32,976 nt of DNA from positions 1 through 32,976 of the IMG/VR virus record IMGVR_UViG_3300044718_000105; one strand, 5' to 3'. The DNA is from a virus. Positions 1-32,976 of the stretch are shown here, piece after piece (the first letter of the stretch is position 1; every line of letters starts with the position of its first letter). Position numbers and translations under genes: made by a program. The notes below the pieces were generated by a model, which was not told the DNA's origin, searched no databases, and worked only from the letters and a program-made list of their open reading frames with translations.

Positions 1-97
1 CTGACTTTTCGCGTCGCCTTCGTTTAGGGAAATAGTGTTGCCTTTGATCCTACTCCAAAGGTGGTGGATTTGAGGTTTTATGAGTGCACGGATAACA

Positions 98-136
98 AAA
101 AGAGCCGGACATCCGTGGAAAATGTCCGGCTCTTTT
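98..136. terminator. Bidirectional intrinsic terminator at the end of the late operon
   Basis: A perfect 15-bp stem (98-112 with 122-136, arms AAAAGAGCCGGACAT and its complement) closes a 9-base loop. It carries an A-run on its left and a T-run on its right, so it can end transcription on both strands. On the minus strand it lies 44 bases past the stop of the last late gene. Bases 1-97 to its left show no gene or site that I can support. Confidence 0.9.
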
Positions 137-180
137 GCTGTTTTGAAGCTGGCTCCCTAGACGGAGCATAACTCAGAGGA

Positions 181-921
181 TCACTCGCTGCCAATGCTTA
201 TCCGCATCCGGTCCACGTAGACCGAGTACGGCGCCGCTTTGAAGTTGCTGTCCAACTGGAAGGCGTTAGTGAACTGATTGAACTTCGCACCGGTGAACGG
301 GGCGGTGTGCTGGACCGTCAACTCCGATCTCAGGCCGTCCACGGTGAGCGCATCATGGTAGACGGTATGGGTTGCGCCATCCGCGCGGAACTCAGCCATG
401 ATGTGGTGCCACGTGCCCGGTGCAAAGTGGGAGAAGGTGAGGCCGGTTTCGTCCCATCGTTTCAGACCATAATCGAAGGCCCGCCATTTTCCGATTGTGG
501 ATCCGGTTGCGTAGTCTGCCTGCCACGCGAAGTTGTAGACGTAGCCTCCGATCGTCTGCTGGCATTCGAATTCAATGGCCTGCGGCGCGTTCTCGTCGCC
601 CAGGGACACGAGAAAATCGAATTCGTAAATCAGGGAGGTGACCTGCGAGGTGACTGCGGGATGAACCTGGTACCAGTAGCCATTGGAAAATGGAGCTTTG
701 GCCGCGACCGAGAACCTGGTACCGACGCCGTCTTCGTAGATGGCGCTTTTTTCGACAACCGCGGACAGCGCCGCAGCGGATCCGGTTCCGCCAGTGTTGC
801 CACAGGCGCCGCACGTCTGCCAGGCGTTGTTCTGGTCAATGTCGCGAATCACCTGGACCGGCTGGCAGAACAGCAAAAGCGCGAGCAGAAGTTTAGACAG
901 TGGAATTTTCAGCAAATGCAT
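181..921 (-). CDS. Secreted concanavalin-like (LamG-type) protein
   Basis: 246 residues. Residues 1-24 form a signal peptide (KIPLSKLLLALLLFC core). A short CGAC-containing Gly/Thr linker follows, then one beta-sandwich domain from about residue 50 to the end, with segments such as YEFDFLVS, AIEFECQQ, WHHIMAEFRADG and a final VYVDRMRIS strand. This fits the concanavalin-A-like lectin/glucanase fold. From memory, many secreted acidobacterial proteins share this layout (a WQTC motif near the start, a QALEF-like strand, a W(N/H)H motif, a Y-S-V-strand end). It is the last gene of the late operon, just before a terminator, and has an AGGAG about 11 bases before its ATG. It may bind glycans on the host surface or on the virion. 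The sequence shows no enzymatic residues. The fold call is good; the role is open. Confidence 0.7.
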   Translation of the reverse strand: MHLLKIPLSKLLLALLLFCQPVQVIRDIDQNNAWQTCGACGNTGGTGSAAALSAVVEKSAIYEDGVGTRFSVAAKAPFSNGYWYQVHPAVTSQVTSLIYEFDFLVSLGDENAPQAIEFECQQTIGGYVYNFAWQADYATGSTIGKWRAFDYGLKRWDETGLTFSHFAPGTWHHIMAEFRADGATHTVYHDALTVDGLRSELTVQHTAPFTGAKFNQFTNAFQLDSNFKAAPYSVYVDRMRISIGSE

Positions 922-1006
922 TCGGGGTTTACTCCTGATGTTGGTGGAATGTGAATAGAGAGGGGCGAGGATTTGTGTTGCTGTAGACGAGCGGCGTTGC
1001 GCCTGG

Positions 1007-1558
1007 CTATTCGACGGCCGGCGCCTTGGCCAGCAGCTCAGTCTTGCGGTCGGATCCGCTGCTGCTGCCGAAGTAGTACGAGAACACCTGTTTAACTTCG
1101 TTGAAGATGTAGCCGATCACAGTGCCGGCCATCGCCGCGGAAGTGGTGTCCTTCATTACCGGTGAATTCCCGGATATCAAAATGATGCTGATCGCAATGG
1201 CCAGCAGCATGACGCCATAGGCGAGGATCTTCGGCGTGTTGTCCTTGACCGTCTCTTCTCGCTTGCGGGCGCTGTCACGGTCCTGGACGTCCAGTTCGGC
1301 GAGCTTCTCCACGCTGTCGAATCCAAGCTGGGTCATCTGCAGCTTGAATTCATCTTCGGCCTGTTTCAGCTTCAGCAGCCCGTCATCGGTCTGGGCCATC
1401 TGTGCCATCTTGTTTTCAAGATCTTCTGGCTTTACCGTGGCGCCTGCGGCTTTAGTCAAGATGCCGGCAGCAATGTTGCCCAGCGGACCAGGAGCGGCGA
1501 GCTGCACGGTCTGTGCCAGGAAAGGCGCGACCGTCTTGAACACGCTTTTGAATCCCAT
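1007..1558 (-). CDS. Holin-like membrane protein (3TM/GTA-holin type)
   Basis: 183 residues. The N-terminal half is amphipathic and helical, with an Ala/Gly-rich stretch and a charged segment. A D-x-x-DRDSARKRE motif follows at about residues 90-100, just before two hydrophobic segments (about 113-130, ILAYGVMLLAIAISIILIS, and about 140-165). A DR-x-SAR motif followed by membrane helices is typical of the phage and gene-transfer-agent holin family called 3TM holins. It lies two genes after the endolysin, which fits a role in releasing or activating lysis. Its ATG overlaps the preceding stop by one base (TAATG), so the two are probably translationally coupled. It could instead be another phage inner-membrane protein. 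Confidence 0.6.
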   Translation of the reverse strand: MGFKSVFKTVAPFLAQTVQLAAPGPLGNIAAGILTKAAGATVKPEDLENKMAQMAQTDDGLLKLKQAEDEFKLQMTQLGFDSVEKLAELDVQDRDSARKREETVKDNTPKILAYGVMLLAIAISIILISGNSPVMKDTTSAAMAGTVIGYIFNEVKQVFSYYFGSSSGSDRKTELLAKAPAVE

Positions 1559-1764
1559 TATTTCTCTCCCAGGAAGTGGTCGAGCCGGTGAGCCAGGCCC
1601 TGCTTCAGTTGGCCATATTCGTACTTGGCATGGTTGAGGGTGAGCTTCGCTTCTACTTCAGCGCTGCGTGCACGGTCTACAACTTTGCGGTACCAGAGCA
1701 AGCCGCCGAAAAAGCCGATCGCCAGGCCAGCAAAGATGCACAGCAACAGGTGTTCCAGTGTCAT
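1558..1764 (-). CDS. Small single-span membrane protein of the lysis cassette
   Basis: 68 residues: one transmembrane helix near the N terminus (about 5-25, LLLCIFAGLAIGFFGGLLWY), then a charged helix rich in Lys, Glu and Ala. The topology would put the C-terminal helix on one side of the inner membrane, as in i-spanins or accessory holins. I see no lipoprotein partner embedded in it, so a spanin call is not supported. A purine-rich AAAGGAG lies about 11 bases before the ATG. It sits between the endolysin and the holin-like gene and is coupled to the latter by a TAATG junction. Confidence 0.55.
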   Translation of the reverse strand: MTLEHLLLCIFAGLAIGFFGGLLWYRKVVDRARSAEVEAKLTLNHAKYEYGQLKQGLAHRLDHFLGEK

Positions 1765-1813
1765 TGGATAAATTGCTCCTTTGTTGAATTGTTTGGGGAA
1801 TCCGAAAATCTGA

Positions 1814-2356
1814 TTACGCTATTGCCGGCAGAGCGGCCAGCAGCTTCTCGATGAGCGAGAGGAAGAGATCCAGTCCGTTGTGGCCGCCGTTCACCAGTTC
1901 GCGCACGCGCTTCCAGTTGAGGGCATCGGCGGCAGTGGTGCAGCCTTTATTTTTGAAGAATAGGACGAACAACTCAGCGGCCGGGCCCGGCTGCAGGACG
2001 AGATCCGGATCGGCGACCAGGTCGAGGTTCAGCAGCTTGCCGAAGTGCTCGTAATTGGTCCGTCCGGTGAGCTGGATGAATCCCCTGCCGGCATACTTCA
2101 CGCCATCACCAGGCTGAAGGTTTCCAAGATCCTTGCGGCCCTCGTAGTGTTCCTCGAAATAGTGAGAGTTGCCATATTCATGGATCGGATGAAATGGAGG
2201 GCACTCGACGCGGACCGTCGCGATCGTGGCCACCGCTACCTTCTCGGAATAGCAGCCATGCTTCACCAGGGCGGCCTCGAGCGCCGGCCAACTGATGGCC
2301 ACATGGACCAGCGGCGCCCCCGTTATAGAGGCTATCTGTTCAGGGGTGAGAGGCAT
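1814..2356 (-). CDS. Endolysin, glycoside hydrolase family 19 (chitinase-like)
   Basis: 180 residues, about one GH19 catalytic domain and nothing else. The signature YAGRGFIQLTGRTNY is at 88-102, the catalytic acid is probably Glu51 (TVRVECPP) with Glu60 nearby, and the closing R-x-LVNGGHNG motif is near 150. Phage GH19 proteins cut the glycan strands of peptidoglycan and lyse the host. There is no signal peptide, so it should need a holin, and small membrane proteins lie on both sides. Its ATG overlaps the stop of the upstream gene by one base (TAATG). Confidence 0.9.
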   Translation of the reverse strand: MPLTPEQIASITGAPLVHVAISWPALEAALVKHGCYSEKVAVATIATVRVECPPFHPIHEYGNSHYFEEHYEGRKDLGNLQPGDGVKYAGRGFIQLTGRTNYEHFGKLLNLDLVADPDLVLQPGPAAELFVLFFKNKGCTTAADALNWKRVRELVNGGHNGLDLFLSLIEKLLAALPAIA

Positions 2357-2640
2357 TAGCGCCTCTCCTGGCTGTGATTGATCAGGTAGTCGTTGATCTT
2401 GTCCAGCTTGTCGGAAATGCGATCCAAGCTCTTGGAGACTTCCGCCTTGTCCGCCTTCTCTTCAATGCGTTTGGCATTCGCTTCCGAAAGTTCTTTCGCC
2501 GAGGTGGCCGTGGCGTGCACGCTGAATACCCAGAAAAAAGCGGCGATGATCAGGGCGGCTATGCTGAGCGCAGCGGCCAGATTGCCAATGATGGGACGAG
2601 CGTCGTGCGAGGCTTCGAGTGTGTTTTCTATGGCTTCCAT
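2356..2640 (-). CDS. Small membrane protein with a coiled-coil tail, possible holin or antiholin
   Basis: 94 residues. A hydrophobic helix spans about residues 21-43 (LAAALSIAALIIAAFFWVF). A Lys/Glu/Ala-rich heptad-like region runs from about 48 to 86 (AKRIEEKADKAEVSKSLD), as in hemolysin-XhlA-like phage proteins. It precedes the endolysin with a one-base stop/start overlap. Position and topology suggest a lysis role, such as a holin, antiholin or membrane anchor. I do not recognise a specific family. Confidence 0.55.
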   Translation of the reverse strand: MEAIENTLEASHDARPIIGNLAAALSIAALIIAAFFWVFSVHATATSAKELSEANAKRIEEKADKAEVSKSLDRISDKLDKINDYLINHSQERR

Positions 2641-2709
2641 AAGGAATCTCCACGGGGCGGGAGGTTTATGTTATTGATTTAAGTGTGTGGAGTCAGCCAC
2701 TAACTTCTA

Positions 2710-3123
2710 TTACTCGTGAGCCACAAAATGCATATGCAGCTTTTCGAGCTGGCGAAGAACTTGCTTTAGTGTCTGCCCGGGCTGAGATCCATGGACGGAA
2801 TGATGCTGGGCAATTTTTTCGTGGACGGCATCAGAGGCGTGGATGCTATCGCAGATGATCAGGCGCGGATCCTTTTGTGCTGCTGCGAAGTGAGTGGCAT
2901 CCATCTCGCAAAATACCAGCGCGAAGCCGTCATGATGCCAGGGCGCGTTCCAGAAATGGGCATATTGCCGGCAAACCGGCAGCTCATATTCCGGATGGTC
3001 CTCATGCGCGCGAGCTGCGGCCGCTTCGGCTTGTACCGCGTCATGGTGAAGCGAACGGGCATACTCCACCATGGGTGAGGGAACAAACTCAAGTGGGCTA
3101 AATATCCAGCGTTTAATTATCAT
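2710..3123 (-). CDS. Hypothetical His-rich protein following the tail tip gene
   Basis: 137 residues, not recognised. It is unusually rich in His (for example APWHHDG, AQHHSVHG, KLHMHFVAHE), with two internal Cys, and is predicted to be mixed alpha/beta with a helical C terminus. Its ATG shares one base with the stop of the tail tip gene (TGATG), so it is translated in step with it. The tight coupling suggests a small tail-associated protein, a chaperone, or a partner of the Hint domain encoded just before it. None of these is shown by the sequence. Confidence 0.55.
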   Translation of the reverse strand: MIIKRWIFSPLEFVPSPMVEYARSLHHDAVQAEAAAARAHEDHPEYELPVCRQYAHFWNAPWHHDGFALVFCEMDATHFAAAQKDPRLIICDSIHASDAVHEKIAQHHSVHGSQPGQTLKQVLRQLEKLHMHFVAHE

Positions 3124-5789
3124 CAGCTCAACTGAATCGGATTGTGGACGGTGATATCTCCGTCTGCTCCGAAAAGAATGAAATTATGATCGTCGAAGTT
3201 ATCGCCCTCGACGTAGATGCGCACTTTTCGTCCAGGAACTCCGAACACCTGTCGGGAATCAGGAACATCGTGGGCCGATACCCACTTGCCAGAGGTCCAC
3301 ACAGGCTCGCATGACGTCATCAGATGGCCTTTCACCGCATACCAGTCAGAGCAGTGCTCAATTTCCCTGCCCAATATCCGGCGATATTTCCGCTCTCCGG
3401 TTCGCACGTCTTCTCCGCATATCCTGCCTCCAGGAGCAGCATCGAAGATGCGCATCCTGCCGAGGCCCTCAATGTCCACAATCTCGTCCTCGTGAATGCA
3501 CACCGGCCCCCCGCCTGAACTACCGCCCCCAGTGCCTGAATTGTTTGGCGTGGTCGCCGACAGAAAACCGTTCGATAACGGAATGTAGCCATCGAAATAC
3601 TGGTTGATGGCCATTTGATCTTTTTGCGCCTGCGTAATGCTGCTGGTCGCCGGAATGCTGGGAGGATCAAGATCTACGTTCGATCCGGAATAGCCTGCCC
3701 AGTGAACCGTTCCATCTGCGATCTTGTAGCGCGGCGCCCGAAGGTAGGTTGTGGTCGCTGCGAGAGTTCCACTCCAGGTCACGTCCACGGCCGGCACATT
3801 GATTGAGGTTCCGTCAGTCAGCGGCAGCGTGGTTGCAGCCGCAGTATATCTCTGGGTGCAGCTCCCGGAGCTGTTCGAATTGGTAGCCAGCGTCCATACC
3901 GGATAAGTGGTAGGACGGATGCTGCCTTGTTTCCCGAATGCCGAGCTGGTCAGATCGGCTGTCAAGCCGGTGATGAGGACATTGTCGATTTCGACAAAGT
4001 CGCTCGTTGCCAGGGAAACGTTCTTTGAATAGATCCTCACATCGTAGGTGTGTCCGTCGGTCACCTGGTTGTAAAAGAACTGCGTCTCACCGCCGTCAAC
4101 CTGTCCGGCATTGCGCCAGATCTTCGGGGAACTTCCATCGGCGTGATCGGAGATGTCTATTACGATGTGACCGCCATCGAGCACGAATTGATCAGCAGGC
4201 GAGGTCCAAGTCACTTTAAGCCGCGTGATCTTTACCCCATCAGCCCTTACCAGCGTATCGCTGATAGCAGTCAGGCTGCTCGGATTACCGATCGTAGTAT
4301 TGTCCGGCAAAGTTGTGGTAGCAGCAGCCGCAACAATGGTTTCATCTGTGCTAGGATCCCAGGCATAAACATTGGCGTCAATTTCCTGAAGCGATAGATC
4401 CACGCCCAAAATGGGCGCCCCCTGCTGCTGCTTTGAATCGCCCACAACAAAAGCGCCATCGAAAACCTCGAAAGTTTTATTGGTCCAGCCAAAGCGCGAC
4501 CTATTGATCTGTACCACGTCCGGAGGTTCAGCCTGGTAGGCGCTGAGCTTGGCTGGATAGGATACCTGCATCTGCCGGCGATTCTTTTCAAGGGTGATTT
4601 TCGCCAGGCGCTGGCAGGTGGAGGGCGAAACTGTAAAGGGGAACTCAACATCCTGCCAGATCTGCTCACCGTCCTGGGTGATATAGGTAGGATTCGTTAC
4701 AACGGGGAAGTCTGCCGGCTGCCAGTCTGTGAGCGGCCCCTTGTATACTCCCTTCACGCTATTGCAGAGATCTCTTCTCGATCGCAGTGGCTGAACCTTA
4801 ATGCTATCGCGAAGATCATCATCGCCGAGAGTCAGCGAGGGCGAGCGCCAGGCCGCGGCATACATCTTCCATTTACCTCCGGCAAAAACCAAGGTTCCGC
4901 CCATGGAAGTAAGCATGGCCTGGATGGTGTCCTTGATTGCCTGATCAACCGTGAACGTGCCGTTGCAGGTATACCTCAGCTCCGTTCCTCCATCGCGCAA
5001 CGACACTGACTCGTCGCATACGTTGGCGGCCGCGATGACGCAATCATCATGGATGTTTGCGTCGCTCTCTCCCATTCCGTAGATGGAGTTGATCAGGAAG
5101 TCTCGCAGGTGCAGCGCCGGGTTCTCTGTATACCCGGTGGTTCCAGTGCGAGGATCATAAACCTCATTGCCCTGGATATCGAATGTAATGTTTGGAGCGC
5201 CATTGGGAAAAATGTCGGCACTCCATTTCAGCCGGACATAAACGCCGGCGCGGCCGAGCTGCTGGTCCGTGGAAGTCCATTTTGTGGGAGCTGCGGATAC
5301 CAGACCGGGGAATGCTGCCTGAGTATCCGTCCCCAGATTGGTTTCTATGTGTACAAAGCCAGCAAAAGCGCCGGTGGCGTTTCCGCTGCCGTCCACTGGA
5401 ACCAGGACCCCATCAAAATACATGTTGCCGATCGAGTGAACCATGCGGCCGGTCAGAGTTATGACCATATGCAGAAATTCGTTGTTGGCGCCCGTGGTAT
5501 GCAGAAACGTCAGAATGCCACCTCGCCGATCGCGCCCGACTGTAATCGCCCAGGGCGCCGTGGCTTGGCGGACTGTCACCTGGCTGGAAGAGAGATCCTG
5601 CGAGATGGTAGATGCAGCCTTGGGCTGCTTTTGCAGCATGTTCGAAATGCCGCTTAAAGTGAGCGCAAATCCGAGCCCAATAATGGCATCAAGCCCAGTG
5701 ATGCCCAGAATTCCGAGCAACGCTGGAAATGCGAAGACACCCACCGAAGAGGTAAGAAGGAGTCCCAGCCCAATAATCAGCGGAGGCAT
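3123..5789 (-). CDS. Tail tip attachment protein (lambda J-like) with a C-terminal Hint domain
   Basis: 888 residues from the ATG at 5789, which has GAGG five bases upstream. A GTG at 5879 would add 30 residues but has no good ribosome site and overlaps the upstream gene. The N terminus is a hydrophobic Gly/Leu-rich stretch (about 1-55), as in many J-like proteins. The central part resembles host-specificity tail tip proteins. A fibronectin-III-like segment lies near 510-610. A Ser/Gly linker near 750 leads to a Hint-type domain (764-888, bases 3123-3500). It starts with Cys764 and ends in the motif GADGDITVHN followed by five residues. The block containing MTSCEPVWTSGKW resembles the intein B block, but Glu stands where the usual His would be. 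The tail tip call is good; autoprocessing is inferred only. Confidence 0.8.
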   Translation of the reverse strand: MPPLIIGLGLLLTSSVGVFAFPALLGILGITGLDAIIGLGFALTLSGISNMLQKQPKAASTISQDLSSSQVTVRQATAPWAITVGRDRRGGILTFLHTTGANNEFLHMVITLTGRMVHSIGNMYFDGVLVPVDGSGNATGAFAGFVHIETNLGTDTQAAFPGLVSAAPTKWTSTDQQLGRAGVYVRLKWSADIFPNGAPNITFDIQGNEVYDPRTGTTGYTENPALHLRDFLINSIYGMGESDANIHDDCVIAAANVCDESVSLRDGGTELRYTCNGTFTVDQAIKDTIQAMLTSMGGTLVFAGGKWKMYAAAWRSPSLTLGDDDLRDSIKVQPLRSRRDLCNSVKGVYKGPLTDWQPADFPVVTNPTYITQDGEQIWQDVEFPFTVSPSTCQRLAKITLEKNRRQMQVSYPAKLSAYQAEPPDVVQINRSRFGWTNKTFEVFDGAFVVGDSKQQQGAPILGVDLSLQEIDANVYAWDPSTDETIVAAAATTTLPDNTTIGNPSSLTAISDTLVRADGVKITRLKVTWTSPADQFVLDGGHIVIDISDHADGSSPKIWRNAGQVDGGETQFFYNQVTDGHTYDVRIYSKNVSLATSDFVEIDNVLITGLTADLTSSAFGKQGSIRPTTYPVWTLATNSNSSGSCTQRYTAAATTLPLTDGTSINVPAVDVTWSGTLAATTTYLRAPRYKIADGTVHWAGYSGSNVDLDPPSIPATSSITQAQKDQMAINQYFDGYIPLSNGFLSATTPNNSGTGGGSSGGGPVCIHEDEIVDIEGLGRMRIFDAAPGGRICGEDVRTGERKYRRILGREIEHCSDWYAVKGHLMTSCEPVWTSGKWVSAHDVPDSRQVFGVPGRKVRIYVEGDNFDDHNFILFGADGDITVHNPIQLS

Positions 5790-5842
5790 TGTGGCCTCGA
5801 TGTCAATTTCATAAAAGGGGAAAGCAAAAAGGTGAGATCTGA

Positions 5843-6289
5843 TTAGCCGGCTTTTGGAATGCGCCAGGCTTTCATGCACTCTTTCAAAGGCGCATCAGCT
5901 ACTCCGTCCGGACCAGGACAATGCGTCCATCTCCCATCCAGCCCAACAATTCCCAGAGCTTCGCCGAGTGGAGAAGAAAGCAAAACGACATCTCCACGTT
6001 GCGCCATCAGCACCGGAATTTGTTCAATGTCATAGACTCCAGCTTTTATGACTGCGACTTCGAGAACGCCGCCGCCGGCAACTTCCTTCATGATTCGAGC
6101 AGCAGATTTGAGGGAGTCGTATTTCCCTCGGAAATCTTCAGCGAGATCGAGGCCGCTCATCTCCAGTACTGCATCGCAAGCAAAGAGGCAGCAGTCCATC
6201 GTGCCCCATTGGAATTTTTCGTTCTGCCGGCGAGTGAGATACCTGGTCAAAATTTCCGGCCAGTCGTGTTTGTAAGCTAACTTGCTCAT
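5843..6289 (-). CDS. DUF6950-type tail assembly protein
   Basis: 148 residues, resembling the small DUF6950 proteins that precede the tail tip gene in siphophages. The segment FQWGTMDCCLFACDAV (about 27-42) looks like an NlpC/P60-type W-G-x-x-DC motif. Later features are QRGDVVLL, a Gly-rich turn and a C-terminal AWRIPK. In NlpC/P60 enzymes the Cys is followed by a His and a polar residue; I cannot place a convincing His with confidence. It probably acts in tail tip assembly or local cell-wall opening. Its ATG overlaps the upstream stop. Confidence 0.65.
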   Translation of the reverse strand: MSKLAYKHDWPEILTRYLTRRQNEKFQWGTMDCCLFACDAVLEMSGLDLAEDFRGKYDSLKSAARIMKEVAGGGVLEVAVIKAGVYDIEQIPVLMAQRGDVVLLSSPLGEALGIVGLDGRWTHCPGPDGVADAPLKECMKAWRIPKAG

Positions 6290-6942
6290 ATGATCGGCAC
6301 CACTGCCCGGCCGCCGCCGCTACGCAGTCCGCTTCCAGGGTTGTTGCCGGTTATAGTTGGGCGCTGGTGCGTACCGGTACCCGAGGCTCTTCCCCACACT
6401 CCATTCCAATTCTGAAGGGCAGCCACATAACGGAATCCAGTGTCGCCAGGGAAATCAATCTGCTGATCCTGATCGGTGTATCTGCGCTCTTTCGTGCGGT
6501 TCAGATCAATGAGCCTGTTCTCAACTGTTAAAGAGATCGTGGAAGTATCACTGCCTTCCTCGATCACCGGCACATCCATGCGGCCAGAATACGCCTGGAC
6601 AGGATCGGCGACCACATTGAGCTGATCATCCAGGAAGCCAAACCAAAGCGTGACCGGATATCCCTGGCGCGCCTGGTTCAATGCTTCGCCGAGCAGGGAA
6701 GGATCAATGCCAGACAGAGTGAAGGTGACATTGTTGGCCTTGATTTCCGAGCTTTCTTCGACTCCAGAGATGGTGCCCAGAGTTCCGAGGCCTATCCAGG
6801 TCTGTCCGTTCCAGGAAAGAGTTCCCATGCCGGACCAGACGTAAATGGTGCCATCGGTAAATTGGGCGCTCATCAGGAATAGCGGCCGGATGTGGCTGGC
6901 GCTGAGCTGCACAGCCATGGCAGCAGTCATCGTCCTGGACAT
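6286..6942 (-). CDS. Distal tail protein, BR0599/DUF2163-like
   Basis: 218 residues, beta-rich, no signal peptide. The opening resembles phage distal tail or baseplate hub proteins (FLMSAQFTDGTIYVWSG, then WNGQTWIGLG), and the middle has LSGIDPSLL, GYPVTLWFGFLDD and ISLTVENRLIDLNR. The combination of a W-x-G-x-x-(W/F)-x-GLG strand and a later VENR-x-x-DL motif is what I associate with this family. The C terminus is Gly/Arg-rich and may be disordered. It overlaps the next gene by four bases (6286-6289), so the pair is translationally coupled. The assignment rests on motif memory and position. Confidence 0.55.
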   Translation of the reverse strand: MSRTMTAAMAVQLSASHIRPLFLMSAQFTDGTIYVWSGMGTLSWNGQTWIGLGTLGTISGVEESSEIKANNVTFTLSGIDPSLLGEALNQARQGYPVTLWFGFLDDQLNVVADPVQAYSGRMDVPVIEEGSDTSTISLTVENRLIDLNRTKERRYTDQDQQIDFPGDTGFRYVAALQNWNGVWGRASGTGTHQRPTITGNNPGSGLRSGGGRAVVPII

Positions 6943-6943
6943 G

Positions 6944-7567
6944 TCACATCTTCTCCACGCACGAGAATTGAAGGCCGTAAATCATAGATTCGTCAATCGA
7001 CCAGGTCATTTTGTTTTTATCGAGCCTGAATATTCCCGACGCTGAATTGATCACGATCGGTTCGCCATCTGCAGGAGCATTAGGGTTCTGCCGGATATCG
7101 GGCCAGATTTCAAAAGACGCCTTGCCGTTCGCGTTCGCATCTTCGGCCGCCAAACACTTGTAGAGCCGGTTGGCGATCTGCATCCAGTCGCCAGTTTTGA
7201 GAACGTTGACAGTGTTAGGCGTCCACCCGCGGGTCGAGATCACATTCCCAACCTGGTTGGCGCCGTCCACTACAGGATTCCCCGATCCCGCTCCTCGAGG
7301 CAGCTTGCCGGCTGGATCGCCAAGCACAAAGCTCCCTGCCATTCCTCGCAGCGACAATAAGAAACCAACCCATTCCTCGGCGAAGGCACGGCTCATTGGC
7401 GGAAGGCCCACCTGGGCCGACCACCACTGCGCTGGCCATTCAATCACTTGCTGCTGCGCAGTGAACGGAGATGCCACAATCCCGACAGTGCTGTTCTGGT
7501 CAATGGAAATGCTTTGAAAGCCGGGAGGAAAGGCCGGCATGAATTTTGTAGCTTGTAAGACGGGCAT
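6944..7567 (-). CDS. Minor tail protein, first of the distal tail genes
   Basis: 207 residues from the ATG at 7567. It is beta-rich with many Trp residues (VIEWPAQWWSAQ, WVGFLLSLRGMAGSFVLGDP, GWTPNTVNVLKTGDW). The F-(F/V)-LGDP-type loop and the KTGDW-x-QI strand are common in phage tail proteins that follow the tape measure gene. It is separated from the tape measure gene by a 3.6-kb island of other genes, so it needs its own promoter or read-through. I see no clear minus-strand promoter in 7568-7630. Exact function unknown. Confidence 0.5.
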   Translation of the reverse strand: MPVLQATKFMPAFPPGFQSISIDQNSTVGIVASPFTAQQQVIEWPAQWWSAQVGLPPMSRAFAEEWVGFLLSLRGMAGSFVLGDPAGKLPRGAGSGNPVVDGANQVGNVISTRGWTPNTVNVLKTGDWMQIANRLYKCLAAEDANANGKASFEIWPDIRQNPNAPADGEPIVINSASGIFRLDKNKMTWSIDESMIYGLQFSCVEKM

Positions 7568-7592
7568 GGGTTAGACACTCGAAAGAAATAGA

Positions 7593-7621
7593 TTGACTTG
7601 TGCTATACATCTGCTATACAT
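7593..7621 (+). promoter_or_regulatory. Sigma-70-like promoter with a 10-bp direct repeat, probable autoregulatory operator
   Basis: TTGACT at 7593-7598 and TATACA at 7615-7620 are 16 bases apart, a good -35/-10 pair. The sequence TGCTATACAT occurs twice (7601-7610 and 7612-7621), one base apart, an 11-bp period. Ribbon-helix-helix proteins often bind such 10-12-bp-spaced half-sites, and the next gene encodes one. The expected start of transcription is at about 7627, only a few bases before the ATG at 7630. Confidence 0.65.
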
Positions 7622-7629
7622 TTCATCCC

Positions 7630-7791
7630 ATGCCGAAGCAGATTAACTTTCGAGCATCGGATGAAATTGTAAAACTGCTGAGGTCGCTTGTCCGGAGGGT
7701 TCAAGCAGTCAACCCTGGGAAGAAGATCGCGCAGGCCGATGTGATTCGAATGGGCCTTGTGGAACTAGATGAAAAAATGAAAAGCAAATAA
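7630..7791 (+). CDS. Small ribbon-helix-helix-like DNA-binding protein, probably leaderless
   Basis: 53 residues from the ATG at 7630: a short strand (KQINFRASDEIV), a helix (KLLRSLVRRVQAVNP), a turn, and a second helix (AQADVIRMGLVELDEKM). This is the order of a ribbon-helix-helix (Arc/CopG/ParD) domain. There is no Shine-Dalgarno sequence, and the ATG lies about 10 bases past the -10 box, so the mRNA is probably leaderless. It is transcribed against the surrounding tail genes and opens a cargo island. It probably represses itself through the 11-bp-spaced repeats in its promoter, and may control neighbouring cargo genes. Confidence 0.65.
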   Translation: MPKQINFRASDEIVKLLRSLVRRVQAVNPGKKIAQADVIRMGLVELDEKMKSK

Positions 7792-7804
7792 GAGGAATTT
7801 CTTA

Positions 7805-7839
7805 GGGCAGCATCGGTGGTGGAAACACCGATGCTGCCC
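7805..7839. terminator. Strong 14-bp hairpin after the ribbon-helix-helix gene
   Basis: Bases 7805-7818 (GGGCAGCATCGGTG) pair perfectly with 7826-7839 across the 7-base loop GTGGAAA. No T-run follows on either strand, so it is not a textbook intrinsic terminator, but its place 13 bases past the stop at 7791 suggests transcript end formation or protection. The loop shares GTGGAAA with the terminator at 98-136. Confidence 0.5.
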
Positions 7840-7936
7840 TCAAACAACCGACTGACAGGGCACCAAGGATGCCCCACCAATGGCTACATACAATTTTACT
7901 CGCCGTTTCAGCAACTCTGCATTAAACTCTTCACCC

Positions 7937-8521
7937 ATGAAACCCAGTATTTTTATACTTTTATTGCTTGCCGTCGGCTGCGCAGGTTCATCAACCCCGA
8001 CAATCGTTTCTACCGTTCATGCCGCCCCGCCATCTCCGGCAGCCGCCGTGACAACGGGCTGTCATGATCCGAATTTTAAAGAGTCTGAAGAACACCCCGG
8101 CAGCGAGATAAACTTAATAGACTATCCGTGCGCTCTCCTGCTCAACACGTCAGCGACATCTATTCAGTCGCTTGATTCCGCTGGAAAAGATCAAGTGGTA
8201 GAACTCACCACCACGGCGCCGATTCACATTCACAGCATCCGGCTTTGGATAGGTGCAGGTATCGGCAGCACGTTTGAAACTGGAATCAATCTTGAACTTA
8301 TCCCGCCCGCTGGACAGAAGGGCTACAAGAGATTCATTCGGGAATGGGATAAGCACAAAGAGGAACATTTTGATGATGCCCCGTTTCCGGTAGATATCAA
8401 CCTTGATGCCGCCGGATGGCTGATACGCCTTTCACGCGACCCGCATTCTACGATCGCATGCAATGACATTCCAGCAAAAACCTGCGTCACTCAAGAGATG
8501 GCGCAACTTTTTGGCGATTAA
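7937..8521 (+). CDS. Putative exported lipoprotein, cargo gene
   Basis: 194 residues from the ATG at 7937; an upstream ATG at 7880 would bury the signal peptide. The start (MKPSIFILLLLAVGC) is a lipoprotein signal sequence with a passable lipobox (AVGC). A Pro/Ala/Ser-rich linker comes next, then a soluble domain with four more Cys (GCHDPNF, DYPCALLL, IACNDIPAKTC) that could form two disulfides outside the cytoplasm. The beta-rich middle (VVELTTTAPIHIHSIRLWIGAG) is not a family I know. It faces right, opposite to the tail operon, and ends at a clear terminator, so it is an independent unit of the kind called a moron. It may alter the surface of the infected cell, for example to exclude other phages. 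That is inference. Confidence 0.6.
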   Translation: MKPSIFILLLLAVGCAGSSTPTIVSTVHAAPPSPAAAVTTGCHDPNFKESEEHPGSEINLIDYPCALLLNTSATSIQSLDSAGKDQVVELTTTAPIHIHSIRLWIGAGIGSTFETGINLELIPPAGQKGYKRFIREWDKHKEEHFDDAPFPVDINLDAAGWLIRLSRDPHSTIACNDIPAKTCVTQEMAQLFGD

Positions 8522-8542
8522 CTTTCTTTCCTCTTCCCAAGA

Positions 8543-8568
8543 GGGGGCCGCATTGTGCGGCCCTTTTT
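8543..8568 (+). terminator. Intrinsic terminator of the lipoprotein gene
   Basis: GGGCCGCA (8545-8552) pairs with TGCGGCCC (8556-8563) over a TTG loop, followed by five T (8564-8568). It lies about 22 bases after the stop of the rightward gene and directly abuts the stop codon of the leftward fibre gene. Confidence 0.9.
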
Positions 8569-10572
8569 CTATTTCCACCATTCGAAAATTACGAGCCCCG
8601 TACCGCCAGCGCCTCCCGAGCGAGTTGCGCCCGCGCCCGCCGCCCCGCCCCCAGCGCCTGGAGCAGTGGCAGCATTGCCGGGGTTGCCGCCATTCGAATC
8701 AGGGCCGCCGCCGCCCCATATTGATCCTGCACCCGCTCCGCCCACTGCGCCAGTTCCATAGATTCCACTGCTACCGCCAAAGTTTATATCTCCATTGCTG
8801 CCTGCCACTCCACCTGCACCGCCAGCGCTCTGTGCACCATTTGCGTTGCCACCGGAGCCACCGTTGGCGGTGACTGTAGTGATGGTTTGTGTGCCAGACG
8901 ATATGGAAGAGTTGCCGCCCGCGCCGCCCGTAGTTCCTGAAGCCGCCGCGCCCGCTGCACCCACCGTCACTGTTATGGTATTGCCAGGGGTCAATCCGGA
9001 CAGCCATTTTACTGACGTTCCACCAGAGCCACCGCCACCACCATTATTGGTTGAAGTAGCGCCGCCGCCCGCACCGCCTGCTGCAGAAATCGTAGCCTTA
9101 ACCGCGGTCACGCCAGCGGGAATCGTGAAAGTACCGCTGGAAGTAAAAGATTGGAATGTCGGAGTGCGCGTGGTTCCCATAACAACGTTATTCGACGCGT
9201 CGACCTGCACCGCACACACATCAGCGCTATTGGCTGCATTTCTGGATTCCACCGCGCATTCATTATTCGCAGTGCGCAAAACACCGGTAGATGCCGGATT
9301 GGCACTCGTGCTGATGAATGGAGCGGTAGCCGTGGCAGATAGGCAACTGCCACCAGTGCTGTTCCTGCAGGTGATATTTCCCGTACCAGAATCGCCATAG
9401 ACTCTTATCTTGCCGGTCGCTGGATTGGACGGCGCCGTCTGGTTGGAGAATTCAATATATTGTGCCCCGGTTTGGGGCCCGTTCAAGTTGGTACCAGCAG
9501 ATCCGCCGAGCTGGGTAATGTTGCTGCCGTCCACCTGGACTGCGCACACATCCGCAGTGTTGCCGGCATTGCGGGAAGAAACCGCACAAACGTTGTTTCC
9601 GGTTCGCTCCACGCCAGACTGGGCCGGATTTGAAGAGGTGTCCGCCACGCTGGCCGTCTTTGCGCCGGATGTTGCACCAATCACCGTGACGTTATTACCG
9701 TCCACCTGGACGGCGCACACGTCTCCAGTGCCCGCCACGTTTCTGGATCCGACTGCACAGACGTTGTTTCCGGTTCGCTCCACGCCGCTCTGCGCTGGAC
9801 CAGCGCTGTTGTCCACATAGGCCCCACCTTGAAAGCCGCCGCCAGCCCATTTGAAGAGATCCGCCAGGTTACCGGTGGATGTGCCGGCAGCCCCCGCATC
9901 AGACGTACACACATCGGTGGTTCCGGCGGCGTTGCGCCAGCATGACAGCAGATCGGCCAGCGCAGCTCGCACCAGGCCCGATGCGGCTGGGCTGGCGGTA
10001 TTGCTGATCATGGCCTTTACCTTGACGCCGCCGAAGCCAGAAGCGTCCAATACATCCGCGGGCACGTTGCCGGAAAGCGTGCCCGATTTCGAGATGCAGA
10101 TATCGGCAGAGTTGGCGTTGTTCCGCCAACAAATGCCATCGCCGCTGGCCAGCTTGATTACTCCTGTGCCGGCTGGATTCGACGAAGAACTGGTCAACGT
10201 GATCGCATTCAAAGATGCGGCATTCGTCACCTGGACATCTTGCATGGTGAAAGTAGTCAGCCCGGTACCGCTGAACTGCACATCTACTCTCTGGGGTGAA
10301 GGAAGGTAGAAGTGAAATCTTCCAAAGCTGTCGGCCGTAACCGGATTAGTGGTTACGGAAAGAGCACTATCTGAATAAGCGGTAACCAGACTGGTGCAGG
10401 GAACTGCTGCCGTGGAAGGGGACGCCGGCGTACATACGCGAATAATGGCGCTGGGCGCCGGCCGGCCCGTATCGAGAAGGGCCTGCCCGTCGTACCTGGT
10501 CGCTTGGCACGAAGCGACAATGGACGCAAAAAGAACAAAGAACAGAAGAAAGCAAGGAGTTGTTTTTCGCAT
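8569..10572 (-). CDS. Large fibre-like protein with lipoprotein signal, Cys-paired repeats and Gly-rich tip
   Basis: 667 residues from the ATG at 10572. An ATG at 10635 would place 21 unlikely residues before the signal sequence. Residues 1-22 are a lipoprotein signal peptide (MRKTTPCFLLFFVLFASIVAS) with lipobox VASC. A beta-sandwich N-terminal domain follows. Then come five copies of a motif of about 30 residues built on NPA-x-(S/T)G-x-x-R ... C ... RN-x-A-x-x-(A/G)DVC-x-x-x-DG (bases 9199-10180). Next is a strand-rich stretch (FTSSGTFTIPAGVTAVKATI) and a long Gly-rich region ending VIFEWWK, as in Gly-rich phage tail fibres. The fibre architecture is typical of phages, but an export and lipidation signal is not. 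It might stay on the host outer membrane, or be acquired by virions there. Leftward; the rightward gene at 10666 diverges from it. Confidence 0.65.
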   Translation of the reverse strand: MRKTTPCFLLFFVLFASIVASCQATRYDGQALLDTGRPAPSAIIRVCTPASPSTAAVPCTSLVTAYSDSALSVTTNPVTADSFGRFHFYLPSPQRVDVQFSGTGLTTFTMQDVQVTNAASLNAITLTSSSSNPAGTGVIKLASGDGICWRNNANSADICISKSGTLSGNVPADVLDASGFGGVKVKAMISNTASPAASGLVRAALADLLSCWRNAAGTTDVCTSDAGAAGTSTGNLADLFKWAGGGFQGGAYVDNSAGPAQSGVERTGNNVCAVGSRNVAGTGDVCAVQVDGNNVTVIGATSGAKTASVADTSSNPAQSGVERTGNNVCAVSSRNAGNTADVCAVQVDGSNITQLGGSAGTNLNGPQTGAQYIEFSNQTAPSNPATGKIRVYGDSGTGNITCRNSTGGSCLSATATAPFISTSANPASTGVLRTANNECAVESRNAANSADVCAVQVDASNNVVMGTTRTPTFQSFTSSGTFTIPAGVTAVKATISAAGGAGGGATSTNNGGGGGSGGTSVKWLSGLTPGNTITVTVGAAGAAASGTTGGAGGNSSISSGTQTITTVTANGGSGGNANGAQSAGGAGGVAGSNGDINFGGSSGIYGTGAVGGAGAGSIWGGGGPDSNGGNPGNAATAPGAGGGAAGAGATRSGGAGGTGLVIFEWWK
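9199..10180 (-). repeat. Five degenerate repeats within the fibre gene
   Basis: Repeats centred at about 9199-9305, 9521-9630, 9692-9803, 9901-9990 and 10090-10180 encode the same motif. The two at 9521-9630 and 9692-9803 are close at the DNA level too (171-bp period, with shared runs such as CGTCCACCTGGAC). Each unit has two Cys, which in an exported protein could pair. Likely origin is duplication within the gene. Confidence 0.75.
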
Positions 10573-10665
10573 GGCGATTATCTCGAAGTCAGTTTTTGGA
10601 AAAAATGCTTGATATAAGGCAACGTTTCGGGGCACTATATGCGATTCCTTAAAGGGGGGAATCCT

Positions 10666-11148
10666 TTGAACCGCAAGTTGTTAACTATTTTTTTAATAGC
10701 AATCAGCTCACTGGTGGCGAGTCCGCAGACCAAAGCAAAGAATGAAAAGAAGACTCCAGAAGTCGTTGAACTTAATCCAAATCATCCAAGCAAAATCGGC
10801 GATGGGCATGTTCTGCCGAAACAGGCATTGAGCCGAAGCGAATATCTTTCCAGAATGACTGAAGCAGTCGACATTCTTATAGGCAAGGAAAAAAAGGTGC
10901 AATCGCTGCAAACTCATGTGATGGCTTGGTTAACGGTTGACAGCCATAATGAAGAATCTATCAAAGCCAGGCATGATCTGAATTCAGCGTATGAGCAGTT
11001 CATGGATGCATTTTCACGCTTTAAGGACTTATTTACCGTTGATCAGAAATGGTTTCAACCTCGAGACTCTTCTCTCGTTGACGGCCCTATCGAAGATGCA
11101 AAGTCCATCATCCGGAAAATGCGCCAGATTGATTCCATGGAGGAGTGA
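10666..11148 (+). CDS. Putative exported helical protein, cargo gene
   Basis: 160 residues from the TTG at 10666, chosen because AGGGGGGA ends five bases before it; an ATG at 10639 lacks a ribosome site and would prepend a charged stretch. Residues 1-24 form a signal peptide (MNRKLLTIFLIAISSLVAS, then a possible QTKA cleavage site). The mature part is charged and mostly helical (LSRSEYLSRMTEAVDILIG, ARHDLNSAYEQFMDAFSRFKDLF). Not recognised. Its stop abuts the tape measure stop tail to tail (11148/11149) with no spacer, so the two transcripts converge. It is divergent from the fibre gene, with about 90 bases between them. Confidence 0.6.
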   Translation: MNRKLLTIFLIAISSLVASPQTKAKNEKKTPEVVELNPNHPSKIGDGHVLPKQALSRSEYLSRMTEAVDILIGKEKKVQSLQTHVMAWLTVDSHNEESIKARHDLNSAYEQFMDAFSRFKDLFTVDQKWFQPRDSSLVDGPIEDAKSIIRKMRQIDSMEE

Positions 11149-13095
11149 TTACCGCCGCTTCTGGTACTCGACTGAGGCAGCAACAGACGCTTTTACGCTT
11201 TGCGCCATGCCGCGCTGGACGGCCAACTGTACCTTGCGCTCGATGTCGTCCTGAGCGCCCCTGAAATCGAAATTGTTGACGATCGTAGATCCGCCAAGCT
11301 TGCCATTGGGAATGATGGTTCCAGACGATTTGGGAACGAAGAGTTCTGGACCCTGCTCGCCTACGATCGAGACCCGACCGGTCGGTGGATCGCCGCCATC
11401 GGCGAAGAACCCACCAAACAGCCCGCTTATCATGCCCAGGAATCCTCCGGTACCGCTTTTGCCTCCGCTGAAGAAGTCTTCGAGCGGCTTCAGCAGAGTG
11501 GCTTTAAGAGCGATCTCTGCAATATCCAGGGCGATATCCTGGAGTACCTGGCTAAAAGTCTTTCCGTGCAGAACCAGTTGATCTAGCTCGTTGGAGAGAT
11601 CATGGCCAAACTCAGTGCTGGCATCCCGGAGTTTCTGAAATTCGGGATTGGCGAGCATTGCATAGTCATGCAGCGCCTTCAGAACTTGTGGCGAGTTTTT
11701 ATAGTCCGGATTCTGAAGAAGAAGATTGACTTCGCCCTGGATGATGCGGAACTGGTCCATGGGCTTGAGGGTGGCATCCATGGTCTGCTCGAGCAGTTTG
11801 TTCTGCGCGGCCGCATCTTTGGAATCGCCGGCAAAACGCTGGATTGCAGCTCCCACCATGTCTATCTGAAGCTGGGGCCTCGACGCATCAGAGCCAAAGG
11901 ATGAGGCAATATCACCAGGCACGAAGGCTTTCTTGGAAAGCTCCTGCATGACGCGCTGCTCTTCCTTTAGCGCTTCTTCCTCTTGCTTGCCCAGACGTTG
12001 CCGCTCAGTTACTCCTAACTGATAAATCCCGATCATGCTGAGCTGATAGCTTTTCTCGTCCTCTATCAGCTTGGCATGCAGCTCGTCGATCTTCTCCCGG
12101 TTGCGCGACGGATCCTGCTCCAGAATGGCCAGCGACTTATTGAGGGAATCAACCTCGAGGTTATATTTCTCGGTTGCGGCCGTGCGCAGCGCTAAGAGTT
12201 CCTGGTCAATGCCCAGCGCGCCGGCTGCGAAGAGTTTTTCGGCCGTGCCCTTCTTCAGCTCGATCTCGGACGCAGCTACGTCTTCTTCGTTCTTGATGCG
12301 CTCGAGGCCAAGTTGACGGTTGTAATCGGAATACTGTTTTTCGCTGTTGGCCAAGCCGATCTGCGCTTCCTGGATGGCCTTGGATACATCGGAGATCTGC
12401 TTTCTTACTTCCTCGGTGTCCTTTGCGAACTGCTCCCTGCGATCATTAGCTTTTTGCGCCTCTTCATTCTCGTCGCCACGGTTCTGAAAGGGGTCGGTGG
12501 AATATTGATTGGAAAGCTCGTCAGCATTCAACAGAGCCAGCTTTGCGTTCACCTGGGCCTGCAGCATTACCAGGCGGGCCTGGTTCTGTTTTATCTCCTC
12601 TTCGAAATGCGCTTTTTCGAGCTGGTAGCGCTCATCTTCTCCCTTGCCAATCAATTCCAACTGATACTCTCGATCGCGTGTGGCCTCGACCAGCTTTTGA
12701 GCAGCGGCCGCGGACTCTAGAGTGTGTTTGGTTTCTTCCTGGGCCTGTTTGTCGGCCTCGGAAAAGTACTCTGCGACCTTTTGGATCGCTTCCACTCCCA
12801 GGCCAATGAAGGCAATGCCGTAGAAGGCTTCGCTAAGGGCCAGTAGAGCATCGCGCGCCAGTTCGCTGGAGGCGATCATCTTACGCAGCTCACGGGGGAT
12901 GCCGATTCCGAAGTCATCACGCATCAAAGCAAGCTCGCCACGGACCTCCTCCATGTCTTTCTTCATCTGCTGTGAAATCTCCCGCGAAGACTTGCTCAGC
13001 GTGGCCTTTACGTCGTCCATGTCGGCCTGGAGTTGGGCAACGTTGGCGCGGAGATCTATGAGAAGAGATCCAACGGTTTGTGTAGAGGCTGACAT
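11149..13095 (-). CDS. Tail tape measure protein
   Basis: 648 residues. Long Glu/Lys/Gln-rich coiled-coil regions fill about 10-520 (for example AQLQADMDDVKATLSKSSREI and EEALKEEQRVMQEL), with a small hydrophobic patch near 85-105. The C terminus has the hallmark ending of lambda-H/HK97-type tape measures: a Gly/Phe-rich segment (GGFLGMISGLFGGFFADGG), then VGEQGPELFVPKSSGTIIPN. It sets tail length. At roughly 0.15 nm per residue the tail would be near 100 nm (a family rule of thumb, not measured). It starts one base after the stop of the tail chaperone extension. Confidence 0.92.
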   Translation of the reverse strand: MSASTQTVGSLLIDLRANVAQLQADMDDVKATLSKSSREISQQMKKDMEEVRGELALMRDDFGIGIPRELRKMIASSELARDALLALSEAFYGIAFIGLGVEAIQKVAEYFSEADKQAQEETKHTLESAAAAQKLVEATRDREYQLELIGKGEDERYQLEKAHFEEEIKQNQARLVMLQAQVNAKLALLNADELSNQYSTDPFQNRGDENEEAQKANDRREQFAKDTEEVRKQISDVSKAIQEAQIGLANSEKQYSDYNRQLGLERIKNEEDVAASEIELKKGTAEKLFAAGALGIDQELLALRTAATEKYNLEVDSLNKSLAILEQDPSRNREKIDELHAKLIEDEKSYQLSMIGIYQLGVTERQRLGKQEEEALKEEQRVMQELSKKAFVPGDIASSFGSDASRPQLQIDMVGAAIQRFAGDSKDAAAQNKLLEQTMDATLKPMDQFRIIQGEVNLLLQNPDYKNSPQVLKALHDYAMLANPEFQKLRDASTEFGHDLSNELDQLVLHGKTFSQVLQDIALDIAEIALKATLLKPLEDFFSGGKSGTGGFLGMISGLFGGFFADGGDPPTGRVSIVGEQGPELFVPKSSGTIIPNGKLGGSTIVNNFDFRGAQDDIERKVQLAVQRGMAQSVKASVAASVEYQKRR

Positions 13096-13096
13096 T

Positions 13097-13414
13097 TTAA
13101 CGAGCTTGCTGCGAGGCGTTTTGCATTTCGGCGATCAGTTGCAATACCTGGAACATCTCTTGCGGGGTTTGGCGGGCCGCGCTCAGAGGCTTGAGACTGG
13201 GGAAGAAGTCGTGAGGCTTATAGGAGCGCTTGCTCTCGAACATGCCATTGGCCAGGAGAGCACAGATCTCACCCGCGCGCTGATCTTCCAGCCGGCGGTG
13301 GACGTTGAGACGGTTGATCAGCGCCTGGACTATGCCATAGTTCAGGCGCCCGAACTCTTTTCCGCTCAGCTTCAGGTCAAATCTTGCGATCGCCCAAAGC
13401 TCCAGCCGGGTTAG
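13097..13414 (-). CDS. Tail assembly chaperone T-domain, reached by -1 frameshift (GT fusion)
   Basis: An open frame of 105 codons lies in the -1 frame relative to the upstream chaperone. It is open through and past the upstream stop (13411-13413) and has no ATG, GTG or TTG near its beginning. The residues fit the T part of phage tail chaperones: LTRLELWAIARFDL, then EDQRAGEICALLANGMF, then SYKPHDFFPSL and a helical end (QEMFQVLQLIAEMQ). In lambda, G and GT are made by -1 frameshifting and load the tape measure. Here the slip would occur before 13411, perhaps at the purine run GGGGAGAAAGAAGG (13414-13427), which is not a perfect X-XXY-YYZ heptamer. The stop at 13097 is one base before the tape measure ATG. 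Confidence 0.8.
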   Translation of the reverse strand, partial: LTRLELWAIARFDLKLSGKEFGRLNYGIVQALINRLNVHRRLEDQRAGEICALLANGMFESKRSYKPHDFFPSLKPLSAARQTPQEMFQVLQLIAEMQNASQQAR

Positions 13415-13806
13415 CCTTCTTTCTCCCCGGCCGGGCGAGGGTCCGCGGCGGGATCCTCCTCGCGCTTGAAGAAGAGGTTGAATGCCAGGAATACCTTCTC
13501 ATTCACTTCCTTCAGGTTCTTGCGCGTGATCATGCGTCCCACGGCCATCATGCTGTGCTCCGGAGGAACCACGATCTCGCCAAACTCGTCGAACTGTACC
13601 TGTTCATCGTGGTGCAGGAGTTCGGCCCACAGAAGCGCGCGCACGATCTTGGAAGAAGTGCGCATACATTTCTTGTCGAAAACGCTTACGCCGGCGACTT
13701 TCTCAAAAGCGGCCTGGGCGTTGAAGTCAAAGACCAGCCGCTTCTCTTTACCTTCAAGGCTGATGGGAACGGACCGGACAATGGGATCAGGGGTGCTGTT
13801 GCTCAT
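13411..13806 (-). CDS. Tail assembly chaperone (G-like)
   Basis: 131 residues: an N-terminal beta segment (VRSVPISLEGKEKRLVFDFNAQAAFEKV), a central helical region (KIVRALLWAELLHHDEQ) and a charged, Pro-rich end (EEDPAADPRPAGEKEG). It lies between the tail tube and tape measure genes. Size, position and the -1 frame extension behind it identify it as the short form of the tail chaperone pair, which binds the tape measure during tail assembly. Ribosome site weak. Confidence 0.8.
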   Translation of the reverse strand: MSNSTPDPIVRSVPISLEGKEKRLVFDFNAQAAFEKVAGVSVFDKKCMRTSSKIVRALLWAELLHHDEQVQFDEFGEIVVPPEHSMMAVGRMITRKNLKEVNEKVFLAFNLFFKREEDPAADPRPAGEKEG

Positions 13807-13836
13807 TTTAGGGTTCTCTTATTCCAGGTGGTGAAG

Positions 13837-14265
13837 TTATGCGAAGGTGAGAGGACCAGAGATGCGCAGCGAGATGGTAGCTGTGATCTTGTCATCGATG
13901 GGCGTTGCCGGCTTGAAGCTGTCCACAAAGGCCGCAAAGCTGAACACCTTGCTGGTGACGGCCGGGGGAAGAAGAATTTTGAAGTTACGCAGCACTCCAT
14001 TGTCGATATCGGAGAGGAGACCGGCATGTTGTGCGTCTCCGGGAGCCCAGTTGACATCCAGAGCCACGGTGCCAGGATCGAGCAGCCCCGCGATATATTC
14101 GCGTGTGGCGCTCGCTGAACTCATATTGGTGGCTTCCTTCATGTCGCGCTTTTTTTCAGGAGGCGTAATGGTGAGAATTTCGCTTACGGTGTTGAAGTTC
14201 TCTGGTGTAGCGCCATCGCCGCGCTGCAGGACTGTACCGTAACCGGTCTGCGCTTTAGTAGACAT
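13837..14265 (-). CDS. Major tail tube protein
   Basis: 142 residues, beta-rich, resembling lambda V/phage tail tube proteins: a GYGTVLQRGDG start, a long loop (EILTITPPEKKRDMKEATNM), VALDVNWAPGD and a final ISLRISGPLTF strand. It forms the stacked hexameric rings of the tail tube. It sits directly upstream of the chaperone genes as in most siphophages. AAGGA lies about 10 bases before the ATG. Confidence 0.8.
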   Translation of the reverse strand: MSTKAQTGYGTVLQRGDGATPENFNTVSEILTITPPEKKRDMKEATNMSSASATREYIAGLLDPGTVALDVNWAPGDAQHAGLLSDIDNGVLRNFKILLPPAVTSKVFSFAAFVDSFKPATPIDDKITATISLRISGPLTFA

Positions 14266-14332
14266 GTCTTTTTATTCCTTTTAATGGGGCAGGGTTTTGT
14301 TTTTGGGAGGTTCCTGAAAACATTTGCAAGGC

Positions 14333-14695
14333 CTAGAAATTGAGCTTCAGGACGGCGTATTTCACCAAGGCGCTGTCGGCATCGAAGTAGAGATTGCCGT
14401 CAGACTGTACCCAGCCAACCGTATCGGTGACTTGGAAATGGCCGATTTTGCTGGCGCCCAGCGAATAGGGACCGATATCGCCTTTACGGTTGCGCGAATC
14501 GGGAGCGCTGCTGATGTTGATGTTGTGAGAGACGGTGTCCGTATTCCAGAACAAGATGATGTCGCGGCCAGAGGCCGGAACAGCATTCTTATTGGTGGGA
14601 TCGGCGACCGTCCAGGTGAGGTCCAGATCGCCTGCGTTCACGCTCGACGGAAATGGGCCTTTCAATAGATTTGCTGTCAATGCAGTTCGTGCCAT
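14333..14695 (-). CDS. Probable virion protein of unknown role
   Basis: 120 residues of beta-sandwich character (DLDLTWTVAD, GRDIILFWNTDTVSHNINIS, SKIGHFQVTDTVGWVQSDGN). It has a strong AAGGAG site before the ATG. It lies between the tail terminator-like genes and the tail tube gene, and could be a minor tail or capsid decoration protein. I do not recognise a named family. Confidence 0.5.
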   Translation of the reverse strand: MARTALTANLLKGPFPSSVNAGDLDLTWTVADPTNKNAVPASGRDIILFWNTDTVSHNINISSAPDSRNRKGDIGPYSLGASKIGHFQVTDTVGWVQSDGNLYFDADSALVKYAVLKLNF

Positions 14696-14726
14696 TGTTT
14701 CTCCTTAAAAATGGGTCACATGTGAA

Positions 14727-14951
14727 TTAGTTCGAAGGCGCGGCGAGCAAGCGGCGGAGTGCATCTGTAGGCTCAAGCGATATCTTTAGGAAGCCAGCAT
14801 GAGAGCCGGTCCTCGCTGCAAAGAGTTCGCGGAACCGTCCGGCTCTGAGCGCCCGGGCAAGCTTCAATTTCTCAAGAGGATGATGGGTCAGGGATTCGAT
14901 TGCCCGCTCGACCTGGTCCGCATCGATTTGAACTCTAGGTTCATTGCTCAT
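14727..14951 (-). CDS. Small hypothetical helical protein
   Basis: 74 residues: a helical start (IDADQVERAIESL), then LEKLKLARALRAGRFRELF and a C-terminal helix. Its ATG overlaps the end of the preceding tail completion gene by 11 bases. Not recognised. Coupling to that gene suggests a role in tail or neck assembly. Confidence 0.5.
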   Translation of the reverse strand: MSNEPRVQIDADQVERAIESLTHHPLEKLKLARALRAGRFRELFAARTGSHAGFLKISLEPTDALRRLLAAPSN

Positions 14952-15372
14952 AGGTGATCATGAAGTCGCAGTGGCGCAAATACAGCCTGGCTTCGGCGAT
15001 AAATTCATCGAATGGCTCATTCAACTGTTTGGAAAGCTGAACGATGGGACCATTTGGGGTCTGTCCCTTGAAGCCATGCAACACTGTGCTGATCACGCCC
15101 AGGAGCAAAGTTGCATCGTCGTAATTGTCCCCCGTGGCACTGAACTGGATCCGCGCTGAGGCCCGACCGTCAGAGCCCGCCATGTTCAGTCCCGGGGCGG
15201 TGCCACCAACGAACACAAAAGCCGCTGCCGGCAGCATGGCTTCTTCTGGGATGATGCCCGGATAAATTCGGACTTCGGATCCGGAATCCAGGAAGCTGCC
15301 CGTGGAAAAGGACAAGGCCCGTATATCGGGGTTCGCATTGAGCAGAGCGAATATTCCGTCTTTAAGCGCCAT
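14941..15372 (-). CDS. Tail terminator/completion protein (DUF3168/gp17-like)
   Basis: 143 residues with the expected layout: an N-terminal helix (MALKDGIFALLNANPDIRAL), a central sheet (AAFVFVGGTAPGLN, SARIQFSATGDNYDDATLLLGVISTVL) and a C-terminal strand (RLYLRHCDFMITYEQ). Proteins of this family cap the tail tube and join it to the head. Gene order (connector, adaptor, gp10-like, this gene, tube) matches HK97-type phages. It overlaps both neighbours by 11 bases. Confidence 0.7.
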   Translation of the reverse strand: MALKDGIFALLNANPDIRALSFSTGSFLDSGSEVRIYPGIIPEEAMLPAAAFVFVGGTAPGLNMAGSDGRASARIQFSATGDNYDDATLLLGVISTVLHGFKGQTPNGPIVQLSKQLNEPFDEFIAEARLYLRHCDFMITYEQ

Positions 15373-15874
15373 TGTTTTTTCGACTTATGTTCTTGGCTGC
15401 CTGCTCTAAGCTCGCGGCCAGAGATGTTTGAATGGCTTCGAGGGCATCGCCTTCGCTTGATTGGAGGGCAATGCGCATGAAAGGCTTGGGATTGGTGATA
15501 GGATGCTTTACCTTTCGGCCGAAGAACTTATCCCGCGATTTGTCGGCAAGAGCCTTGGCTCTTTTCGCTACGATGGCGTGTGCGGCCGTGCCAAATTCTA
15601 CGAACCTGGCACGCCAGGCGATTTTCTTATTGGGGCCTACATAGACTTCAGCCGCTGATCCGATGGGATTCTTTTCTACCTGTATCGCGATGTTGTCAGC
15701 GAGATGGTCCTCGTCTTCAGAAGATCGAGGCGCTTCTTCTTCCATGGCCGTGGCAATGACTTCTGCCCCTGCTTTCAAAGCATCTACCAAGGCTTTCTTT
15801 TTCAGCTCCGGCGCCAGCGCCTGCAGGTTTGCGGAGAGCTGATCAAGGCCTTGGATCTCGATTGTGTCAATCAC
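15362..15874 (-). CDS. HK97 gp10-like tail completion protein
   Basis: 170 residues: an N-terminal strand (IEIQGLDQLSANLQAL), the helix LKAGAEVIATAMEEEAPRS, then VYVGPNKKIAWRARFVEFGTAAH, typical for HK97-gp10/phage_HK97_gp10 proteins, and a helical C terminus. These proteins act at the head-tail joint. It begins with GTG in a GTGA overlap with the adaptor gene stop. Confidence 0.8.
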   Translation of the reverse strand: MIDTIEIQGLDQLSANLQALAPELKKKALVDALKAGAEVIATAMEEEAPRSSEDEDHLADNIAIQVEKNPIGSAAEVYVGPNKKIAWRARFVEFGTAAHAIVAKRAKALADKSRDKFFGRKVKHPITNPKPFMRIALQSSEGDALEAIQTSLAASLEQAAKNISRKNNGA

Positions 15875-16191
15875 AGGTGCAGCTCCTCGCAGATCAGAAG
15901 CATTTCGCGATTACGTTCTTCGACGTTTTTGATCCACTGTATGTCGAAGATCCGCGTGCCGAACAGGACTCTCATCTTCGCCTTTATTTCTGCCCGATAC
16001 CTGATGGTGATAGCGGTTATCGACTTGCCCTGAAGTTGCCCCGCGGCTACGAATTCCTGGCCACTTCGCGGATCGAAGCCAGCCCATGTCTGAGCGAATG
16101 TGGACCATTGCTCTTGTTCAGCTCCAGAGGAGGTCCTGCCAGCGCCCTTTTGCTGGATGGTGATGCGGTGTCTGAGTTTTCCGGCCTGCAT
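15871..16191 (-). CDS. Head-tail adaptor (head closure) protein
   Basis: 106 residues, a compact beta-barrel of the SPP1 gp16/phage head-tail joining family: KLRHRITIQQKG near the start, WAGFDPRSGQEF, TAITIRYRAEIKAKMRVLFGTRIFDIQWI, then E-rich strands. It plugs the portal after packaging and receives the tail. The ATG at 16191 has no clear Shine-Dalgarno sequence. Confidence 0.85.
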   Translation of the reverse strand: MQAGKLRHRITIQQKGAGRTSSGAEQEQWSTFAQTWAGFDPRSGQEFVAAGQLQGKSITAITIRYRAEIKAKMRVLFGTRIFDIQWIKNVEERNREMLLICEELHL

Positions 16192-16245
16192 TTCAGATGA
16201 TGTGAACTTGATGCTGATTTACTACAGCGTCCCGCTCGGCAGAAC

Positions 16246-16431
16246 TCAAGGGTTGAGCCGTGGCATGGAAATGGGGTCCTTCCGCAGAGCAAGTTGAACT
16301 TGCCAGCGTTCCTCCGGCCATGCTTTTTGCGCAGTCCAGTCGTGAAATATTCCGGTACCGATCCTGCCGAATAAAATTCCTTTCAGCGGATGAGCGATGC
16401 AGTGATGCAGCAAATGGAAAAAGATTTTCAT
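16246..16431 (-). CDS. Small conserved phage protein with HHCIAHPL and FHDWTA motifs
   Basis: 61 residues. The start resembles small phage proteins of unknown function that share an H-(N/H)-x-(I/V)-AHPL motif and a later (L/F)HDWTA motif (here LLHHCIAHPLKGIL and GIFHDWTAQ). The pattern supports a real gene despite the lack of a ribosome site. It follows a hairpin 15 bases upstream. Function unknown. Confidence 0.55.
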   Translation of the reverse strand: MKIFFHLLHHCIAHPLKGILFGRIGTGIFHDWTAQKAWPEERWQVQLALRKDPISMPRLNP

Positions 16432-16445
16432 AAGGGCGATCTATG

Positions 16446-16473
16446 AAAAGAGGCGGGCTGGATACCGCCTCTT
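16446..16473 (-). terminator. Terminator-like hairpin inside the morphogenesis operon
   Basis: AAGAGGCGG (16448-16456) pairs perfectly with CCGCCTCTT (16465-16473) over an 8-base loop, and on the minus strand TTTT overlaps and follows the stem. It lies after the connector gene and may cut expression of the genes beyond it, or need antitermination. Confidence 0.6.
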
Positions 16474-16513
16474 GCCGCGGCTGCTTCTTGGGTTAGGTCT
16501 GCGGCCGCGATGG

Positions 16514-17215
16514 CTAGAAATTCAAACGATCATTCATGAGCAGCAGCTTGGCAGAATTCGGTATGACAAATGGAGTGTTCTGCGTTCCAAGGACAATGCC
16601 TTCTCTGTTTTCGTACCAGGACGCCAGCATCTGTTTCATGGCCAGCTTGAATCTTGCTGGAACGTGCGCTGCGTCCTCGAAGCCGGCTTTGAATTGAACG
16701 CTCACGGCGTTGGGCTGGACGCGGGTAGCAGGCCACACCTGGCCGTAAGCCGGCAGGATCCTCACCAGCTCGTCATCGGCCTGAGGATCTACCTGGTAAA
16801 GACTTGGATCGAGAGTCTGCTGCGTCCCAGTGGTGTCCACATATTTAATGAAATCCACCGAAGTCAACGGCGCCTTCGGGATCTGGATAACCCCGGTCCG
16901 CCTGGCGCCGTGAATCAAGTAGGCCTCGAGGGAAATACTGCCCGGGTAAACATGATGGCCGGAATGCCACGGCCTGGTTCCAGCAGGGAAACCATCCAGG
17001 TACATGATCAAGGTCTGCGCAATCAGACAGCGGCTGGTATGGTCCTCCGCTTCCTTGCGGGCCACAGTGATCATGGCGGTAATGTCATCGTCTTCGTCGG
17101 TGAAGTCGAGATCCAGGCGAAGATGATTCTTGGCCTCATCCAGTGTGACCGGCTCGACCTCTGGAGGGACCGTGACTGCCAGCAGATATTTCATTTGAGC
17201 TTTTGGAAGAAACAT
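16514..17215 (-). CDS. Head-tail connector protein (gp6-like)
   Basis: 233 residues. The opening LAVTVPPEVEPVTLDEAKNHLRLDLDFTDEDDDITAMI is the usual N-terminal helix bundle of phage gp6/YqbG-type connectors, and the C terminus has LKLAMKQMLASWYENREG-like helices (here RFKLAMKQMLASWYENREG). The connector forms a ring under the portal. Two starts are possible: ATG 17215, whose first base ends a hairpin, and ATG 17194 (MKYLLAV). Neither has a good ribosome site, and the second fits family starts better. Confidence 0.8.
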   Translation of the reverse strand: MFLPKAQMKYLLAVTVPPEVEPVTLDEAKNHLRLDLDFTDEDDDITAMITVARKEAEDHTSRCLIAQTLIMYLDGFPAGTRPWHSGHHVYPGSISLEAYLIHGARRTGVIQIPKAPLTSVDFIKYVDTTGTQQTLDPSLYQVDPQADDELVRILPAYGQVWPATRVQPNAVSVQFKAGFEDAAHVPARFKLAMKQMLASWYENREGIVLGTQNTPFVIPNSAKLLLMNDRLNF

Positions 17216-17248
17216 TCCCGCGGGCTTTACGTCGCAGGCCCGCGGGAA
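17215..17248 (-). promoter_or_regulatory. 11-bp perfect hairpin at the connector gene start
   Basis: TTCCCGCGGGC (17215-17225) pairs with 17238-17248 across a 12-base loop. It fills most of the gap between the stop at 17259 and the connector ATG at 17215. It has no clean T-run. It may set mRNA ends or limit translation of the connector relative to the abundant capsid proteins upstream. Confidence 0.55.
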
Positions 17249-17258
17249 AGGCTAGTCG

Positions 17259-17738
17259 TTATGCGGTGCCGTCAGCCGGGCTCACCCAGGTTTCGGTGTT
17301 GCCCACGGTCGCGGCATCATTGGCAACCGGTTTGTTGCGCGCGGCATACTGAATGGCGATCACTGAGTCAATGACGGCGCCGGTGGCGCCGCCGCGGACC
17401 ACCACCGGACGGATATACCGCTTCACCGGCCGCACGATATCGAGCACCGCTGCCTTGTTGTCATCGGTGTTCTGAAGCGTGACCAGTGTGCCGGCCATGT
17501 CTGCTGCGTCGGAGAGGTTGGCCGCTGCACCATCCTGGGTCTTGATGGATAGGTTGCCATCGGTGATGGCGCCGGCCTGCAGGATGAACTCAACGCCCTC
17601 GAAGCCTTCCATATCGAGAATGTTGCCGTTGACACTGGCAGTGCCTACGGCCTGCGATGTCATTACTCGAGTGACCTTGGTCGCCCGATCGAGATTGGAG
17701 AATCCCATATTCAATTTCGCTTTCTGTGCGAGAGGCAT
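17259..17738 (-). CDS. Probable capsid-associated virion protein
   Basis: 159 residues, a beta-sandwich with the pattern VEFILQAGAITDGNLSIKTQ, MAGTLVTLQNTDDNKAAVLDIVRPVKRYIRPVVVRGGA and SVIAIQYAARNKPV. Small proteins with this D-x-x-RP-x-(K/R)-RY-x-RPVV pattern often follow the major capsid gene and are decoration or accessory structural proteins. A strong GGAGGG site precedes the ATG, as expected for an abundant product. Hairpins flank it on both sides. Confidence 0.6.
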   Translation of the reverse strand: MPLAQKAKLNMGFSNLDRATKVTRVMTSQAVGTASVNGNILDMEGFEGVEFILQAGAITDGNLSIKTQDGAAANLSDAADMAGTLVTLQNTDDNKAAVLDIVRPVKRYIRPVVVRGGATGAVIDSVIAIQYAARNKPVANDAATVGNTETWVSPADGTA

Positions 17739-17787
17739 TTGCCCTCCGCACGGTGTAAAAGATTTTTGTTTTCGGGAAGAGAACGGT

Positions 17788-17849
17788 CCCCTCAGCTCAG
17801 TGGCGCAAGACTACTTTGGCCATTTCGTCCAGGCTCGACTGCTGAGGGG
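17788..17849 (-). promoter_or_regulatory. Long stem-loop between capsid and accessory protein genes
   Basis: CCCCTCAGC (17788-17796) can pair with GCTGAGGGG (17841-17849) over a 44-base loop. It lies just past the capsid stop and could stabilise the capsid mRNA end or separate two expression levels. It carries a tRNA-like AGCTCAGTGGC but does not fold as a tRNA. Confidence 0.35.
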
Positions 17850-17881
17850 GTTCGCCGCGTCATGCGGCATGCGTCTGGCTG

Positions 17882-19132
17882 TTAGCTGGTTTTCAGCCGG
17901 ACGAACGCTTCTTCCAGGACCGGCATGCCGTCCACTTCCGCACAGCCGATAAAGCCAACCTGGTTGGACTCGGCATACAGCTCCTCGAGGCGCTGCACTT
18001 CCATGCTGAGCGCATCCACGATCTGGTATTTGCTGAAGTCGCCGATGATGCCGACATATTGACCGGTGGTGAAGGTGTTGGGCACGTATTCCGACATGTA
18101 GAATGGCCGGCCGAGAATCATGTCGGGCTGGCCAGCGGTGATGGCCGGCTCCCAGAGGTACCGGTTCTGGGCATCCTTCAGCTTGCGGATCTGCTGGATG
18201 GCCGTGCGATGGAACAGCCAAACCGCAACCTTCTGGTAAGCCGCTTTCAAAGTGTAGAAAGCGTCGAACAGGGAATCGGCGAGAATGGCGGTAGCGCTGC
18301 CCGTAACAACATCGCGACTGACGCTGATTCCGTCAGCGGTGGGGGTGAATACTCCCAGCGGCTGTTGCGCTCCGGAGCCGAGCAGAAATGCTTTTTCCTG
18401 CGGAATGGCAAATTTGTATGCAAGACGCTCCTGCACTTTGTCCGCGATGATCGGATTCAAGCGCAGCAGCTTCTTGGAAATCTTGATGCGCTTGGCCAGC
18501 GGGTGAGGGAACAGCTCCCGCTTTCCAAACGACATGCTGGGATCTTCGTTCCCGGTGCCCAGCTCAGAAGTCCAGTCGGCATCGTCGGGATCGGTGGCCA
18601 GCGTGGGAATACCCAGGCTCTGGGCCGTGGTCACTGTGTCCTTGGTCGCGAGCTGCCGGATGAAGACTTGGTCATCCACGCGCTGGATGAACCGGTTCAC
18701 GAACTGTTCCGATGCCACTGTATATCCGCCGCTGGTATCAGAGTCGGACTGCAGGGCCGCGCGAATTTCCGTGGGAACTCCGGAGAGAGCCATCTGGCCG
18801 CGGCGCAAAAAGTCATTGAATGCGGCGTCGTATTCAGCGCTGCTGCGGATGCCGAGCATGGGCTTTCTGCCGTTGCCGTTTTCGGCGCTCGGGTTAGCGC
18901 CCGGACGACGGCCGGGATCCTGGCGAGCGTTGGTACCGCGCTCACGCTCTTCCTGGCGCTGGTACATGGAAATTTCTTCCTCCAGCGTTTTGAAACGCGC
19001 ATCCATTTTGCGCAGCGTTTCGGTTTCGGCAGCATTTAAAGACCGGCCCTCTGAATCAGCTTTGTCGAGGACGGCGCGATAATCAGCCGTAAGCTTTAGC
19101 TTCTCATCTTGCAATTCAATGCTCTTGCGCAT
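17882..19132 (-). CDS. Major capsid protein, HK97 fold
   Basis: 416 residues from the ATG at 19132, chosen for the AAGGA about 8 bases upstream; upstream ATG codons in the same frame add an implausible Arg/Ser-rich leader. Residues 1-100 form the charged coiled-coil scaffold (delta) domain (ELQDEKLKLTADYRAVLDKA, RKMDARFKTLEEEISMYQ), normally removed by the protease. The shell domain starts near SDSDTSGGYTVASEQF and has ELFPHPLAKRIKISKKLL, QEKAFLLGSGAQQPLGVF and the ending FVRLKTS. A leader of 168 bases (19133-19299) without any gene separates it from the protease gene. Confidence 0.92.
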   Translation of the reverse strand: MRKSIELQDEKLKLTADYRAVLDKADSEGRSLNAAETETLRKMDARFKTLEEEISMYQRQEERERGTNARQDPGRRPGANPSAENGNGRKPMLGIRSSAEYDAAFNDFLRRGQMALSGVPTEIRAALQSDSDTSGGYTVASEQFVNRFIQRVDDQVFIRQLATKDTVTTAQSLGIPTLATDPDDADWTSELGTGNEDPSMSFGKRELFPHPLAKRIKISKKLLRLNPIIADKVQERLAYKFAIPQEKAFLLGSGAQQPLGVFTPTADGISVSRDVVTGSATAILADSLFDAFYTLKAAYQKVAVWLFHRTAIQQIRKLKDAQNRYLWEPAITAGQPDMILGRPFYMSEYVPNTFTTGQYVGIIGDFSKYQIVDALSMEVQRLEELYAESNQVGFIGCAEVDGMPVLEEAFVRLKTS

Positions 19133-19299
19133 GTGTTTTCCTTTTTCTGTTTTTTGGAATTGTGTTGCTGTGCGGTCTCGCGCCCTCGACGTGAGAGACA
19201 CTGAACTCGCTTCCGCATGGAACTTCGCAGAGGCCCTGGCCTTTCCAGAGGACCGCGCGGACATAAACAAAAATTTGTGTTTTAGGGCGAGATAAGGCT

Positions 19300-20157
19300 T
19301 TAGGCTACCGAGCGTTCGTACAGCGCCAGGCGCTGGCGGAAAATTGATTTGCGCTGCTTCGCTGCCTTGGCGTCTACGCTCTGATCGCAATCGCATCCGG
19401 TGCAGTCGCAACCCTCGTGCGAGCAGCTCACGCAGTTCCCATCACCGCATTCAGAGCAAGGGCATTGGCACTGGCCGGCCGCAGCGGCTTTTTTCGTGAG
19501 TGACTTCGGAGCGTGCTTGAAGATCGAGAGATCAAACGATGCGGATGCCGCGCGGGCCCGGGCCTGCGTCTCGTCATCCGCGGAGCTGATCTGGTCACAC
19601 AGTCCGCAGTCTTCACAGTCCTGAGCGGTTAACCAGGTCTCGGCATCGAGAAGGGCCTTCAGCTCATCCTGGGTTCCGGTGTAACGCTTCATGTAGCCGG
19701 ATAACATCGAGTCGCGCACCTTGTCGAGAGTGTTGGCCATGGCGCGCATATCATTTGCGTCGCCGATCTCCATGCACCAGGGGTTATGGATCATCATCAT
19801 GGCGCCTTCGCCCATGGTGACCGTCTTGCCTACCATGGCGACGTAAGAAGCCGCGGATGCGGCCAGGCCGTCAATGATCACGTCCACCTGGTGGCCACTG
19901 GAGTTCAGCAAGTTGTAGATCGCGGCGCCCTCAAAGACATCTCCACCTGGTGAATTGATCCGGAGGACCACGCGGGAGATCTCGCCGGCCGCGGCGAGCT
20001 GATCGGCAACGTCCTTGGCTCCGATACCATAGCCGAAGTAGTCATCCCCGATCACTCCATAGAGGATGATCTGCAATTCATCTTCATTTTTGGTGGCCGA
20101 AAACATTGATTTCGGCGTCTTTGCGCGGAACATCCGTTTCATTTTTTCGCTTGTCAC
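19300..20157 (-). CDS. Prohead protease, ClpP/SppA-like, with a Cys-rich C terminus
   Basis: 285 residues from the GTG at 20157. That start makes a GTGA overlap with the portal stop and has AAAGG 8 bases upstream. Residues 30-180 are the protease domain: RINSPGGDVFEGAAIYNLL, catalytic Ser101 in DGLAASAAS, catalytic His124 in MMMIHNPW, and probable Asp170 in LLDAETWLTA. It trims the capsid scaffold during head maturation. The C terminus is unusual: ten Cys between 229 and 256 (pattern C-x-C-x-C-x2-C-x4-C-x2-C-x4-C-x-C-x2-C-x-C), followed by a basic tail. The cluster could bind metal or be a scaffold-binding extension; it is not part of the catalytic fold. Confidence 0.88.
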   Translation of the reverse strand: MTSEKMKRMFRAKTPKSMFSATKNEDELQIILYGVIGDDYFGYGIGAKDVADQLAAAGEISRVVLRINSPGGDVFEGAAIYNLLNSSGHQVDVIIDGLAASAASYVAMVGKTVTMGEGAMMMIHNPWCMEIGDANDMRAMANTLDKVRDSMLSGYMKRYTGTQDELKALLDAETWLTAQDCEDCGLCDQISSADDETQARARAASASFDLSIFKHAPKSLTKKAAAAGQCQCPCSECGDGNCVSCSHEGCDCTGCDCDQSVDAKAAKQRKSIFRQRLALYERSVA

Positions 20158-21704
20158 TGCGTAAACCTTTCTTTGAGGACGGCTTCCATGGTGTTTCCGA
20201 GGACCTCGGCAGCTATGGGCTGGGGATCGTACCCCTCCCAATTGGCCGATTTGGCCGCAATTTGGGCGGAAAATGCATCCGCAAACTGCTGAGAATCGGC
20301 CGGAATTCGCCCCAAAATGCACTCAATTACTGCAAGAACTGGCTGTAAAAAGGCAGATTCCGCGTATTTTTGCCGCTCAGCCTTCTTGCGCTTCAAAACC
20401 CGGCCGGTGGCGTCGCGGAAGAAGCGCGTGCAGGCCTGGCGCACGAGGAGCCGGGCATCCAGCGTGTCTGGCTCCGCCGGCTTCTCTTTGGGCGCGAATA
20501 TCTGGTCCACCAGGTCCACCGGTACCATGTTCATGGGTATGTAGCGGCGATCTCCGCCTGGTACTGGATTCTCATCTTCCATTTCGAGAATGGTGTTCTC
20601 GGAATAGACGCCGCGATCAAACATGTCTTTGTAGTGCTGGGTTCGCGCCGCGGTATCGCCGCGGAGCATGCCTTTGACCAGGAACTTGTTGTAGTACTTC
20701 TTTTTCTCTGAGGGCATGAGCAGCTTGCGATTGCCGGCCTGCTCGATTCGTTCCAGCCAGGGAATCACGGCATCGGTATAAAACTCCAGATTCTGCTGCT
20801 CGATGTTCGAAAAAGTACCGCGCTCGAGATCGCTGATTTTGTGAGGTGGAACGCGGAAGAGACCGGAGATTTCGGTGCGCTGAAATTTGCGCGTCTCCAG
20901 AAACTGGGCCTCGTCCGGAGGGATGCTCATCTTCTCGAACTTCAAGCCCTCTTCCAATACTGCCAGGCGGTGGGCGTGGTCCACGCCTCGGTGCATCTCC
21001 TCAAACTCTTCCTTCAGGCGGCGCTTGGTTTCTTTTTTGAGCGTACCAGGATGCGACAGAAATCCTGATGGACGTGACCCGTTGCCAAAGAACTTTGCTC
21101 CAAACACTTCGGTCGCTTTGGAAAGCCCCAGAGCCTCTGCGTGCAAGCGGATTGGCGAATACGCGTTGAAGCCGTCACTGGTCAGAGCAGGAATGTAGAG
21201 GATCTCATCATCGAAGTACTTGCCTTCCTGCCCGTTGTCTGTTCTGACATACCACCAGATCTCTCCATTTTCGAGTTGCGGCCGGAAGCGGTCCGGGCGG
21301 ATCGGCCAGAGCGCTACCACTTTGCCTGTCACCGGATTCCGCTCGATATAACTGGCGTGCTTGCCCCACAACAGAAGGTGAGCCATCATGCACTCGCGAT
21401 ACACAAACGAAGTCATGTGATCGTTGGGCTCGGCGTGCAGTACTGGATAAAGCGGGTGCGATTCCGCTATCTCGCGCCCCACGGGAAGGCGACGGTATAG
21501 ATTCCATGGCAGCATGGCCACGGCTTCGCTGAGGACGCGCACGCACTTGTAAACGTCAGAGACGGTCAGTGCATTGCTCTCTGTGATGACAATGCCGCTG
21601 GAGGATCCTGCCCCGCCAAACATCCGAACCAGCCAGTTTGAAGGGTTGGAAGGATTGACGCCGGCAACGCTCACCGCGTTGAGGATGCGCTGGACCAAGC
21701 CCAT
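20154..21704 (-). CDS. Portal protein, HK97 family
   Basis: 516 residues with the family order: N-terminal helices, LTVSDVYKCVRVLSEAVAMLPWNLYRR, HPLYPVLHAEPNDHMTSFVYRECMMAHLLLWGKHASYIER, then the clip and wing region and IPPDEAQFLETRKFQRTEISGLFRVPPHKISDLERGTFSNIEQQ, a strong signature. The C-terminal 100 residues are Lys/Arg/Ala-rich helices. It forms the dodecameric ring for DNA entry. It begins directly after the stop of the small membrane gene. Confidence 0.93.
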   Translation of the reverse strand: MGLVQRILNAVSVAGVNPSNPSNWLVRMFGGAGSSSGIVITESNALTVSDVYKCVRVLSEAVAMLPWNLYRRLPVGREIAESHPLYPVLHAEPNDHMTSFVYRECMMAHLLLWGKHASYIERNPVTGKVVALWPIRPDRFRPQLENGEIWWYVRTDNGQEGKYFDDEILYIPALTSDGFNAYSPIRLHAEALGLSKATEVFGAKFFGNGSRPSGFLSHPGTLKKETKRRLKEEFEEMHRGVDHAHRLAVLEEGLKFEKMSIPPDEAQFLETRKFQRTEISGLFRVPPHKISDLERGTFSNIEQQNLEFYTDAVIPWLERIEQAGNRKLLMPSEKKKYYNKFLVKGMLRGDTAARTQHYKDMFDRGVYSENTILEMEDENPVPGGDRRYIPMNMVPVDLVDQIFAPKEKPAEPDTLDARLLVRQACTRFFRDATGRVLKRKKAERQKYAESAFLQPVLAVIECILGRIPADSQQFADAFSAQIAAKSANWEGYDPQPIAAEVLGNTMEAVLKERFTQ

Positions 21705-21860
21705 TTATTTTTTCTGCCCCACAGTTACGCTGATTGCGATCGCAATAAGCACCAGACCTGCAGAGATCATCCCGGCCGGGACGGATATCTTTGCCATGCC
21801 CCAACACACCAGCGCTCCGCCGGCGACGAATAGCCCATCATTCGCGAGTGCCTTGATCAT
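21705..21860 (-). CDS. Small two-span membrane protein between terminase and portal
   Basis: 51 residues from the ATG at 21860, four bases after the terminase stop (TGAAAAAATG). Two hydrophobic segments (about 9-25, LFVAGGALVCWGMAKI, and 28-46, AGMISAGLVLIAIAISVTV) with a short charged end fit a hairpin membrane protein. Unusual at this position. It might be a holin-like or accessory membrane protein. Longer forms starting near 21980 run through the terminase gene in another frame and are unlikely. Confidence 0.5.
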   Translation of the reverse strand: MIKALANDGLFVAGGALVCWGMAKISVPAGMISAGLVLIAIAISVTVGQKK

Positions 21861-21864
21861 TTTT

Positions 21865-23622
21865 TCAATTGAACTTCGCTGAAACGCTGAATATGCCGGC
21901 GCCCTGGTCGTAAACGGATCCAGTTTCTTCTTCCACGTGGACCATGCTGCGGCTTCGCGCGGTAATGAGAGCGGTGCCACCGTCTATGCGCTCGATGCTT
22001 CGTTCTTTGTCCGGGCGGATGCTGTCTGGAGTTTCGACAGCCACGATGTTGGAAATGCACCAGCGCAGTACTGGATTTCCGTCATGCTGGATCTGTTGCC
22101 CTAGTACCAGCTTTTCCACGTCCCTCATCGGTTCGGTGAGCACGGCCGCGTTCTGCGGAACCTTCACCATCTTGAACCCATGATTTTCCAATTGAGTGGA
22201 GAGCTGAGTAGCATTCCACGGATCGAATCCTATCTCCTCGATCTGGAACATTTCGCCGAGCGCGATGATGTCCTGACGAATGAGATCGTAATCAATCACA
22301 TCTCCAGGCGTAGCTTTTATAAGCCCTTGCCGGATCCAAACGTCATAAGGAACTCTGTCCTCTTTTACCCGGGCTTGCACATTCTTTTCTGGCACCCAAA
22401 AGAAGGCCAGAACCTTGCGCGCTTCGGGAAAGTGCAGAACAAACGCAGCCAAATCTTTGATCGAAGCGAGATCGAGCCCTCCGCAGGCCCGCTCTCCAAC
22501 CAAGTCCGCGGCGTTATAGATGCTTTTGCACGCATCCCATTTCTCAAGCGACATCCAGCGGGCGCCGCGTTCCGTCCAGATACAAAAGTTGAGGCGCTTA
22601 ACCAGGTTCTCTTTGCTGGGCATGCCCAATGCCTCAGTAACCTGCTCGCGCAAATACTTGTGATGGATGCTTACGCCCAGATTGGGATTCGCTTTAGGCC
22701 AGTGGCGCTCATCAGTCCACTTATCGCACTGCTCGCAATCGTCGCTGGGCTGGCTTTTGCCTTCAGCTTTACATTTAGCGCACGGATCGAGCCCGCACAC
22801 GAAACCAAACCACGTATCGTTGTCGAGCACGCCGCGGAGAATCTTTTCCGAGTACTCGTGATGGTTCCAGCAGACAGAATGCGGATCGCATCCTGAATTC
22901 GTGATTTCAATCTGGAGTGCCTGGCGCCGGCCCTTGGTACCAGCTCGCAACTTGTCAATCAGTATCGCATTGGGAGCTTCGTGTACTTCGTCAACGATAA
23001 TGATGTGCGGCCGCGGGCCGTCTATGCCCCTAGTGTCGGAAGAGATAGCCTTGAGAAAAGAGTGCGTCGAGAGGACAGAAAGCGTGTTGGAACTCCGCTG
23101 AATTCTTGCAGCCAGGTACGGAGAGGCCTCCACCATGTTATCGGCGTCTCGGAAGACTATTTTTGCTTGCTCTTTCTTTGTGGCCGCGAGGTAAACCTCC
23201 GCGGCCGACTCCTTATCCCCGATCAGACCGTAAAGACCTATGCCGGCAGCCATAGGCGATTTGCCGCTGCCCTTGCCGATCTCGATGTAGGCAGTCCGGA
23301 ATCGGCGATATCCGTCTGGCCCTTTCCAGCCGAATAGGTTGCCAAGAACAAATTGTTGCCAAGGCTCCAGGAGGAATGGCCTTTTGCCCTCGCCTTCCAC
23401 CAGGACCAGCACGCGCTCAAAAAACCTGACGACTTTTTGCGCCGCGGCCTCGTCCCAGGACAGGCCTCGATCCGCGCCTTCCCTCAGATCGCGCACATGA
23501 CGTTCCACAGCCAGGTGCACCAGCTCGTTGGTCACGATCCGGCCGTCCAGCACGCCCTGGCTATACTCCGCGATCTTCGGGAGCTTACTGTGTGAGCGTT
23601 TTAGTAGAGACTGGATCGTCAT
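21865..23622 (-). CDS. Terminase large subunit
   Basis: 585 residues from the ATG at 23622. Walker A GKGSGKS is at 116-122, in the context TAYIEIGKGSGKSPMAAG, and Walker B HIIIVDEVHEA has its acidic pair at 211-212. A Cys cluster (276, 281, 284, 296, 299, a zinc-knuckle-like insert) lies between the ATPase and nuclease domains, as in COG4626-type terminases. The nuclease part has GGLDLASIKDLAAFVLHF and GFDPWNATQLSTQL. It pumps and cuts concatemeric DNA at the portal. It overlaps the small subunit by 38 bases. Confidence 0.93.
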   Translation of the reverse strand: MTIQSLLKRSHSKLPKIAEYSQGVLDGRIVTNELVHLAVERHVRDLREGADRGLSWDEAAAQKVVRFFERVLVLVEGEGKRPFLLEPWQQFVLGNLFGWKGPDGYRRFRTAYIEIGKGSGKSPMAAGIGLYGLIGDKESAAEVYLAATKKEQAKIVFRDADNMVEASPYLAARIQRSSNTLSVLSTHSFLKAISSDTRGIDGPRPHIIIVDEVHEAPNAILIDKLRAGTKGRRQALQIEITNSGCDPHSVCWNHHEYSEKILRGVLDNDTWFGFVCGLDPCAKCKAEGKSQPSDDCEQCDKWTDERHWPKANPNLGVSIHHKYLREQVTEALGMPSKENLVKRLNFCIWTERGARWMSLEKWDACKSIYNAADLVGERACGGLDLASIKDLAAFVLHFPEARKVLAFFWVPEKNVQARVKEDRVPYDVWIRQGLIKATPGDVIDYDLIRQDIIALGEMFQIEEIGFDPWNATQLSTQLENHGFKMVKVPQNAAVLTEPMRDVEKLVLGQQIQHDGNPVLRWCISNIVAVETPDSIRPDKERSIERIDGGTALITARSRSMVHVEEETGSVYDQGAGIFSVSAKFN

Positions 23623-24103
23623 CTTCGAGGAGCTTGTCCAGCTCATCCTTGCCGTCGTTGCCCGGCGCCATAGTCTGAACCTTTGATCGCATCGCCGGCG
23701 ACAATCCAAAATCTCCCAGGAACTGGCGCATGATTTTTGCTGATTCGTTCTTCATGGCCACAGCCGGATTTTTCTTGAGTTTGGCTCCAACGACTTCCTG
23801 CTGCCGATTCAGGATCGGTTCCTCGACCATGGCGCCATTCCTGGCGATGTATTCCTCGGCCCATCTAAATTGGGCATAGGCTGAACAGTAGCCGGCTAGA
23901 GCTGAGCCATCTGCAATAGTGAGTACGCGCATGTTCAGTAGAATGGGAACCATTCTCTTCCATTCGTCCTGCGCGACCTCAGACAAAAAGTCCGGCATGT
24001 CCGGCTCTCCGATCAGAGGCCTGGGCTCATTCGCATTAAGCGGTCGGTGCCCCGGATTGCCGGTCAGCTTTTTTAGGGCGGTGGGTTTTGGCGTTCTGGA
24101 CAA
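23585..24103 (-). CDS. Terminase small subunit, P27 family
   Basis: 172 residues from a TTG at 24103 with a purine-rich AGAAAGAAG upstream. The start LKKLTGNPGHRPLNANEPRP is the P27-family signature (LK-x-L-x-GNPG-x-R), followed by DEWKRMVPILLNMRVLTIADGSALAGYCSAYAQF and helices. It recognises the packaging site. It is the first gene after the putative late promoter and terminator. Confidence 0.92.
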   Translation of the reverse strand: MSRTPKPTALKKLTGNPGHRPLNANEPRPLIGEPDMPDFLSEVAQDEWKRMVPILLNMRVLTIADGSALAGYCSAYAQFRWAEEYIARNGAMVEEPILNRQQEVVGAKLKKNPAVAMKNESAKIMRQFLGDFGLSPAMRSKVQTMAPGNDGKDELDKLLEDDDPVSTKTLTQ

Positions 24104-24203
24104 AAAGCTTCTTTCTCAAAATGTGCGGATCAGCCTGTAAACGGAAAAAGGCAGAGGCATTTCCAGTTAACAACGAATCAGGGTAGGAGTACAATTGCAG
24201 AGA

Positions 24204-24248
24204 TTAAAAGCCGCTCGATGCTTCCAAAGCATCTGCAGCGGCTCTTAA
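24204..24248 (-). terminator. Two-part intrinsic terminator ahead of the terminase genes
   Basis: AGCCGCT (24209-24215) pairs with AGCGGCT (24237-24243), and inside it GATGCTT (24217-24223) pairs with AAGCATC (24227-24233) over CCA. On the minus strand the outer stem runs straight into TTTTAAT; on the plus strand there is no T-run, so it acts leftward. It lies about 130 bases downstream of the putative late promoter and 100 bases before the first terminase gene, so read-through must be regulated or partial. Confidence 0.75.
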
Positions 24249-24384
24249 TGAGTAAGCGGCGATCGGTGCGGGTCTCGTCTGATCTGAGCGTCCAAAACTC
24301 AGGCCAGCCTCATCGGTTGCCGTTTTATTTTTTGAAGAACAGAGCGAACCAGCGTGATCTTACCGCTGTCATTATCTCCACAAT

Positions 24385-24414
24385 TTTATAGTAGTTACTA
24401 CTATTTCGACGCAA
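24385..24414 (-). promoter_or_regulatory. Putative late promoter with an internal palindromic operator
   Basis: On the minus strand TTGCGT (24409-24414) and TATAAA (24385-24390) are 18 bases apart. A perfect palindrome ATAGTAG-TTA-CTACTAT (24388-24404) lies in the spacer and the first half of the -10 box, exactly where a repressor would block RNA polymerase. The surrounding 24381-24510 stretch is AT-rich. The stretch 24249-24579 holds no gene that I can support other than this control region. The -35 matches only three of six consensus bases, so promoter confidence is moderate. Confidence 0.5.
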
Positions 24415-24579
24415 ATATTTGTAATATTTTCCCAAATTGGCACAAATTTCCGCAATCTGCGCTTTAATTCCCGTTTTAGGAACAACCGTGAAAAAAAATA
24501 TTTCGCGGGAATGCGCGTTTTGCTGGGGCGGGGTCGCCTTGGCGACAGGCTGCCAGGGATTTCGGGTACCCCCGCCATC

Positions 24580-25089
24580 TCACCGCGTCGGAAGTCTTCG
24601 CTGGACGGCCATCTGTGGCCAGCGCCTGACGTTATGGAGCATGTCGGCAGTAGCATCAGCCTCGCATGCTATGTATATCGTCGCAGGCGAGCCAAAGCCG
24701 GCACGCATCACCGTTTCACATTTGCATATCCTTACGAACGTCACTAGCTGCTCGATCAGCGTCTTGCGCGCGTGGCAGCCAGCGCACGTGCCCTGCAGGT
24801 TAGATCTAACGTCTGTGCCATCCTGGGCCTTCGGGATGACGTGGTCAACGTGTACTGAGCGCTCAATGCATCCGATGTTGAAAGGATCGGCACAGTACGG
24901 TTCCTCAGCCAGCACCGCAGGCCTGGTGACTCTAATCCAGTGGTAGTTATAGCCACGCGCCGCTGGGTTGCCGCGTTGCCGGTCATAATCACGCTGCTTC
25001 TGTGCGGCGTGCGCTCCACAACGGCCGCGCACTACGGCCATGTAAGGACAGCGCGGCTGGCTGCAAGCTGTGGGACTTGATACAGGCAT
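24580..25089 (-). CDS. HNH endonuclease
   Basis: 169 residues from the ATG at 25089; earlier ATGs at 25119 or 25182 are possible and none has a good ribosome site. The N-terminal part has CSQPRCPYMAVVRGRCGAH, a treble-clef-like Cys set, and YNYHWIRVTRPAVLAEEPYC. The core HNH motif is VHVDHVIPKAQDGTDVRSNLQGTCAGCHARKT. In HK97-type phages an HNH protein next to the terminase genes helps the terminase cut cos DNA. The last 60 residues (from LVTFVRICKC) do not look like the usual ending and may be an extension. The late control region lies between it and the terminase genes. Confidence 0.85.
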   Translation of the reverse strand: MPVSSPTACSQPRCPYMAVVRGRCGAHAAQKQRDYDRQRGNPAARGYNYHWIRVTRPAVLAEEPYCADPFNIGCIERSVHVDHVIPKAQDGTDVRSNLQGTCAGCHARKTLIEQLVTFVRICKCETVMRAGFGSPATIYIACEADATADMLHNVRRWPQMAVQRRLPTR

Positions 25090-25220
25090 TGGTGAAACAC
25101 AGTTGCCGGCAACTACCATGCGCCGCTTGTAGCCTTCGCATGAGGCGCCCCACCTCAGTGTTTGAATGCCGAGGCGACGCATGGTACTAGCCGGCCAGTT
25201 CTCTTACTTTACGAAGGGCG

Positions 25221-25367
25221 TTATAGACGGGTCCGCTTGCGCAGCGCCCACAACAACACAGCCGCGTCCCGCCGGCCGTTGAAAGTGATTGTTATTTCCT
25301 GCGTGCATCCGGTCTGCAAATGCACTACGGTCTTGCCCATGAGTGTCTGTTGCGTCCAGATGTGCAT
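25221..25367 (-). CDS. Small hypothetical protein (48 aa)
   Basis: 48 residues, ATG 25367, stop 25221. The protein (core MGKTVVHLQTGCTQEITITF and then GRRDAAVLLWALRKRTRL) reads like a beta hairpin followed by an amphipathic helix. A longer overlapping frame (25204-25386) looks less protein-like. No ribosome site is evident. A Met at residue 10 (position 25340) could be the true start. Function unknown. Confidence 0.45.
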   Translation of the reverse strand: MHIWTQQTLMGKTVVHLQTGCTQEITITFNGRRDAAVLLWALRKRTRL

Positions 25368-25392
25368 TGACAGTTACCAGCCGCATGTTTAA

Positions 25393-25518
25393 TTACGCGG
25401 CCTTGCGCAGTTCTCTTTCTTTGCGACGACGTTCAGGGCGCGTCATCTTCCGAGCCGGAAAGCGGCAGACGAAACAACTACCGACAGCAACGCCGTGAAA
25501 GCATGTAATGGTGCTCAT
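25393..25518 (-). CDS. Small Cys-containing basic protein (41 aa)
   Basis: 41 residues, ATG 25518, stop 25393. It opens with three Cys and a His (TCFHGVAVGSCFVCRF), a possible small zinc knuckle, and ends in a basic helix (RPERRRKERELRKAA). This is the sort of tiny nucleic-acid-binding protein that phage early or middle operons carry. The 33-bp tandem repeat ends 4 bases upstream. Function unknown. Confidence 0.5.
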   Translation of the reverse strand: MSTITCFHGVAVGSCFVCRFPARKMTRPERRRKERELRKAA

Positions 25519-25521
25519 TAG

Positions 25522-25590
25522 AAGTTCAGAAAAGAGAATCGGATAAGTGGATGAAAGTTCAGAAAAGAGAATCGGATAAGTGGATGAAAG
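25522..25590. repeat. 33-bp tandem repeat, two copies plus a fragment
   Basis: Bases 25522-25554 and 25555-25587 are identical over 33 bases, and a third copy breaks off at about 25590. On the minus strand each unit carries CACTTATCCGATTC, of which TTATCC matches the start of a DnaA box (TTATCCACA) only partly. It sits between the genes at 25642 and 25518 and could be a duplicated leader, operator or iteron. Confidence 0.85.
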
Positions 25591-25641
25591 TCAGGACAAT
25601 AGACCGAGGCAAGCCAATGTAGGCCGCCGTTGTTCCTGGTG

Positions 25642-25788
25642 CTACGCTTTAAAGATTTTCTTTGGGCTCTGGTCATAGGTGTGTTTTGTCGCGCGCAGGT
25701 ACTGGACAGAAATGATTTCTTTTATTCGAGATTTCGATATCCGTCCTATGCGGGAAATATCTTCAAGTGATGGCTTAGAGAGATCCAT
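25642..25788 (-). CDS. Small basic helical protein coupled to the NusG paralogue (48 aa)
   Basis: 48 residues. Its ATG (25786-25788) shares a base with the stop of the NusG-like gene (TGATG), a coupling junction. The sequence is helical and basic (LEDISRIGRISKSRIKEII, then KHTYDQSPKKIFKA). Not recognised. The coupling suggests it works with the NusG paralogue or regulates its synthesis. Confidence 0.55.
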   Translation of the reverse strand: MDLSKPSLEDISRIGRISKSRIKEIISVQYLRATKHTYDQSPKKIFKA

Positions 25789-26303
25789 CAAGCTGCTCCG
25801 AGCCAGGCTGGATCCAGTTCCACAGACACCGATCTGTTCAGCAAAGGAACGCTCACAATAAAACGATGTTTGGAGTTTTCTCTGAGAACAATTCCGTCAA
25901 TGCCGGCTAACGGTCCGTCACTGATCCGGATCTTTGCGCCAGGCTGCAGATAGGAATGTGATTCTGAGATCAGGCCAGATTCTGTAATCACTCGAATGCT
26001 CTCGATCTCCGCGTCGTCGATTGGAATTATGTGCTGGCCGAATCCAACAACACCTAGAACGCCTGGCACCATCTTCAGCGGCGCCTGCATTTCGGGTGTC
26101 ATGTGGCAGAACAGATATCCAGGGAAAAGAGCTGCCTCAATTTCCTTGACCCGGTCTGACCAGCGTCGACGGATTTTTTGTACCGGTGTGAACTCAGCGA
26201 AATCACGCAAGCGCATGAATTCAGCGGTTAGCTGCTCGCGCCCGGTATGAACCTGTACCGCGTACCAACGCTTGCCATCATTGCCTGGACAGGCTTTCGC
26301 CAT
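25788..26303 (-). CDS. NusG/RfaH-family transcription elongation factor paralogue, likely antiterminator
   Basis: 171 residues from the ATG at 26303, with GGGAG five bases upstream; an earlier start at 26375 adds an unsupported leader. Residues 12-108 form the NGN domain that clamps RNA polymerase: RWYAVQVHTGREQLTAEF, FTPVQKIRRRWSDRVKEIEAALFPGYLF, MVPGVLGVVGFGQHIIPID. Residues 119-150 are the KOW domain (LQPGAKIRISDGPLAGIDG, then IVLREN). The layout is that of the specialised NusG paralogues (RfaH, UpxY, LoaP) that let polymerase pass terminators in long operons. A phage copy located between the early and late genes, upstream of a promoter-terminator pair, suggests late antitermination. Its own leader (26304-26558) is long and structured. 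That it controls the late operon is inference. Confidence 0.85.
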   Translation of the reverse strand: MAKACPGNDGKRWYAVQVHTGREQLTAEFMRLRDFAEFTPVQKIRRRWSDRVKEIEAALFPGYLFCHMTPEMQAPLKMVPGVLGVVGFGQHIIPIDDAEIESIRVITESGLISESHSYLQPGAKIRISDGPLAGIDGIVLRENSKHRFIVSVPLLNRSVSVELDPAWLGAA

Positions 26304-26428
26304 AAAACTCCCAATAAAGCTGAAGCGCGTTGCCCCGGCTTCACTGGAGGGCGAAGGAATCAGGACTGCCGGCACTTCAATAAGCTTGGAAGCCCGCTAA
26401 GACTCGCGCTTAGAGAATGCTGATGACG

Positions 26429-26447
26429 GTCCTGAAACCTTCAGGAC
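26429..26447. promoter_or_regulatory. 8-bp hairpin in the leader of the NusG paralogue
   Basis: GTCCTGAA (26429-26436) pairs with TTCAGGAC (26440-26447) over a 3-base loop. On the plus strand a TTTTT stands seven bases after it. In the minus-strand leader of the NusG-like gene it could be a regulatory stem. RfaH-type proteins read a hairpin in their target site, so it is worth testing. Confidence 0.45.
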
Positions 26448-26518
26448 GGAGACTTTTTGGAATGTTCAGTTGCGACGATAAGGGGGGATTCAGAGTTGCA
26501 CAAGAGGGTGCTGGCGAA

Positions 26519-26550
26519 CTGCTGGCAAAGTGACAGCACTTTGCCAGCAG
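26519..26550. promoter_or_regulatory. Perfect 14-bp hairpin between the ribbon-helix-helix and NusG-like genes
   Basis: CTGCTGGCAAAGTG (26519-26532) pairs perfectly with 26537-26550 over the loop ACAG. It lies 8 bases past the stop of the ribbon-helix-helix gene and about 215 bases before the NusG-like ATG. There is no T-run on the minus strand, so it may stabilise RNA or act as a protein-binding site rather than terminate. Confidence 0.6.
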
Positions 26551-26558
26551 TTGTGAAT

Positions 26559-26732
26559 TTAACGGCGAGAGCTGCTACTCTGGCGCTCTGGCAGGCGATC
26601 AAGTATGCAGTTTACGGCCGCATTGAACGACACGCCCATGCGTCTCGCTTCTCTATAGATGCGGTCAAAATTCTGATCGCTAAAGGCGATAGTTGTGCGG
26701 TTTGGTTTGTTTTTACGTTTTGTAGTGGCCAT
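26559..26732 (-). CDS. Ribbon-helix-helix DNA-binding protein (Arc/MetJ type)
   Basis: 57 residues from the ATG at 26732; a TTG at 26747 adds five residues. A basic N terminus (MATTKRKNKPNR) leads into the strand TTIAFS, the helix QNFDRIYREARRMG, the turn VSFNAA and the second helix VNCILDRLPER. This is the complete RHH order. It probably binds operators as a dimer, for example in its own promoter (a weak TTGAGC-18-TACCAT pair lies upstream on the minus strand) or the palindrome at the late promoter. The rightward gene at 26879 is divergent. Confidence 0.8.
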   Translation of the reverse strand: MATTKRKNKPNRTTIAFSDQNFDRIYREARRMGVSFNAAVNCILDRLPERQSSSSRR

Positions 26733-26878
26733 TGGCTGGATGTCCAAAAAAATGAATTAGTAGTTTTGAAAGCTATGGTACAGCCCTGATCCTAAGTAGC
26801 TCAATCAGGTTACAACTGGGGCGGGGGAGATCTCTGGGGCTTCACCTTAGCGATCCAGAGACAAACTACTGTACCACG

Positions 26879-27247
26879 ATGCACGACGGTATTAAGGTGA
26901 AAAATACAGCTCACATAAGCCAGAATGCAGCTCCTGGTATCCATCGAACCACAGTGGAGCGCCAGGGGGATCGAGCCGAAGTGTCCGGCCTGGTGGCGTC
27001 GATCCGGACCAGGCATGGCCGGCGCGGCGCAAAGAAGCCGTTCTATGTAATTTGCTTTGTGGATGGTTTCGAGATCACATCGTTTCATACCTCGGCCGAC
27101 TCGTTACAGCGGTATGAAAAGGCCCGCGGCAATACTGTCCAGGCAGTAGCGAAAGTGACCCGCGCGCGTGATGATCGGGAATACTTCAATTTGCAGTTCT
27201 TTAGGTCTATTGGAAACGTTTCCACACCCGACTCTGCACGGGTTTGA
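26879..27247 (+). CDS. Rightward OB-fold-like protein of unknown function
   Basis: 122 residues. Residues 33-110 have alternating strands (AEVSGLVASIRTR, KPFYVICFVDGFEITSFHT, TVQAVAKVTRARDDREYFNLQF) that look like an OB fold, so single-stranded nucleic-acid binding is possible. The first 30 residues are less ordered; a GTG at about 26897 could be the true start. There is no ribosome site by either start. It is the only rightward gene in this half of the window and diverges from the RHH gene, and could be a regulator or replication accessory. The fold call is by eye. Confidence 0.5.
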   Translation: MHDGIKVKNTAHISQNAAPGIHRTTVERQGDRAEVSGLVASIRTRHGRRGAKKPFYVICFVDGFEITSFHTSADSLQRYEKARGNTVQAVAKVTRARDDREYFNLQFFRSIGNVSTPDSARV

Positions 27248-27845
27248 TCTGCGCTTTTGATCTTTGCCGATATCCACGGCATGCTTACGGTTGAGCTGAC
27301 AAGTTTGGAAGCTCGCGTGCTTTTCGCCCTTAGTTGGCGAGAGCGGGGAGAGTTTGAGAGGGGCGGCAGTCCCTCTCAATGAAACAAGGCGGAGCCCGAC
27401 GCGCAGCCACCGAAGATAATTTCCACAGCGTCCACAGGCGGAGATCACGGCGGCTGGGAAATAATTTGGTCGCGGAATTACAGCCAAAATCACTACTTCC
27501 GTAATTTCGAGCCCGAACACCCGTATTTTCAACTCCGTAGAACCTGTGAATTCGCTACAGTAGACACGTAAAAACGCTTCTTCGGAGATGTTGGTTTTCC
27601 ACAATGTGGAAAGTTAGCGTAAACGAATGTTGTCAGCGAAGGTCGCCACCGGTCGGATCCCGCCTCTCTGCGTAAATTAACGATTACTGTTAACGTTTGT
27701 TATCGCAGGAAGCAGGTGGGAAAAGTGAACATAAATCAGTGCGAAGCCGCATAAACACTGCTTATGTCGACAGGATTCGATCAGGCACACCTTTCCCTTT
27801 GCTTTTCTGTCGTGCGCTGAGATGTGTTGGGAATTAGAAAGTGCT
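27248..27845. other. Gene-free 600-bp stretch with palindromes and TCCACA motifs (possible origin or control region)
   Basis: No convincing gene on either strand. Features: a 9-bp hairpin (27354-27362 with 27371-27379); ATTTCCACA at 27419-27427 and TCCACA at 27431-27436; a 17-bp palindrome TTTCCACA-A-TGTGGAAA at 27596-27612, which holds two inverted near-DnaA boxes; two GCGTAAA copies near 27618 and 27670 and a GTTAACG near 27690. It separates the replication-like gene from the regulator block. An origin is plausible by position, not proven. Confidence 0.45.
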
Positions 27846-29009
27846 TCAGTTTGGAGGCTGGGGAATGAGAACTTTAATGATTTTTTCAGGGATGCCGGCT
27901 GTCAACATTTTTTCAGAGCACGCGCGCCAAAACGTGTGCAGCTTTCTTTCAGTGCCGGTCCACTCATCGAGCAGGGCCCGGTGGATCTCGCTCGCCAGTC
28001 GCCAATAGCTCTTATCCTGGATCTGCTTACGGAAATGTTTCAGCCGGTCCAGTTCCTGTCGCGCGTGTTCCCATGTAAGCATTCGATCGGCGATGTAGAT
28101 ATAGAGGCAAGAAGGCTGATGCCAATTTCCCGCTTCGTCTTTATACGCCTTATAGTGTTTGACCTGGAGGACGCCGACCAGCTCCCAGAAGCGGATCGCG
28201 CGCCTTACGGTTTTAGTGTGCATCGAAAGGGCCTGGGCGATTTTGCGCTGTGACACCGCAACGTCATAGCGAAGGCCCTTGCGCGCTTTCGTATTGGGCG
28301 GTTCGCCCTGGATCAGAGTCTTTAGCTGAAGCAATCCGCAAGAGCAGAGGTATTCAAACACCTGCTTGGCTGTCTTCGCTGTGACTCCAGCTTTTCGAAG
28401 TGCTTCGTGAGTCATCCACCGCTGATCAGCCATCCATCCCGGAACGTGATAGTACCCGTTGGCTTTCGACTTGGTGTCGAATTTGACCGGCAGGGAAGCA
28501 CTGCGCAGATCCTCCAGCTTTGGGAGCGCATAATCCTCTTTCGAATATCTGGGGTTTTTGCCTTCCGGTAGAACGGTGTGCAGATGAGACGCACAAGCAT
28601 ATTTTTTTCGTTTCGATTGCAGAAGCTTCGATCTGCGGAGATGGCGCTGTATCGAAGACCGTGAACGCAAGCCCGCGGCCGCGGCCAAAGCCATTCGCGT
28701 GGCTGGATCCACGATGCTGCGCTTCTTGCCGTCCTGGGGGATACAGCCGGCCATTGTCGCGGCGTTGAAAACTACAATCTCAGATTTTTTGTCAGGATGA
28801 ACGCGCTCTGAGGCTCTTGCAGGATTGAGCCCTTCCAGCCCCAGGGCGCGACGTGCCGGAGTGGTTTTGTGATCGTACAACTGCTCGCCCTCGAGCGCAT
28901 GCATCAGCCTGGCCATGCGGAAGGTCTCGGCATAATTCGGAGTGACGCCGCATTCCTGGAAGGCCTGCGGCGCCACCGGCTGAGGGTGCTTCTCGAAGAC
29001 GTTGGCTAT
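27846..29009 (-). CDS. Winged-helix protein, possible replication initiator, with apparent AUA start
   Basis: 387 residues if translation starts at ATA 29009. That codon sits 6 bases after a perfect AGGAGG (29016-29021) and overlaps the upstream stop as ATAG, like the ATGA junctions nearby. The next usable start, GTG 28976, has no ribosome site. The N terminus is basic with RARR-like helices (RMALAAAAGLRSRSSIQRHLRRSKL). Two winged-helix segments follow: WMTHEALRKAGVTAKTAKQVFEYL and VSQRKIAQALSMHTKTVRRAIRFWELVG, as in phage O-like and plasmid Rep proteins. The C terminus is helical. Next to the gene-free region. The replication role is inferred. Confidence 0.6.
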   Translation of the reverse strand: MANVFEKHPQPVAPQAFQECGVTPNYAETFRMARLMHALEGEQLYDHKTTPARRALGLEGLNPARASERVHPDKKSEIVVFNAATMAGCIPQDGKKRSIVDPATRMALAAAAGLRSRSSIQRHLRRSKLLQSKRKKYACASHLHTVLPEGKNPRYSKEDYALPKLEDLRSASLPVKFDTKSKANGYYHVPGWMADQRWMTHEALRKAGVTAKTAKQVFEYLCSCGLLQLKTLIQGEPPNTKARKGLRYDVAVSQRKIAQALSMHTKTVRRAIRFWELVGVLQVKHYKAYKDEAGNWHQPSCLYIYIADRMLTWEHARQELDRLKHFRKQIQDKSYWRLASEIHRALLDEWTGTERKLHTFWRACSEKMLTAGIPEKIIKVLIPQPPN

Positions 29010-29455
29010 GTGCGGCCTCCTATGTCTCCCTCAAGCCTGTACTTTGGGAATCTAGTTTTGAGCTGAACAATTGCCGGCCGCAAGATGGGATAGTTATTGG
29101 AATCGGCCATTAACGCCGCCTGCACAAACGCCTTCAGAAACCCGCCTGCTGGCGCCGGTTCGCCTTGCGCGATGCCGTACAACCAACGCTGAACTTCCTC
29201 CTCATCTTCCCGCACTGTGGCAGGACCTAGCTGGGAACGTTCCCCTGTTACACGGTCAGCATTCACACGTTTGAAATGGTCATACATCGAAAGCGTAGAA
29301 TCTAGCTTCGTTGCGATGCCACGTATAGAGTCATCCCAACCAGGACGCGATAGAGCCAATTCAGCAAAAGCAAGAACAGCCATTTGCCTTTGCATTTCGT
29401 CCAGCTCTATTTTGTGCAGGGAATCCGCCCCAACAATGAATTCATTGGGCGGCAT
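29006..29455 (-). CDS. Hypothetical early protein
   Basis: 149 residues from the ATG at 29455, with GGAG five bases upstream. Helical: IELDEMQRQMAVLAFAELAL, then a charged middle (VREDEEEVQRWLYGIAQGE) and FLKAFVQAALMADSNNYPILRPAIVQL. Not recognised. It overlaps the next upstream gene by 14 bases and the next downstream gene by 4 bases if that uses its AUA start. Confidence 0.6.
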   Translation of the reverse strand: MPPNEFIVGADSLHKIELDEMQRQMAVLAFAELALSRPGWDDSIRGIATKLDSTLSMYDHFKRVNADRVTGERSQLGPATVREDEEEVQRWLYGIAQGEPAPAGGFLKAFVQAALMADSNNYPILRPAIVQLKTRFPKYRLEGDIGGRT

Positions 29456-29771
29456 ACATTCTCCGATCTGGGCATTCTGTTTCCTCACACTTGATAAGCG
29501 TGGCACCATCTTTTGAAATGTGAACCAGAGCCTGATTCATCGTGTACTGGATCCGAGTTCGGCCACCGTTGTGTAGCGCACGTGTCATCTTGCCGGCGAG
29601 GGAAGCAAGCAAGAAACGATTGCTGATCTGTTTAACGGATTGGTGGACCAGCGCCGACCGAACACCCTTTAATACTGGATCTTCATTCAGAACTGGAGGC
29701 GTGTTGGCGGCAGCTATTCTGCGAGCTTTGACGGACGCTTGCACGTCGGCCCATGGAACGGATGATGTCAT
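29442..29771 (-). CDS. Hypothetical early protein (109 aa)
   Basis: 109 residues, ATG 29771 in an ATGA overlap with the upstream stop. The N-terminal half has WADVQASVKARRIAAAN and VKGVRSALVHQSVKQI-like helices. The C-terminal half has MTRALHNGGRTRIQYTMNQALVHISKDGATLIKCEETEC, beta-rich with two Cys. No family recognised. Confidence 0.6.
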   Translation of the reverse strand: MTSSVPWADVQASVKARRIAAANTPPVLNEDPVLKGVRSALVHQSVKQISNRFLLASLAGKMTRALHNGGRTRIQYTMNQALVHISKDGATLIKCEETECPDRRMYAAQ

Positions 29772-29959
29772 CGCACTACCCTCAGTTTCCGGATGAACAA
29801 TGTTGCCCTTTGTCCACGCCTGGAATGAAGCGCAGCATGGTGCCCCTTACGATAGCCGCGATTGAAAGATCGCCTGGCTCCTCGGCGATGCAATACCGCC
29901 ATCAGCAAGACTCCGAGCAGCATTCCTACCAGGATGCAGCCGATAATGGTGATCGTCAT
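29768..29959 (-). CDS. Small membrane protein with basic tail (63 aa)
   Basis: 63 residues from the ATG at 29959, in an ATGA overlap with the upstream gene. A long hydrophobic helix (TIIGCILVGMLLGVLLMAVL, residues 4-23) is followed by a very basic tail (HRRGARRSFNRGYRKGHH and RRGQRATLFIRKLRVVR). It is likely an inner-membrane protein with a cytoplasmic, nucleic-acid-compatible tail. AGGAG stands 11 bases upstream. Confidence 0.6.
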   Translation of the reverse strand: MTITIIGCILVGMLLGVLLMAVLHRRGARRSFNRGYRKGHHAALHSRRGQRATLFIRKLRVVR

Positions 29960-30177
29960 AGTGAGATCGCTCCTGTTCCTGCAGCGTGTCCAGTCCAGCC
30001 GGCTTTCTTGAGGCAAGATGGTTTGCTGCATAAGCCAGGTGCTACCCACCAACAGGACATAGGCTGTCCGTCAGGTCCCTTTACCTGACAAGCGCTCACG
30101 TCGGTGCAACCACACATCCCGCACTCCTGGAAGAGTGCGAACAGTGGTTGGATTTGATTGTTCAAGTGTGCGTACAA
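29956..30177 (-). CDS. Zinc-ribbon-like small protein, paralogue of the protein at 30457
   Basis: 73 residues starting at TTG 30177 with AGGAGG 8 bases upstream, the strongest ribosome site in the early region. Residues 19-55 carry C-x2-CGCTDVSAC, then CWWVAPGLCSKPSC: six or seven Cys in the same pattern as the larger protein at 30457-31056 (C-x2-CGCTEDKAC ... CHWVAPGLCSNPKC). The motif looks like a metal-binding knuckle seen in phage proteins of unknown function. It is coupled downstream by an ATGA overlap. Confidence 0.65.
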   Translation of the reverse strand: MYAHLNNQIQPLFALFQECGMCGCTDVSACQVKGPDGQPMSCWWVAPGLCSKPSCLKKAGWTGHAAGTGAISL

Positions 30178-30205
30178 AATTCCGACCTCCTCGTTTGTGA
30201 AATTT

Positions 30206-30415
30206 TTAAACTTTTTTCAGTAGTTGCCTCAGGTGAGCGTTAACCCTGTCTGGCTTCGGCGGCGTTAACCCACATTCTTCGTACGCAACCGCTTTTATGC
30301 GGTCCGCGATCTTGGGATGATTGAATTTAACCCACTCCCATGACAGCGTACGGATCAGTGATCCGACGTGTTGACGCCCGCGCATGCGTACCGTTGATGG
30401 TTTTGTAATTGTCAT
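30206..30415 (-). CDS. Hypothetical small basic protein
   Basis: 69 residues from the ATG at 30415 (an in-frame ATG at 30523 overlaps the upstream gene and is less likely). Basic and helical: TVRMRGRQHVGSLIRTLSWEWVKFNH, then KIADRIKAVAYEECGL and NAHLRQLLKKV. Looks like a DNA-binding or structural helix bundle. Not recognised. Confidence 0.5.
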   Translation of the reverse strand: MTITKPSTVRMRGRQHVGSLIRTLSWEWVKFNHPKIADRIKAVAYEECGLTPPKPDRVNAHLRQLLKKV

Positions 30416-30456
30416 TTGTTCTTCAACTGAGGCGCTTCTCCTGCATCCATCCATGT

Positions 30457-31056
30457 TTACGTCACAGGGCCGACCGCCTTCAACGCGCTCATGCTGATCA
30501 CAACGATGATCTGGTTCTCCCATGGCGCCGGCTCTGGTACCTTGCAGAACACGAGAAAGGCGTGAACCTGTAAAGAATTAAGCGAGGGAGACATCACCCA
30601 GGTTCCAGGCCCGATCTTGCGAAGGCCGAATTTCTTGACGCTGCCGTCCTCATCCAGTTCGTATTCGCCTAGCTTGAGGGGCAGTTCGATCAGGATGGGA
30701 TCGCCGAAAACCAAGGCGCGCAGAATTGCAACCGGTTCAGTGAGCGGATCCATCACTGTGAACACACCATCGCCTTCCTTGGTCGGAACCCAATTAATGA
30801 CTTGTTCTTTATTGCGCCATTCCGGTGTCAGATGTGCGATGGGATTACGCAGGCCGAAATCTCCAGGTTCTTCGAGGTAGTCACCTTTTTCGAAGGCATC
30901 CGTGCATTTTGGGTTGGAGCAGAGGCCAGGCGCCACCCAATGGCAGGGCTCGGCGGTCTGTGGATCGACGCACGCCTTGTCTTCTGTGCAGCCGCAAATA
31001 ATGCAGGCCATTTCGTCCGATCTAACCAGTGCCGCTACAGCTTGAATGTCTTTCAT
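30457..31056 (-). CDS. Protein with a zinc-ribbon motif and a beta-rich C-terminal domain
   Basis: 199 residues from the ATG at 31056 with GGAAGG four bases upstream. Residues 17-52 contain C-x2-CGCTEDKAC ... PCHWVAPGLCSNPKC, the motif shared with the 73-residue protein at 29956. A second domain follows (WVPTKEGDGVFTVMDPLTEPVAILRALVFGDPILIELPLKLGEYEL, then GTWVMSPSLNSLQVHAFLVFCKVPEP) that I do not recognise. The shared motif suggests a common partner or metal site. Coupled at its start by an ATGA overlap with the 34-residue gene. Confidence 0.65.
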   Translation of the reverse strand: MKDIQAVAALVRSDEMACIICGCTEDKACVDPQTAEPCHWVAPGLCSNPKCTDAFEKGDYLEEPGDFGLRNPIAHLTPEWRNKEQVINWVPTKEGDGVFTVMDPLTEPVAILRALVFGDPILIELPLKLGEYELDEDGSVKKFGLRKIGPGTWVMSPSLNSLQVHAFLVFCKVPEPAPWENQIIVVISMSALKAVGPVT

Positions 31057-31157
31057 AAAGCCTTCCAAAATATGCCTAGCGTTACCACAGCCCATACGAG
31101 AGCGATAAGAACCATGGACCAGCGAGATTTTGCGCAGCAATTGCCTCCATATCTCAT
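31053..31157 (-). CDS. 34-residue membrane peptide, overlapping both neighbours by 4 bases
   Basis: ATG 31155-31157, stop 31053-31055. The start lies inside the stop of the ATPase gene (ATGA) and the stop inside the start of the next gene (ATGA). The product is a basic Cys-containing head (MRYGGNCCAKSRWS) and one hydrophobic helix (MVLIALVWAVVTLGIFWKAL). Both junctions being perfect couplers argues that it is real. Function unknown. Confidence 0.6.
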   Translation of the reverse strand: MRYGGNCCAKSRWSMVLIALVWAVVTLGIFWKAL

Positions 31158-32785
31158 TGCTGCACCTTCTTGACGTCCACGTCCGGCGCCAGAATGTAAG
31201 AGCTGTTGTCGCCGCGCCAGAAAAAGCCGTCTTGTGTGAATTGCTTCAGCGGTTCGGAGATGCGGACGTTGGGAGTCTTGGGCTCGAGGCCGCGGCGCAC
31301 CAGTTCGTTCTTGATTTCGGTGAACGTTCTGGGTTTATCGAACCAATGCTCAGACATGAGGCGCGCGATCTTACCCTTGGTACCGGAGTCATCGAGATTA
31401 AGAACGCGTGGCGAGATCTTGATCTCGATGGCAGGCTTGACCGCGGCTAGGCGAATTAGCGTAGGATCGCGACGGATTTGCTCGACCACCTTTGCTACCA
31501 GGCTCGCTTCGTCTGCCGGCAGCGGAGAGCGAGGAGATCCATTGGCTGAAAAGTCTTTTGGCGTGTGACCAATAATTCCATTGTTCAGAAAATCCAAAAG
31601 TTTACTGACACCGGAATCGTCGATCTCAGGAACAACTTGCTTTAACTCTGTTGCCGTGTAGGTCCGCGGCATTTCCTCTGCCTCCCTTTCTGGGAGGCCT
31701 GGCTCATCTACCAGGCCTCCCGCGGGCAGCTCGGGGCCCGCCGGCCCGGCCGGAGGTTGCGGTGGATCCGCCTTCTCCGGCTCTCGCGTTGGGTTATGCG
31801 AATCTCTTGAAACCGAATGAATCTTCTTGGGATCGAGCGCAATCGCGCGGGCGCCTTCATCGTCCATCCAGGCGGGTTGCACATATGCCCGCTGCAGGTA
31901 CTGGCCATGGCAAACATAGAACTGCCCCAGCTCGAGCTGGGCGACCTGCGCGGCCTTCGGACGCTTTACCCCTTCGGGCATGTTGCTGATCGCGCGCTTC
32001 AGTTCGTTAGCTTCGCGCTGGACTCCGATCATCCAAACGGCCGCTGCTCGCAATAACATCTTCTCGACGCCGGCTAGGTCCTGGGCATCCATCCAAATGT
32101 AGTTTTTGAGCCCGGCGCCCTCCCGGGCCAACTTCTCCACAATCAGCTTCGCCGGAGTCTTTCGGCCTTGCGGCACGAACTTCCATGCTTCCGGGATGAC
32201 CGTGATCACATCCGACTCGTGCCGGTATATCCACTCGAGCGTCGAGCTGATCACCAGCATCTGCAGTTCTTCCGGATACTTCAGAAGGTCCATCACGTTA
32301 AGCCCGGGCTGCAGGTCCAGCTTTCCAATCTTGGGAAGGGAAGCGATAAGAGGGACAACGGTTTCAAAGTAGGCGCTCAGCAACATGTACATGTCTTCGC
32401 TGAATGCGTTCTTTGACTTCTTCATCAGATCGTGCGCACGGCTCTGTATATCGGCGAGCGTCTTTGCGCCCTCGCAGGACCGCATCAGCCAGGGCCGTTT
32501 GAAGCTCATGCGCTCCCGCATGATGGATTCAAGAATCGACTCGACGAATTGCCAGTCAGTGCGCTCTTTGAAGAAGGGAAGAATGCGGCGTCCAGATTGG
32601 AAACTGGCCTCGCCGCGTTTAGTAATGAAGGCTACGGATTTCAGTCCGGACCGGGATATCAGCGCCTCGAGAGCAGTTGTTTTGCCGCTCTCCTGGGTCT
32701 GTCCGGTAATGGCCATGTGGCGGACAGGGATGCTGACCGGCTCTCCGGAGCCAACCTCATAGCCGAGATGTACCTTTCCTTTCAC
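31154..32785 (-). CDS. HerA/FtsK-like ATPase with C-terminal winged-helix region
   Basis: 543 residues, GTG start at 32785 in a GTGA overlap with the LuxR-like gene. Walker A GQTQESGKT is at 28-36 (context HMAITGQTQESGKTTALEAL). The Walker B position reads VITVIPEAWKF (194-203), with PEAW where DEA-type is usual; it is part of a segment I recognise from HerA-like phage and plasmid ATPases (EAWKFVPQGRKTPAKLIVEK, then NYIWMDAQDLAGVEK). A Pro/Gln-rich linker (about 335-370) separates it from a C-terminal region with helix-turn-helix character (ARLMSEHWFDKPRTFTEIKNEL). It probably pumps or remodels DNA. The phage role is unknown. Confidence 0.75.
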   Translation of the reverse strand: MKGKVHLGYEVGSGEPVSIPVRHMAITGQTQESGKTTALEALISRSGLKSVAFITKRGEASFQSGRRILPFFKERTDWQFVESILESIMRERMSFKRPWLMRSCEGAKTLADIQSRAHDLMKKSKNAFSEDMYMLLSAYFETVVPLIASLPKIGKLDLQPGLNVMDLLKYPEELQMLVISSTLEWIYRHESDVITVIPEAWKFVPQGRKTPAKLIVEKLAREGAGLKNYIWMDAQDLAGVEKMLLRAAAVWMIGVQREANELKRAISNMPEGVKRPKAAQVAQLELGQFYVCHGQYLQRAYVQPAWMDDEGARAIALDPKKIHSVSRDSHNPTREPEKADPPQPPAGPAGPELPAGGLVDEPGLPEREAEEMPRTYTATELKQVVPEIDDSGVSKLLDFLNNGIIGHTPKDFSANGSPRSPLPADEASLVAKVVEQIRRDPTLIRLAAVKPAIEIKISPRVLNLDDSGTKGKIARLMSEHWFDKPRTFTEIKNELVRRGLEPKTPNVRISEPLKQFTQDGFFWRGDNSSYILAPDVDVKKVQQ

Positions 32786-32976
32786 TTAATGATCCCCTTA
32801 CGCAATGCTGTCGCCACAGCGTGCGTCATATCGTCAGCACCGAGTTTGTCGAAAATTCCGCGGGTACGATTTCGGATAGTTCCCGGAGTCGTACCCGTTC
32901 GATCTGCAATTGAAATGTAGTTCTCGCCATCAGCCCGCAACTGCAGGATCAGAACTTCTCTTTCTGTCAGGTTCAT
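32782..32976 (-). CDS. LuxR/GerE-type helix-turn-helix protein (possibly partial)
   Basis: 64 residues, almost exactly one LuxR_C_like domain: LTEREVLILQLRADGENYISIADRTGTTPGTIRNRTRGIFDKLGADDMTHAVATALRKGII. There is no receiver or ligand domain. The ATG is the last three bases of the window, so the gene may extend beyond it, but the fit to a solo domain suggests it is complete. Regulator of early genes, inferred. It is coupled to the ATPase gene by a GTGA overlap. Confidence 0.8.
   Translation of the reverse strand: MNLTEREVLILQLRADGENYISIADRTGTTPGTIRNRTRGIFDKLGADDMTHAVATALRKGIIK

Follow-up and report, generated by a model that had tools for sequence, protein, structure and literature searches.

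A NusG paralogue at the early/late boundary of tailed phages as a probable late-gene switch

The window, which is the whole stretch of DNA analysed here, a linear virus record from IMG/VR that is 32,976 bases long, carries a gene for a NusG paralogue, and the reading that we favor, with a probability of about 0.6, is that this phage protein works in the manner of RfaH or LoaP and takes the role that Q has in lambda, being loaded at a leader element that is specific to the phage clade. The analysis establishes the NusG-type fold of the product, the Q-like position of its gene, the conservation of that position, and conserved elements located there; polymerase binding, the use of the element as the loading site, antitermination, and timing are what we infer from this anatomy.

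In the proposed model, the NusG paralogue would be made late in the early (replication) operon and loaded onto RNA polymerase within the leader that separates its gene from the packaging genes, the loading site being a clade-specific cis element, which in the phage of the window is probably the hairpin at 25195-25105. The loaded protein would then ride with the polymerase through the HNH, terminase, and virion genes, suppressing pausing and termination along the way. In the rhizobial phages, the leader presents a structured element followed by a terminator, as expected of a LoaP-like or Q-like switch, and at loci that carry an ops core an RfaH-like recruitment would be likely. The claim of the preliminary description that a NusG paralogue serves as the late antiterminator in the stead of Q gains strong comparative support from the conserved position and the clade-specific cis elements, whereas the circuit that was drawn for it, consisting of one promoter and one terminator, is not supported.

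Fold and family of the NusG paralogue

25788..26303, minus strand: NusG paralogue (NGN + KOW), 171 aa, P0001; from Pfam, NCBIfam, PHROGs, AlphaFold2, and Foldseek

A profile search with the window protein places an NGN domain (Pfam NusG, PF02357, 6.2e-16) at residues 11-104, and the family phrog_6386, named “transcription antiterminator”, matches it at 4.5e-28. The models of the NusG paralogues (UpxY, RfaH, LoaP, NusG) align over the full length of the protein, with UpxY (NF033644) being the only curated NCBIfam model that is passed, narrowly, with 101.3 bits where 100 are required, over residues 13-166. The cut-offs of the models for RfaH (TIGR01955; 77.5 vs 144.5 bits), LoaP (NF033641; 77.6 vs 125 bits), and the housekeeping NusG (TIGR00922; 46.2 vs 135.7 bits) are not reached by the window protein, and neither is the Pfam KOW model by its C-terminus.

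The AlphaFold2 model, made from a 33-sequence alignment and having a mean pLDDT of 90.3, consists of the NGN domain followed by a KOW β-barrel, the strands of which are located at residues 124-170 with a pLDDT of about 90. The top PDB matches of this model in Foldseek are NusG and RfaH, the best being NusG, and the NGN domain superposes on that of RfaH (8pen) with a TM-score of 0.84 by target length and an rmsd of 1.8. By these predictions the window protein is a member of the NusG/Spt5 superfamily, with an NGN domain and a predicted KOW β-barrel. The complete NGN and KOW gene that had been read from the letters of this DNA is thereby confirmed, the NGN domain by Pfam and the KOW barrel by AlphaFold2, in agreement with the UpxY model and the Foldseek matches. 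A search by peptide pattern returned no close relatives of the window protein in the viral-contig or genome-contig collections.

Conserved position at the early/late boundary

27846..28976, minus strand: ORF with a weak winged-HTH profile match, upstream of NusG
24580..25089, minus strand: HNH endonuclease; phrog_144 (4.4e-19), Pfam HNH, and alignment with the sister phage contig L358
23585..24103, minus strand: terminase small subunit (TerS), with a TTG start at 24103; phrog_83 (2.4e-51)
21865..23709, minus strand: ORF of the terminase large subunit (TerL), with the true start inside the ORF; phrog_9 (4.3e-159)

The packaging, head, and tail genes of the window are located on the minus strand and run leftward, the order being NusG - HNH - TerS - TerL - portal - protease - major capsid protein, which puts the NusG gene at the early/late boundary, upstream of the packaging genes and on their strand, as would be expected of a gene in the role of Q. 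The HNH gene spans approximately 25089-24580; its ORF opens at 25182, and the probable start is placed at ATG 25089 because the gene of the sister phage begins at the equivalent MP.. codon. The winged-HTH ORF occupies the slot that in relatives is held by the replication initiator, and no homology to those initiators was found.

The same arrangement is present in six annotated phages (phi3LM21, phi2LM21, PPF1, MseS-P1, Rivra, and Nsp-JY10), in which a replication gene is followed by NusG, by an HNH or hypothetical gene, and by TerS, TerL, and portal, with the start of the phrog_6386 gene overlapping the preceding helix-turn-helix or replication-initiation gene; in PPF1 and Rivra the replication side and the packaging side join across the record ends. 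In phiLM21, this slot is taken by a divergent protein, gp34 (226 aa; 9710-10390 of locus L016), which shows the NGN match only (phrog_25909) and lies between the replication genes and the HNH-terminase genes. Prophage-type loci were collected from 248 Rhizobiaceae genomes by NusG similarity alone, with a cut above the housekeeping copies, and were joined by two loci from another search; in all 24 of the resulting loci, the initiator, NusG, TerS/TerL, and portal genes follow one another on one strand, TerS being unrecognized in one of them (L075).

Beyond the rhizobia, IMG/VR was scanned for the DNA signature of LFPGYLF, which provides samples and not censuses. A NusG-type ORF is present at the signature in 60 of 80 loci among the matches listed. 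There are 27 signature loci with enough sequence and a large downstream ORF, and in at least 14 of them the first large same-strand ORF downstream is a TerL by Pfam among the matches listed (TerL 5, Terminase_6 4, GpA 3, and Terminase_3 2), with PHROGs suggesting up to 19 terminases among the listed matches for the same 27; their large upstream ORFs, again among the matches listed, include DnaB and primases and no terminase. Three loci (L321, L331, and L339) are exceptions, with the terminase upstream of NusG. Since four terminase families are found downstream and replication genes upstream, the NusG gene is tied to the early/late boundary and not to any one head module. The gene and its layout, which the preliminary description had proposed to seek in related phages, thus recur in the annotated phages, the prophage loci, and the wider set of viral loci. 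Matches from Salmonella, Acinetobacter, and Microcystis in the phage collection, being chromosomal copies of nusG or rfaH, were excluded.

A structured element behind NusG in rhizobial phages

The rhizobial loci share a stretch of approximately 200 nt directly behind the NusG stop codon, the core of which is formed by a stem P1 (consensus GCCCTGA/TCAGGGC) enclosing P2, followed by CAGTGCnnnnGCTATG. P1 and P2 covary, with 23 double-change cells vs 7.0 ± 2.1 in shuffles in an alignment made without regard to structure, and with 51 vs 15.8 ± 2.9 in a second set of 67 distinct viral sequences, the alignment of which was fitted to the model. Of 33 loci searched with the covariance model R1, 28 have the element directly behind NusG, 27 of these loci having been used to build the model (the instances are L002:12514-12736 and 27 further rhizobial loci, together with IMG/VR loci L086-L165). 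Rfam gave no credible family in the rhizobial leaders, the element being absent from it, and none in window 20000-32976.

The association of the element with the NusG gene is also seen from the side of the element. In IMG/VR contigs retrieved by the element pattern alone, the pattern is preceded on its own strand by a NusG-type ORF, the end of which is 90-153 nt away, in 76 of the 76 contigs that could be assessed among the matches listed, 4 more having too little upstream sequence. The pattern occurs in 13 of the 248 Rhizobiaceae genomes, and 12 of the 13 sites adjoin a NusG match, the thirteenth site, in G217, having been outside this check. Counting from the pattern start, a terminator-like hairpin is reached within 200 nt in 52 of 78 cases on the sense strand vs 0 on the antisense strand and 3 in shuffled sequence, among the matches listed.

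The rhizobial element is not present in the window, where the best R1 score is 7.4 bits (E 1.7) with filters off, and it is absent from the other viral NusG loci searched; a class-wide R1 search, the first pass of which scores few candidates per genome, returned weak extra matches only. An 11-mer, CTATGACCAGA, at about 25680, which is common to the window and the rhizobial element, was judged to be a chance occurrence. Three rhizobial loci (L072, L074, and L076) have a variant leader (GGACGAGCCGAAAGAG..) that is unmatched by R1 and may represent another type of leader, associated with a subgroup of NusG.

ops cores and other viral leaders

The 8-mer GCGGTAGC, the core of the ops site of RfaH, ops being the known site for this protein family, had been spotted in two loci before the count was made. 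It is present on the sense strand in 6 of 50 other viral loci, no more than 300 nt downstream of NusG, and in none on the antisense strand, among the matches listed, and two further copies overlap the 3′ end of the NusG gene, one of them (L332) reading GGCGGTAGCGTG. An ops core is thus located at, or just behind, the stop codon of the phage nusG in L332, L363, L305, L322, L324, L375, L376, and L377. The leader of the window has no copy of this core.

Two candidates for a general feature of phage NusG leaders were rejected. Intrinsic terminators ahead of the terminase are not in excess in generic leaders, with 4 of 47 on the sense strand vs 11 on the antisense strand and 7 in shuffles among the matches listed, and strong hairpins (z < -4) occur in 1.5% downstream vs 2.0% inside the gene. 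With no excess of terminators, intrinsic antitermination would not be a general need, and Rho or pausing may be the target. Loci L328 and L371 possess, about 100 nt behind NusG, a conserved leader of their own with a terminator at its end (GCCCCGGCGA..GGGGC TTTTT), which does not match the rhizobial model.

These leaders bear on an alternative in which the phage protein, like RfaH, would sustain processivity along the long late operon, countering Rho, pausing, or silencing and coupling ribosomes to polymerase, with no single defined terminator to overcome. The fold close to NusG and RfaH with its β-barrel KOW, the ops cores in some leaders, and the generic loci with no excess of intrinsic terminators are all consistent with such a factor, whereas terminator-like hairpins close the rhizobial leaders, on the sense strand alone, and this alternative is considered rather unlikely.

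The leader of the window and the promoter-terminator pair

25105..25195, minus strand: 91-nt hairpin between NusG and HNH, candidate loading or leader element; z -5.14
24385..24414, minus strand: promoter-like site TTGCGT-N18-TATAAA, 8/12 consensus bases; not conserved
24204..24248, minus strand: terminator-like hairpin with a short U-tract, dG -27.2; not conserved in L358

For the phage of the window, the reading of a NusG-type factor loaded at a clade-specific leader element can be compared with the viral contig L358, a sister phage in which the NusG, HNH, TerS, TerL, portal, protease, and capsid genes follow in the same order and whose TerL is 62% identical to that of the window. The segment 25203-25088, which holds the 91-nt hairpin, has a dG of -56.2, and the NusG-HNH interval of L358 contains a hairpin with a dG of -56.9 (z -7.99) that begins approximately 33 nt past the NusG stop codon. 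Their 13-bp central stems, TACCATGCGTCGC/GCGGCGCATGGTA in the window and CAGCATGCGCCGT/GCGGCGCATGCTG in L358, are homologous by hand alignment, and 13 of 13 pairs hold in both, 2 of them via double changes and 2 via single changes (G-U); the outer stems are wholly different in sequence and pair in both. The likely start codon of HNH (about 25089) is downstream of the hairpin, which, having no U-tract, is not a terminator. Folding energies as low as that of the hairpin occur elsewhere in the window, and the region directly behind NusG (25792-25490) has no unusual structure (z 0.62). Supported by one sister sequence, the hairpin appears to be a better candidate for the cis element than the promoter-terminator pair farther downstream.

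A single-sequence scan found no relatives of the window TerL; profile scans found many, with an adjoining NusG essentially only in L358/L419 and a weak NusG match in L453. As most relatives of this TerL have no NusG nearby, other regulators can fill that place. Given a window with neither rhizobial element nor ops core, generic leaders with no terminator excess, and TerL relatives mostly without NusG, the model is strongest for the rhizobial phages; for the window itself, antitermination would rest on the fold, the position, and the one conserved hairpin.

The switch had previously been described as a leftward promoter followed by an intrinsic terminator ahead of the first terminase gene, a pair that is located between HNH and TerS. 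The hairpin at 24248-24204 is real (z -3.28, with 0 of 200 shuffles as good) and ranks second among the minus-strand terminator-like sites in a scan of the whole window, but its tail is only UUUUAAU, part of which is within the stem, and it is absent from L358. The promoter is weak: the site at 24414-24385 falls below the scan threshold, the region contains fewer promoter-like sites than expected (2 vs 6.3 in shuffles), and the HNH-TerS gap of L358, 113 nt long, contains neither part of the pair. The pair does precede terS, but it is downstream of HNH, and with that gene intervening between NusG and the pair, the packaging module begins upstream of the latter. In this phage the pair may be genuine; judged from the sister sequence, it does not belong to the conserved parts of the system. 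Within the spacer of the promoter-like site, a perfect 17-nt palindrome (24404-24388) could be an operator, and a 62-aa ORF just upstream of NusG (26559-26747, minus strand), which resembles a small ribbon-helix-helix DNA-binding protein, is a candidate for its binder.

It could further be argued that the leader elements do no more than terminate the early transcript or function in packaging (cos/pac), with the late genes using their own activated promoter and NusG acting elsewhere. The location of the elements near the HNH and terminase genes and the promoter-like site with its palindrome just before terS in the window would be in line with this; however, the PPF1 and Rivra records end by terS, hundreds of bases downstream of the element, the distance of the element from the NusG stop is fixed (90-153 nt) and that from the terminase variable among the matches listed, and the promoter of the window is a poor match that lacks conservation, and the argument is considered improbable. 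The circuit exactly as drawn, in which the NusG paralogue would override the terminator 24248-24204 behind a late promoter at 24414-24385, has in its favor a strong hairpin ahead of terS that is the second-best terminator-like site on its strand, and is very improbable in view of a promoter with 8/12 consensus bases, the lack of both parts in L358, and an HNH gene, part of the packaging group in relatives, upstream of the pair.

Relation to known systems and significance

NusG paralogues are known as operon-specific elongation factors (RfaH, LoaP, UpxY, and plasmid forms) of long bacterial and plasmid operons. LoaP of Bacillus works with an RNA leader hairpin, and this is the basis of its likeness to the rhizobial element, where a NusG paralogue is likewise paired with a structured leader and terminators; it differs in that the window protein remains under the LoaP cut-off and the sequence of the rhizobial element has no Rfam match. 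UpxY genes regulate the capsule operons of Bacteroides, whereas the window gene precedes HNH, terminase, and capsid genes and not a polysaccharide operon. With lambda Q, the likeness is one of position, both genes closing the early region ahead of the late operon on the same strand, and the NusG-type fold is, to our knowledge, unrelated to Q.

The likeness to RfaH and ops consists of the NGN and KOW fold, with the NGN domain of the window superposing on that of polymerase-bound RfaH, and of the occurrence in the loci of some relatives of GCGGTAGC right behind the phage gene. In contrast to RfaH, the window protein is under the cut-off of the RfaH model and its window is without the ops core, its KOW domain is modelled as a β-barrel and not as the autoinhibited helical hairpin of RfaH, and its target would be a phage late operon and not a cell-surface operon. 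The mechanism of RfaH recruitment at ops is described in PMC5995543, and LoaP is treated in PMC12691694.

The families phrog_6386 and phrog_25909, both named “transcription antiterminator”, hold the window and rhizobial phage proteins by profile, the names being annotations only. The occurrence of rfaH-like genes on prophages is the subject of a single remark (PMC7593976), and the early region of phiLM21-like prophages closes with HNH and an annotated antiterminator (PMC12429752). In the open-access literature, to which the search was confined and which leaves subscription papers aside, we found no functional study of phage NusG-type genes, and neither the rhizobial element nor the general pattern of a Q-like position was described there. 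While the mechanism of such proteins is already known, the late-gene role and the cis elements are apparently undescribed.

From the comparison of these loci, a NusG-type switch is probably a widespread means by which phages turn on their late genes. The broader proposition, that NusG paralogues are a second widespread class of late regulators replacing Q in many unrelated tailed phages, with leaders that differ by clade and are made of ops-like DNA, of a multi-hairpin RNA with a terminator (the new structured element of the rhizobial phages), or of a long hairpin (the phage of the window and its sister), is put forward with even odds. If NusG paralogues do turn on the late genes of many tailed phages, they would fill a gap in the understanding of phage regulation, protein-element pairs of new specificity would become available, and RfaH-type recruitment would be open to study in small, inducible, and nonpathogenic systems, for which the covarying rhizobial element offers a directly testable leader.

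Additional features of the window

The long gap between NusG and HNH also contains a 33-nt sequence, CTTTCATCCACTTATCCGATTCTCTTTTCTGAA as read on the minus strand, that is perfectly repeated in tandem at 25525-25590 and is absent in L358, and a possible 41-aa ORF, MSTITCFHGVAVGSCFVCRFPARKMTRPERRRKERELRKAA, at 25393-25518 on the minus strand. At the left end of the window, beyond the last late gene, a strong bidirectional terminator-like hairpin is located at 101-133.
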